Position numbers and translations under genes: made by a program
Part shown: positions 1 through 64,000 of the stretch, piece by piece
How the letters are laid out: every line of letters begins with the position of its first letter
Numbering within the stretch: position 1 is the stretch's first letter
NCBI GenBank assembly: GCA_964017185.1
Contig: OZ024879.1
Span: forward strand, 46,397,383 to 46,461,382
Direction: 5' to 3'
From: Rugalucina vietnamica
Lineage: Eukaryota > Mollusca > Bivalvia > Lucinida > Lucinidae
Length of the DNA stretch: 64,000 nt
Notes under the pieces: generated by a model
The model's input: the letters and a program-made list of their open reading frames with translations, nothing else
Databases searched by the model: none
What the model was told of the DNA's origin: nothing

Positions 1-120
1 ATACTGTAGGGCATATTCTCATAGTATGCCTGCAGAGCAGACTACAGGACATATTCTTATTCAGCTACGAGTACAGGGCATATTACAGTGTATGCCTGCT
101 TATGGCGTGTTGCAGTACAT
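1..120 (-). repeat. Degenerate minisatellite A units in inverted orientation
   Basis: Phrases such as ACTACAGGACATATTC and ACAGGGCATATTAC are the reverse complement of the ATATGCCCTGTAGT core that fills 421-3352. The copies are diverged, and the region continues beyond the left edge of the window. Confidence 0.6.
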
Positions 121-420
121 GACAAAAGGTACCAAGTATAGGACTAAAGTACATGATAATAAGATTACAGCTTTTTTTTTTAAAGATATGCACTGTTTGT
201 CATATTTACACATTTTAAAGTAATGTTGGGCCTAAACAATTACATGTACTCATATACAAATTTTTACAGTTATGCTGTATAACACACATACTGTGCACTA
301 TATAGTATATGTAACATAAATATTTGTCATGATTATTCTCCAATGACATACACTTACTATGATTTACTAACCAACATTCTTATATACTGCATGTTAAGAT
401 AGCAAAACATGTATTTGGAA
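121..420. other. AT-rich spacer, nothing recognised
   Basis: There is no convincing exon, RNA gene or transposon terminus between the inverted repeat fragment and the main array. Short open frames here have no family resemblance. Confidence 0.5.
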
Positions 421-2868
421 ATATGCCCTGTAGTCATATGCCAAGCAGTTTAATACCATTATATGCCCTGTAGTCATATACTATTATGCCAAGCAGTTGA
501 TAACCATTATATGTTGATAACCATTATATGCCCTGTAGTTCTATACTGTAATATGCCAAGCAGTTGAATACCATTATATGTCTCGTAGTCCTATACTGTT
601 ATATGCCAAGCAGTTGAATAACATTATATGTCCTTTAGTCATAACTGTTATATGCCAAGCAGTTGGTTACCCTTATATGCCCTGTAGTCATATACAGTTA
701 TAATTTGCCAAGGAGTTGACTACCGTTGTATGCCCTGTAGTCATATGCAGGTATATGCCAAGCAGTTGACACCACTATATGCCCTGTAGTCATAATTGCT
801 ATATGCCAAGCAGTTGACTACCGTTATATGCCCTGTAGTCGTATACAGTCTATGCCAAGCAGTTGACTTCAGTTATATGCCCTGTAGTCATATACAGTCT
901 ATGCCAAGCAGTTGACTTCAGTTATATGCCCTGTAGTCATATTCAGTCTATGCCAAGCAGTTGACTACCGTTATATGCCCTGTAGTCATATACAGTTATA
1001 TGCCAAGCAGTTGACTACCATTATATGCCTTGTAGTCATAACTGTTATATGCCAAGCAGTTGAATACCATTATATGCCCTGTAGTAATATATAGTTATAC
1101 GCCAAGCAGTTGACTACCATTATATGCCCTGTAGTCATAACTGTTATATGCCAACAGTTGACTGCTGTTATATGCCCTGTAGTCATATACAGTTATATGC
1201 CAAGCAGTTATATGCCCTGAAGTCATATGCAGTTATTTGCCAAGCAGTTGAGTACCATTATATGCCCTGTAGTCATATACAGTTATATACCAATCAGTTG
1301 AATACCATTATATGCCCTGTAGTCATAACTGTTATAAGCCAAGCAGTTGACTACCATTATATGCCCTGAAGTCATATACAGTTATTTGCCAAGCAGTTGA
1401 ATACAATTATATGCCTTGTAGTCATAACTGTTATATGCCAAGCAGTTGAATACCATTATATGCCCTGTAGTAATATATAGTTATACGCCAAGCAGTTGAC
1501 TATCATTATATGCCCTGTAGTCATAACTTTTATATGCCAACAGTTGACTGCGGTTATATGCCCTGTAGTCATATACAGTTATATGCCAAGCAGTTGACTA
1601 CCGTTATATGCCCTGTAGTCATATACAGTTACATGCCAAGCATTTGACTTCCATTATATGCCCTGTAGTCATATACAGTTATATACCAATCAGTTGAATA
1701 CAATTATATGCCCTGTAGTCATAACTCTTATAAGCCAAGAAGTTGACTACCAGAATATGCCCTGTAGTCATATACAATTATATGCCAAGCAGTTGAATAC
1801 CATTATATGCCCTGTAGTCATAATTGCTATATGCCAAGCAGTTGACTACCGTTATATGCCCTGTAGTCATATACAGTCTATGCCAAGCAGTTGACTTCAG
1901 TTATATGCCCTGTAGTCATATACAGTCTATGCCAAGCGGTTGACTACCGTTATATGCCCTGTAGTCATATACAGTTATATGCCAAGCAGTTGACTACCAT
2001 TATATGCCTTGTAGTCATAACTGTTATATGCCAAGCAGTTGAATACCATTATATGCCCTGTAGTAATATATAGTTATACGCCAAGCAGTTGACTACCATT
2101 ATATGCCCTGTAGTCATAACTGTTATATGCCAACAGTTGACTGCTGTTATATGCCCTGTAGTCATATACAGTTATATGCCAAGCAGTTGACTACTGTTGT
2201 ATGCCCTGAAGTCATATGCAGTTATTTGCCAAGCAGTTGACTACCATTATATGCCCTGTAGTCATATACAGTTATATACCAATCAGTTGATAGTCATATA
2301 CAGTTATTTGCCAAGCAGTTGAATACAATTATATGCCTTGTAGTCATAACTGTTATATGCCAAGCAGTTGAATACCATTATATGCCCTGTAGTAATATAT
2401 AGTTATACGCCAAGCAGTTGACTACCATTATATGCCCTGTAGTCATAACTTTTATATGCCAACGATTGACTGCCGTTATATGCCCTGTAGTCATATACAG
2501 TTATATGCCAAGCAGTTGACCACCGTTATATGCCCTGTAGTCATATACAGTTACATGCCAAGCATTTGACTTCCATTATATGCCCTGTAGTCATATACAG
2601 TTATATACCAATCAGTTGAATACAATTATATGCCCTGTAGTCATAACTGTTATAAGCCAAGCAGTTGACTACCAGAATATGCCCTGTAGTCATATACAAT
2701 TATATGCCAAGCAGTTGAATACCATTATATGCCCTGTAGTCATGACTGTTTTATGCCAAGCAGCTGACTACCGTTATGTTGTATGCCCTGTAGTCCTATA
2801 CTGTTATATGCCAAGCAGTTGAATACCATTATATGCCCTGTATTCATAACTGTTATATGCCAAGCAGT
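421..2868 (+). repeat. Minisatellite A, ~49-50 bp unit
   Basis: About 50 tandem units consist of TATATGCCCTGTAGTCATA, then ACAGTTATATGCCAAGCAG, then TTGAATACCAT. Units vary mainly in the middle (ATACAGTTATA versus ACTGTTATA) and at TTGACTACC versus TTGAATACC. Blocks of several units recur, for example 760-1140 resembles 1800-2180, which points to segmental amplification. Open frames across it (reading CQAVDYRYMPCSH) are by-products of the repeat. Confidence 0.97.
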
Positions 2869-3035
2869 ACAGTGGCAGATTTACAGGGGGTTCAGGTGAT
2901 TTGCTTGAACCCCCCTCTAAGGCCAAAAGTTTTAATTTCATGGGGAAATGTGTGAAAAATCAGGTAAACTGTTTAAAACGAACCCCTTTATGATGGATTT
3001 GAACCCCCCCTTCCAGAAATCCTGGATTAGCCCTT
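2869..3035. mobile_element. Short MITE-like insertion in minisatellite A
   Basis: About 167 bp of unrelated sequence interrupts the array. It begins CAGTGGCAGATTTACAGG and ends CCTGGATTAGCCCTTGCA, which are imperfect inverted termini, and it carries internal runs of C and G in GAACCCCCC. This resembles the short 'CAGTGGCGGATCCAGG' type of nonautonomous DNA element common in invertebrates. No target duplication could be fixed because the flank is repetitive. Confidence 0.55.
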
Positions 3036-3352
3036 GCATTTGACCACAGTTATATGCCCTGTAGTCATATACAGTTATATGCCAAACAGTTGAATACCAT
3101 TATATACCATGTAGTCATATACAGTTATATGCCAAACAGTTGAATACCATTATATGCCCTTTAGTCATATACAGTTATATGCCAAGCAGTTGAATACCAA
3201 TATATGCCCTGTAGTCATATAATGTTATATGCCAAGCAGTTGAATACCATTATATGCCCTGTAGTCATATAATGTTATATGCCAAGCAGTTGAATACCAT
3301 TATATGCCCTGTAGTCATATAGTGTTATATGCCAAGCAGTTGAATACCATTA
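3036..3352 (+). repeat. Minisatellite A, right-hand block
   Basis: Six to seven further units lie right of the insertion, several of them the near-identical GTAGTCATATAATGTTATATG variant. The array stops at 3352. The next ~60 bases (GACCCTGTTATAAAGTCTGAG) match a dispersed fragment also seen at 35080-35140. Confidence 0.95.
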
Positions 3353-3550
3353 ACTGGAGACCCTGTTATAAAGTCTGAGAGCCTTAAAGGAATTTTCCAG
3401 CTATACAGTTACATGTATTTTAATTCTTTAAAACAAATTTAATAAAAATTGAATACTAATGTTAATTGATAGTGTGTAGTATTTTTCCAGTTTATTGGTT
3501 CTTGTAAGTTTTATGTTCTTGATTTTTTTTCTTACTGTTTGCAATTGCAG

Positions 3551-4664
3551 ATACAGGTATTGACGACTTACATCATGCACAGTTGTCAGTGGTGCCGGAA
3601 GAAATACAGCAAGAAATAAATTTGAAAATTGAACCCGCACTGTCACAGGAATTGTGTGGACCCAGCAATATAAGTTAGTACTTCAAGTTTTATTGGTTAA
3701 CATTATAGCTGAGACTTCTGTTATAATTGAATCTGCTCACAAATTATATATTATCATTAAATATTTTTAAAGATTCTGATTGTATGCTTTTTAAGTCCCT
3801 GGTCATATTCTTACAATGGATGATTTATGTAAACATGTAGGATGTAATAAAATACAGTACCAATTCTTAAGGTATGCTTAAAAATGGATGCTTAGGCCAT
3901 TATTATTTTATTTTCTGGTCCTTGGGAAAAAATTGACTAGGCATAGGGTAGGAGGAGGAAATGAAATTAAAATGTCTCAAATCCTCCACTCGGAATAAAA
4001 TTAAAAAATAAAAGTCCCAAAACTACCAACTACTTTCATTTTTTAAAATGATGTCGACATTATTTTCAATTCACAAGTTGGCCATCTTTGAGGCTCAGAA
4101 AAGTATCCCTGACTACCATAAAATATACATGTGTACATGTATATAACTCACTGCTGTCAATTTATTAAAGTCATCAAATACTGAAAAAAGATAGAATAGC
4201 AGAATAATAGCATACCTATGCAAAGTTTATTTATTAGCTCACCCTTGCAGACTGAAATTTTTTTTTCTCCATCTAAAAATAAGAGAAGGAGGGAAAAATA
4301 AAAATAAATTGGAAGTAAATTACTTTTATTTTTATTCTGATTTTTGGAAAAATAGGGTCTGCTCTCTCAAAAACCAGAAAATAAAAAAATAATGGCCTTA
4401 TGCTTGTTAACATGAATTGTCAGGTGACTATCATTTTCTTAAAATTGACATAATTCTATAGTCTTGGCATGTTGTAATTTCTGTAATTTTTCTTTGAAAT
4501 ATTTTACCTGATGGATGATTAGATTGAGTTTTGTTTTCTATGTGCAGGAGCATTTAATGGTGATCATGAACAATTGTCAGGGGCATCTGGAGAATTAGAT
4601 GAAGAAAGAAATGTGATAATTAACCCAGTATCTGTGCCAGTGTTCTCTGACTTGACCAATATAA
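3551..4664 (+). CDS. Duplicated exon pair of the ZSWIM-like gene
   Basis: Exons 3551-3673 (123 nt) and 4548-4664 (117 nt) are both multiples of three with the same phase. They encode related segments: each has a His-x-x-Gln-Leu-Ser start and an Asn-Ile end immediately before the donor. The stretches between are acidic, uncharged-polar and low in similarity. No known domain is recognised. Either exon could be skipped without changing frame. Confidence 0.7.
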
Positions 4665-7600
4665 GTAAGTATCAAAATTGAAATTTTATGGACCTTTTTT
4701 TATCAAAAATGTTATATGGAAAGTCCACGTAGTGTCACATTAGAATAGTTCACACAGAGGACGCACAGAAATAATGAAATGTTGAGTAACCAATGGCAAT
4801 TAATCAGTTGAATCGGGTACCGTCAAGGACAGTCATTTTTTTGTCTAAGCTTGTATAGAGCTTTTCCTGAGCAATTATGGAAATCTTCATGGGCGACTAA
4901 AACCTCCATGTAAAATCAGATCTCATCAAATACCATTTCATGTGAACCTTTTGTATCAGTTTGATGAATGTAATATCTTCCATTCCCTTGGGTTTTAAGT
5001 TAGCTGTTTGAGGTTTGAGGTTTGAAAATCTATTTCAGATGATAACCCTTTCACTTCCTACATGAGAAAGAAACACCAGCTGCGTAGAATGAAGGAAGGA
5101 GTCATTTTAGATATTCATATTCCTAAGACGGGGTATGTGCAATATTTCAAATTGTTAAAGGAATAGGAAAACTTACAAACATTATCCTTCATTTAAAAAA
5201 AAGATATCAGCAATACAAACATTTTGACACACAAAATATTAAAATCGGTTAAGTGGTTTTGAAGATATGAAAGTTATACGCCATAGGCGGCCATTGTTGG
5301 CTGCCATTTTGTTTAGCTAGTCATGTGACCAAAAAGGAAAAATGCTTATTTACACCAGTAGGCTTACTTTTTACAATCAAAAACAGATGAGTATGATTCT
5401 ATTAAGTGAATGAAAAGTATTTCAACAACTTTCATACTTTAATTTGCATAGAAATGGCAGATATTTATAATTCCATGACTGTGAGGGAGTGCCAACATAC
5501 ACTCACAGCCTCGTTTTGGATTTGGGCCTTCAAATTTTTCAAACTGCTATAATTTTCTTATACCTTTGTTGATTTTCATGAAATATGTTGCAAACTGTTC
5601 AGCTACATGAAGGTTTTCATAAACGCATATGCAATAGTTGGTGAGCCTATTCCTTTAAGAAGAAAAAGTAGAAGGATTTAGCTATGTAACTGTAGGATGG
5701 AAATCCCTGAACAAGCTTGCTTGTTTCTTCTTCTTTTTTTTAGCTCACCTGAGCCGTAAGGCTCACAAGGTGAGCTTATAGGATGGCCATGATCCGTCGT
5801 CCGTGTTCGTCGTCCACCATTTTCAAAGATCTTCTCCTCTGAAACCGCTTGGCCAAGCAAAGCCAAATTTTATGTGAAGCATCTATAGGAAGGGGGAACC
5901 AATGTGTATATAAATAATCCAGGTCACATGACCAAGATGGCCGCCATGCCCATATATGTTAAAAACCTTTAAAAATCTTCTTCTCCAGAACCCAAAGGCC
6001 TAGGATCTTGAAACTTCGCATGTATCATAAGGGACTCAAGGTCTACAATGTATGTATAAATCATGACCCTGTGATGACCTTGACCTATTTTATGGCAAGG
6101 TCAACATAGGTTGCCAATGCATTTGAATGGGGAAATACTTTAAAAATGTCATTTAAAGTGAAAGTCTTGCAGGAAATGGGCAGTAGGACTGAATATTAAT
6201 GATTCTGAAAAAAAATGGACCCCAGGGGCTCATATGCCCCCACCCGTGGAAATATACATGTATATCTCCATAATATTCAAACATCTTCTCCTCTGAAACC
6301 GCTTGGCCAATCAAAGCCAAATTTTATGTGAAGCATCTATAGGATGGGGGGGGATCAATGTGTATATAAATTATCACTTGGCATGAAGCATGGATGGCTA
6401 AAGTACTACAATGAGTGTATAAATCATGACCCTGTGGTGACCTTGACCTATTTGACGACAAGGTCAACATAGGTTGCCAATGCATTTGAATGGTGATCAA
6501 AGGTCCGACTGTTAACATGTCATTTAAAGGGAATAAATAAAATAGAAATTGGCAAATGGACAGAATATTGATTATTCTGAAAACAAATGGCCCAAGGGCT
6601 TCATCTGCCCCTGCACTGGGGCTAAATACCATAGTATTCAAACATGTTTATTGGCATATGTAGCAGATCTCAGGTGAGCGTTTACAGGACCATTGGTCCT
6701 CTGGTTTAGTTGTTTTACTTGTTAACTCAAGGGAGTTAATGTGTCTTGGGACAAGGCACAGTGCCGCCAATAGCAATTTTATTTGAATGTATATCATTTC
6801 TGATATTTCAGGCAGACTCTTGAAGATTTTATTTTTGATTACACACAAAGGCTAGAAGAAAATGGGCATGGATCATTCACTCAACGGCAAGACAACAAGT
6901 GTGGCAATGTGCAGTATAAGTGTGAAAGGTGAGAGACTTAATTTAACATGGTAAAAATATTTAATATTATTATTATTTTTTAACTGTTCCTTTCACTTTA
7001 TTCTGATTCACTAAAAATATTTAATATTAAGCAAAAACGTGGGAGATGCATTGCCTGGTTTACAGGAGGAAAATTTGTAAGAATTCTGTTCGTAAAACAT
7101 TATATCCTACAGTAGAGCAGAACATATATGGTATTTTTTCTTCTTACCTTTCTAAAAAGTATACATTTCTAGGAAAGTTTTAGTTAGTGAAAGGCTCACT
7201 GTCCTGAAACTAGTTTACTTGTTGATGATAAACTTTAAAGAAAAGGTATAGATTGAGTGAAATGATAGGCTTTTGATTGCCTGCCATTTGTACAGCAGGG
7301 ACATTTCTTCTAAACCTTTGTAAAGTTTACTTAAATCCTACATATATAGTTTGCATTATTTTATTTTGGAAAAACAAAAGTACCCTAGAGGCTAGACTTT
7401 TTAAAGTCATTCACCCTGAGGTCCACAACATGACATCATTAAAGACATGCTGACCACAATCATTCTTTCAGAAATTCTCTCAGTTTTTCTAAAGATGATA
7501 TATTGTTAAAGAAAGAAAGTTACGATTCTTGATATTATAAGCTAGAAGACAGTTTTCTGAAAAAAAAAATTGAAAACACCTAGTACAGTTCAACCTCATT

Positions 7601-10600
7601 ATAACGCCTCATTACAATACAGCTTTCAATACAATAAGGCAAAGTCATGACTCCCAAAGTGATTATTTTGCTATGTATATTGTAAGGAACCTCGGTGTAA
7701 TTAGAACTCAGTTTCACTTACAACATGGTCTGTTTCTATGGACCCCAAAGATAGAGTTATAATAAGGCTGACCTGCATTTATCAAGAGTTTCCATCAATC
7801 TGGTTTCAGGAGTAGAAAATCAAGAAGAAGATCTGCAGTAGAAGACCCTTTAAAAAGCAGGGCCAATTCCTGTGGAGCATATGTGTCCTTTTTGCTGGAT
7901 GCAGAATGTGGCAAAGAAGCATTCATCGTGAGATCATACTTCTGTCACAGTGGACATGACCCAAGGGACATTGAGGAAAGGCGTGTTTCTACCATTGATT
8001 TTGACCTAAAGGTTTATATAAGTCAGCTAATAGATGAGGTTAGTTATTGCCCTTTTTTATACCTTGAATAAACGCTTTGGAGACACAATATGTTCGTGAA
8101 GACAGAAGGTTTCAATTTAGGGGTTTGGGACGGGACCAGTCTTTCATAGTAACCAACCTTTGTAATTCTTTATCTTACTTTGAACATGCAATTGTATTTT
8201 CCTTTTTAAAAGGTTCTTGATGGAATTTAATCAAATGTTTCATGCACATTGATATTGATGTATAACCATGATAAAAATCCGGGCTATGTTCTTTTAGATA
8301 TTGCCCTTTGCAATCTACAGTTGCCATTTTAATGCTCATAATGATTTTATAAATACTGAATTCCATAGTCAACATCATCAATTATATATCTTTTTTGTGG
8401 TTTCCTGTGATTCATCTGAAACTATCCCATTGTGGCAATACATTTTATTCTATAAGGCTAGGTCTGTAACACAAAATAAAGCATATGGTTTGGCATCTGC
8501 AATGAAATCGATCACGTGGCGTGACGTTGAACATTTAAACATGCAATTTATGGCGTTAAGCCGTAGCTTTTCCTATTGCAATTGGCATACTCATATGTAT
8601 TTTGTTGAAAAAATCACAAGCTCGCATGCGGGAGGCACGGAAAATGCACATTTATACCCCAAGGCAAGTTCCCATGCATGCTCACTAAAAGCTTGCATTT
8701 GAAAAGATAGAAACATTTTCGCACCATTTTGATGCTGATTGGGCACAAAAGTTTTCACATTTTTGACAGATTTAAAAAATGAGTAACTGGTTAATAGAGA
8801 CTGATGCATAGGTTTCCTCAGAAATGATAGAAGATAAAAATAAATTAGAGTTGGCTATGGAACTCTGTAAATATTTGCACAATAGTGCATTTGCAAGTAG
8901 TTTTATTCCTCCTGGGTTGCGCAAGAGCATTTTGATACCATGTATACACAATAGGGAGACAATGAACATTTGTATGAGTTTATTTAGGGGCTGGTATCTA
9001 CATTTTTAACTCACCTGTATGAAAGTACAGGAAGAGAAAGTCTTGAATATTATGTTAATGGATCAAGTTGATACCTTGCATTTTGGTAGATGTTGGTCTT
9101 AAGTTTTATGCTGTACCATCACAACTCACCTGGGTAATCTTGAGGTAAAGCTTAGTTACTTTGAAAGTTCCTTTGAAAGTTCCAAATAAAGTTAAAGAAC
9201 TGTATACTGCTGTAACATATGGTTGTGTCTACTTGTTACTACCTTGCTGTTAGATTCAGTTTTGATGCTGTACCTTCCTGACCCACCTGAGTGGCCTTGA
9301 GGTTTATTTTTTTTTACTTTATATCTCTTGAATATGTAGATGGATAAAGTTGATACTTTGCATGTTCGTTGATATTGGTTTAAATTTTTATGCTGTACCA
9401 TCATGACCCACCTGAGTGACTTTTAAGTCAAGGTCATGTGTCATAGATTTCATTAGATTTAATGGCAAACCACAAGTCAGACTAGCTATGCTGTCCTTCC
9501 ACAGCGCTTATTTATTATAATTTGGTCTGCACCTTCTATAATGCTTTTCTTTAATAAATTAAAAGTGCTTGTACAGCATATGATATTTTGCAATCACAGT
9601 GATTTTGATTAGATGTACATTTATAGTTATATAAAAGGGCAGAGCCCCCGAGTAGTTTATATCAATTACGAGTACAAACATTTTCTAAATAATTTGTATC
9701 ATGGTCCAATCAGGATCAAGTGTTTTAATATTCAAAATTTTGATGAGTCACGTGATGTTGTTTTAATGGGTCTCTGTAATCATGAATGACAGATTTAGAT
9801 GCGGTAACCTAGTTTCCACATTTATTGCTGATAAGCTTTTTTGAGTTACAATTTACTCTGTATCCTATGCAGGGCAAAAGAAAATAAACAATCCGAAATA
9901 AAATATCAAAATCTACTAAGATAGCCAGAACAGACAAAATATAGAAAAGCTTCTCAAAAAATAACTCCTTTTTAATTTTTACTCTATAGCTTGCAACTAA
10001 GTGTTCAACACTGTATTTTTTGTTTTACATATGTACTGGCTCTAAATATTAGTAGCTTTAGCACACTCTGGTTCCTAGCACCCCAATACAGTCTGCTTTA
10101 CAAACTTGGAAAAATCATTGTTTGAGACAACAGGTGTCTGGGATAAATATCAAAACTGACAGAATCATGCTCTTACTACCCCATGCAGTGTATATGGTAG
10201 TAAGAGCATGGCCTACATTTTAGACAAAGCATAAGTGAATGGAAATTTTAAGCTCCGCCTTCTTACTAAGACACTCTGGTTATCTAGTATTTGTGGTTGA
10301 TTCAAATATTTCATATGCAACATAAAAGGGAAAACTCTAGACCAAACTTCTATGTATTTTGTATTTTTTAGGGTAAAAAGGGATTGGAGATAATGAAGAT
10401 GGTCTCGAAGTGGTCTGCAGGTCATGGTCATTCTGATTTCAGAGACAGAAGGTACTACCCAACACCGAATGACATCAAATATTTGGTGGAGGCGAGGAAA
10501 GCTCAGACACTGTAAGTTCAGTTTTAAATTCTGAGATTTAAATGAAAATGACATTTATGACACTGAAGTTTTGTATATAATTGTAGATTATTGTTTTTTC

Positions 10601-13600
10601 ATTGCAAGCTATCAAATAACGCATTCCACTCCCATTCTGTTACCAATCATCCATTTTAAAGCTGACAAATAAAACACAATAACTTTTAATGACATGCATT
10701 ACCTTATTAGTCTGTGTGTGCCAAATAATTAAAAATCAGCTCCACTATAAGATGATTCATTACAGCATGGTTTGGATATAACATGGACCATTCATTATCA
10801 TTGAAATCTAATTTTGCTATATATCGTACATTAATTTTATTTACGAGGGGCATTCGGAAAGTTCGAACACATATTTTTACTTATCGTCTATAATTGTTGT
10901 GAAAACCAAGATGATGCACTAAGGCATACTATTGCAAAAAGGTATGGTAAAGGTACCCGGAGCACGCCAAAACGACGTTGCCATAACGTCAAACATTGTT
11001 TTAATCAAGTTAGTGATCATCAGCATAATCGCCACACTATCTACGCATTTCATCTGTCAGTCCATCCTTTTGTAATAGGTTTCCATACGCGTGTTTCTGT
11101 ATGTGGTGAAAAAGCTACCTGTGTCTATTTTGCAAATGTTCCCCACTGAATCACCAAATTTGCGCAATTCTTAATGTAACACGTTTCCTCTGCTGGCTGG
11201 TCACTTCTATGATCGTCGTCAATTGATTTTATTCCTCTCTTAAAACATGAGTGTCATTTGTACATAAATACTGGGTTACAAATTTTCATATTTTTCCAGT
11301 TTATTAGACCAGGATATATGTTTTTGTTAAAAATTTATGAAGAAAAATCGTAATTTCATAACACTATGCAACTCAGCGACACGATTCAACATAGTAGATT
11401 TCCCATACAACACGCGATATAAAGGACCATATCTTTTTTGTGGAACTTCAAATTGATTTGAAATTTTCAGGAAATAATGTTATATTGCCGAAATATTACA
11501 TGGCGGTTCCATGCTTTGCTGACGTTCAACAAACAGCCAGTAATTATGTTTATTTCTTCAAGACTTTGTTTATAAACATATTTTTCGGACTGCTCCGGGT
11601 GCCGATGATAACGTTGCCACGACAACTTTTGCGTCACATCAACGGAAACAACGCCAAGCTCAGTAACTCTTGTACATGTAAATGTACATGTAATATTATG
11701 ACCCGATCCGAAAAATGCGAACGTTCGAACCATCCAGATGTTTGTTTCCGAACGTCCGAACCTTAAATCTGACACCAAATGACATCCCTAGTAGATTCAG
11801 ACAATGTTAATATAAATTATGTATTAGAGGTCACATTTACTTTTTACCTTACCAGCATGACCTTTGCTGAAGGTCATTTATGAACGACCAAATCTCAGGT
11901 GAGCCATATCAGGACCATTTGTCCTTTGCTTTGTTTTACAGCTTAGACCGCAATGATGCTGTGTCTGTTGAAAGAATGTGTCGAACAGAAATGCAATCAA
12001 AGATTATCTTTTATCAAGCTTTGAACAGGTTTGTACAAGAGAAGATATATTTTGTTTTAGAATATTGTAATGCTTTATAGTCAGAAAATAGTGTTTGTCT
12101 CTGTCACCCTGTATATTGTATAGTGTAAATTATCTTAGATTAAGAAAATCTCTGATGGGGTTGTGGCCTAGACAAGGAAATCTCAGACAAGTTTTCAAAT
12201 TAATAGTACATGTATTCAAGTCTCATCCAAGACTCTGCCGAGGATGAGACTTGAATAATCTGAAAAGTAGCCCGAGATTTCCTTGTCTTGGCACCAACAC
12301 CACCATTGATTATTTTTCTCACCCTTCATTTTAACCCATTTTTACTCTGAATAGGCTTCAAGTGCTGTTCAGGCAGCCATTTTTTTTAACATGAAATAAT
12401 ATGCAAATTAACCAGTGAAAAGCTATAAAAATTAAAAATGATTTTGTATATGAACTAACCTTAGAAATATATTCAAACAGCATTTTGTTTTGGGCATAAA
12501 ATTCTCAGCAAAAAAAAAATCTTGAGATTTTTATCAAAGCAACAGACCACTTGTTCCTGTAAACTTCCTGAAATTAACACCTGAAGGTTATTTTTGTCAT
12601 TGACAGTTGACACCTAGTTTATCATTTCCTTGTATGGAAGTACACATAAAGATGTACATTTCTGTCCTCTAAATACATAAATGGTTGGCATTTTGAGACA
12701 GCTAAAATATACTAGGACTTGAGATAGAAATATCTCAGACATGCACACAAAGGGATATGCTTGCCTGATGGGAGACAAAAAAGTTCTTCCAGAGACTATA
12801 ATATGGAATAAATTGAACCTTTAGCATAAAAGATTTGCTTGCTGCAGCCCCATGTATCAAGTAATTAATGTTTTTATACATGTATCTGTTCTATAGTGAG
12901 AATAAACAACCACTGATAATCGTCTATCAAAACGAGAAACAGTTTGAGCGCATGACACTCTACTGTAAAGATGTTGTGTTCATGGACGCTTCCTACAAAG
13001 GTAAACCATGATATGTCTAGGACAGAAGGCCATTTTGTTAGAAAATAGAATGTTCATAGGGTACTGTTATAAAGAAGCATAGCCTATCTAAAGTCTATGC
13101 AAGAGTCGGCATTTGAAATGCACAACAATATAGAGAAAAAGAAGTACTGAAAAATTTAAATTTGTAAACATTTATTTGTATTGATCACCTCTATAAACCT
13201 TGAAATACTCATAAATCAACCTTTGTTTTTTGCAGGTTTAACAGCATATGGCTTTGCTTTATACTGTTTGCTGGCAAGGAATGATATTGGTCAAGGCACT
13301 CCTGTAGCATATTTTATTACAAGTGAGGACAGTGAAAATGTGTTAGCTACATGTCTGACTAAGTTAAAGGACCACACACTAGCTTCAGGAGATGATTTCT
13401 CGCCCAGGTAAGAATCATATTTCATTTTACAGTAAAACACAGTATCTTGCAGTGTATTAAAATTTCAGTAAGCAATGGCATGAATTGGCACAAGCCGAAC
13501 CAAATAGCCCTGGGTTAATCGAGGGCTACGAGATAAGTGTATGCTAAATGTGTTTCCCTCCTGATATAAAGTTTATTTGTTTTTCTATCATTTTGTTATC

Positions 13601-16600
13601 AATAAGCATTATGACATTTTTATGTTGATTGGTCATTTTAATTTGTATACTAAGTCACCATAAACTTCTGGTTCTAAGATGATACATTAATTTTTCAAGA
13701 TGTTTAAAGGCAGTTAACTCCGTAGTCAGCTGTAGGATCTGGTCAAATTTCAAGTTCATCCAAGATTGAATGGTTAATCACCAAGCATGCATTTGAAAGG
13801 GTATATGGTATATAATAAAAATAATTGGCAGAAAAATTAAATGAAGAAGGCCCAGATCAAGTGAGCATATATTGGCCATTGTTCCTCATGTTTCGTACAG
13901 TATTTAAATTTTAAATCAAAATTTTCGTAATGACATTTCAGGTCATTTATGGTAGACAAAGATTTCAAAGAAATCAACGCATTGCAAAGGGTATTTCCAA
14001 ACAGCCAAGTATTGCTGTGTTGGTTCCACGTTCTCCAGGTATTAAAGAAATTCAAATTACCTGCCTTAAGGTTTAAAGATTTATTTTAAATAAAGCATGC
14101 AGCAGCAATACATATTTTTTGAGTAAAATCCAAGCTTATAGTTACATAAGTGATTCACTGATGGGGGTTTGGTAACCAAAAAAATTAGGCATGGCCTCAG
14201 TGGCCTATTTGTACTTCTATAAAAGGAACTCATTTTTAACTTGTTTACTGTTACAGCTGTTGGTTTTGCCAAGTGATGACCATATAAATATCCTGACACA
14301 TCCATGTATCAGATCATATTTTGTCATCTGAATATATTTATAAAATATCCTCTTTTTGTACTCATTTTCTTATCTTATTGGTTGGGGTCCTCAATTCCCA
14401 CCAGGAATGCATAGACTGGTCGGTTAGATTTTAACACATACCAGTCAGAATGATGTCTGAACGCTTGCAGAGATCACAAATAACCAGTCCCTGATCATTG
14501 GGCTTCATGTTTAATGATTTTGTTAATCATACAGGCTACATATCGATGGATAACCAAGGTTGGCTCTGGTTTGACAGGAAATGACAAAGCTGAGCAGAGA
14601 CTTTCTGTAATTAAGTTCATGAGAAAGTTGAGAAGCTGTACATCAGTAAGTTTTTATAGCTACATAATTATGTCTGTCAGCCATACACCACATAATTAAC
14701 ATCCAAATTCTCTTTTAAGATTACCACTCTAGTACAGTCTTTTCATATGATGATATTAATAATATTTGAGAGAACTTCTTGTACTCAAAGGTAGGTCTAT
14801 TGTATATGTCTTGTTTAAAGTATTTACATAGTAAATATCATATGAAAAGGTACAAGTAGGCAACGATCAGGAAAAGGCGCAATCAGAAATAGTTTCCCAC
14901 TCCAAAACCCCAAGGCTGGAAAAAAACCCAAACTAACAACGAAACAATTTATGAAATATCTAGTAGAAAATCCACAAGTATACCTGTATTTACATATGTA
15001 ATATAACTACTGTAGGATGTGATTCACAAATAGCTTTGTTCTGATTATTTTGATGGACATTCTGTGACATCTGAAACAAATCAGCATACACAGACTACAC
15101 AGTACCAGGGTTAAAAATTGACAGTCTGGCAGCCTGATTTTATGCTGATTTGTGAATATTTTGCCCATTTTTGAAGTTATTTTCCCATTTCTAGCCATAT
15201 ATTTTAGGCTACCTGACATTTAGTTTTAGGAATATCAGTGTAAACTGTATGTTATTCTGTTCACTGAAATATAATATGTATGAATGAAGATATAGACATA
15301 GTCGCTTATTATTATGGATTTGTCTGTCTTTAAGTTTGCAAAAGAAAATGCTTAAGAACAGATAAAGGCGTCAAACGGGACACATTTTATTTGTAATGTT
15401 GTTACAGATAGAGAGTTTCGACCAAACAATGGAATCAGCTGCAGATGAGTTGCCAAATACTAAAGTGTTGTCGTATATATGTGACCAGTGGGTACCGGTT
15501 AAAGATAAATGGTGCTTGCTAGGACGTAGATTTTATCATGGAGACCATGACACAAACAACCTTGTTGAGAGGTTTGTATGCCTGTCTTAATTAGCTAATA
15601 GAAATCTACATCTTATGTTTTCCTTCATATACGGAAGTGAAAAGCTGAGAATCATCTGTCAGAAACAATAATATCCTTGTAGATATTAATTTCAGGCAAG
15701 AGCTCATGACAAGAGCCTCCTAGTGGTTTTATATTACTGATCCTTCCAGGGCGATACTTCTGATGTGTTTTTGGTTATTTTGTGTTTTGGAGTCTAATTT
15801 TTGTGCTGTTTGAGCCTTATGTACGTTTTAATGTTTTTAGTTCAGTTCCGGTAAATGAGTGGCCGCCTATGAGGGAATAGCTGCTCACTCGGCTTATGAC
15901 ATGTTTTCATGGTATAAGTGTCAATTGTCATTTTACTTTTTTCCCATCCCTCAGTTTGTGGAGTGGGAATGTCTTTCTGATTGGGCTACTTCCTGATCAT
16001 TGCCTATTGGTACTTTCCTATATACCTCTAAATTTCAGCGTGGATCCGCTGCAAGGAAGATCTGTAATCTGAATGACTGGAAATCTTGAATAGTTTCAGA
16101 GATATTTGAGCAGCTAATGTTTATCAAAAGAGTCAATTATGTATTCTTGCTGGTAGTGACACCTTGATTTTTATCAAGAGCAGAATGTCAGACTGGCAGA
16201 ACAATTCCAATTTGCAAGTAGCTCTTGATCAGTAAAATCATTTGCTCTTGTTTTATTTCATATGTGGTTCAATTAAGCTTACTGTTCTTAAATGATTCTG
16301 GCTCCGCATAGACACAATTATGTCTGTTACTGTTTTTCTGACAGAGATGTGGTTTTTCTAAGGACACAGCCATTTCTTGTAATAACAACCTGCTATACAA
16401 GCTGATAAGATCATTTAAAAGAGCTAAGTACCCCTGCTCCTTCTAAATTTTTATTCAAATAACAGATTAGTATCCCACATGTCTGATTAAAATTATCCAG
16501 TGATACAGCAGTTGCGGATCCGAGCTGAAATTTGAGGTGATAGCTCTCCCCTCATAAGCTACTTGATTTGTTTGTGTCTTAACAGGTTCTTTCTTTCTAT

Positions 16601-18891
16601 GAAGTACCACTTTTTGCGTGGATTAGCCAATAGAAGGGTAGACGACCTTCTGCAACTTCTAGATGACGATGTATCTTCAACCTTTGAGTATGTATATATC
16701 AAAATAAAATAAAACTGAGATCCTTTAAGAGCAGAGAACATATTAATGATATGGACCATGCCACGGTTTCAGCTACTTAAGCCTCTTTAGTGAAACTTAA
16801 GATTTGGCGAAATGGAGCTAAAAAGAAGTACAGTATTATGCAACTTTCAACAGGATAGTCGATTCAAAAACTAGTATTATCCAAACAGTGCCAAAATATA
16901 AATAGTTAGTTAGAAAATGAATCTAAACCAATCATAAACTTCTAATTTCTCAGAATACCCTCGCTGACCTCAAAGGATTAAAAAGAAAATATAATCTGCA
17001 CTATGGCTGATGTATGGGGAGACCTTTAATGCAGATCACATGATCAATGAAATTTGTTGAAAATTTTCACTAGTAATCTTTATTTAAAAAAATGCAATTT
17101 TTCACTTTTCGTCACAAAAAATTGCATTTGAATTTCCCACAAAGTAAAAAATTTGATATTTGTAATAAACAAAAATAACCAGACCAGAAATAACAAATTA
17201 AAATTGATAAAAAAAAAATTACACAAAAACAGGGCGGTACAAGATTTTTTATTTTCAGTATATATATTTACAGTTACATCGATGGCTTGATAAAGGCTGG
17301 TAGAATAAAGGGTGAAAGAATGAAAAGAGATGGCAAGAAACTGGCAGAAACGATGATGTCACAGGGTTGGGCGAATATCATTGTGTGGCACTCTGATGAT
17401 GTGTGTTATGTGCCTTCTCAGTCATCTCCACAGGAAAGTGGTTATCTTGTGGACATAATTCATGCAACATGTGAATGTCAAGCAGCATCTCAAGGAGGTA
17501 TGCCCTGTTGAGATTTAAAATAAATGCCTTTGTCTCATAAAATGTGCTATATTTTCTACTATGACCATATGGAACACGTATAGGGAATGTTATTTGTTGC
17601 TGAAACTCCTATATTTGACTTTATTATTGCAAGTACTTTATTAGCTCTCACAGAAATGCTTCATATGAAGCCTTGAAGCTTCTCTAGAGTGTATTGAAAT
17701 ATAGTCCATACTACCTCCCTTTGAATGTTTTTACTAAAGGATCAAACCTTTATATTTTATTTGCTATTACTGCAGCTAGTGTTGTGCCGTGTGGCGGCCG
17801 TAAAAAGTCTCCCCGTACATCATCCATAGTGCAGATTATATTTTTATTTCGGTCCTTTGAGATCAGTAAAGGTATTCAGAGTGTTCAAAACACTCACGTT
17901 TAGAAACATACTTCTAAACAATGTTGAAAAATATTTGACCCAATTTAGGAATATGTCTTTGATTTAGACTCCTCTTTTTAATTCTCGAAATTCCAGCACA
18001 ATAGTCTGGCGTTCGTTGCCGGTTTAAAAAGGGCTACTGATGAGGGTTCATTACCCGAAATTGCGCAATTTAGTCCATACTACCTCCCTTTCAATGTTTT
18101 TACTGCTTCCAAAGGATCAAACCTTTTTATTTTATTTGAAAGAATCACAGTAAATGCATTTTCTAGTTAATTACAAATTTTTTTAGGAGGTTAAATATCT
18201 TTGAATCAACATACTTTATTTTCTTCTGTATGCTTTTCCAGGAATGTGTAAACATCTCCACCTGGCATTGAATCTGTCAGCAGCAAGAGAGTATGATGTG
18301 CAGACAGTAAGATCAACAGTTGCTGAACAGTTATACACTTCAGGATCATGGACAGTTGATGGAAATTTTTTGACTGTTGTAGACAGAGAAATGGTTGGGG
18401 TGGTTAATTTGATGAATATGTCATGCATATGCGTGGCATCCAGTCATGGCCTGGAATGTGTTTGTAAAATGGTAGCTGAGCAATACAAAGATGCCAACAG
18501 TTTACAGTCTGGAAGCTTGGCGCCTTCTGTAGAATCTAATCTCTCTTTGCCAGATTTTTCAGAAAATGCACGGAAAGCCAAATTTACTCAGCTGTTAGGA
18601 GAAATTAGCCACTGGGCAGAAAACACAGATTCAATAGTAACTACCAGCATGATATCACATATAGAGAGGTTACATACTGGAATATTTGGACAGTACAGAA
18701 AAAGGTATACACAAAAGAAAATTCAGCCGTTACATCCATACAGAAGTATAATTGAAAAAGCAAAGAGAGATCACCAATACCATAAATTAAAAGGGAAAAA
18801 GCGTCTAGCAGTAAGAACCCCAAGAGAAGGTGGATCCTTTTGTATTAAAAAAAGAAAAGGACGGACAGGGTTCCTGAAAAAACTAGAGTAG
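3551..18891 (+). CDS. MULE-derived ZSWIM-like protein, 15 exons, 5' partial
   Basis: Exons: 3551-3673, 4548-4664, 5039-5132, 6812-6928, 7810-8038, 10372-10511, 11942-12028, 12897-13000, 13236-13407, 13942-14038, 14535-14645, 15408-15571, 16586-16687, 17274-17497 (or from 17259) and 18242-18891. All have GT-AG borders and phases that join into one frame of about 842 codons ending in TAG at 18889. Domain order is a duplicated N-terminal exon, a Cys/His cluster like FAR1/FLYWCH, a 'RRYYPTPNDI' block, an RNase-H-like MULE transposase core, and a SWIM finger. These features are typical of the animal ZSWIM1/3-like family, thought to be domesticated Mutator-like transposases acting as nuclear DNA-associated proteins. 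Fifteen exons and no terminal inverted repeats argue for a host gene rather than an active transposon. The start codon lies upstream or was not recognised. The exact orthologue is unknown. Confidence 0.85.
3895..4397. mobile_element. PIF/Harbinger-like MITE in intron
   Basis: Inverted termini of ~30 bp begin GGCCATTATTATTTTATTTT on the left and GGCCATTATTTTTTTATTTT on the right, with four to five mismatches. The element is flanked by TTA on both sides (3892-3894 and 4398-4400), the 3-bp TWA-type target used by PIF/Harbinger elements. It is 503 bp long, lies between the two duplicated exons and has no coding capacity. Confidence 0.8.
5159..5654. mobile_element. MITE flanked by TTAA
   Basis: TTAA occurs at 5155-5158 and 5655-5658. 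The ends are AGGAATAGG and CCTATTCCT, with weaker inverted similarity further in (ACTTACAAAC versus the complement of GTTGGTGAG). TTAA target duplications suggest a piggyBac-type nonautonomous element. It is about 496 bp long, in the intron after exon 3. Confidence 0.6.
5742..6706. mobile_element. AGCTCACCTGAGC-type nonautonomous element
   Basis: The sequence opens with AGCTCACCTGAGCCGTAAGG and closes with ATCTCAGGTGAGCG and GGACCATTGGTCC, the terminal arrangement of a very common marine invertebrate MITE family. Inside, a ~60-bp block containing CTTCTCCTCTGAAACCGCTT occurs at 5829-5890 and again at 6285-6345, so it is a head-to-tail double unit. Confidence 0.7.
6812..8038 (+). CDS. FAR1/FLYWCH-like zinc cluster exons
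   Basis: The two exons (6812-6928 and 7810-8038) encode NKCGNVQYKCERSRKSRRR, then NSCGAYVSFLLD, then VRSYFCHSGHDP. The spaced Cys residues followed by a C-H-x-G-H motif are the arrangement seen in FAR1/WRKY-GCM1-like DNA-binding zinc clusters that precede MULE cores. The basic stretch SRKSRRRSA lies inside the cluster. The role as a DNA-binding module is inferred from family organisation. Confidence 0.65.
6929..7809. other. Intron, nothing recognised
   Basis: This AT-rich intron runs between the exons encoding the two halves of the zinc cluster. Only simple A/T runs are seen. Confidence 0.5.
9005..9470. repeat. Degenerate CACCTGAGT-type repeats in intron
   Basis: Four related phrases (AACTCACCTGTATGAAAGT, CAACTCACCTGGGTAATC, GACCCACCTGAGTGGCC, GACCCACCTGAGTGACTT) recur every ~100-150 bp, each preceded by a GCTGTACCATCA-like phrase. 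They look like tandem remnants related to the element at 5742-6706. The rest of the 8039-10371 intron shows no recognised feature. Confidence 0.5.
10844..11790. mobile_element. Mariner-like terminus and decayed element in intron
   Basis: TA followed by CGAGGGGCATTCGGAAAGTT at 10842-10863 matches the typical start of mariner-type elements and the terminus at 63557. GAACGTTCGAACC and CGAACGTCCGAACC near 11725-11765 may mark the other end, but no clean inverted terminus is visible. Overlapping open frames on both strands at 11440-11778 show no transposase motifs. Confidence 0.4.
11820..11941. mobile_element. Element fragment abutting a splice acceptor
   Basis: AATCTCAGGTGAGCCATATC then AGGACCATTTGTCC repeats the terminal sequence at 6667-6700. 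It is followed immediately by TTTGCTTTGTTTTACAG and the exon at 11942. The element end therefore supplies or adjoins the pyrimidine tract of this exon's acceptor. Confidence 0.6.
12155..12305. repeat. Foldback element in intron
   Basis: The left arm contains GACAAGGAAATCTCAGAC and TTCAAGTCTCATCC. The right arm contains the complements GGATGAGACTTGAA and GAGATTTCCTTGTCTTGGC. The spacer between the inner arms is about 15 bp, so the ~150-bp unit forms an almost continuous imperfect hairpin. Confidence 0.75.
12897..15571 (+). CDS. MULE transposase-like catalytic core exons
   Basis: Exon 12897-13000 ends with VVFMDASYKG, matching the first catalytic Asp block of MULE cores. Exon 13942-14038 gives MVDKDFKEINAL and VLLCWFHVLQ, the second Asp block and the C-x-x-H block. 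Exon 15408-15571 gives WCLLGRRFYHGDHDTNNLVE, matching the N-N-x-x-E block with the third acidic residue. The triad therefore appears kept, which is unusual for a domesticated copy, but transposition activity cannot be inferred. Confidence 0.7.
14846..14945 (+). repeat. Dispersed repeat R1, fragment
   Basis: GGTACAAGTAGGCAACGATC, AGGAAAAGGCGCAATCAGAA and ACTAACAACG match the start of the longer R1 copies at 30187 and 61608. Confidence 0.75.
15721..16020 (-). repeat. Dispersed repeat R1, nearly full copy in intron
   Basis: This reverse-orientation copy contains GAGTGGGAATGTCTTTCTGA, CTTCCTGATCATTGCC and TATATTACTGATCCTTCC, the complement of the 30187 copy. It lies in the intron between 15571 and 16586. 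The family has no coding capacity and its class is unknown. Confidence 0.75.
16757..17060 (+). repeat. Dispersed repeat R3 copy in intron
   Basis: GTTTCAGCTACTTAAGCCTC, TTTGGCGAAATGGAGC, TTAGTTAGAAAATGA and AAAATATAATCTGCACTA recur in diverged form at 53150-53360, and the first part recurs inverted at 38083-38196. Confidence 0.6.
17274..18891 (+). CDS. SWIM zinc finger and second SWIM-like motif
   Basis: The splice between 17497 and 18242 joins ATCECQAASQGG to MCKHLHLALN, giving C-x-C-x8-C-x-H, the SWIM finger. About 50 residues later the same exon encodes SCICVASSHGLECVCKMVAE, which aligns as C-x-C-x8-C-x-C with the final His replaced by Cys. The 650-nt last exon continues into a Lys/Arg-rich tail (KKRLAVRTPREGG) that could serve as a nuclear localisation signal, then a stop at 18891. 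Confidence 0.75.
17498..18241. other. Last intron with two internal direct repeats
   Basis: AGTCCATACTACCTCCCTTT and AAAGGATCAAACCTTT occur at 17702-17755 and again at 18071-18125, with a third inverted copy at 22663-22709. A fragment at 17985-18070 is also a diverged inverted match to 35038-35140. Confidence 0.6.
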
Positions 18892-18983
18892 GCTATGGTT
18901 ATAGCTTTGTGCCACACCATCATATTTTCTCGGATGTTGATTTTCTAGGATGTCTGTTTCTTTTGTGAGGGATGACAGATCGA

Positions 18984-18989
18984 AATAAA
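18984..18989 (+). promoter_or_regulatory. Candidate polyadenylation signal
   Basis: AATAAA lies 93 bases after the TAG of the ZSWIM-like gene. Other AATAAA copies occur at 19098-19103 and 19442-19447. Which one is used cannot be told from sequence. Confidence 0.45.
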
Positions 18990-18991
18990 AC

Positions 18992-21465
18992 ATATTTTGC
19001 TTAGGAAAATAATTTTCATTGAAAAAATATTAAGCACATTCTTGTGTGTGTTTTTTTTCTATTGGCAAAAGAGCATGGGTTTTGTTTACAACATTTGAAT
19101 AAACAAACATCAGCCAGGTGCAGCAGTGACCACTATTATCGAGACTTTCTTATGTCCATGAAACTATGACGTCTGCAAAAATGTGAAGTCAGAGTATGAG
19201 CTACTAAATTCTGGAATTGCTGCAATTCCATGGTCAAACTCTTAACCTTTCTGACACAGTTACATATGCAGTACTTAAAAATGAAATGTAGTAATTCTTG
19301 TACTACACTCAGTAGAAGTCTGTTAACAAATTACAAATAAACAAAGTACAAATAAACAATATTAAGATCATTGGACTAGAAAAGATTATATATATATATA
19401 TATGCATCTGTGGCAAATATATGTTCTTTGTTGTGTATAACAATAAAAGCCATGGTGTTCATAGAATACACTTTGACAAAAGTTTAGCATATTCCAGTTT
19501 TAAAGTGCAAAAGTTAAATGCCCGCAAAATATTTCAAAAACAGATTTGCAATTCAAGGATTCAGAAAGTAAGCATGTCATAGCATGTCGTAGCAAAGAAC
19601 AAATAAAAAATTTGTCACAGATTTTTACAATTTATGTGTTACAATATGCATTATTTTGATAATAAGCCGTATTTCTAAAATCTGAATTCTGCACCTCATA
19701 TGACACGTCTGTACAAAATTCACACACAGATCAAGGAAGCGTATGTTGGAACAACCTGTTACATACAAAACATTGAGCTGAAAGTCAAACTCTGACATTT
19801 CTGGAAAGAACAAAAATTTATAGAATGTATAGCAAAATTGCAATGTTAAACATTTTGAAAATAAGTTTGCCGCTAAAGATGTCTAATGTCTACATCTCAA
19901 ATGACAGGATAATGATGTCTATACCACACTATTATTCTCTCTGTGGACTAAATATTTTACTAAGTTTCGTTTTATAATGTTGAATTTGAGTGCTTTTTAA
20001 GAAGGTTTTAAAAATGTGTTGAAAATCACACTTTCAAAACAGTAGTTTTTTCTTTTGTCATTCAGTATCTAAATAACTGCCGATTTTGAATCCAAAAAAA
20101 GCACTGGTTGTTTCCGCTGTAACCATGGCATCGAATAGGGGCGATTGCGTCAACATATTTATTCACTGACAGACGTGTTTCCTTCATCTTAGACGTTATG
20201 CTAAACTTTTGACAAAGAGTTTATTAGTCTAACTCACCGGTGGATACAGATACTATGTTGTTTAATCACTATTCACCTTGTTTTGCATTATCTACTGGTT
20301 CCCATCTAACTGAATTAAATATTGGAAATTATGTAAATCAAACCCTAAAGAATCTGTTTTAATTCTTATTAGATTATTGATTTTTTTCTAAGGGGGTTTT
20401 GGTTTCCTGTATTTGAAATATTTATAATGGGAATCAACAGATAATGCAAACACGATACGATGAAACCAGTTTGATCATGCTTGTTAACTTAACATGATTA
20501 GCTGTGTAAACAATAGAAAATGGGTATCTATGTGCCATAGGCATTTTCCGGTGCCATAGAGAACACATGCAACTCTTGTTAACCATTATGGAATCACAAT
20601 GTTGATTAAATACCCACTCGTAACATGTCCATTTCAAGGTAAACTGGCACAGTCAACCTAATGGCAATATACACAAGCTGTCTTCTGCACAACCACAATG
20701 ACAACCAGTTGTGGTCTTTGTGTCAAATCAATAAAGTTTTAAGTGTCTGTGGATTCATCACTACTAAGTTACACACAATCAAAATGACAAAAATGATATC
20801 AGTGGCTCGAATTTCATGTGAGAGAACAAATCAAAACTTTAAAAAAGAAAATGCTGACTAGCTTATTATTGACTAGATTTGTATTAAAAAAATGAGAACA
20901 TGATGAATATTCAGACTAGAATTGATCCACAAATTATCCTTCAAGATTATTGCTTGTATTGCAATATGTGCACATCAAAATTATATAAAAACTGAAAATG
21001 CTGACTAGCTTATTATCGACTAGATCTTTATTTTAAAAAGAAAAAGGAAGTTTCAGACTGTGATAAAATTCAGAATAGAATATTTCCTCATTTCTTTATC
21101 AGTATCTCACTTCAATCATCTGTTGGTTCCTTGTCTTTTACTTCTGCAACAGAAACCAAAGTTAGATTTACTACCAGATCAAATACTACATACAGTCATG
21201 TACCTTTTATTTTTATATGCGGAATGCAGTTATACATATTTTGGCACAAATAATTCTTTTTAGCATCTTGAATACAGTTGGTCCTTTTTTGCTTATTTTT
21301 TCTCTGCCATTAAATAACTTTGCAATGGCATATCATATTCAAAGGCACATGTGGCCCAAGCTGACATTGCCATAGAAAAGGTCAAGCTTGTCCAAGGGCC
21401 ATGTTTTATATTATAATTACATTATAGAGCTTGTGTCTGTAATGCTACATGCCAAGTTTGCAGAT
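18992..21465. other. Convergent intergenic region
   Basis: This AT-rich sequence lies between two converging genes. It holds a short TA microsatellite near 19388-19403. It also holds a ~35-bp duplicated phrase (AAAATGCTGACTAGCTTATT) near 20849 and 20993. No exon or RNA gene is recognised. Confidence 0.5.
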
Positions 21466-21471
21466 TATAGT

Positions 21472-21473
<2 letters not shown>

Positions 21474-21502
<29 letters not shown>

Positions 21503-21740
21503 GATTCAGTTTTACGTCCCTTTCAAGCATTTTCACTCATATCGAGACGAATCAATCTGTAGGTGGGGCGAAAACCGGAGTACCCGGGGAAAAACCACCT
21601 GACACACCCGCAAGCAGAACTTGGCTTGTCCCACATGTGACTCGTGCCCCGAGCGAGGCGCTAACCCACAGCGGTGAGATGATCGAATTATTAAGAGCAC
21701 TGAAGTCAGCGACCTTGACCACTAGGCCATGGGGGCCGCC
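21474..21740 (-). mobile_element. tRNA-derived Meta-domain-like SINE with 8-bp TSD
   Basis: Read on the minus strand, the element starts GGCGGCCCCCATGGCCTAGTG, a tRNA-Leu/Ser-like A box, and has a B-box-like TGTGGGTTAGCGCCTCG. It then carries the CCGGGTACTCCGGTTTTCGC core typical of Meta-type SINEs and ends in GACGTAAAACTGAATC and a poly-A tail, seen as the T run after 21474. TATAGTAA flanks it at 21466-21473 and 21741-21748, so this insertion is well defined. Confidence 0.88.
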
Positions 21741-21963
21741 TATAGTAAATTTGATTCTTAAAACGATTTGGTAGGTTTTTAAGATATATTAAGGTCATGT
21801 AAGACAGCTGTCTTGGTCATGTGACCTGGACCATATATATAATCCACACATGGAGGCTCCATATGAAATTTGGCTTCCATTTTGGTCAAGCCATATGAGT
21901 TATGATCTTAAAAATCTTTCGTAATTAATTTTGCTGGACAAATTCTTAATTACAGAGTATTCT

Positions 21964-24900
21964 TTATCCATTTCCTTTCTTACCCATTATTCCTTGCAAC
22001 CACTTTAAGGTGGTTTTCACGAATCCAAGCCCACCGTGGGTTGCCAGGTTAAGGTCGTTTGCCAAATCACCCTCAAGAGCCTTTGACACCAACTTCAGTG
22101 ATTGGCTACATACAAAACAAATAAAACATTTAATAAAAGTGATATAATAACATAGATAATGAGTACTTGGTGCACGTTCTGACCCATTGACTGGTATTTG
22201 CTCTTCTGAGTTAGCAGAGGAAATATGATACATACAAGGTATTTTGTCCTGTTGATAAAAAAGTGGGAATAAAAAGTTCAATCAACTGCTTTTGCTTTTA
22301 AAACACAAACATCTTTTATATAAATTTGATTACCAAGTTGTCTCTAGAGCAGCTTTCTTCTGTGACTCTGTTGCACAGATAGTACCATCCCAAATCTGGC
22401 TCTTGAGGGTCTTTTCGTTAACTTTAGAGGCCAGAAGCTGGCTATATTCTGTTACCATCTTGCTTACCTCATCTGAATCACAAAGTGAAAATGAATATAT
22501 ACTCTGCAATTTCAAGAAATTGAGTTTACAATAACGTTTTTGCTGGATCAGATGTTTTGAAATAATTATTGAAAGAGCATTACCACAGTTTATGAGCAAT
22601 CTGAACAATAATGAAATGCCACAATCATTTTTCTCTAAATTCTGTAAATAAAATATAAATGTTTGATCCTTTGGAAGCAGTAAAATATTCATAGTATGGA
22701 CTATATCAAACTGAATATGATATTGTTAAGTACAGATGTATTTTATACATGTTGTTTAGATATGAGACATTCAAATGCAAGAATGATGAGTATAACCAGA
22801 ATTATTCATCACCGACCAAAGAAATGCTTAAAAAGTAAATGATGCAATTCACTCGCGCAAACATTGTAACCATGACACAATTAAAATTGCCTATGCACAT
22901 GTACCCCTAACTCAAATAATTAATCATCTTGTACCACTAAGCAGTAACGTTGCAACTTCAACAAGTACTAAATTATCCCCCTTGCAATTAAACAAGTAGT
23001 GATTTTATTACTTTAATTATGAGCTTGTTTCTACTGCAATTTTCAAAAATTTTCAAGTATTGTTATGAGGTAGCAACTGTTATCTTTGTCTGAAAATTTA
23101 AATATAAAACTGTGAGCATTATTGTGATTTTTTCACTTGATAGCTCTAGTTTTGGTCGAAAAAATAACTCAATTCATTTTTTATCATACTCAAAATCAGT
23201 AATTTGCATTATGTACTCTGATATCAAATGGTCAGAGTTCAAATAGAGCCAAACTGTACAATGTTGCTGTTTGACCCTTAAAATGAGAAAGGTGGTTTTA
23301 TGTGGCTTTTCTTTTTTGTTCTGTTTATATCATTACACCTAAATATGTAAACTTATTACAATAGTGTTCCTAAATTTATTTTCTGCATAATGGATTTTGT
23401 GGCTTAGAAATAGGCTAAACTTATACAGGTACCAACCTTCTGTTAAAATACTGAAGGATGAAAGATTAGCAGAGCTAGTTCTTCTCTTTATGTTAAGGCG
23501 ACTCAAAAGCTCTTGAAGAGATTTTGCCTTCGAAGAGCCTTTGCCTATACGCAGCATCTGCTGTATGACAGATGCTGACATGGCCTCTGGTCCTTCAATC
23601 CGTCTAAGAAGTTCAGCCCCTGAGACTTGGCATAGCCGTTGGTATTTCACTGTGTTTGAAGGTGCAGGTGCTAGCCTGCTTGGTACCAAAGAGAAGTTAT
23701 CTGTAAAATATAAGCATAATCATGAATATGACTAAAGCACCATCAAAAATGGTGCTTACAAGCAGGAAACAGCCAATAGGAAAACAACTAATCAGACCAA
23801 AGCACCAAATTTTGTTCCATTTGTAAAACAAGTAACAATATGTTTCACCCATTACAATTTCACAATCTTGGGATGTAGGAAACAGTTTCTTTATAATAAA
23901 TACCTCAGTAATTGCTAAAAAGAATGAATTGAAATTATACACAGAAACATTGCAATAACATATAGCTGAACAATTCAGAAAAATAGCTTTTCTGGAACCT
24001 ATTCATTTAATCATTTTAATATGAGCATGCAACTTTGACATCAACGTCAGCCTGTGAGTAAATTTCATGAAAGTTGGTAAGCCGAAAATAATTTTCATAT
24101 ACAGACACAGTTTTAAAACTTTCACAACAGCCATCGTAATAGTTTTATTGCTGTTTTTGCATTATTAGTGAACAACTAAGATTATGCACACTGACTACTT
24201 TTGCATTAAATCACACATGATGTACATCAACAAATGATGACTTAACCCAGTGAAAGAGCAGTGCAAATTATTGTTTTAGAATGCAACATTTCAAACATCA
24301 AACCGAACAAGGATATGATATAAAAATGCGCTAGCCAGTCTTTGCGAAAACTGCTGGACAAAACCAGCAAAATTTTATTATGTCCAGCAGAAATTTTCAT
24401 TTTGTCAGACAAATGTATGGCAAAATTTACAAGATTACAATGTTAATATAAAGGCACTGTTGGGCAAAATAAGCTCTAGTCCAGCACAAAATTAAAATCT
24501 GTCAGACAGCTATCCAGCGGTAGAAAAAGATTTCAAAAGACTGACTAGCTTTACCTTAATTTATATTTTAAGCAGTTCTACCATAAATACTTATTGTTAT
24601 ATCATGGAAAGAAAATTGAATAAATCTTTTATCATATATTGGCCTCTTTTTTCCATTATTGTTACCTTTAGCCTGCAGGTCTTCTCTGGACTTTATTTTC
24701 GACCAGTCGAGTTCATTGTCCTAGAAGAGATTGTAAACTTATTTGGGACTAATAAATCAACACAGTGCATGCTTGTTTCATGTTCCTCTTTTAACCATTT
24801 TATTATTAGTTTTTGAATGCAAAAAGTAGATACATATACAGAGGATTAATACTATAAAATGGATATATGATGTGCATATATCATACTATATTAAACGTTC

Positions 24901-27900
24901 TTGATTATTTGCCACTGATACTGAGCATTTACATGTATGTGTAATATAAAGATCAGATCTTAATGAATGGCCCTCTTATGAATTACTTAAAATTACAATT
25001 GTTTAGACAATGTCACAAGAAAACCAACTCAGGATCTTACAACCAAAGGGGATTCAAATTTTAAAGAGGGATATTATTATGAGTGAAAACAAGTTGCAGA
25101 TTGTCTGTAAAGCTGATATGATCTAGTTTTTTTTTTTCAAATCACAGACAGTACTTCACAGGGAATAAAACTTCCAGCCTGTGACTTATCTTACCTTGTT
25201 TCTGTCTTGTGTCGTTTCCCTCGAGTCTAAAAGAAAGGAGAAAAAAATATAAAAATAATCTTAGGCTAAAACACTCTATAAAAGATCTTTGTTTTTATAG
25301 ATTGTTTTAATCATTGGATTATTTTTTGTTTATTGTTATCTGAGTGATCATAAATTATTATTGCTTCTATCTTTCTGCCCATTAAATCATATATTGATTT
25401 TTTTCTGTTGTTGATATTTCACCATTACGATATTCATCATAACATCAGGAAAACATGTCCGTGCAATGAACAACTCCTTGAACCCCTTGTTTTATATAGC
25501 AAAACGGGTATGCAGGGGTATACATATTTTCTTATTTTTGGCCCCAAAACATAGATTGTGGGTACTCTTTGAACCGCCTCGCCGAGGCAGTTGTAACATG
25601 TACCCACAATCTATGTTTTGAGCAAAAATCAAAAATGTCAAAATTTTTCCAGGGAAATTTTTCATTTTTAGAACCAAATTTTTTGCTGTATATTGCATGG
25701 CTAAAGCAAACGGATCTTAATAGGATCATCATCAATCATACTTTTGCAAGAAACTACCTTGCTTGGGAATGTATAGGTTCCATAATAATAGTTTTAAGCC
25801 CGCCAGTAATTTTATATTACTGATTGTTCCAAGGCGATACTTCTGTCGTGGTTCTTTAGTTTTATGTCTTGGTGTTTAAAATGTTTGTGCTGCTGGCGCA
25901 TTATGTATGTTTTCATATTTTTAGTTAAGGTAACTGAGTAGCCACCTATTCGGAAAATAGCTGCCCATTCGGCTTACAATATGTCTTCATGGTATAAGTA
26001 CATGATTGTTAATTTAGTTTTTTCCCATCTTGGTTTTTGGAGTGGGAATATTTTTTCTGATTGCGCCTTTTCCTGATCTTTGCCTACTTGTACTTGAATA
26101 TGAAAAGCCAGCTTTAACACAAACAAGATACATGATAAATTACCCTGTGCTCCTAATATTCTTGAAATGAGGCCCTATGGGACCGAAATGGGGCCCCATA
26201 CACAATATCAAAAAATATCTTACATTCCAAATTGCTGGCTAAGAATATGCAATTAGAAAATTTCTCCATAAAAATAGTTTTCTTGGATTTGAAAGGTGAA
26301 AAAAAAAGTCAAACGTTGTGAAACATAATATTTCTCTAGTTTGTAATGTTTTCCGGAAAGTCTTTCTGTATATCTCAGGCTATAAACATGATTGGACTAC
26401 TGTTTATAAATCTATTTTATTTATTCAATTTTGTTATGACAGTACATACCATTCTGGTATTTTCTTTTTTGTCCTTTTTTCTGTGGTCGTTCAATCTGTA
26501 TTTTTTCCTCCTCTTCCTCTGACTGTTTTCTTTTCTCTGCCTCTGTTTTTCTTCTTTTCACTTCTGCCTTCTTTCTTTCATCTTCAGTCTTTCTTTTCCC
26601 CCCTTCTGTCATTTTTCTTTTCTCTTCAGCCTTTCTTCTTTCCTCCTCTTCTGCCCGTTTTTCTCCCTCTTCAGTCTTTATTCTTTTTTCATCTTCTTCT
26701 GCCTTTCTTTTTTCCTCTTCTTCAGCATTGCTCCATTCAACCTCTTCAGCACTATTTCTTTCCTCATATTCAGCCTTTATTGTTTCTTCTGCCTTACTTC
26801 TTTCTTCCTGTTTGGCCTTTCTTCTTCCTTCTTCAGCCTTTCTTCTTTCTTCTGTCTTTCTTCTTTCTTCTTCAACCTTTCTACATTCCACATGTTTAGC
26901 GTTTCTTCTTTTTTCTTCAGCATTACTTCTTTCTTCTTCAGCTTTTTTTCTGTCTTCTTCAGCCTTTCTTTGTTCAACCTCATCAGCCTTTCTTTCTGTT
27001 TTACCCTTTTTTCTTTCTTCTTCAGTCGTTCTTTGTACTACATCTGCCTTTTTTCTTTCTTCTCCTGCCTTTCTTCTTTCTTCTTTAGCCGTTATTACTT
27101 CTTCATCCCTCCTTTCTTCTTCAGCATTACTTCTTTCTTCTTCTTCAGCTTTTTTTCTTTCTTCTTTAGCCTTTATTTGTTCAACCTCATCAGTCTTTCT
27201 TTCTGTTTCACCTTTTTTTCTTTCTTCTTCAGTCTTTCTTTGTACTTCATCTTTAGCTTTTTTTACTTCTTCAGCCTTTCTTTTTTCTTCTTCAGCTTTT
27301 CTTCTCCTTTCCTCAGTTTTTCTTATTTCTTCTTCAGCAGTCTTTATTTCTATATCATCCTTTTTTCTTTCTTCAGCCTTTCTTTGTTCTACATCTGCCT
27401 TTTTTCTTTCTTCTCCAGCATTTCTTCTTTCTTCTCCAGCATTTCTTCTTTCTTCTTCACCTTTTTTTCTGTCTTCAGCCTTTCTTTGTTCAACCTCATC
27501 AGTCTTTCTTTCTGTTTCACCCTTTTGTCTTTCTTCTTCAGTCTTTCTTTGTACTACTTCTGCTTTTTTTCTTTCTTCTCCTGCCTTTCTTCTTTCTTCT
27601 TCAGCCTTTATTACTTCTTCATCCTTCCTTTCTTCTTTAGCATTAGTTTTTTTTTTTCTTCTTCAGCTTTTTTTCTTTCTTCTTTAGCCTTTCTTTGTTC
27701 AACCTCATCAGTCTTTCTTTCTGTTTCACCCTTTTTTCTTTCTTCTTCAGTCTTTCTTTGTACTTCATCTTTTGCCTTTTTTCTTTCTTCTCCTGCCTTT
27801 AGTCTTTCTTCTTCAGCCTTTATTACTCCTTCATTCTTTCTTTTTTCTTCTTCAGCCTTTCTTCTTTTTTCCTCATTTTTTCTTCTTTCTTCTTCAGCCT

Positions 27901-28314
27901 TTTTTAGTTTCACCTCTTCAACATTTCTTCTATCTATTTCAGCTTGTCTTCCTTCTTCATCATTTTGTCTTTTTTCTTCAGCCTTTCTTCGCCTAGCCTC
28001 CTTTTTTCTTTCTTCTTCAGCCTTTCTTCTTGCTACCTCTTCAGCCTTTTTTTCTTTTTCAACATTCCTTTCTGCTTCTTCAGCCTTTATTTTTGCTTCA
28101 CCTTCAGCCTTTCTTAGATCTACCTCTTCAGACTTTCTTCTTACTTCTTTTTCAGCCTTTCCTTTTTCTTCTTCTGTCTTTCTTGTTTCTTTTTTCTGTC
28201 CACATCTTTCTTTTTCAACCTTTCTTTTTTCTTCTTCGCCCTTTCTACTTTCTGCTTCAGACTTCCTGCTTTGCACCTCTTCAGCCTTTCTTCTGCTTAC
28301 TCTAGTTTTTCTGA
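21964..28314 (-). CDS. AP-2-like C-terminal domain protein with long charged helix
   Basis: Six minus-strand exons: 28314-26450, 25226-25195, 24720-24666, 23700-23437, 22472-22334 and 22105-21964. Phases agree at every junction and the stop is TAA at 21964-21966. The last three exons align with the DNA-binding and helix-span-helix region of TFAP2 proteins. DNFSLVPSRLAPAPSNTVKY matches the 'VPGRLSLLSSTSKYK' block, SLQELLSRLNIKRR the 'SLREKLDKIGLNLPAGRR' block, ILTEGDEVSKMVTEY the 'LVEGEAVHLARDF' block, and LNLATHGGLGFVKT the 'FNLISHGFGSPAV' block. A TFAP2 protein would bind DNA as a dimer in the nucleus. This one is divergent and lacks the usual PY-rich N-terminus, carrying ~620 residues of charged helix instead. 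The true start exon was not found. One homopolymer frameshift at 27648-27658 needs resolving. Confidence 0.75.
22663..22709 (-). repeat. Inverted third copy of a last-intron repeat
   Basis: This is the reverse complement of the phrase TACTGCTTCCAAAGGATCAA found at 18098-18120, extending to GATATAGTCCATACTA. It lies in an intron of the AP-2-like gene. Confidence 0.65.
24330..24549. mobile_element. 220-bp MITE in AP-2-like gene intron
   Basis: The ends are GCTAGCCAGTCTTTGCGAAA and, inverted, GCTAGTCAGTCTTTTGAAAT. CTGCTGGA and CCGCTGGA are the next inverted block. GTCCAGCA occurs in both halves. Confidence 0.65.
25485..25740. repeat. Palindromic repeat R2, copy 1
   Basis: CAAAACATAGATTGTGGGTA and TACCCACAATCTATGTTTTG form a near-perfect hairpin around GAACCGCCTCGCCGAGGC. 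Flanking GGGTATGCAGGGGTATAC and the AAATTTTTCCAGGG stretch also recur near the copies at 49318 and 51532. Confidence 0.7.
25795..26096 (-). repeat. Dispersed repeat R1, nearly full copy
   Basis: CCGCCAGTAATTTTATATTA, TTCCAAGGCGATACTTCTG and GATTGCGCCTTTTCCTGATC are the complement of the R1 copy at 30187. It lies between AP-2-like exons. Confidence 0.8.
26450..28314 (-). CDS. Single-alpha-helix/coiled-coil exon of the AP-2-like gene
   Basis: This 1.87-kb exon starts after TTTACTGTTTTCAG and ends at a GTATGT donor. It encodes almost only Glu, Lys, Arg and Ala in AEEERRKAEE-type heptad-like steps, the composition of stable single alpha helices. A longer unit (KGETERKTDEVEQRKA) recurs four times, at about 26968, 27182, 27491 and 27701 in plus coordinates, spaced ~210-310 bp, showing internal amplification. 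The frame breaks once at an 11-base A run. After a one-base adjustment it stays open to the donor. Confidence 0.7.
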
Positions 28315-29025
28315 CTGAAAACAGTAAAGATAGGATGAACCAACCATAGTTAACATGCCTAGAATCGCCGACCAAAAATCCATCACCACAAAACAGAAAT
28401 AAGTAGGTATTGTAGATTCGTAAAATAGGAAAATTATGAAACAAGTTTAAATGTAGAAAAGTATATATGCCTGATATTCTGGCATATCAATTAAAAAAAA
28501 TAAGTAAATAAGCAGGGCTTGTTAGATACCCCAGCAGGGTAACAGTAAAAACAAAAATATGCATGTTACTTTGTTAAACAATATTTTTCATGATAAAATG
28601 TCTTTATTTTGAATACACAATGCATGTGCATGAACAAAGAAATGTGTCTGCCAGGTTTCATGAAATACTGTCCAAGGCTAGTCAAGAAATCGCGGAAACA
28701 AAGTGTGTTAAAGAATGAATGAAACACAGATGGAAAACGCGAAAACAGTAACCCACACGATATTTCCTTTTGCAGGGACCATAATGAGCAATATTAATTT
28801 ATAGAAAATGGACCTCAAAATAGCGGTGTTCTTTACAGAAACTGTAACACAGTATATACAGTAAGTTGAAGTGGTCTTTACATAGTAGCTAACAAAGAGA
28901 CTGAGCCACATCATGAGAAAATCATATTTGGGCCTATGACAGACAGACAAAACTTTTAGTATGAACCTTTAGCCAAAGCCTACACAGTTGATCAGATACT
29001 TTGAAAATACAATCCTTCTTTTTCT
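28315..29025. other. Gap between protease stop and helix exon
   Basis: About 700 bases of AT-rich sequence lie between the two minus-strand exon sets. There is no recognisable first exon or promoter for the AP-2-like gene here, which is why one composite transcript is considered. Confidence 0.4.
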
Positions 29026-32000
29026 TTAATCCAAAATTACAAAATCATAACCTTCTGTGACCGTAGGTAAGTTTGTGTCTGATCTTATCATTACACCAAC
29101 TGGTTTTCTCTCGCCCCAGCTGATTTTAGTAACACCTTCATAATCTGATATTCCAAGGCAATGCATTGTACAGGCACATAAAATGTCTTTCAAAAGAACA
29201 AATACTGCAGCTTGATTACCTGGTGTTGTCTCGTATTGCTCCAACACCCTTTTAACCTCCAGCCTCATGTTTCTTCCATCTTCCCTGTTGAACCATTTCG
29301 TCAGGTACAACGGGCGGTTCCAATTTGTAATGGGCTTCTAAATACATGTATAAGAATGAAATATTACTTTGAAATCAGTCAAGGTAAGTAAGGCATGGTA
29401 AATCAAGACTAGCATTTGCAGTCACATCTACAGTTATTAACTTTCATAAAAACGTTTTTTATAGAAACAGCGCCCGAGTTTTGCCACAGGGAGATTACAA
29501 ATCCTCTTCTTTATAATCTCTTACTATCTCTTGCCATACGTTTTGACTGTATAGCTCTGTTTGTGTCCGTATTGCTCTCTAGGTTATAACACGTTTTTCA
29601 TGTTCAATTTAACTGAGCTTTTGCTATTGCATTATATATTACAGAATTAGTTCACAAAATTATTTATGGGCTCAGATATTCCATGTCAATATCATTTTTT
29701 AAACCCAGAATAATATAACATATGCATAACCATAAAAGTATGGCTATTACAGTATCTGATTTTTTAAGGTAGTTTTATTTAAATAGTTCCATACCTTAAA
29801 CATGCAGTCCAAATACTTAAGGACAAAACTGCCACAGTCATTTGAGCTAGGTCCTTGCTGTGGCATCTGTGCGTGAATTGCCGGAAGATTGTTGTTACCG
29901 AACACTTTTATGTCATCGTATTGTTTTTCATATTCTTTAGTTAGATATCTGAAATAAATGTAACCTCAAAATGTTGTGTAAAGAAACATGGTATAATATA
30001 GCATTGCTATTGTTTCATTGACATAAGGACATATTAAAATATGACTAAGACATCCTCGAAAGAATGGTCTTTCAAAGGAAATATTTTACCCATGGATACA
30101 TCATGGAGGCGGCAGTCATAAATGAAAAAAAAAAATAGGAGGAAATGACTGTCAATTCGGCTCATTGCCAAGAACTCATATCTAAAAAGGTACAAGTAGG
30201 CAAAGATCAGGAAAAGGCGCAATCAGAAAAAGATTCCCACTCCAAAAACCGAGGTGGGGAAAAAACCAAACTAACAATCAGGTACTTATACCATGAAACA
30301 TATCGTAAGCCGAATGAGCAGCTATTTTCCCAATAGGTGGCCACTCAGTTACCTTAACTTAACTGAAAATATGAAAACACACATAAGGCGCCAACAGCAC
30401 AAAAATTTTATACACCAAGACATAAAACAAAAAGAACCACCACAGAAGTATCGACTTGGAACGATCAGTAACACAAAGTTACTGGCGGGTTTAAACCGGT
30501 TTTACATGGCCATAACCTCACCCTCAGCTTCTGCAGTGGTTCATAACATTTAGTTAGTTATTTGGTCCTCGTGGTGAATCTCTAACTAGTCAATGAATCA
30601 TCAAGAACAAACAAATAAATCATGATAAACATCCTGATGAATCAAAAACCAGGACTCACAGACTGGGTAAGCTGCCCGACGATGGAGATCCCTGGGCGCC
30701 GAATAACCTACTAACTCCGGAGCAAAAGAAAAAACACCAGTTGGACCCCGGTGGGCCAAGCAACAGACAAGAAGCTCCGGCCCCAACCAACTAAAATGAA
30801 TAGCTTTATGTCGGGGCCATCATAGAGTCTGACGCCCGACCCACCGGCGTGCAATTAAAGAAGGCAGCACTTTATGCACTTTAAACAGAAAAAAAGTGTT
30901 TCAAATAAACTTTGAAAATAGACCAAAGGCATTTTTGTAACTCAAAGACAAGCCATTGTGGTGCTACTTGTTTGACATTGCTAGGCAAGCTGGATCTGAT
31001 ATGCACATGCCCTCTTATGCATCAGTAAATTCTAATTATGTAACTCTGAAACTACACTGAAGAACTTTCAAGAGGCACAAAACGAAAATTAGTATTTTTG
31101 CAACAAGGACATTTTAGTCTTCCTTAACAGGTCCAAGGGGTCGGTAACTGTACTTTATTTAAGATGAAATAGGCGTTTGTTATGTCACTGACCACCCCAC
31201 AGCAATAAAAACATTTTGCACTTTTTGCCATGTGGCGTCTCGTTGAATAAGAAACATATTTTATCATTTCACTCGGAATTTGTAGTAATCCATATATGAA
31301 ACACTTAAGTTTTGTCTCATTTTTAACCACTCTACAGTTCTTTAAAATAAAGTAGAAAAGCAACTGGCATAATTTGCTTTTTCATGTGACGTCATATTTG
31401 CCATTTTAAAACTATACGGCACTGCAGAAGTCCCTCCAAGGGTTTTGGGATGGTGAAAGTTTGACGCCGTCTGATCAACGTTGCTTTTCTTGTCAAGTCG
31501 CTAATATCTCTAGAGATTCGCCGTAAAGACGCAATATATAAAGTCGATTACGTCGACGATGAACAATCAGACAAGCTAGCATCATTGCCTGTCAATCAGT
31601 GCAACCTTCCGCTTTTAATAAGATAACAATGCTCTTTATGCCAAGGGGCAAATTGTAGTCGTGCTCACTATTACTTGCAGTTTTGGATTTTAGGGTATTA
31701 CTATAACCAGGACTGTTGATCTCATATTACTCATTATATTGTGAGGAAATTCACAACTTAGTTTGCAAACATATCAATGTTTGTGTGTCTCAAATTTCAA
31801 TAGAATAGAAGTATTGTAAATATGAAAACAATTTAAATAAACAAAAATGTTTGCGTTTTTAAAGCTCTTCAGTGTATAATAAACCTTTTTACCTACCCTT
31901 GAGGGAAAATAACTAAGCCTAAGGGCGAATTCTGCAAAGCTGTATGAATCCAGAATTTAATTATTACCACCCACCCCACCCCTTATCCCCAATCTGCCAA

Positions 32001-32616
32001 GAAAAAACACATTTTCACAGAAGAGAAAGTAACTATGAAACAATATGTAAATTTTTTTGGTCTGTCCTGGTTTCCAGCAAGCATAAAATGATCGTACATA
32101 AAACAGATAAATCATAGCTAAGAAAATTTGTTGGCACAATTTAATTTGCCATTATAATTCTATGAGATTTTTAGAAAAACTCAAGGGCAGCTAACTCTGT
32201 ATTGAATGTGTGGATCTGACTTAATTTCAAACTCATCCAAGATTTTATAACTGCATTCATTACCACGAAGAAAATGTTATCATTGAAACCAGAGTTCCGC
32301 TCTTATCTGTCTTAAAGAATCAAATCAAACATATTTTGGCCAATATACAGATTTGAAATATCTGATATTTCTTCAATCATATTTTGGTACATAGCAGATG
32401 CTGGGTCCAAGTCTATGTACTGAATTCAGAGTACAATCCCACATGCATTATGACTAAGTGTCTTAATTTAAAAAATATTGACACCAATGAAAATGACTGG
32501 TATGGCAGAATGTAATGGAAAGTTACCTTTTGGAGACAAATTTGTTGCCCTCACGAATACTGTGCTCTGGAAAATCCATGAGAGGATAGCAAATCACTAA
32601 CAAAATCCAGTGGCTC
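29026..32616 (-). CDS. Ulp1/SENP6-7-like cysteine protease, 3 exons, partial
   Basis: Minus-strand exons: 32616-32527, 29948-29795 and 29337-29026 (stop TAA at 29026). The first encodes SHWILLVICYP, the Ulp1 (C48 peptidase) His block. The second encodes AQMPQQGPSSNDCGSFVLKY, carrying the oxyanion Gln and the nucleophilic Cys of D-C-G. The third continues KPITNWNRPLYLTKWF, like the region after the active-site Cys in SENP6/7. C48 enzymes cleave SUMO or related modifiers. The segment with the catalytic Asp (usually D-S) falls between the first two exons and was not found, although their phases allow direct joining. The N-terminal part lies further right and was not found. The ~60 C-terminal residues (LGISDYEGVTKISWGERKP) match no family I know. 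Confidence 0.72.
30187..30850 (+). repeat. Dispersed repeat R1, longest copy
   Basis: The first ~340 bases (GGTACAAGTAGGCAAAGATC through TAACCTCACCCTCAGC) define the R1 family, found on both strands of the window. The following ~320 bases (to CCGACATAAAGC-complement at 30810) are not in the other copies, so they may be the rest of the parent element or an adjoining one. A 61-codon open frame within it has no known motif. It lies inside a protease-gene intron. Confidence 0.7.
31960..32260. repeat. Dispersed fragment shared with 13700-13800
   Basis: AAGGGCAGCTAACTCTGTAT, GGATCTGACTTAATTTCAAA and CTCATCCAAGATTTTATAAC resemble AAAGGCAGTTAACTCCGTAG, GGATCTGGTCAAATTTCAAG and TTCATCCAAGATTGAATGG in an intron of the ZSWIM-like gene. 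The element class is unknown. Confidence 0.45.
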
Positions 32617-33219
32617 CTACAATATAAACAGACATTTGTTAACAGTTCAATTTCAAGACGTTCTCAAACATAATGAGATAGTGGAGCGTGCAGGTATGTC
32701 ATTGTTTATAACAGGATAGCTAAAGTGTGAATATCGTTAGCTTTACAAAAGACATCAATGAGCAGGTGAGAACAACTGTTTCTCAAATAAAAAACTGTAG
32801 CAGACTCCATATGTTAAGTTCGTTCAGACAACTTGTGCTTTCCGGATACGAGTTGTTAAACGCTACAATGTGTACCATAAGGATTTCAAAAAATTGTTTT
32901 TATAAAACAAAATCAATCTTTAATCATACATTTGCACCAACTAATTTCTGAAAGACTTGTCTTTTTGTAAATGGTTAATATCAGCCTGTAGATGTCTGAC
33001 TATGTAAAAATCCATGTTAGGAAATGTGGATGTGGAAACTATATAATTTTTTTACATCATGCAAATGTGTTCATTGTTGAGGACAATATTCTATGGCATT
33101 AAGATGGTCCCTCTGACCACACTGGCAGCCATGAAAATTGGTTTCAAGGATACAAGATAGATCTTATAACCCATCCAAAACTTGCAATGGCTTTAGTTAA
33201 TCTCCGTTTTTCTTTAATT

Positions 33220-33450
33220 TTCTATATTTTATTAGTATTCATGAATATGCAAATGAGATAATTTTCATTTAGGCACATGACATCAATACATTTGTCATAT
33301 GCTATTACTGGTTAAATTACAAAGTGCCACAATTATAGTTTCGACCTCAAATTAGTTTATTTATTGACTTTTCATGATTTTTATGTCATTTTTTTTTTAA
33401 TATTTTCATTAAAATTCATGAATATGCAAATTAAATATCTTGTATATCTT
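33220..33450. repeat. Twin ATTCATGAATATGCAAAT blocks
   Basis: ATTCATGAATATGCAAAT occurs twice ~175 bp apart, each after an ATATTTTATTAG/ATATTTTCATTA-like run and each followed by an A/T-rich stretch. This suggests an old tandem duplication. Each contains the octamer ATGCAAAT, but no function is implied. Confidence 0.45.
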
Positions 33451-33856
33451 ACCATATGATGAAAGGGCAATGTCAAAGCTTTAAAATGTGACCAAGTTCA
33501 GTGGTAATGAATTTTGTATGCACACATCCATGCTCCATTTTTTAAATGACCTAAATTAATTTTCAAATGTTCAAATGTGAAAAAATACCGCTGATTTTGA
33601 GAATCTTCCGAAACCCAAATAAAACTGAATCATTCCATATTTTGGACAAAGGAAGTGCGGTTTGTTGGATACAAAGACAATGTTGAAATTTGCAGACAGT
33701 TTGAACCGAAAAGACAAAGGCATAAATGTACAGGTTATTATGCTGAAAGTTTCTTTTTTACTGGCTTAACGTATATTTTGTTCTCTTGTTTTTTACTAGA
33801 AAAATCAGCTTTTTGATGAATGTTCAATTATTTCCTTAATGTAATAACAGGGTAAT

Positions 33857-34902
33857 TTGGGGTAATATGGACAATTGGGGAATATTGGCCACCTTGTGTT
33901 TTCTTCAAATATTTTACTCAAGACTCATGTTTGACAAAAAGTAATAACATTTTGTTATTCCCTGGCTATCCATCCTAAATTATCGAAATCATTTTTACAT
34001 TCATACCTAAGCTGGTGTTTTCGGAAAGGTTAAATTAATGAACCCAAATAAAACAGCCTGTGAAAATCTTGCCCTTAAAATGTTTAAATTTACACTTAAG
34101 AACCAATAAAAAGATTAATGATATTTATATAGAACCAAGTTTCACGTAAAATTAACCTAATAAACCATTTTTAGAAGATGATGCAAATGGTCATTTCCAT
34201 GAGCTATTTTTCAGTGTTGGAAAATTTCTCCATTGACATAACCGTCGTGTCTGGGGTAATATGGACCATCAATTTCCCAATTTAAATTTTCCTTTTGGGG
34301 TAATATGGACCATCTGAGAATTTTGTCTCAAACTCTTTCTGAAAGTAATACACTGAACATTTGATACCACATGTCTTTAGAACTTTAACTTTTGCACTTG
34401 CGTGATATATTTTAAGCTATCTTTGAAAATAGATTGTTTTACAAGTGAAGTTTATAAGCAAAATGTACATGTTTTGAAATCTGTGACATTTTTGCGAATG
34501 TCCGTTTTGTAAGTTTGTCAAGGTGTTTTGAATTTTGATGCGAAATATTTTTCCAGTGAATTTGTTTCGTGAACATCTATGTTTATTTTATGCTAAATAG
34601 ACTTTTAAATAGAAGTTTAAATTTTGTTTTCCGAATTTATATGTTGACATCGTCAGCATTTTAAAGTTGTGGTCCATATTACCCCAGTAGAGTGGTCCAT
34701 ATTACCTCAAATGTTTGGGGTAATATGGACCACCCAGTGGGTGTGTTTATCGTAATACGCAACAAAAACTAGCATACAAAATGATGTAAATTTTATATGG
34801 TTTACAGATGCCTGCCTCAAAATAGACACGGTATACAATAATAACGTAAATAGCCTGTGGTTGAACTGATTCGTTTTGTGCTTAAGCGGTCCATATTCCC
34901 CC
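33857..34902. repeat. Array of GGGGTAATATGGACC motifs, both orientations
   Basis: The motif or a close variant occurs at 33857, 33875 (diverged), 34253, 34297, 34671 (inverted), 34694 (inverted), 34717 and 34888 (inverted, variant). Sequences between copies are unrelated AT-rich DNA. Nested inverted-terminal elements could produce this pattern. Confidence 0.75.
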
Positions 34903-35200
34903 AAAAATACCCTATATATTACTTGATGTAACGTGTGTTTGATAAACAGACATATTTGACATATATTTGTTGAAATTGTATAAACTATAAAAGTTTGATA
35001 TTTGGAAGAAGCAAAAACGTTCAAATGCAGGTAGTATTGGCCGTATTGTGCAATTTTGGGTACTGAATCCTCATCAGTGACCCTTTATAAAGTCTGAAGA
35101 CTCTCTGGCTATATTGGAATTGCTGTGTTGCTCTGTGTTATACAATGAAACTCATAAAATCAAAGCATATAAGAAATAAGTATCCTTTCCTCGAAATATT

Positions 35201-35624
35201 GTCCCTGATGTAACGATTTCTGTCCCTGATGTAACACTTTTCACCGTTACATCACGGACCGTTACATCAGGGACATATTTTAGATAAATCACCTGCAAAT
35301 TGCTTCCAATATACTTGTGTGTTCATTGTTATGGTGAAATGTTTACACAACCACTAAACACGTTTTATGAATAGTACCTACATATTGTCTCTTGAAACAA
35401 ATAACCAGTAGAGGCTGTTACATCAGGGAACTATTACAAATATACTCACTCACCTGAAAGTTGTAATTATTATTTTTTCAGATCTACTCTATAGATGTGT
35501 CATCATGGCAGTCAGCCATATTTAATTTCAATGTAGCCCTTCAAAATGTAGATAGATGTTCCACCTTTACCAAGGGGAGTCACTTTGTACTTGGTATTTT
35601 TAGATAAATTGTTACATCAGGGAC
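35201..35624. repeat. Array of GTTACATCAGGGAC motifs, both orientations
   Basis: The complement GTCCCTGATGTAAC lies at 35201-35214 and 35222-35235. The forward form lies at 35246-35259 (one mismatch), 35261-35274, 35417-35430 and 35611-35624. The dense inner cluster at 35201-35274 is itself an inverted repeat. Confidence 0.8.
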
Positions 35625-36125
35625 AAAATGCTAGGTACAAAGTTTGAACACGTAAATTTAGTATTAAAACCATGGATACTTGCTATCAAAATGTATTATG
35701 TCGTGCATGAATGATTGAATAAAGATGGAGTAGTATTTAGAACAACCACCTTAGCAAAAAAATCATTGAATCAGAGACAGATATAAAAAAAAATCATTTT
35801 GCAGACAACGAAAATATGCCATTTTAGACACTTTGAGTAACATTTTTTTATGTTTGCTAGCACTTTAACGATTTTGTTTTGGCTGACCCATACTCACCTC
35901 GATTCACACCACATTCCAAGCATAAAACATTTACCAGAAGTAAACGGTTTTCAGAAAAAAACGTACCCGGACAGGATTTGGTTACGAAAAAATATATTGA
36001 CTCATATACTGTAATGTGACTTGTACCGTGAATAATTTTTAATATGTCTTGTGATCCTACATACACAGTAATGTGACTTGTACTTTACTATTTATAACAT
36101 GCTTTGTAGTCATACTTACAGTGTA

Positions 36126-36357
36126 TTTTAATTCAGTTTTACGCCTCTTTCTAGATTATTTCAGCTCATTAATACGGGCCAATCAGTAGTTCGGCGAAAA
36201 CTGGAGAACCATGAGAAAAAAACACCTAGCACACCCGCAAGCTGAACTTGGCTTCCCTCGTATAAGGCCAGAGCGGGGCTCGAACCCACACCAGACACAA
36301 CAGTGAGATGATCGAGTGATTAAGAAACAGCGCTCTTAGCCGCTCGGCCACGTAAAA
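36126..36357 (-). mobile_element. Older Meta-domain-like SINE copy
   Basis: On the minus strand it reads GTGGCCGAGCGGCTAAGAGC, then TGTGGGTTCGAGCCCCGCTC, a well-preserved A box and B box. It then has TTCTCCAGTTTTCGCC and GCGTAAAACTGAATTA. It is more diverged than the 36711 copy and shows no clear flanking duplication. Confidence 0.8.
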
Positions 36358-36710
36358 TAACTTGCATTGTGACTATTCGTAAAATGCCTTGTAGTCATAC
36401 ATACACTGTAATGTGACTTGTACTTTGACTATTTGTAATATGCCTTGTAGTCATGCTTACACCGTTATGCGATTTATACTGTGATTATTTGTAAATTGCT
36501 TTGTAGTCATACATACACTATAATATTTATTGTACTGTGACTATATGAAATATGCGTTGTAGATATACTATTGTAATGTGACGTGTATTTTGACTATATG
36601 GAATGTGCCTTGTAGTCAAACACACACTGAAATGTGGCTTATACTGTGGCTATTTGTAATATTTATTGTAGCCATACATACACTGTAATATGACTTGTAC
36701 TGTTACTTTT

Positions 36711-36981
36711 CAATTTTTTATTTTTATTTTCTTTTTATTTTTTGATTCAGTTTTACGTCCCTTTCAAGCTTTTTCACTCATATCGAGACGAATCAATAGG
36801 TAGGTTGGGCGAAAACCGGAGTACCCGGGGAAAAAACACCTGACACACCCGCAAGCAGAACTTGGCTTGTCCCACATGTGACTCGTGCCCCGAGCGAGGC
36901 GCAAACCCACAGCGGTGAGATGATAGAATGATTAAGAGCACTGAAGTCAGCGACCTTAACCACTCGGCCACAGGGGCCGCC
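36711..36981 (-). mobile_element. Meta-domain-like SINE with 9-bp TSD in satellite B
   Basis: It is nearly identical to the SINE at 21474-21740 across the tRNA-like head, the CCGGGTACTCCGGTTTTCGC core and the GGGACGTAAAACTGAATC tail. GTTACTTTT flanks it at 36702-36710 and 36982-36990. The 66-codon minus frame at 36774-36971 is the SINE itself, not a gene. Confidence 0.9.
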
Positions 36982-37711
36982 GTTACTTTTTTATGCCTTG
37001 TAGTAATACATACATTGTAATGTGACTTATACTGTGACTATTTGTGATATTCATTGCAGTCATGCATTCTTGGTCATGTGACTTGCACTGTGATTATTTG
37101 TAATATACCTTGTAGTCATACATATATTGTAATGTGACTTGTAATGTGACTATTTGAAATATGCCTTATAGTCATACCACTGTAGTATGACATGTACTAG
37201 GACTGTATGTAATATGCCTTGTAGTCATACATACTCAGTAATATGTAGCTGTGGCTTGTACTGTGGTTATTTGTAACATGCCTTGAAGTCATATATATTC
37301 AGTAATGTGGCATGTACTATGAATATTTGTAATATGCCTTGTAGTTATACAAACCCTGTAATGTGACTTGTACTGTGGCTATTTGTGACATGCCTTGAAG
37401 TCATCTTATACAGTAGTATGGCTTGTACTGTGAATATTTGTAATATGCCTTGTAGTCATACATACACTGTAATGTGGCTTGTACTGTGGCTATTTGTAAC
37501 ATGCCTTGAAGTCTCACATATACAGTAATGTGGCTTGTACTGTGAATATTTGTGATATGCCTTGGTAGTTATACATACCCTGTAATGTGACTTGTACTGT
37601 CACTTTTTGTTTGATGCCCTGAATTCATACATACACTTCAGTGGTCTGTGCTGATACTATTTGTAATATGCCTTGTAGTCATACTTACACTGTCATACTT
37701 ACACAGTACAA

Positions 37712-37860
37712 GTAGTAGAGCGTCGGACTAGAGAATTGAGAGGTGCTGAGTTAGATCCCCTTAAGTGTCACCATGTTGTGACCTTTAGCAAGACACCTTA
37801 ACTCCATATAGCACTGGTGAAATCCATGAAAGGTTGGCTGTGGTTTGTGCTGTTACTATT
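37712..37860 (+). mobile_element. tRNA-like SINE, second family, truncated copy
   Basis: TAGTAGAGCGTCGGACTAGA and GAGTTAGATCCCC give A-box and B-box-like elements. GTGACCTTTAGCAAGACACC and CTGGTGAAATCCATGAA follow. The 3' end is lost. Confidence 0.65.
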
Positions 37861-37881
37861 TGTAACACGCCTTGTAGTCAT

Positions 37882-38072
37882 ACTAGTGGCGTAGTAGTAG
37901 AGCGTCGGCCTAGAGAATTGAGAGGTGCTGGGTTAGATCCCCACAAGTCTCACCGTGTTGTGACCATTAGCAAGACACCTTAACGCCATACAATACTGGT
38001 GAAATCCAGGAAGAGCCGGCTCTGTCCTGACACAACTGAAAACATTAAGCCTGAGTACAAACAAACAAACAA
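37882..38072 (+). mobile_element. tRNA-like SINE, second family, fuller copy
   Basis: GTGGCGTAGTAGTAGAGCGT, GGGTTAGATCCCC, TAGCAAGACACCTTAACGCC and GGAAGAGCCGGCTCTGTCC are followed by an ACAAACAAACAAAC tail. It lies ~20 bp after the truncated copy and in the same orientation. Confidence 0.7.
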
Positions 38073-38082
38073 TCTCCGTTTC

Positions 38083-38196
38083 GCCAAACCTTAAGGGTCA
38101 CTATAGTGACTATAAAGAAGCTTAAGTAGCTGAAACAGTAGTATGCCCCATTCGTTCTCTCCTAAATACGATAACTGCCCTCAATGGATCTCAGTG
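38083..38196 (-). repeat. Dispersed repeat R3, inverted fragment
   Basis: CTCCGTTTCGCCAAACCTTA and AAGCTTAAGTAGCTGAAAC are the complement of the start of R3 at 16757. Confidence 0.6.
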
Positions 38197-39280
38197 TTAT
38201 AATTTTTATACACTGTAAAGTGACTTGTACTGAGACTGTTTGTAAAAGGCTTTGTAGTCATACTTACACTGTTATGTGACTTGTACTGTGACTATTTTAA
38301 TATGCCTTGTAGTCATACATATATGTAATGTGACTTGTACTGTGACTATTTGTAATATGCCTTGTAGTCATGCATACAGTTATGTGACTTGTACATTTGT
38401 AAAATGCCTTGTAGTCATACATATACATGTACTGTTTTGTAACTGTTACTGTGAATATTTGAAATACGCCTTGTAGCCATACCACTGTAATGTAACATGT
38501 ACTGTGACTATTTGTAATAAGCCTAGTAATCGTTTATACACTGTAATGTGACTTGTCCTTAGACTTTTTGTTATATGCCTTATAGTCATACATATACAAT
38601 ATTGTTATTTGTTTTGTGAGTATTTGTAATATGCCTTGTAGACATACAAACACTATAATGTGACTTTTGTTACTTTTTGCAATATACACTGTAGTTGTTC
38701 ATACGCTGTAACGTGGCCTGAACTATTAATATTTGTAACATGCCTTGTTGTCATACACAGTAATGTGACTTGTACAGTGACAATTTGTAATATGCCTTGT
38801 TGTCAAACATACAATGTAATGTGACTTGTACAGTGACTATTTGTAATATACCTTGTAGTCATACATACACTGTAATGTTAGAATTTGTAATATTTATTGT
38901 AGCCATACATACACCGTAATGTGACATGTACTGTGACTACTTGTAACATGCCTTGTAGTCATACCACTGTTATGTGACTTATTATTGTGATTATTTGTAA
39001 TATACCTTGTAGTCATACATACAATGTAATGTGACATGTACTGTGACTATTTGTAATATGCCTTGAAGTCATATTAAACTAAAATGTTGCTTGTACTGTT
39101 ACTATTTGTATTATGCATTGAAGTCATACACTGTTATGATTGTACTGTGAATATTTCTTATATTTGGTGGTCATATACTGTAATGTGGCTTGTAATGTGA
39201 ATATTTGGAATATGCCTTTTAGTCATATATACACTGTTATGTGACTTGTTCTGAGACTATTTGTCATATGCCTTGCAGTC

Positions 39281-42200
39281 ATACCACTGTTATTTCATTT
39301 GTACTTTAAATATTTGTAATATGCATCGTAGTAATACATATACTGTAATGTGGCTCCTAATGTAACTATTTGTAATATGTATTCATAACACTGTAATGCG
39401 ACATGTACTGCGACTATTTGTAATATGCCTTGTAGTCATACATACGCTGCAATGTGGCCCGTAATGTGACTATTTGTATTATGTCTTGTAGTCATACTAT
39501 TGTTATTTCACTTGCACTGTGACTATTTTGACATGCCTTTTAGTAATACATACACTGTAATGTGGCTTGAACTATTACTATTTGTAACATGCCTTGTTGT
39601 CATACACAGTAAGGTGACTTGTACTGTGACATATGCCTACATACACTGTATTGTGGCTTGTACTGTGAATATTTGTAATATGCATTGTAGTCATGCATAC
39701 ACAGTTACGTGACTTGTACATTTGTTATATGCCTTGTAGTCATACATATACATGTTCTGTAATGTGACTGTCGTCATACCACTGTTATGTGACATGTACT
39801 GTGACTATTTGTAATATTCCTTGTAGTCTCTTATAAACTATAATGTGACTTGCCATCTGACATTTTTATATGCCTTGTAGTCATACAGTTTTGTTATTCG
39901 TACTGTAAATATTTGTAATATGCCTTGTAGTCATACATATACTATAATGTGACTATTACTGTTACTATTTGTAATAAGCCCTGTAGTTGTTCATACACTG
40001 TAATATGGCTTCAACTATTACTATTTGTAACATGCCTTATTGTCATACACAGTAATGTGACTTGTACTGTGACTATTTGCAATATGCCTTGTAGTCATAC
40101 ATACAATGTAATGTGACTTGTACTGTTAGTATCTGTAATTTAGTCATACATACACTGTAATGTGGATTGTACTTTTAGAATTTGTAATATTTATTGTAGC
40201 CATACATACACTGTAATGTGACATGTACTGTGACTATTTGTAATATGCCTTGTAGTCATACATAAACTAAAATGTTGTTTGTACTGAATCTATTTGTATT
40301 ATGCATTGTAGTCATACACTGTCATGATTGTACTGTGAATATTTGCAATGTGCCTTGTGGTCATATACTGTAATGTGGCTTGTTCTGTGAATATTTGGAA
40401 TATTATGCCTTTTAGTCATATAAACACTGTTATGTGCCTTGTTCTGAGACTATTTGTTATATGCCTTGCGGTCATACCACTGTTATTTCACTTGTACTGT
40501 GAATATTTTAATATCAAATGTAGTAATACATACACTGTTTGTGGCTTCTACCGTGACTATTTGTAATATGCATTGTAATCATAACAAAGTAATGCGACAT
40601 GTTCTGCGACTATTTGTAATATGCCTTGTAGTCATACACTGTCATGATTGTACTGTGAATATTTGCAATGTGCCTTGTGGTCATATACTGTAATGTGGCT
40701 TGTTCTGTGAATATTTGGAATATTATGCCTTTTAGTCATATAAACACTGTTATGTGCCTTGTTCTGAGACTATTTGTTATATGCCTTGCGGTCATACCAC
40801 TGTTATTTCACTTGTACTGTGAATATTTTAATATCAATTGTAGTAATACATACACTGTTTGTGGCTTCTACCGTGACTATTTGTAATATGCATTGTAATC
40901 ATAACAAAGTAATGCGACATGTTCTGCGACTATTTGTAATATGCCTTGTAGTCATACATTTACTGCAATGTGGCCTTGTAGTCATACCACTGTTATTACA
41001 CTTGTACTGTGACTATTTTAATATGCCTTGTAGTAATACATTAACTGTAATGTGGCTTGAATTATTACTATTTGTAACATGCCTTGTTGTCATACACAGT
41101 AATGTGACTTGTACTGTGACTATTTGTAATATGCCTTGTAGTCATACATACAATATAATTTGACTTGCACTGTTAGTATCTGTAATATGCCTTGTAGTCA
41201 TACATAAACTGTAATGTGAATTGTACTGTTAGAATTTATAATATTTATTGAAGCCATACATACACTGTAATGTGACATGCACTGTGACTATTTGTTATAT
41301 GCCTTGTAGTCATACATAAACTAAAATGTTGCTTGTACTGTTACTATTTGTATTATGCATTGTAGTCATACCACTGTTATTTCATTTGTACTTTAAATAT
41401 TTGTAATATGCATCGTAGTAATACATATACTGTAATGTGGCTCCTAATGTAACTATTTGTAATATGTATTCATAACACTGTAATGCGACATGTACTGCGA
41501 CTATTTGTAATATGCCTTGTAGTCATACATACGCTGCAATGTGGCCCGTAATGTGACTATTTGTATTATGTCTTGTAGTCATACTATTGTTATTTCACTT
41601 GCACTGTGACTATTTTGACATGCCTTTTAGTAATACATACACTGTAATGTGGCTTGAACTATTACTATTTGTAACATGCCTTGTTGTCATACACAGTAAG
41701 GTGACTTGTACTGTGACATATGCCTACATACACTGTATTGTGGCTTGTACTGTGAATATTTGTAATATGCATTGTAGTCATGCATACACAGTTATGTGAC
41801 TTGTACATTTGTTATATGCCTTGTAGTCATACATATACATGTTCTGTAATGTGACTGTCGTCATACCACTGTTATGTGACATGTACTGTGACTATTTGTA
41901 ATATTCCTTGTAGTCTCTTATAAACTATAATGTGACTTGCCATCTGACATTTTTATATGCCTTGTAGTCATACAGTTTTGTTATTCGTACTGTAAATATT
42001 TGTAATATGCCTTGTAGTCATACATATACTATAATGTGACTATTACTGTTACTATTTGTAATAAGCCCTGTAGTTGTTCATACACTGTAATATGGCTTCA
42101 ACTATTACTATTTGTAACATGCCTTATTGTCATACACAGTAATGTGACTTGTACTGTGACTATTTGCAATATGCCTTGTAGTCATACATACAATGTAATG

Positions 42201-43413
42201 TGACTTGTACTGTTAGTATCTGTAATTTAGTCATACATACACTGTAATGTGGATTGTACTTTTAGAATTTGTAATATTTATTGTAGCCATACATACACTG
42301 TAATGTGACATGTACTGTGACTATTTGTACTGAATCTATTTGTATTATGCATTGTAGTCATACACTGTCATGATTGTACTGTGAATATTTGCAATGTGCC
42401 TTGTGGTCATATACTGTAATGTGGCTTGTTCTGTGAATATTTGGAATATTATGCCTTTTAGTCATATAAACACTGTTATGTGCCTTGTTCTGAGACTATT
42501 TGTTATATGCCTTGCGGTCATACCACTGTTATTTCACTTGTACTGTGAATATTTTAATATCAAATGTAGTAATACATACACTGTTTGTGGCTTCTATCGT
42601 GACTATTTGTAATATGCATTGTAATCATAACAAAGTAATGCGACATGTTCTGCGACTATTTGTAATATGCCTTGTAGTCATACACTGTCATGATTGTACT
42701 GTGAATATTTGCAATGTGCCTTGTGGTCATATACTGTAATGTGGCTTGTTCTGTGAATATTTGGAATATTATGCCTTTTAGTCATATAAACACTGTTATG
42801 TGCCTTGTTCTGAGACTATTTGTTATATGCCTTGCGGTCATACCACTGTTATTTCACTTGTACTGTGAATATTTTAATATCAATTGTAGTAATACATACA
42901 CTGTTTGTGGCTTCTACCGTGACTATTTGTAATATGCATTGTAATCATAACAAAGTAATGCGACATGTTCTGCGACTATTTGTAATATGCCTTGTAGTCA
43001 TACATTTACTGCAATGTGGCCTTGTAGTCATACCACTGTTATTACACTTGTACTGTGACTATTTTAATATGCCTTGTAGTAATACATTAACTGTAATGTG
43101 GCTTGAATTATTACTATTTGTAACATGCCTTGTTGTCATACACAGTAATGTGACTTGTACTGTGACTATTTGTAATATGCCTTGTAGTCATACATACAAT
43201 ATAATTTGACTTGCACTGTTAGTATCTGTAATATGCCTTGTAGTCATACATAAACTGTAATGTGAATTGTATTGTTAGAATTTATAATATTTATTGAAGC
43301 CATACATACACTGTAATGTGACATGCACTGTGACTATTTGTTATATGCCTTGTAGTCATACATAAACTAAAATGTTGCTTGTACTGTTACTATTTGTATT
43401 ATGCATTGTAGTC
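39281..43413 (+). repeat. ~2.05-kb tandem higher-order duplication within satellite B
   Basis: Segment 39281-41367 is repeated at 41368-43413 with very few differences. The offset is 2087 bp at the left and 2046 bp at the right because the right copy lacks 41 bp near 42325. Each copy itself holds a 320-bp direct duplication (40348 and 40668; 42394 and 42714). The near identity implies a recent event. Confidence 0.9.
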
Positions 43414-45069
43414 ATACACTGTAATGCTAGGACTGTGAATATTTGTAATATGCCTTGTGGTCATATACTGTGATGTGGCTTGTAATGTGAATATTTGGAA
43501 TATGCCATTTAGTCATATATACACTGTTATGTGACTTGTTCTGAGACTATTTGTTATACGCCTTGCAGTCATACCACTGTTATTTCACTTGTACTATGAA
43601 TATTTGTAATATGCAGTGTAGTAATACATACACAGTAATGACTATTTGTAATATGCCTTGTAGTCATAACACTGTAATGAGACATGTACTGCGACTATTT
43701 GTATTATGCCTTGTAGTCATACATATACTGCAATGTGGTCTGTAATGTGACCATTTGTATTATGTCTTGTAGGCATACAACTGTTATTTTACTTGTACTG
43801 TGACTGTTTTAATATGCCTTGTAGTCATACATGCACTGTAATGTGGCTTGTACTGTGACTATTTGTAATATACATGTACCTTGTAGTCATGCATATAAGG
43901 TTATGTGACTTGTACATTATCAAAATGCCTTGTAGTCATACATGTACTGTAATGTGACTGTTACTGTGAATATTTGAAATACGCCTTGAAGTCATACCTA
44001 TTTCATGTGACATGTACTGTGACTATTTGTAATATGCATTGTAGTTTTTATACACTGTAATATGACTTGTCCACTGACTTTTTGTTAAATGCCTTGTAGT
44101 CATACATATACAGTATTGTTATCGTGAATATGTGTAATATGCCTTGTAGTCATACACACACACTATAATGTGACTTTTACTGTTACTGTTTGTAATATGC
44201 CCTGTAGTTGTTCTCACATTGTAATGTGGCTTGAACTATTACTATTTTTAATGCCTTGTTGTCATACACAGTAATTTGACTTGTACTGTGACTATTTTTA
44301 ATATGCCTTGTAGTCATACATACAATGTAATGTGACTTGTACTGTTAGTATCTGTAATATGCCTTGTAGTCGTACATACACTGGTATGTGGATTGTACTG
44401 TTAGAATTTGTAATATTTATTGTAGCCATACATGCACTGTAATGTGACATGTACTGTGATTATTTGTAATATGCCTTATATTCATACATAAACTAAAATG
44501 TTGCTTGTACTGTTACTATTTGTTTTATGCAATGTAGTCATACACTGTAATGCCTGTACTGTGAATATTTGCATATGCCTTGTGGTCATATACTGTAATG
44601 TGGCTTGTACTGTGAATATTTAGAATATGCCTTTTAGTCATATATATATACACTGTTATGTAACTTGTTCTGAGGTTATTTGTTATATGCCTTGCAATCA
44701 TACCACTGTTATTTCACTTGTACTGTAAATATTTGTAATATGCATTGAAGTAATACATACACTGTAATGTGGCGTCTACTGTGACTTTTTGTAAGATAAG
44801 AAAGGCTTTATTTTAAGTCGGCAAGACATAGTAACAATATACATGTAACATAAGCTCTGATGAGCTTTTGAACCGACAAGAATAATATGCCTTGTAGTCA
44901 TAACACTGTAATGTGACATGTACTGTGACTTTTTGTAATATACCTTGTAGTCATACATATACAGCAATGTGGCCTGTAATGTGACTATTTGTATTTTGTC
45001 TTGTAGTCATACCACTGTACTGTGACTATTAGTAACACGCCTTGTAGTCTTTCATACGCTGTAATGTAA

Positions 45070-46048
45070 TGTAGTGTTAACATAATGTTCCTGGCGGTCA
45101 CGGCAGCCACGTTTCAGCCCATCGTGATAGAAATGGGAAAAAACGTGAGGCAACGCAGAGGAACGGCAAACGTACCAGGTAGTGATAACCGTGGACACCG
45201 AGGCAAATGTTTTGACAGTTTAAAATCTGCCATGGCAATCAAGGCGGAAATGATAAATGTAATGGGTCGTGATTAAACGGGCTGAACGTAACACACCGTG
45301 ACAGTACGTAACAGTACGTAGCGAAACGTGTGCAGCGTGAAGCTGATCAAGGTCGTCTCGCTTCTCGTGCCGTTTCCTACGGAATACTTAACAAGTTTTT
45401 ATTGCGTTTAGTTTCGTGAGTTACGGTCTTTGGCGGTGTTGATCACGTTCTACTAGGTATGTAACGTTATCTTAGGGTTATCACGGCGCTTTAAGTTTAA
45501 AATATTCAACGGTTTATCGTGGGGATAAGTTCCTTCATATTGGAGCAGTCACTTTAGTGAACAACAGAGACCATAGGCTGCACTATGTCATTAAAAAAGA
45601 AATAAAGTTCCCCGCATTCTTAATCAACTCTGTAATCTGCTATTGAGGAGCGCGATTATTAATAATTAAAAGGACTTATTCTATAGAAAAGGTACAAAAA
45701 TACTTTAAATTACATGGTGTCTACGTTTCGTCCGTGGCAGACATTGACAGAATGAAAAAAAAAACGTGTTACGCCTTGGTCAAAAAGTACCTGATCACAT
45801 AGGAAAGTAACAGGCCTAAATATAACGTGATGGAAATCATGGTAGATAGTGGATAACCGTAAAATACCGTATCGCCTCCATGACACACCGGCTTATAACC
45901 ACGGCTTGTTACGGATATCGTAATACAACGAAAGAAAAATCAACAAGACGTAATAGATCCTGTAAACAGAGAAAAATATTACCACAATTCTACGTTTCGA
46001 GCAAACGGGGCTGCCGTGGCCGCCAGGAAGCTAAGTGTAAACGCAGCT
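45070..46048. mobile_element. Nonautonomous DNA transposon in satellite B
   Basis: Inverted ends centre on TTCCTGGCGGTCACGGCAGC at 45088 and the complement of GGGCTGCCGTGGCCGCCAGG ending at 46029. Weaker similarity extends outward (GTGTTAACAT versus the complement of AAGTGTAAAC). TAATGT-like sequence occurs at both edges. The interior is CG-rich compared with the satellite and contains no transposase. Confidence 0.75.
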
Positions 46049-46420
46049 TAATGTGGTTTTTACTGTGACTATTTGTTATATGCCTTGTAGACAGTTTGGC
46101 TTTTACTGTGACTCTCTGTTATATGACTTGTAGTCATACATACATTATAATGTGACTTGTACTGTGACTATTTGTAATATGCCTTGTAGTCATACATTCA
46201 CTGTAATGTGGCTATTATTTGTAATATGCCTTGTAGTCATACACTACAATGTGGCTTGTACTGTGACTACCTTGTAGTATTACTACTGTAATGTGGCTTG
46301 TACTGTGCATATAAATGCATTATGCCTTGTAGTCATACCACTGTAATATGACTTGTACTGTGAATATTTGCAATATGCCTTGTAGTCATATCTACTACAA
46401 TATGTCATAAAGTCATATTT

Positions 46421-47900
46421 TATGTAATGCAACCAACAATGATATTGATAAATGGTAATGCATTGATTTGAAGTAAAAAGCAACTGTGTCCTATCGGCAG
46501 CCTATTGCTGCTGCAGTGCACATTTAAGTGTGCCGATAAGCGAACTTTGTATACATGTAATGTGCTTTTTAGTCATACACTAGCGTATAAATTACCCTTC
46601 ATTGTAATCATGCATAAGCTGTAATAATTATGACCTCTAGTGATCTCTAGTCATGCACTTACAATCAAATAGTTATATAGAATATGACCTGTAGTCATGC
46701 ACTGCAATATGCCGGTTATAGTATACGGCTATGGTAGTGGTATCATTTCAAAGCATAAGACGTTGTCATATCTTGTAATATGTCCAGAAGAAATGCACTG
46801 ACTACCAGTCATATACCCAGCTGCATATACCTATAGATACTCTAATATGCCTTTTAGTCGAAATTTTAATTACTATGCCGGTATTTACTGTACATAACAT
46901 GTGCTGCAGTCATATTCAAGACACTGAGCACTACATGTAACATCATGCATAACTTCTTGTCTTCAACTCACTTGACTCTACGCTGTCAGTTGCTCAATAT
47001 TGTAACAACACCTTTCTTCTACAGGTAACTGCTACTTTAGGAAACTTCTATACTACAATAAAAAACACTAACAGCTCTATTCAGGTTGAAACGTTAAGTT
47101 TGTTAAATTTAAAAGCGTCTGTCTGAGATGTACATCTTAAGCGTCTCTTGACTGGATTAAGAAAAGTAGTGCTGCTCGGTGTATTCGTCCGCCGATGAGG
47201 CGAGTGGACTACAAGTCATATCCAAACATACCAATCTGCGCTCAGCTAAAAATAGTGCTTCACCTTGCTGTATGACCTTCAATTTTCCTTTGAAGATTAA
47301 CAGTGTAAATTCAATACAAGTTAATATAAAAAGAAGCAGGCCTACACATCAATATTAAGTAAGAAAGCTCGACATACTAAATACCTCCAAGAAAAATGTA
47401 TACTGGACAAATAAACCCATGCAAATCCTGGAAGATGTCGAACTGCTAGTAAAATGAATCATTTCTATCATCAAAGAAATTCATTTTGCAAGCCTTGTAC
47501 GCTTGAAGATCAAAACAAAAGTCTTTGCCTTCAATAAGAGCAGGCTTTAACTCAGACTACCCATAAAATGAAAGATTTAGTTGCAGTATATCAAATGCAC
47601 TAAAATAATACCGTGACGTTGTTTGAAATGCGCGTGAATGCGCGGATGACCTGTAAGGTAATTAGCAGATAATCACTAAGGTAACCCATGTTCACACTGG
47701 CTTTGGGCAGGTGCGACCGTTATATTTTAACACGTTTTTATCTGTTTTAGACGTTGTTGTAGTGATTTTATCAAAGAATATTATTTTAACCTTCATGGAT
47801 TCACTAACAGAGGAAAGAAAAGCTTGTTACACAAAGGGTATTGTTATAGAACTGATGCTGTACTCAAAAGGGGTGATATTTCTTAGAAGTGAACGAATAA
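46421..47900. other. Degenerate satellite edge then unique sequence
   Basis: To about 46930, scattered phrases such as TATGACCTGTAGTCATGCAC and ATGCCTTTTAGTCG show decayed satellite units. From 46930 to 47900 nothing is recognised. Confidence 0.5.
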
Positions 47901-47904
47901 GAAA

Positions 47905-48140
47905 TGAGCCGCCTCGTGGGAAAACCAACAATCTGCATAGGCGAAAACAAAGACGCAGATCAGCTTCGCGGTAACCGCGAAACGTATCAGCGCCTTTGTT
48001 TTCGCTACTCGGATAGTACAATTCCTCTTCTACTTAAATCCGAAATTTCAAGCTGCTAGCTCTTTCCTGTGCTTGAACAGGTCGGTTTGTGTCGGACCTG
48101 TTCGGAAACCACATCGTTGGTTTTCCCACGAGGCGGCTCA
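47905..48140. mobile_element. 236-bp MITE with 24-bp inverted ends
   Basis: TGAGCCGCCTCGTGGGAAAA, continuing CCAA, at 47905 is matched exactly by the complement ending at 48140. The interior has a short palindrome (CGCGGTAACCGCG). It has no coding capacity. Confidence 0.88.
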
Positions 48141-49317
48141 AATGTAAAGGTCGTTTGAGAACAGACAGTGCATCGACAACACTCGTGCCGATAAATATGA
48201 AGCATTTTTATGATTCAGACGAGACCAAAAACTGGAACGACAACAACTTTTAGTGCAAGTCAAAAGGAAAGCAACCGATGATTTAACATCTCGGCCTTAG
48301 GTATACCTGAAAATACATGTAAAAGCAATTAATTTCCGCGCTTTTTAAACGCGCTTTTGATAGTCTTTTTCCACGCTTTCGTATAAAATATCTGCGCATT
48401 TGATATATCGATCCGCGCATTCGTAAAACGCCAGTTTTAGTTTGCTCGTGCAAAACTTTTGAGATAGAAAGAAATCCAATCCATTGCCTGGCTGACCTTA
48501 GAAATGATGAAACACGGTGAATATCATGCAGTTTCGCAAAATTTCCATCAATTGAATTAATTGAAAATTTTGAGAAATCAGTTCTCATGAACTTTTACAA
48601 CTTTGGTTTTTAGGATAGTGTGGTTTAAAGAACAGCTGTGCTTAAGTCAGATGATGCATAATTTCAAAAGTGGTGGCATATGAAAGTCATATCTTAATAA
48701 AACTGCTATATAAATCAAAACTTGATAAACTATCGATAGTCCCAAAAATGCATCCTTCAAAAGTTTGATCCTAATTTATTTTGCCCACTAAATGTAGAAT
48801 TGCTCGTCTTCGATTCTTTGTATCTACTTGGTACTTAAAATCTAATTTAATGACATAGTATCTCGTTGACATTAAATATGCAAAAAATTTGAACAAGCAT
48901 TTTCACATCAAATGGTTCTTCTTGAGCAAACGGAAAATTATCTTGACTCTTTCGAAATCATTATCCACAATTTACATAAAAGTTGTCAAACTCTGTACCT
49001 GTCCTGTTCTACATTCTGATACGGTGTTGCAATCAGTACCTTCTGTGATATTTGTGCAAGTAAAGCAGTGAAGATTTGCTGTAAATGTAAAATAAATAAG
49101 AACATGAGACAATTGGCTTTCCAAACCTTGATATCACATGTGCAAATGTCAGATCATAATGGGGCTTATTTATCATATTTTAGTAAGAAAATTTAACAGA
49201 TTTCAAATAAAAGCATTGACTCAAAACGAAAGTCGGTTCCAAATTACAAATCGTAGAACTATGTATCAAGGAAAGCATGTGTACCCCATTTAAACACAGT
49301 TATCTAGTACAACTTGG
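48141..49317. other. Unique AT-rich sequence, nothing recognised
   Basis: The ~100-codon minus frame at 48283-48588 and others here show no domain or coding signature. Confidence 0.5.
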
Positions 49318-49412
49318 GTGTGTATGGATATATATTTTGGTTCAAAACATAGATTTCGGTACTCTTTAGAACCGCATTGCCAACGTGTACCCACATTTAA
49401 TATTTTGAGACG
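49318..49412. repeat. Palindromic repeat R2, degenerate copy
   Basis: TCAAAACATAGATTTCGGTA, TTTAGAACCGCATTGCC and GTGTACCCACATTTAATATT follow the R2 plan with a decayed right arm. Confidence 0.6.
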
Positions 49413-49516
49413 TAAAAGAAGACTATCAAAACATTTTCAATTAAAATTTCGATTTATAAAGTTGAAAAAAAATTCTAGGGCAAGTTAAAGAGGTTAAAAC
49501 CCAAAGTAATAGTATA

Positions 49517-51065
49517 CTGAGAGGAACTAGAAACTTAAGTTTTTTTTCAAAGGAGTGTATATCAAAAATAAAAAATCAAAATCAATTTTATTTATGACAT
49601 ATGATATCTTTGACATTTGATCAACGCAGCAAGTTAAAAAAATTCAGGCTTGCGCCATTACATTGGACGTCAACGTCATTTTAAACGTATAGGGGTCAAA
49701 ATCATAGTGTTCAAGTTTATTGAAATTCAACTTTTTTCAGTTTTTATCCGCTTTGAGCTCAGTATCTGGTATGGGAACCCCTTGCACGAATAACTGCATG
49801 ACACCTTCGGGTCATTGATTGTGTTAGACGTCGAATTGAGCGCATGGGTAGACGTCGCCATTCCGCAACCAACGCCCTTTCCAACTGAGGCACATTCTGT
49901 GGTGGATTAGCGCGCTGCCTTACTCGTCGACCAAGTTCATCCCAAAGATGCTCTATAGGGTTTAAATCAGGGGATTTGGCAGGCCAAGGCAACACATTAA
50001 CGCCGTTTACATTCAGAAAGTTTTGGGTAATCCTGGCAGTGTGGGGCGTTGCATTATCTTGTTGAAACGTCAACCCAGGACCATGTCTGGCCAAATAGGG
50101 AATTACCTCTGGTGTTAGAACGTCATCAATGTACCGCCTTGCAGTTAAATTGTTCCGTATAACCAACAACCGAGTCTTTTGGTTTCCACAGATCCCGCCC
50201 CAGATCATTACACTTCCGGCACCGTATGGATCCCGTTCCATGACGCAGCAATCCGCAAACCGTTCTCTTGGTCTACGCCATATCCTTGCCCTCCCATCAG
50301 CTAATGAAACATTAAACCGAGACTCGTCGGAAAAGAGCACTCGATTCCAACGTCTTTGATTCCAGGTAGCGCGATTTTGAGCCCAACGTAATCGATTATT
50401 ACGATGACGTCGTGTCAGAACAGTCCCTCTGTACGGTCTCCTGCATCGTAAGTTATTGGCGCGTAAACGGTTTCGGATTGTTTTCTCGGAAACACGACCC
50501 CCGAAAAGTGTCCGGCTTGTTGCACGCGCCGTCTGGAAACGGTTGCGGAGATGCGTAAGACGTATACGTCGATCATCCCTGGGCGTAGTTACGCGTGGAT
50601 GTCCGGGTCTTTGGCGATCAGCAACGCTCCCAGTCTGCTGATACCGATTCCAAAGTGCGTGAATCGTCACATGACTGCACCCAAACAACCGTGCGATGTT
50701 AACCTTTGACGTTCCTGCAAGTATCATGCCGACCGCACGTTCACGTTCAGCGTTAGTAAGCCTTCCCATTCCAAAGAAACGAATACAATCACAAATCTTT
50801 GATCAGGTGTTTATCCAGTTTTATTTTAGCGTGTGTTCAAGTAACGAAATCGTGTATAAAATCGCAGGGAACGCTTGCACGTGCAAATTAAGGAATGTCG
50901 TGGAATCGACACTATCGGTGCAGAACGGTCGACAAGGGCAATTGGTACACGCTGTGGTTAAAATCAATGGTCGTGTGTATCTTAAATTTGAAAAATAAAA
51001 ACGATGTGCGCAGAAAAAAAGTGATATTTTCCTTACAAAAAACTTAAGTTTCTAGTTCCTCTCAG
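49517..51065. mobile_element. Complete Tc1-type transposon
   Basis: Identical 29-bp inverted ends begin CTGAGAGGAACTAGAAACTT on both sides, and TA flanks the element at 49515-49516 and 51066-51067. The 1549-bp element contains one uninterrupted transposase on the minus strand. Perfect ends and an intact frame suggest recent insertion. It sits within an R1 repeat copy whose remnant TTAAAACCCAAAGTAATA lies to the left. Confidence 0.93.
49759..50769 (-). CDS. Tc1-family DD34E transposase, intact, 336 aa
   Basis: The N-terminal ~100 residues form a paired-type helix-turn-helix region (LAGTSKVNIARLFGCSHVTI, then a GRPR-like RPGHPR linker). The catalytic core has LFSDESRF (Asp148), TFQQDNATPHTA (Asp238) and SPDLNPIEHLWDELG (Glu273). 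Thirty-four residues separate the second Asp and the Glu, giving the DD34E signature. Its 336 residues are the usual Tc1 length. It would cut at the element's inverted ends and insert at TA. The start is the ATG of MGRLTNAERE, well inside the ends. No stops or frameshifts are seen, so it could be functional. Confidence 0.96.
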   Translation of the reverse strand: MGRLTNAERERAVGMILAGTSKVNIARLFGCSHVTIHALWNRYQQTGSVADRQRPGHPRVTTPRDDRRIRLTHLRNRFQTARATSRTLFGGRVSEKTIRNRLRANNLRCRRPYRGTVLTRRHRNNRLRWAQNRATWNQRRWNRVLFSDESRFNVSLADGRARIWRRPRERFADCCVMERDPYGAGSVMIWGGICGNQKTRLLVIRNNLTARRYIDDVLTPEVIPYLARHGPGLTFQQDNATPHTARITQNFLNVNGVNVLPWPAKSPDLNPIEHLWDELGRRVRQRANPPQNVPQLERALVAEWRRLPMRSIRRLTQSMTRRCHAVIRARGSHTRY

Positions 51066-51345
51066 TATATATAACTGATTGTTCCAAGGCGATACCTCTA
51101 GCGTGGTGCTTATTGTTTTATGTTTTGGCTTTGAAGTTTTGTACTGTTTGCACTTTATGTACGTTTTCATATTTTAGTTAATTGCGGCTCCGGGTAACTG
51201 AGTGGCGGTCTATTTGGATATAGCTGCTCACATGGCTTACGATATATTTTCTTAGTATTAGTACCTGACTGTTAATTTAGTTTTTCCTACCTCGGTTTGA
51301 GGAGTGGGAATTTCTTTCTGATATCATTGCTTACCTTTACCTAAA
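51066..51345 (-). repeat. Dispersed repeat R1, copy interrupted by Tc1
   Basis: ACTGATTGTTCCAAGGCGAT, GCGGCTCCGGGTAACTGAGT and AGGAGTGGGAATTTCTTTCT match R1 inverted. The expected next part of R1 (TTAAACCCGCCAGTAA) appears in altered form left of the Tc1 element at 49490-49514. Confidence 0.75.
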
Positions 51346-51531
51346 GACGTAGCTCTATAACAGATGATTTCTGGATTTAAAAAATATACAGATTTCTTTG
51401 CATTGATACACATATTTATCGTAAATTATGCATACCTGATCGTCAATTACATTACGAAAACTTGCCCATGTGAGTTCTCAAGTTGTAAAATATGAACGTT
51501 TTCAGAAGAAATGTTTTGATATTTTTCTTAT

Positions 51532-51730
51532 TTGGCTCAAAACATTGATTGAGGGTACACGTTAGAACCGCCACGGCGAGGCGGTTCTACCGTCCCGCCA
51601 CGGCTAGGCGGTTCTACCGTGTACCCCCAATCTTTGTTTTGGAGCAAAAAAAAAAAAAAAAAAAGAAAAATAGGTATACCCGTGCATACCCCAGGTTTTT
51701 TTTCTATATAAATGTGGGGTATGAGGGAAT
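51532..51730. repeat. Palindromic repeat R2, copy with doubled core
   Basis: CTCAAAACATTGATTGAGGG and CCCCCAATCTTTGTTTTGG are the arms. The core GCGGTTCTACCG with CCGCCACGGC occurs twice in tandem (51568-51588 and 51594-51618). An A run of ~18 follows at 51646. Confidence 0.7.
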
Positions 51731-52199
51731 ATACATTTTACGGACATGTTTTCTTGATGAGGAGCAAATTAAATCTTAAGGTGTCGTAAGAAGGCGTGTA
51801 CATACCTGCCGTCAAGTTCACAAGCAACAAAACAGTAAACACCAAAACTAAAAAGAACAAAATCAAGTCTTAAATGTGATATTTCAATACTGCGTGCTTT
51901 GAATTGGTGCTTGACTGCTTAGGTCATGTCAAAAGGTTGCCTCCATTGTATGAGACTTTTTTCCAAGATTAGGACGTCATGACATCCAAAATGTGCTTCA
52001 AAAATAACCACCCGACTAAGCCTGTGTGGATAGTATGACACAAAACCAATTTTTCCTGGGCAGGCTAAGCCCAAAACTCAGTTAGAAGAGTATAAACTAT
52101 GCCCGGAGGCACTGCACGATTTTTATCAAACCTGCTTATAGCAGGGTGCGATATAGGAATCCAAATTTCCGTTCGTCCGTCTGTCCGTCCGTCAACATT

Positions 52200-52600
52200 T
52201 ACATCGAATTTTGAGGTAACTCTGCATTAGTAATAGCTGCGATTCTGAATCGTCCTTGATATACCCTTCAAGAACGCACCTTGGCACCGTGCCTTTGAAC
52301 TATGTTTTACGGTCCATTTTCTTGTTATTTCTTACGTAGAAGTTTGCTTTTCTCTGCATCTGTGATAGCTGCGAGTATGAAACAATGCATACTATTTTTT
52401 CTTGACTTACAAGCACGCACCTTAACCTGATGTCCTTGACCTATATTTCACGGTCCATCGACTTTGCTAATTTTTACGTCGAAGTTTTTTTTCTGCACTT
52501 TGGATAGCTGCAAGTCTGAAACTAGTATAGTAACTGTCCTTGACACACCCTTTAAGCACACAAGTTGAACAGGTGCCCTTGACCTACATTTCACGTTTTC
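52200..52600 (+). repeat. Three ~125-bp degenerate tandem units
   Basis: Each unit has a 'CTCTGCAT/TCTGCACT ... ATAGCTGCGA ... CTTGA ... AAGCACGCACCTT ... TTTCACGGTCCAT' order, starting near 52215, 52340 and 52480. The region opens with CCGTCCGTCTGTCCGTCCGT. It looks like part of a noncoding mollusc-type repeat. Confidence 0.55.
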
Positions 52601-53149
52601 GATGCAGGTGCGATATCGTCCTACGTGGCGTTCTTGAATTCCGTTTCGCAACTTATCCGACTGCAATACGATTTTTGTGACAAACATCATATATAATACT
52701 CTTACCGCGGTATTATTTTTTGTTTTCTTTACGTTTCAGGCAAAACCTGCTGTCAGATCGGGACGTTGCGACATTTTATTGGACTTTAGTACAATGCTTC
52801 ACTATCATGACACCCGAATTGAGTTTCGCAATATATATAATCTCCCACGTAAACAACTCAAGAAAACGATTAAGACAGGATGACTTTACTAGACCTCTTT
52901 TCCTGGATCGAAATCCAAAACTGATCCTCAGTTTTGTTGCCTGTGCTGAGGAAGCCAGCTATATAAAATTAAATAGAACACGTAGAAAGAGCTGTTCTTC
53001 TTATCGTCTATGACATAAGTGACCATCTCCCATCGTGTTGAGAATGATGACAAGTAGAATTATTAGCATTTCAACATTTCTGTTTTTTAATATTGTAAAA
53101 CATTCCGGGTCAGGAAAAGAATGAGCATTAAAATTAAACTTTAAGAGCT

Positions 53150-53360
53150 GAAACTGATGTTTCGTCTATTTTAGCCTCGTCAGTGGTCTTTTAGATTTGG
53201 TAGCATGGAGCCAAACAGAATTACTGTAATTTTGCATTTCAACAGGATTAGTAGACAAGACAAGTATTGTACAATTGGACCAAATATGTTGAACGTTAGT
53301 TAGAAAATGATTCTAGACCTATAATAAATTTCTCATTTCTCAGAAAAAAAGAAAACATAA
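53150..53360 (+). repeat. Dispersed repeat R3, diverged copy
   Basis: GTTAGTTAGAAAATGATTCT, AATTTCTCATTTCTCAG and AAAACATAATCTGCACTAG parallel 16900-17000. An R1 scrap (GGTACAAGTAGGCACAGATC) follows at 53397-53420. Confidence 0.55.
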
Positions 53361-54679
53361 TCTGCACTAGATGCACTGGATGAAATGTTACAAAAAGGTA
53401 CAAGTAGGCACAGATCGGGATATTTAGTACAAAGAGGATGCTGAAAGTTTTCATATTAATGTTTCTTTTCTTCCTTCCTGTCAATACATTTTATAACCAT
53501 AAAATGAAAATAATAATAACAATACAATTGAAAAACAAATATGTTATGAATTAACACTTACAGACTTTCATGTTTGTCGCCAGCCATTCGCCCGCAGTTT
53601 GTTCTTATCTTGTTTGGCACAAACTGTTTTATTCACATGACCTCAGTCATTGCAAAATGCCATTTATATAGATTACAATGTGTTTCCAAAATGTTAAAGA
53701 TCTAATTCGATGATGCAAAAATGTGTTACATACGAACATTCATAAAATATCTGAAATTTACGTGTACGTTTTATTTGCAAGCGTCCGTTTGCAAACTATG
53801 TATATCAACCAAACTACAGACAGACAGACAGACAAATACGTTTATTCATAGCTCTGAACATAACAATGTTATAAGAGCAAATTTACAATACACACATATC
53901 ATGAGACATGTTAAGCAACAATAGATAAACAGTGTGGTAAATGACAAGGGAGGCAAATCTTGAGCCTATACTAAAGCGTTAACATTCCAGGTTAGCTTAC
54001 TTTACAGAAGTTTGTTTGTTTATTTGTTTGATTATCCATTAACATCCAGTCAACATTTTTTCAGTCAGAAAGAAAAAAGGTGAGTCGGCAATTTCACCAT
54101 AGCTACATGTACATCAAGGCGTGCTACATGTATACGGTCCCAGATCAATCTGTCTTTAATTGGGCATACTGATCAGGCATGGTAGCTAATTTTGATGCAA
54201 TACTATACTTGTATACATACGGCTAATGTGTAAAGTGAAATAAATACATAAATAGAAGCTATGAGTCAATGACTGATCTCAAATGAACAAAAGCGAAAAA
54301 AGCGTGTCTAAAGGTCAACGAAAAGTTCATACATGAATTCACTGGGTCACAGCCGCGTATCAGGTTCATGATATCCACGTGCGATGAGGCGGTTCACGTG
54401 TTTTTATATATTTATGGTGGCTAGCACGTGTTACGGATCCGCAGTTGTGACACAGTAAAGTCTTGAATGGAATATATTCCGCCAGAAGGTTTTCAAGAAC
54501 AAGTAGGTTTGTTAATGTTTCTATTAAGGTTTAACGTCTTACTAATTATTTCAGTCATGTCGGGCGCTACATGTTTTTGTATTTACCAATATGATTAGTT
54601 AAACACTAGTTAGAGCATGAGTTAATAAACTAATGGTGAACCGTGTCTGCACAGCGTGGTGATCTAGAGGTTACCCTTA

Positions 54680-54821
54680 TCTCCAGAATATGACCCTTAT
54701 GTTCCACAAGAGTCATACCTATGGGGAGAGGGAATCATATATAAGTCAAGTCTCCAGAATATGACCCTTGTGTTCCACAAGAGTCATACCTATGGGGAGA
54801 GGGAATCATATATAAGTCAAG
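54680..54821 (+). repeat. 71-bp perfect-type tandem duplication
   Basis: Units 54680-54750 and 54751-54821, beginning TCTCCAGAATATGACCCTT, differ at about one base. Confidence 0.9.
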
Positions 54822-55042
54822 TTTGATATTTTCAGGTCACAGCCTTGTGCCCTTAACGAACTCGAAATTTTAAGGGCATCACCAGCTGTTTTATGGAGCA
54901 ATCAATTATTGTTATAAATTGTTGGGCAAGTCAATGTGCAGATGAGTTCACATGCTTATTGTACATATAGACATTATGAAGCCTGACTATATAACTAAAT
55001 TTGATGTAAAAAAAATAGTGTTGTCATTTTTAATCGTTGCAA

Positions 55043-55226
55043 CCGGTAGGGGGAGAACCTCTCTGTCTATTTATTCAAAGTCGTAGAGGCCAACAGACCA
55101 TGTTTATTATTCAGGCCTACAGAGATATTTGACTGCCCAAAATAGAGGGTGCCGGTCAGCATATGCCATGGTGTGACTGGTCCGCACATATAATTATTTA
55201 ATAAACAGAGAGGTAGTCCCTCGCCC
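55043..55226. repeat. MITE-like inverted repeat
   Basis: GGGGGAGAACCTCTCTGTCT on the left and the complement of ACAGAGAGGTAGTCCCTC on the right, with TATTTATT-like neighbours, give ~30-bp imperfect inverted ends. A second palindrome (GACATGAGAGACGGGTCC with its complement) lies at 55303-55445. Confidence 0.55.
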
Positions 55227-55679
55227 AGTTTTGTTCCATTTTTATTCTGGTTTACAATATAATAAAAGGAAATGCATCATACTTTCTTTTAACCAGAACT
55301 CGACATGAGAGACGGGTCCTCAATTGTTCCCAGCCTGGGTACGAAGAGGTGAGGGCAACTAGTGTGCTTAGCGGCATTAGCCAAGGCAAATTATTTATGT
55401 CATGATGATTTAGTCAGTAAGGTCCGCTCTCTCTCATGTCAGTTTCCGGTTCCATGTGGAAACATAAAACAAATAACAAAGAAACATTTACAAAATGGAT
55501 GGGCAAAAGATAATGTGTATTGGAAAGATTCTTATTGGCTAAATTTCAGTGTTATGTTAAATTTAGTATTGTAAGCCGTTAAAAATATTATAGTTTACGC
55601 TGAGATCGCAGTTTATTTTTCTTTCTTTCTTTAATATCATTATTTGGTATTTAAACGTGAGATAAGTGGGTTCTACAAA

Positions 55680-58600
55680 TCACTTAACGGTCCTTAATAG
55701 AATATCTATAAATTGGCATAATTTTTTTAATTGTGAGAAATTCCGAATGTTCATAAGTTCTTTAAATTTCAAAATGTTTGTCCTTGTATAATAATATTTT
55801 CGAATGTATTTAGATCTATCTTTTTGAAAAAACGGGCACGTGAGAAGAAAGTGCATTTCGTCACCAACATCGTTCTTGTCACAGAGATTGCATTTTCTTT
55901 CAGAAAAGTCAGTGTCATCATATCTTCCGGTTTCACATGGGAAACGGTGATTACCGGTTCTGAATTTTGCAAACTTTATATACAGCAGTTTAGGTAGTTT
56001 TAAAAAGTAATCTTCCAAATGAATGTCATCTTTAAACAACCTATAGTTTCTTCCTTTTGATGACTTGTCAAGGTCGGAGTACCAGTCTTGCTTGTATTGT
56101 TCAATTATGTTACTTTTAATCATATTTGTTAAATTAGAGTTACATTGCTGGGCATCCCATATGTCGGGTCTGCCGCAACGATCAAGGATATCTTTGACTT
56201 TACTAGCCCATTTGGAGTTCAGTCCTGGCGTGTGTATAAGTTTCTGGTACAATGCAAAAGATAATTTACTTTGTTTGCCGGAAACAAGTCTAGCCCAGAA
56301 ATTAACCATTCTTCCTTTTATAGTAAGTTCAATAGGATAACGGCCAAGTTCCGCATAAATCATATAGAGTGGTGTACTTTTACGAGCGTGTAGTATAGAT
56401 CGAAGGAATTGGTTATGGATTGGTTCAAGAAGGCTACAGCTTTCAAATCCCCAGATTTCAGACGCATATGTGATGATAGGTAAAATTGTATTGTCGAATA
56501 ATTTAAGTTGTAGGTCGATAGGGAGATCAAGGTTAGCTATTCGCATATTCAGTAGATGCATCGCTTTGTTTGCTTGTATTTTAATATGTTTTTGAGCGGT
56601 ATGAAAGCTCCCAGAGGGCGCGAAGAAAATCCCTAGATATTTATACGACTTAACAATTTCAAGCTTAGTATTTCCTAAATAAAAGCTATAGCGAGGAGTT
56701 CCATGCGTTCCAAAAATCATAATTTTTGATTTATCTCTATTAATGGTTAGTTTCCATGCATTACAGTAGGTATAGAAAGAATTCAAACATGCTTGGAAGT
56801 CGGCTGCATTATCTGCAAGGATAATCGTGTCGTCTGCATAAAGTAGAACGAATATTTTAATGAAAAAAGCAAAGTCATCGGATGCAATATCGATACTTAT
56901 GCCATTGTGACGCTCTGTTGACATGAAATCTTCAAGATCATTTAAAAACATAGAGAATAAGATAGGCGACAGGTTGTCGCCTTGCCGGACACCGCAATTC
57001 GTTGTGAAAAAAGACGACAATGTATTATTAACCGACACGCATGATTTAATATTATTGTACATGTTGCGGATTACTCTTAAAAAGTTACCATTAATTCCCT
57101 CAATTAAAAGTTTTCTCCACAGACCTACTCGCCATACCGAGTCAAATGCCTTGGAGAAGTCAATATATGAGCAAAACAATTTCTTTTTTTCAAATGCCAT
57201 GATTTCTATAAGTGCGTGTAACGAGAAAATATGGTCGAGCGTAGAATAATTTTTCCTAAAGCCAGCTTGATTTTCTTGGAGTATTACATTTTCTTCAACA
57301 TATTCATTAAGTCGTTCGCTAAGAAGGGAGGTAAAGAGTTTTCCGAGGCAGCTTAGCAGGGTTATAGGTCGGTAATTTGAGGGGCCGGTCGATTCGCCCT
57401 TATTTTTGTATATAGGTTTAATAATTCCAATCAGCCATTGCTCCGGGATGTTACCAGTATTAAGTATAATGTTGAAAAGTGTTGTGTAAAGAGGAAGCAT
57501 GCGCTCTTTAGTTAATTTGATATATTCGTTGAGTATGTTATCGAGTCCTGGTGACTTTGAGTTTTTCAATTTTCGGATGCATTTGTCGATCTCATAGGAT
57601 GAGAATGGTCTATTTAAAAACTCCTCCGCGTTTGAAGGGTCAAATCCAAAATTATCTTGATTGTCATCATGAGTTTCCGAAGCAAACATATCCCTATAAT
57701 ATTCAAAAAACTCGTTCGCATTAGGTGTTTCGTTATCGTTTTTATTCCGTTTTAGGCTGTTAAGATACTTCCAGTATGATTTCGGGTCTTTACTAGCCAT
57801 AATTCGTAACCTTCTTTGCTTGGATTTCACATACTTATTTATGTATTTATTCATGGTTCTTTTATACAGCTTACTGGCAGATATCAGTTTTTCCCTATTT
57901 TCGTTAGATCTATAATAACGGTGAACACGTTTCGCGAGATAATAATTTCTCCGAGCAGTTTTACAGTGATGACCAAACCAGGGTTTATTGTTCGAGTCAG
58001 TTGCAGGGTCATGTGGCGGAAAATTTGATTTTGTGCGGAGGGCAGATTCATGAAATGTTTGTGTGATTTGATATATAAAATCGTTAATTTCGGTCGTACT
58101 CGCTTGTTCGTGTTCTTGCATATTTTGCAGAAGCGCATCCATCTTTTCATAGTCAAAATTTTCTACATAAATTTGGTATTCGGTCTGTTTTAAGCACGGT
58201 TTTTTCGACGTATTACAATTTCGCGGTGTCTCCGTCTTGCAATTAGTCATCTTGAGTTCCAGATGTAAAAGGCGGTGTCCATCGGAGAACACGCGGTCTA
58301 AGTCAATTATTTCAAAATCATGTAGCAAATTAAAGCATTTGGTTGTTACAATAGCATAATCGATGACAGACGCCTTGAAAGTCAAAGCACCAGTGTTTTT
58401 ATCTTTACCAAATCGTCCATTGAGAATGCATAGATTAAGATTTTTGCAAACGTCAATTAATTGATAGCCAGTATTATTTTTCTTTTTGTCCATTGATGAA
58501 CGCTTTGTTTTAATGCCTAATCTTTCCAATTCACATTTTTGGTCGTAAAATCTCACAGTTTCGTCATCAAAATGAAAGTGGTCAGATAGAAAGTTATCAG

Positions 58601-60002
58601 CAGGTATAAAATCATCCAGCGTGCCAGTCTGGGCGTTAAAGTCGCCGAGCATAAGAAAAAGATCATGCTGGCTACGTAGTGACATGATATCGCGTTCAAA
58701 TAATTCAAACTCATCTTGATTAAAAAATCTCGATTGTTGTGGGGGTATATATACAGAAGCTAATATGATATCTTGTTCATAGTGGTGATATTGTCTAGAC
58801 AAACTAAGGCATGCAATATAATCTGATTCTGTGTTAATGCGTTTTACGTACTTGGCTATACTATCATGTACTAGAAAACCCAGACCTCCAGATTTACGAA
58901 TATACGACTGTCTACGAGGCTGGTTGAAATAAGTATATCCATCTATTGAAATAATATCATGAGAGTCAAGCTTAGTTTCAGCAAAGCATAAAATTTTATA
59001 GTTCTTTATAAATGTCAAAAACTCAGGATACTGTATCCGTCTTTTCAAGCCACAGACGTTCAAAAACCCAATGCAAAAATCAGAATCTGTAACGTTACTT
59101 GGTTTCGTTTGAACTTGGCTTTTTAAACGGCCACTTTTCATTGTACAACGGTCATTATTCCGTATTTGGTTATGAGAGTTTGAACCGTTTAAAGTGTTAC
59201 TTATATTATTCAAATCAATACAGTTGTGTCTAGTACTATTTGTATTTACATGGTTTGTGTCACTCGAGGGGATTTCCCTTGGTACAACTGTTTGTTGGCT
59301 GAATTGGCTCTGCACGTTCGAATGATGCTCATATACACGTGACAGTTTTTCATTTTCACTCGTAGGTTTTGTGGTAGGTTTTTCCTGTAAACTCGTACGG
59401 GGATTATGTTCACTCGTACAATTTGCGTGTACACTCGTAGGTTTATCATGTACACTCAAAGGATTTTCATATGCATTATTTCCATATGAATACATTGGGC
59501 TTGTAGAGTTTTCATGTACACTCGTAAATGATTCATGCACACTCGATAATTTTTCTTTTACAGTCGTATAGTTTTGAAGAACGCTAGCTGTATTTTCATG
59601 TATACACATGGGTTTCATCATAGGGATTTCATTTTCGTTGGTTTTATGCTTTTTATCGGATTTCATGGTTCTAATGTGTTTCGAATCTGTATATTTTGTT
59701 TCACATATGGTGTGTTTATTGGTTATCATGGGGTTAACGCTCGGTCGTTTCTGGGTTCCATTGACAGACATCTTGGGAATGTTCATAGGCTTGGCATCAG
59801 TTAATATAGAGCTTAGGTCACTCATATAATTTTCATTTTCACTTAATGAGGATCTTGTTTTAATATCATTAAAGTGTACTTGTTTCAAATCATTTCTCGT
59901 AGCATATTGATTGGCACTAATGTTTGTTTCATTTGAAATGTTTATATGATTTCTATGGGTATTCGCATGATTTTTATTGTCACTGTCCTGAATGTTGATC
60001 AT
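55680..60002 (-). CDS. LINE ORF2: endonuclease and reverse transcriptase, 1440 aa, intact
   Basis: Residues 1-305 are Asn/Ser/His-rich with short repeats around SVHENSTSV (about 134-220), unusual ahead of the endonuclease. An APE-type endonuclease spans about 308-590: FLNVCGL, FAETKLD, MLGDFNAQTG, VIDYA and FSDGHRLL supply its metal-binding and His residues. The reverse transcriptase spans about 800-1120: YIDFSKAFDSV (motif A), GVRQGDNLSPILFSMF (motif B) and LLYADDTIILA (motif C, Asp1057-Asp1058). The C-terminus has a C-x2-C...H...C cluster (CNLCDKNDVG, HFLLTCPFF, about 1371-1389). The protein would nick target DNA and prime reverse transcription of its own RNA. No internal stop is present, so the frame may be recent. 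Confidence 0.95.
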   Translation of the reverse strand: MINIQDSDNKNHANTHRNHINISNETNISANQYATRNDLKQVHFNDIKTRSSLSENENYMSDLSSILTDAKPMNIPKMSVNGTQKRPSVNPMITNKHTICETKYTDSKHIRTMKSDKKHKTNENEIPMMKPMCIHENTASVLQNYTTVKEKLSSVHESFTSVHENSTSPMYSYGNNAYENPLSVHDKPTSVHANCTSEHNPRTSLQEKPTTKPTSENEKLSRVYEHHSNVQSQFSQQTVVPREIPSSDTNHVNTNSTRHNCIDLNNISNTLNGSNSHNQIRNNDRCTMKSGRLKSQVQTKPSNVTDSDFCIGFLNVCGLKRRIQYPEFLTFIKNYKILCFAETKLDSHDIISIDGYTYFNQPRRQSYIRKSGGLGFLVHDSIAKYVKRINTESDYIACLSLSRQYHHYEQDIILASVYIPPQQSRFFNQDEFELFERDIMSLRSQHDLFLMLGDFNAQTGTLDDFIPADNFLSDHFHFDDETVRFYDQKCELERLGIKTKRSSMDKKKNNTGYQLIDVCKNLNLCILNGRFGKDKNTGALTFKASVIDYAIVTTKCFNLLHDFEIIDLDRVFSDGHRLLHLELKMTNCKTETPRNCNTSKKPCLKQTEYQIYVENFDYEKMDALLQNMQEHEQASTTEINDFIYQITQTFHESALRTKSNFPPHDPATDSNNKPWFGHHCKTARRNYYLAKRVHRYYRSNENREKLISASKLYKRTMNKYINKYVKSKQRRLRIMASKDPKSYWKYLNSLKRNKNDNETPNANEFFEYYRDMFASETHDDNQDNFGFDPSNAEEFLNRPFSSYEIDKCIRKLKNSKSPGLDNILNEYIKLTKERMLPLYTTLFNIILNTGNIPEQWLIGIIKPIYKNKGESTGPSNYRPITLLSCLGKLFTSLLSERLNEYVEENVILQENQAGFRKNYSTLDHIFSLHALIEIMAFEKKKLFCSYIDFSKAFDSVWRVGLWRKLLIEGINGNFLRVIRNMYNNIKSCVSVNNTLSSFFTTNCGVRQGDNLSPILFSMFLNDLEDFMSTERHNGISIDIASDDFAFFIKIFVLLYADDTIILADNAADFQACLNSFYTYCNAWKLTINRDKSKIMIFGTHGTPRYSFYLGNTKLEIVKSYKYLGIFFAPSGSFHTAQKHIKIQANKAMHLLNMRIANLDLPIDLQLKLFDNTILPIITYASEIWGFESCSLLEPIHNQFLRSILHARKSTPLYMIYAELGRYPIELTIKGRMVNFWARLVSGKQSKLSFALYQKLIHTPGLNSKWASKVKDILDRCGRPDIWDAQQCNSNLTNMIKSNIIEQYKQDWYSDLDKSSKGRNYRLFKDDIHLEDYFLKLPKLLYIKFAKFRTGNHRFPCETGRYDDTDFSERKCNLCDKNDVGDEMHFLLTCPFFQKDRSKYIRKYYYTRTNILKFKELMNIRNFSQLKKLCQFIDILLRTVK

Positions 60003-60062
60003 TACCGTGGGGAATTTTGAATGTTTTGGGGGCAGTGTCGTTGTGGGTGCCTCCCTCAGGTC

Positions 60063-60788
60063 TCATTTATCTTTAGTTTTAGGGCTTGGATTGGCAGTAT
60101 TGGTCGGGGTTTTGTTTGACACTTCTACATGTAACTTCATTGGGGCTCTTTGTTCGCTCTTGGATCTAGGTTGGGAATTGTCACTCATTTCAACAGGTCG
60201 GCTTTCCCTTTGTGATGCGCCTTGGCTGCACATATGCTCCAATAAGCGTCCCATGGCTACGTCGTACGCGGTATTTGTAGGGTCAGGCCCTCCGCTAGCT
60301 GTTGGTTCAACTGTACTATCATTGGGTGCAGGGGGTTCCGTTTCCGCAGACAAGTGTGAGCTTTCCATATCAGACTCCTGTGATCGATCATCATCCGGCT
60401 GGGCATCAGGCTCGCCGGACGGGCCTGGAGCGGCAGAATCTCTTACTTGGGCATCTCTTGGCATTGGTGTTTTCCCGCCGCTACATCGTGACATACTTAA
60501 TACCTCGCGCCAGTCAGGGAACAAGTCTTTTACGATACGGTTCCCAACCACCAATTTTGCAGGAAAACCTATGTACACAGCAAGATTAGGGTGCTTATTA
60601 CGTTCTGCCTTGTAAAGTGGCCATAATTCAGACCGGGCATCGTTGATCTCCTTCGGGAAATCCTTACTGATTCCGATTGATTTGCCTTGAAGTTTATTGG
60701 CATTGTCCAAGATTATTTGAACGTCTTTGAAATCCCTGAGGCAAACTATAATTGGTCGAGGGGAAGGGGGACGCTGACTTTGTCCCAC
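60063..60788 (-). CDS. LINE ORF1, C-terminal part only
   Basis: RPIIVCLRDFKDVQIILDNA and KSIGISKDFPKEINDARSEL correspond to the end of the RNA-recognition region and the C-terminal domain of L1-type ORF1 proteins (Transposase_22 family), which package element RNA. The upstream coiled coil and most of the RRM are missing. A stop codon lies just ahead in frame and the preceding DNA is an unrelated array, so the protein is 5'-truncated and the apparent GTG start is not real. The rest is a low-complexity Pro/Ser/Glu tail. Confidence 0.8.
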   Translation of the reverse strand: MGQSQRPPSPRPIIVCLRDFKDVQIILDNANKLQGKSIGISKDFPKEINDARSELWPLYKAERNKHPNLAVYIGFPAKLVVGNRIVKDLFPDWREVLSMSRCSGGKTPMPRDAQVRDSAAPGPSGEPDAQPDDDRSQESDMESSHLSAETEPPAPNDSTVEPTASGGPDPTNTAYDVAMGRLLEHMCSQGASQRESRPVEMSDNSQPRSKSEQRAPMKLHVEVSNKTPTNTANPSPKTKDK

Positions 60789-60811
60789 CGTACGGCGACG
60801 TCATCTGTAGG

Positions 60812-62095
60812 GGACCGGAATGTCCGCGGCCCGGAATGTCCGCAAAAAAAATTAAGTTGTTTTAAATATGTATAAAAACATAAATAATCGTTAAATAAGT
60901 CTATTAAATGCAAAAAATCGGAGAAATCATTTTCATAAAAATGAAAAAAGAACTTAGAAAAAATTCCTTGCGGACATTCCGGGACGCCCCAAAGGGACCG
61001 AAATGTCCGCAGGCCCGAACTGTCCGTAAATGTTTTTTCTCTTTAAACCGATAAAAATAGCCATCGATTATGCTTTATTAATGCGATGAAAGAAATAAAG
61101 TATAAATATAATGACCATATGACCCACAAACCTCGAATGTCTGATTATACTAAAAACATGTTTGACCGTTTGGTCACAATTTCTTCCATGTTTACACAAT
61201 TGTGATTCTGTCGTTCAAATTATTGCATTTCAACGGTAAACTTTAACTCTTGAGTGAGTTTACATGACATTATTCATCGTAATTAACAGTTTTAATAGCT
61301 ATAGTTTCAATAAAAAAATCTTGCCGACATCCCGGACCATTTAGACCGCCCCGCAATGTCCGCAACTTATACTAGATGATGAAAACGGTTAAAGATTAAA
61401 AAGCATGGCATATTATTGCGAAAGTTGAAGCAATTAATGATAAACTAATTGTAAATTATGGTTCACAGTGCCTATTATACAACAGATCCGATCACTTTGG
61501 TCCCCACTGATTTCTATTATTGATAACAAATACATTATCTTTAAGATATGCTTTGCTTGTGTTTCAACGAACAGTCAGAACCCTTTTTAGTTTACATCCT
61601 TGTAAAAAAGTACAAGTAGGCAAAGATCAGGAAAAGGCGCAACCCACTCCAAAAACCAAGGTGGGAAAAAACCAAACTAACAATCAGGTACTTATACCAT
61701 GAAAACATTTCGTAAGCCGAATGAGCAGCTATTTTCCCAATAGGTGGCCACTCAGTTACCTTAACTTAACTAAAAATATGCAAACATACATAAGGCGCCA
61801 ACAGCACAAAAATATTTTAAACACCAAGACATAAAACAAAAAGAACCACCACAGAAGTATCGACTTGGAACGATCAGTAACACAAAGTTACTGGCGGGTT
61901 TAAATCGATTTTACACGGCCGTAACCTCACCCTCACGTTTCTTACGTAACAAATGCATTTCAACCGGACATCTTCAATGAGTTTACATGACAATATTTAT
62001 AGTTTTTAACAGATATAATAGGGATAGTTTCAATAAAAATGTTGCGGACATTCCGGTCCATTTTGGACGCCCGGCAATGTCCGCAAAATTTAAAG
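60812..62095. repeat. Array of GCGGACATTCCGG motifs, with tandem unit
   Basis: The motif or its complement occurs near 60815, 60828, 60969, 60997, 61016, 61324, 61361, 62044 and 62081, often as facing pairs. Segments 61230-61580 and 61950-62190 are diverged copies of one unit (GAGTTTACATGACA, ATAGTTTCAATAAAAA, CATCTTTAAGATATAC). An R1 copy separates them. Confidence 0.75.
61608..61940 (+). repeat. Dispersed repeat R1, nearly full copy
   Basis: AGTACAAGTAGGCAAAGATC, GTAAGCCGAATGAGCAGCTA and TACTGGCGGGTTTAAATCGA match 30187-30530 closely, apart from a ~15-bp deletion near 61642. Confidence 0.9.
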
Positions 62096-62179
62096 TTTAT
62101 TAAGATCTGATCACTGTTGTTATGTTATGTTATTTGAATACATCATCTTTAAGATATACATTTCTTGTGTTTCAATAGA

Positions 62180-62675
62180 CACCCTATAGATTCACTGTAC
62201 GACAGAAAAAGAGAGAGGTAGCTGTACAATCGCGCACCTCTTCTAAAATCACTGTACAGTCACTAATTGCTGAAAATCTCGTAATAGACAAATCAAACCA
62301 GACTGCGATTTGTCATGTTAAAGAATCCAAGATAGCGCATACTTCTGGTTTCATTCATTTTCTACAAAAGTGTTCGATTGTCAAACTAGAAGAGACAATG
62401 TTGCAATTTTCGACTTTTTTTTCGACTGCCATCAAAAAAGAATGCCTACCCCATGCTCCTACTAACATCTTTTGTGGTAATTTTGCCATAGCACGACATG
62501 CATGCGTGTGTAAAAGCAATCAAAGGTAAAAAGTGGCACATAAACAAATCCGATTACCAGAAAACACGCAAAATACTTACCACTATCGCGCAAATTTTGT
62601 CCGAAAATTGCGCTACTCCACTGGAGACAGCTACCTCTCTCTTTTTCTGTTGTACAGTGAATGATCTATAGGGTG
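62180..62675. mobile_element. 496-bp MITE with ~48-bp inverted ends
   Basis: CACCCTATAGATTCACTGTA and CGACAGAAAAAGAGAGAGGT on the left are matched by the complement of ACCTCTCTCTTTTTCTGTTG and CTATAGGGTG on the right, with a 3-base gap. There is no open frame of note and no clear target duplication. Confidence 0.85.
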
Positions 62676-62800
62676 ATATACAGTCGGGCCTTTTATATTT
62701 CACATGTCTTAATAAATAGTTATAAACGATTTTAAATATTTTATTACGTTTGTTCGAGGCCAATCCAATATTAGTTTCTGTATATTAAAACAACGTAATT

Positions 62801-62819
62801 GGGGGGGGGGGGGGGGGGG
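62801..62819 (+). repeat. 19-base G homopolymer
   Basis: An uninterrupted G run is followed by TTGGGCGGGGAGGGGGCG. It could form a G-quadruplex, and its length is likely variable. Confidence 0.9.
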
Positions 62820-62869
62820 TTGGGCGGGGAGGGGGCGTTAGCATTACTTGAAGACTGTTTGAAACATTT

Positions 62870-63550
62870 TTAAATCATATACAGTTTACTGACGGTTCCC
62901 ATATTCACAAACATGAAATTTGGGTATCGAAAACGTTACATGGGAAATAAGGGAAATTAAATGCTGAGTGGCTGCAAAACCAGTGTTTTATTTGTGTATA
63001 GAAAAGGTAAGCGGAGTAGTTCTTAATCCTTGCAATGTCCGACTCTGTGTATTCGTAACAGGGGAATACATGTTATTATCACCCCTAATAAACAATCCAG
63101 GTACAATATCCCATATCAAATGCGTATCTATTCTAGGTGATTATGAGCTCATATGGTTCAAACGACCCGGGGCTATTTACAATTTAAGCCTGTGCAATAC
63201 GCAACATAGACATAATGCATGTTCAGCGTTCGATGTAATAAATTCACTTGTGAAATTTCATTAAAAGCACAAAATTGGCATTTTCGCACCAAGTGCACAT
63301 GTGTGTGCATGCGAACTGGCGTGCGCGTGCCTTCACGCGTGCCTGCGCCCGTGCTCGGGAGGTTATTCCGTATCTCTAACTTATAACTTCTTATTTCTAA
63401 CTGTTAAGTTCTTACTTCTAACTTCCATGTTTGTATGTTGACATAGATGCTTGAGCCTGTATATATGTTCGCGTGTGCAGACACCATACCGTCCGTCCGT
63501 ACGTCTGTCTATGCTTGGGTCTGTACTGCCCATGGATGTTTCTGTATTTG
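62870..63550. other. Intergenic, alternating purine-pyrimidine tract
   Basis: No gene is recognised. At 63290-63360 there is a GTGTGTGCATGCG/GTGCGCGTGCC-type alternating tract, and at 63376-63425 a TTCTAACT-rich short repeat. Confidence 0.5.
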
Positions 63551-63556
63551 TATGTA

Positions 63557-64000
63557 CGAGGGGTGATCGGAAAGTACGTATAAAAATGCTGTAAAATAAG
63601 TTTGCGTCAACCGATTGATATGAAATTTAGTACAAATAAACATTGGTCCTTTTGTAATTAAATGCCATTCTCATTGTAAAACAATGACGTCAGACGTTCA
63701 TGCACGAGGCAGCGTAATGACGTCACTTCACGTGACCCGGCGCACCTGTACCCCTGGGTTGACTTTGTTAGTGTATTTGATGGGGTTGGGAAAGTTGGTC
63801 GACTTTTTTTAATGGAAACTAATCTTCTAACATTAATTGACCATTTTCGAAAATCTTAACAGTTTTGTCTATTTGACACAGTCGGTATGTGCAAGACTCT
63901 ACAGACAAATCCATTCGAACTTCACAAATATAAGCCGTGTACATTGCAGTTAATGAGTATTGAATAAAATGTGGGCATACGCAATCAAAACAGGTGTTAC
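63557..64000 (+). mobile_element. Mariner-like element start, cut by window end
   Basis: TA is followed by CGAGGGGTGATCGGAAAGTA, the usual mariner terminus. The transposase and the other end would lie beyond the window, so completeness cannot be judged. Confidence 0.6.

Follow-up and report, generated by a model that had tools for sequence, protein, structure and literature searches.

Introduction

The closest described relatives in layout are the plant VANDAL MULEs with VANC and Kaonashi (KIU). According to the accessible text of PMC5735166 and PMC13317346, these elements carry a second gene with an Ulp1-family domain (Ulp1-carrying VANC genes are described in PMC13317346), short motifs of the same orientation in non-coding tandem arrays, and peptide repeats in a variable protein part; the TE-encoded anti-silencing proteins treated there are from plants. 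The element described here likewise has all three, and differs in its AP-2-like DNA-binding part, its SENP6/7-like protease, the added PHD finger and the animal host, being known here from sequence alone. No VANC-type family was among the Pfam scan matches of the parts; the protein is not classed with VANC/Kaonashi, and the likeness claimed is one of layout.

In the accessible text of one survey (PMC8277862), MULEs are called rare in animals, and none of 100 animal reference genomes contained a Pack-MULE; one Pack-MULE borne by FB4 is reported in fly populations. Among the MULE groups of Dupeyron et al. 2019 (PMC6446971), Table 1 gives minisatellites for Rehavkus and Phantom of aphids and lists neither AP-2 nor Ulp1 for any of the groups. 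The present element differs from these groups in its length of 50-58 kb and in its second PHD-SENP-helix-AP-2 gene. With ZSWIM/SWIM-type MULEs it has in common a 9-bp target site duplication (TSD), terminal inverted repeats (TIRs), the transposase core and, as read by eye, a CxC...CxH motif. Ulp1 is also described in Cryptons (PMC3212892), the accessible text of which mentions AP-2 only as a host protein's partner. A literature search, which is weak in that few subscription papers were covered, returned no paper whose title deals with an AP-2 domain carried by a transposon.

Element ends and subterminal arrays

The window, i.e. the whole stretch of 64,000 nucleotides of Rugalucina vietnamica DNA that was analysed, was assigned to a Mutator-like transposon (MULE) over the part given below, because a MULE transposase domain, TIRs and TSDs of ~9 bp were all found.

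1-47246, no strand: MULE element, part within the window; near-identical C4 and C9 DNA ends at the inverted repeats
423-3352, plus: left subterminal tandem array, ~50-bp unit, with 40 exact copies of ATGCCYTGTAGTCAT
36360-46390, plus: right subterminal tandem arrays (with breaks), ~56-bp unit, with 42 exact copies of ATGCCYTGTAGTCAT in the orientation of the left array
47205-47246, minus: right TIR, 42 bp, 33/42 identical to the left TIR
47247-47255, no strand: 9-bp target site duplication TAAAAATAG, repeated just before the left terminus

The element is 50.0 kb long in the window family (50-58 kb across elements), which has three members in the genome, on C4, C9 and C11, the last being the window copy. 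Its left end lies at C11:46394645, 2738 bp ahead of the window start (left TIR start at L042:7263). The termini were matched at exactly six genomic places, corresponding to three paired TIR ends, with 0 matches in a control search. Target duplications of 9 bp, read by eye, flank 3/3 copies and are three different 9-mers (AGGTTACAG for C4 and TAAAATCGG for C9). Segmental duplication was ruled out, as the copy ends coincide with the inverted repeats and are flanked by different 9-bp duplications. A KDZ/Zisupton-type transposon, as suggested by the Ulp1 exon and the subterminal repeats, was dropped after the MULE domain match. Taken by itself, the anatomy, including that of the second gene described below, is given with very high confidence.

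All 82 copies of the 15-mer in the window share one orientation; 100 shuffles yielded none. The exact 15-mer is present 231 times in the 1.09-Gb genome (reversed control: 0), with 229 of these in the three elements (228 counted and one spanning two fetched C9 pieces) and the other two on C3 and C7. The array motif ATGCC-YTGTA-GTCAT is imperfectly dyad-symmetric. Related to it is the TIR string ATGAC-N5-GTCCA, which does not by itself form a good dyad with 5-bp spacing. Positional conservation of the arrays is biased by motif anchoring and was excluded from the evidence.

Transposase gene

Between the subterminal arrays sits a gene pair, consisting of the transposase and the second gene. The following parts of the transposase gene were located.

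12931-13000, plus: last part of a MULE transposase exon, which includes the probable first catalytic Asp (VVFMDASYK); motif by eye, exon start not fixed
13236-13407, plus: MULE transposase exon, catalytic core; Pfam match when joined to the next exon
13942-14038, plus: MULE transposase exon (VDKD...LLCWFHVLQ), donor at 14038 or 14070
15366-15587, plus: probable further transposase exon, open frame only, without Pfam match
17194-17497, plus: transposase open frame that has at its end the first half of a SWIM-like CxC...CxH motif, seen by eye
18242-18888, plus: C-terminal transposase exon within a 228-aa open frame, from copy comparison

When exons 13236-13407 and 13942-14038 are joined, PF10551 is matched with 46.2 bits (cut-off 27.6) and PF21056 with 43.7 bits; one exon alone reaches 28.0 bits against PF10551. 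The C-terminal exon is 100% identical among the three copies over 214 aa. SWIM zinc fingers are common in MULE transposases, not universal. A Pfam scan to E 0.5 gave no SWIM match here, and the CxC...CxH motif was read by eye. The transposase is putatively ZSWIM-type, its gene being convergent with the PHD-SENP-helix-AP-2 gene.

Second gene

The AP-2-like locus belongs to the second gene that the MULE carries and forms its 3' part; the features are listed in the direction of reading.

33024-36003, no strand: stretch without C4/C9 match (thresholds >88% identity, 200 bp)
32527-32616, minus: Ulp1/SENP exon with the catalytic His (SHWILLVICYP), in phase with downstream exons
32049-32052, minus: site of the missing catalytic-Asp exon (PCILLMDP), ~510 bp in C4 and C9, absent from the window copy
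29795-29948, minus: Ulp1/SENP exon with the catalytic Gln/Cys (MPQQGPSSNDCGSF), in phase with downstream exons
29220-29337, minus: exon after the protease core (KPITNWN...YETTP), with an in-phase splice to 28314, mostly within the SENP7 alignment
26450-28314, minus: charged Glu/Lys/Arg/Ala helix exon, 1865 nt, frame interrupted within 27614-27662 in the window copy
25195-25226, minus: short exon SRETTQDRNK
24666-24720, minus: short exon DNELDWSKIKSREDLQAK
23437-23700, minus: AP-2-like exon 1, profile positions ~3-84, with profile and solved-structure sequence matches
22334-22472, minus: AP-2-like exon 2, both boundary introns at host TFAP2 position and phase
21984-22105, minus: AP-2-like exon 3 (LNLATHGGLGF), alternatively reading on to a stop at 21964
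21112-21143, minus: possible last exon EVKDKEPTDD followed by a stop, in phase from 21984, splice sites only

A preliminary description of this DNA had proposed an AP-2-like DNA-binding domain joined to a long charged block, and both parts were recovered in one gene model. Its six exons are flanked by splice sites at 28314-26450, 25226-25195, 24720-24666, 23700-23437, 22472-22334 and 22105-21964, with the reservation that the last may instead splice at 21984 to 21143-21112. Spliced exons 4 to 6 of this set match Pfam TF_AP-2 with 46.5 bits (E 5.2e-12, cut-off 23.4), over profile positions 3-145 of 197 and residues 4-145 of 180, so that AP-2-like exon 3 falls mostly outside the match, though it could be aligned to host TFAP2; AP-2-like exon 1 alone (23438-23689) reaches 29.2 bits. 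Sequence matches of the AP-2-like exons were also obtained to solved TFAP2A (8j0k, E 3e-5) and TFAP2B (8j0q, E 7.6e-5), and 50/168 aligned residues are identical to host TFAP2. A structure prediction for the 87-aa AP-2 exon was poor (pLDDT 63.5, pTM 0.31). In addition to the TF_AP-2 profile, 2/2 introns in the region covered by the element are at host TFAP2 position and phase, which shows that the AP-2 part is related to a TFAP2-type gene at the genomic level. The domain is judged to be homologous to the metazoan TFAP2 DNA-binding domain. It differs from TFAP2 in a C-terminus ~19 residues shorter, in the absence of host intron 1 (1/3 host introns), in its fusion to a protease and a helix and in being transposon-borne. 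The exons upstream encode the charged helix, the protease and the PHD finger, and because a PY-rich N-terminal activation domain is absent from the gene model, the protein is filed as a relative of the DNA-binding domain only and not as a TFAP2 transcription factor.

The reading of six in-phase exons with a helix of ~620 residues does not apply to the window copy, in which the frame that continues from upstream runs to a stop at 27613 and a different frame fits the next exon, the two open frames overlapping at 27614-27662. The sister copies have helix open frames of 1695 nt (C4) and 1860 nt (C9), given as 564 and 619 codons. Few non-Ala hydrophobic residues are present in the charged helix. 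Nor does the helix form the N-terminus, since more in-phase exons were found upstream at 29337-29220, 29948-29795 and 32616-32527. The exons of the C4 copy are in phase when read by hand; its protease domain matches PF02902 with 79.8 bits and retains the His, Asp and Gln/Cys blocks. The best solved relatives of the protease domain are SENP7 3eay and 7r2e (E ~2e-34; 1.8e-34 for the SENP7 match), and a PHD finger was matched in the second gene with 28.8 bits (Pfam scan). In C4, the interval corresponding to 33024-36003 holds the PHD exon and three N-terminal protease exons. For the sister copies, the second gene is thus predicted to encode a PHD finger, a SENP6/7-like SUMO protease, a long charged helix and an AP-2-like domain. 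Compared with SENP6/7, the N-terminal PHD finger and the C-terminal helix and AP-2 domain are extra. The gene is broken in the window copy: 5' exons are missing, the catalytic-Asp exon is deleted and the helix frame is interrupted.

Selection and related loci

Against the four older relics found, the AP-2 exon gave dN/dS values of 0.12, 0.18, 0.20 and 0.25, computed with stop codons left out; the lowest was obtained against the L045 relic at a dS of 0.68. Fetched pieces of older copies near C11:7.2-8.9 Mb, the role of which is limited to this selection test, have in common the AP-2 exon with its adjoining intron, scattered repeats and a stretch of 5.1-6.7 kb. These values indicate that the AP-2 exon evolved under purifying selection. 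Besides the window family, an AP-2-like exon and a MULE transposase are arranged tail to tail in two further lineages, on C13 and in the C3/C11:35.4-Mb family. The C13 relative is 42% identical in the transposase (C-terminal exon) and 52% in the AP-2 exon, which has a stop within the match, and carries an array of its own with a 5-bp-spaced dyad. No C48 match was found beside the C13 or C3/C11:35.4-Mb loci in a domain scan that also missed the exon-split protease of the window element itself. The SENP-like protease is probably not general among these AP-2/MULE families.

Proposed role and alternatives

The protein of the second gene may be a self-targeting factor of the element. Its AP-2-like domain would dock as a dimer on the subterminal arrays, and the charged helix would serve as an extended spacer of the single-helix type. 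At the element, the SENP-like domain would take SUMO off proteins of silencing or repair, while histone tails nearby would be read by the PHD finger. Together, these activities would counter silencing locally and/or license transposition, much as proposed for VANC/Kaonashi of plant VANDAL MULEs. Dimeric binding to GCCNNNGGC is a mark of the TFAP2 (TF_AP-2) domain. No match to the canonical AP-2 site GCCN3GGC is present in either array, so array binding would require a changed specificity. Further observations were counted against the proposed role: the TIRs contain a related string, as would be expected if the transposase, rather than the second-gene protein, binds it; the gene is broken in the window copy, AP-2 exon 1 of C9 is 1 nt shorter and the C13 AP-2 exon carries a stop; no C48 match lies beside the related loci in the scan described above; and the structure prediction was poor. 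Judged from the sequence features, the anatomy together with a self-targeting role appears somewhat probable, and anti-silencing in particular is put forward tentatively, as somewhat less likely than not. The fullest version, that an animal MULE lineage evolved a sequence-specific anti-silencing machine from a captured TFAP2 domain and, in one branch, a SENP7-type protease and PHD finger, which would strip SUMO-dependent silencing at co-evolving end arrays in convergence with plant VANC/Kaonashi, is a speculative scenario and on the unlikely side.

Unlikely too is an accessory function in transposition, in which the AP-2-like domain, bound to the subterminal arrays, brings the ends of a very long element together in synapsis or presents them to the transposase, and the SUMO protease maintains the activity of the transposase or of repair factors, without any anti-silencing. 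The relatedness of array motif and TIR string, the convergent gene pair in three lineages and the unusual length of the element fit this, yet end binding does not need SENP-like and PHD modules, and the right arrays cover ~10 kb, mostly distant from the end. Two separate genes, with a PHD-SENP protease gene followed by an independent helix/AP-2 gene, are improbable: the joining does rest on gene models rather than transcripts, and in other MULE families of this genome no protease was detected with the AP-2-like exons, but exon 29337-29220 ends in the phase that exon 28314 requires in 3/3 copies. Moreover, Met is lacking from the open frame that runs into the helix (28486-28315), and the 619 residues of the C9 helix include just one; translation is thus unlikely to begin at the helix, barring another 5' exon.

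MULEs capture host DNA, and Pack-MULE style pick-up of host TFAP2, SENP7 and PHD gene fragments that merely hitch-hike would agree with the two shared introns and with the decay of the window copy. For the AP-2 part, such passive capture is largely contradicted by the selection test, and the long open frames of two sister copies and the proximity of AP-2-like exons to MULE transposases in each of three lineages also speak against it, leaving it quite improbable overall. A 50-kb animal MULE with a constrained AP-2 domain joined to a SUMO protease, and with near-private arrays, makes co-evolution between element and silencing directly testable in an animal. The element also shows the TFAP2 fold travelling with transposons, and care is needed when multi-copy 'AP-2' genes are annotated in genomes of this kind. 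The preliminary description had suggested that the protein may be a lineage-specific AP-2 derivative with a rigid spacer, taken here as a host transcription factor. Its AP-2 homology and charged helix are real; the location inside a transposon that has TIRs and TSDs and is present as three near-identical copies, the interrupted helix frame in the window copy and the in-phase protease exons upstream leave this reading with a negligible probability. The canonical host TFAP2 gene lies elsewhere, at C5:54.37-54.38 Mb.

Three copies of a mobile element

The AP-2/helix locus is part of a mobile element. The DNA of AP-2 exon 1 (the fourth exon of the preliminary model, 23700-23437, minus strand) with its flanks has seven genomic matches, three at 99-100% identity and the other four at 78-83%. 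The near-identical copies are located at:

C11:46.42 Mb, the copy in the window
C4:47.77 Mb
C9:22.70 Mb

Based on a comparison of 10-kb pieces, aligned blocks between these copies are mostly 97-99.7% identical across tens of kb, with lower identity at tandem repeats whose units are aligned out of register. The alignments end within a few bases of common points, where a 42-bp inverted repeat is found (33/42 identical between the ends), and the copies are flanked by 9-bp direct duplications that differ between them (TAAAAATAG, AGGTTACAG and TAAAATCGG). With up to 3 mismatches, the terminus pattern occurs at 6 places in 1.09 Gb, being both ends of the three elements, against 0 matches in 1.09 Gb for the control. 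The elements measure 50.0 kb (C11), 53.6 kb (C4) and 58.4 kb (C9), and the window covers the C11 element except for its first 2738 bp. Outside the element, a 71-bp unit occurs twice at 54680-54822 (98% matches).

Transposase

On the plus strand, 13236-13407 and 13942-14070, when spliced, match both PF10551 (MULE, 46.2 bits) and PF21056 (ZSWIM1-3 RNaseH-like, 43.7 bits). The first catalytic Asp (VFMDASYK) is probably located on the exon ending at 13000. The C-terminal exons show a CxC...CxH motif by eye, and no Pfam SWIM match was found for them:

17194-17497, plus strand, transposase C-terminal exon
18242-18888, plus strand, transposase C-terminal exon

The second gene

The AP-2-like domain of the model reported earlier at 28314-21964 on the minus strand is borne out. 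Spliced exons 4-6 match Pfam TF_AP-2 with 46.5 bits (E 5.2e-12, profile positions 3-145 of 197), exon 4 alone scoring 29.2 bits in the genome scan, and TFAP2A (E 3e-5) and TFAP2B (E 7.6e-5) are among the solved chains matched by phmmer. The exon boundaries of that model are flanked by GT/AG. AP-2 exon 1 is also present on C4 (100% identical over 88 residues in a protein scan) and measures 263 nt in the C9 copy versus 264.

The preliminary description also claimed a fusion to a charged helix of ~620 residues. The helix exon exists, yet the window copy does not read through it in one frame: the 5'-side frame stops at 27613 and the next exon requires a different frame. The sister copies have open helix frames of 564 (C4) and 619 residues (C9). 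The C9 frame contains 182 Glu, 120 Lys, 96 Arg and 54 Ala, two prolines and 8% non-Ala hydrophobics. It is enriched in E/D-to-K/R pairs (z 9.6 at i+3, 4.9 at i+4) and K/R-to-E/D pairs (z 6.2 at i+3, 10.6 at i+4). This composition and charge pairing appear to favour a charged single helix over a coiled coil for the block.

Upstream of the helix exon, further in-phase exons were identified from sequence and splice phase:

29337-29220, minus strand, in-phase exon
29948-29795, minus strand, in-phase exon
32616-32527, minus strand, in-phase exon

C4 and C9 have an additional catalytic-Asp exon within ~510 bp absent from the window. On C4, reading by hand, this exon is preceded by three more protease exons and by a PHD exon, which contains a start codon; C9 also has the PHD exon (98% identical). 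Instead of these 5' exons, the window has 33024-36003, without a C4/C9 match at thresholds of 88% identity and 200 bp. The predicted C4 protein matches Peptidase_C48 (79.8 bits), PHD (28.8 bits, cut-off 24) and SENP7 structures (E about 2e-34). Splicing of the second gene is a prediction from sequence alone, with one intron of the C4 model using a GC donor. That the protease and the helix/AP-2 part are two separate genes is improbable, all the more so since no Met occurs in the frame that leads into the helix.

Partial relatives of two exons of this element lie at 7.66-7.68 Mb on C11, one of the protease exon (7658141-7658293, 90%) and one of the PHD exon (7682263-7684532, 98%). A dispersed repeat of ~250-300 bp, frequent in the compared genomic pieces, is found at 25793-26093, 30184-30450 and 61603-61935, two of these copies being within second-gene introns. 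The repeat at 21471-21740, short, dispersed and with a poly-A/T run, also occurs in the C4 region and is by eye probably a tRNA-derived SINE.

Origin and retention of the AP-2 part

The host TFAP2 gene is located at C5:54.37-54.38 Mb and is identical to human TFAP2A at 92/99 residues of the compared part; the element AP-2 part is identical to host TFAP2 at 50/168. Two introns agree in position and phase between host and element: a phase 1 intron that follows LTE/LVE and a phase 2 intron that precedes the Gln of QSLKL/QILKEL. The AP-2 domain and TFAP2 thus have a common gene structure. The element lacks the third host intron. Capture from a host TFAP2 gene is the simpler direction of transfer, the reverse being the less simple alternative. 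The AP-2 exon has been kept. Four relics, older and decayed, lie at C11:7.2-8.9 Mb. Compared with them (dS 0.64-0.79), the exon has a dN/dS of 0.12, 0.18, 0.20 and 0.25, excluding the one to three stop codons per relic from the counts. Pure hitch-hiking of captured parts is at odds with this selection test.

Subterminal arrays

Two tandem arrays are located near the ends of the element:

423-3352, left subterminal array, 50-bp unit
36360-46390, right subterminal array, with breaks, 56-bp unit

The arrays differ in unit but have ATGCCYTGTAGTCAT in common. The window contains 82 exact copies, all on the plus strand, with none in the core of the element or outside it and 0 in 100 shuffles. Genome-wide there are 231 occurrences (reversed control 0). 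Counting piece by piece gives 228 within the elements (C11 86, C4 78, C9 64); one more straddles two pieces of the C9 element, and two lie elsewhere (C3:80.38 Mb and C7:43.61 Mb). The left-array motif is an imperfect dyad, ATATGCC-CTGTA-GTCATAT (6/7 pairs). The TIRs contain the related string ATGAC-N5-GTCCA, a poor dyad at that spacing. No classical AP-2 site was found in the arrays.

Possible function

In animals, SUMO contributes to the silencing of transposons, and SENP6/7 prefer poly-SUMO chains. According to PMC5735166, plant VANDAL MULEs encode VANC. This protein binds a short motif that recurs in the same direction within non-coding tandem repeats of the element encoding it, and it causes a loss of DNA methylation. 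PMC13317346 and PMC6117577 describe VANC genes that have captured a Ulp1 domain (Kaonashi/KIU genes), a domain with no known function in them. The present element has a similar layout made from other parts. Based on this likeness, we propose that the second-gene product may be a self-targeting factor that would act on SUMO at the element's own arrays. The main rival is that it would serve as an end-binding transposition accessory.

MULEs with captured genes are already known. A survey table of MULE groups in PMC6446971 has no entry for an AP-2 or Ulp1 accessory, and PMC8277862 gives no Pack-MULE in 100 animal reference genomes and one type in fly populations. Among the papers listed by our literature search, none reports a PHD-SENP-helix-AP-2 MULE architecture.

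Relatives elsewhere in the genome

On C13, a related locus carries an AP-2-like exon with one internal stop, 52% identical, and 3 kb from it, tail-to-tail, a transposase 42% identical to that of the window. It has its own 38-39-bp tandem array with a perfect dyad, ATGGAC-CAGTA-GTCCAT. In two C13 pieces (L047 and L023, 7809500-7816117), this array, with dyad TGGAC-CAGTA-GTCCA, lies upstream of the AP-2-like exon.

A further multi-copy AP-2-like family matches TF_AP-2 at 65.7 bits, better than the window gene. Its two best copies, 96% identical over the query exon and 92% over 2.3 kb, have a MULE transposase 4.5 and 14.8 kb away, tail-to-tail:

C3:44451301-44454432 (L005), AP-2-like copy beside MULE transposase
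C11:35375693-35378824 (L006), AP-2-like copy beside MULE transposase

The family has five more places on C11 (E 7.6e-11 to 0.031), none with a MULE within 15 kb among the 59 MULE places listed in 1.09 Gb by the domain scan; this says little, because the scan also missed the window element, in which an intron interrupts the domain. In the window, 5155-6716 resembles repeats at AP-2-like loci (L005, L015 and L023) or next to one (L046).

Other MULE domains lie no more than ~2 kb from a C48 (Ulp1) domain, at C8:51233555-51235777, C11:34598509-34600908, C5:24534702-24536990 and C5:68064990-68067143. These neighbours point to MULE and Ulp1 having become associated separately in this animal. In two of the four cases the open frames of the two domains match in length (1652 aa in one case, 1757 aa in the other), MULE and C48 apparently lying in one frame.
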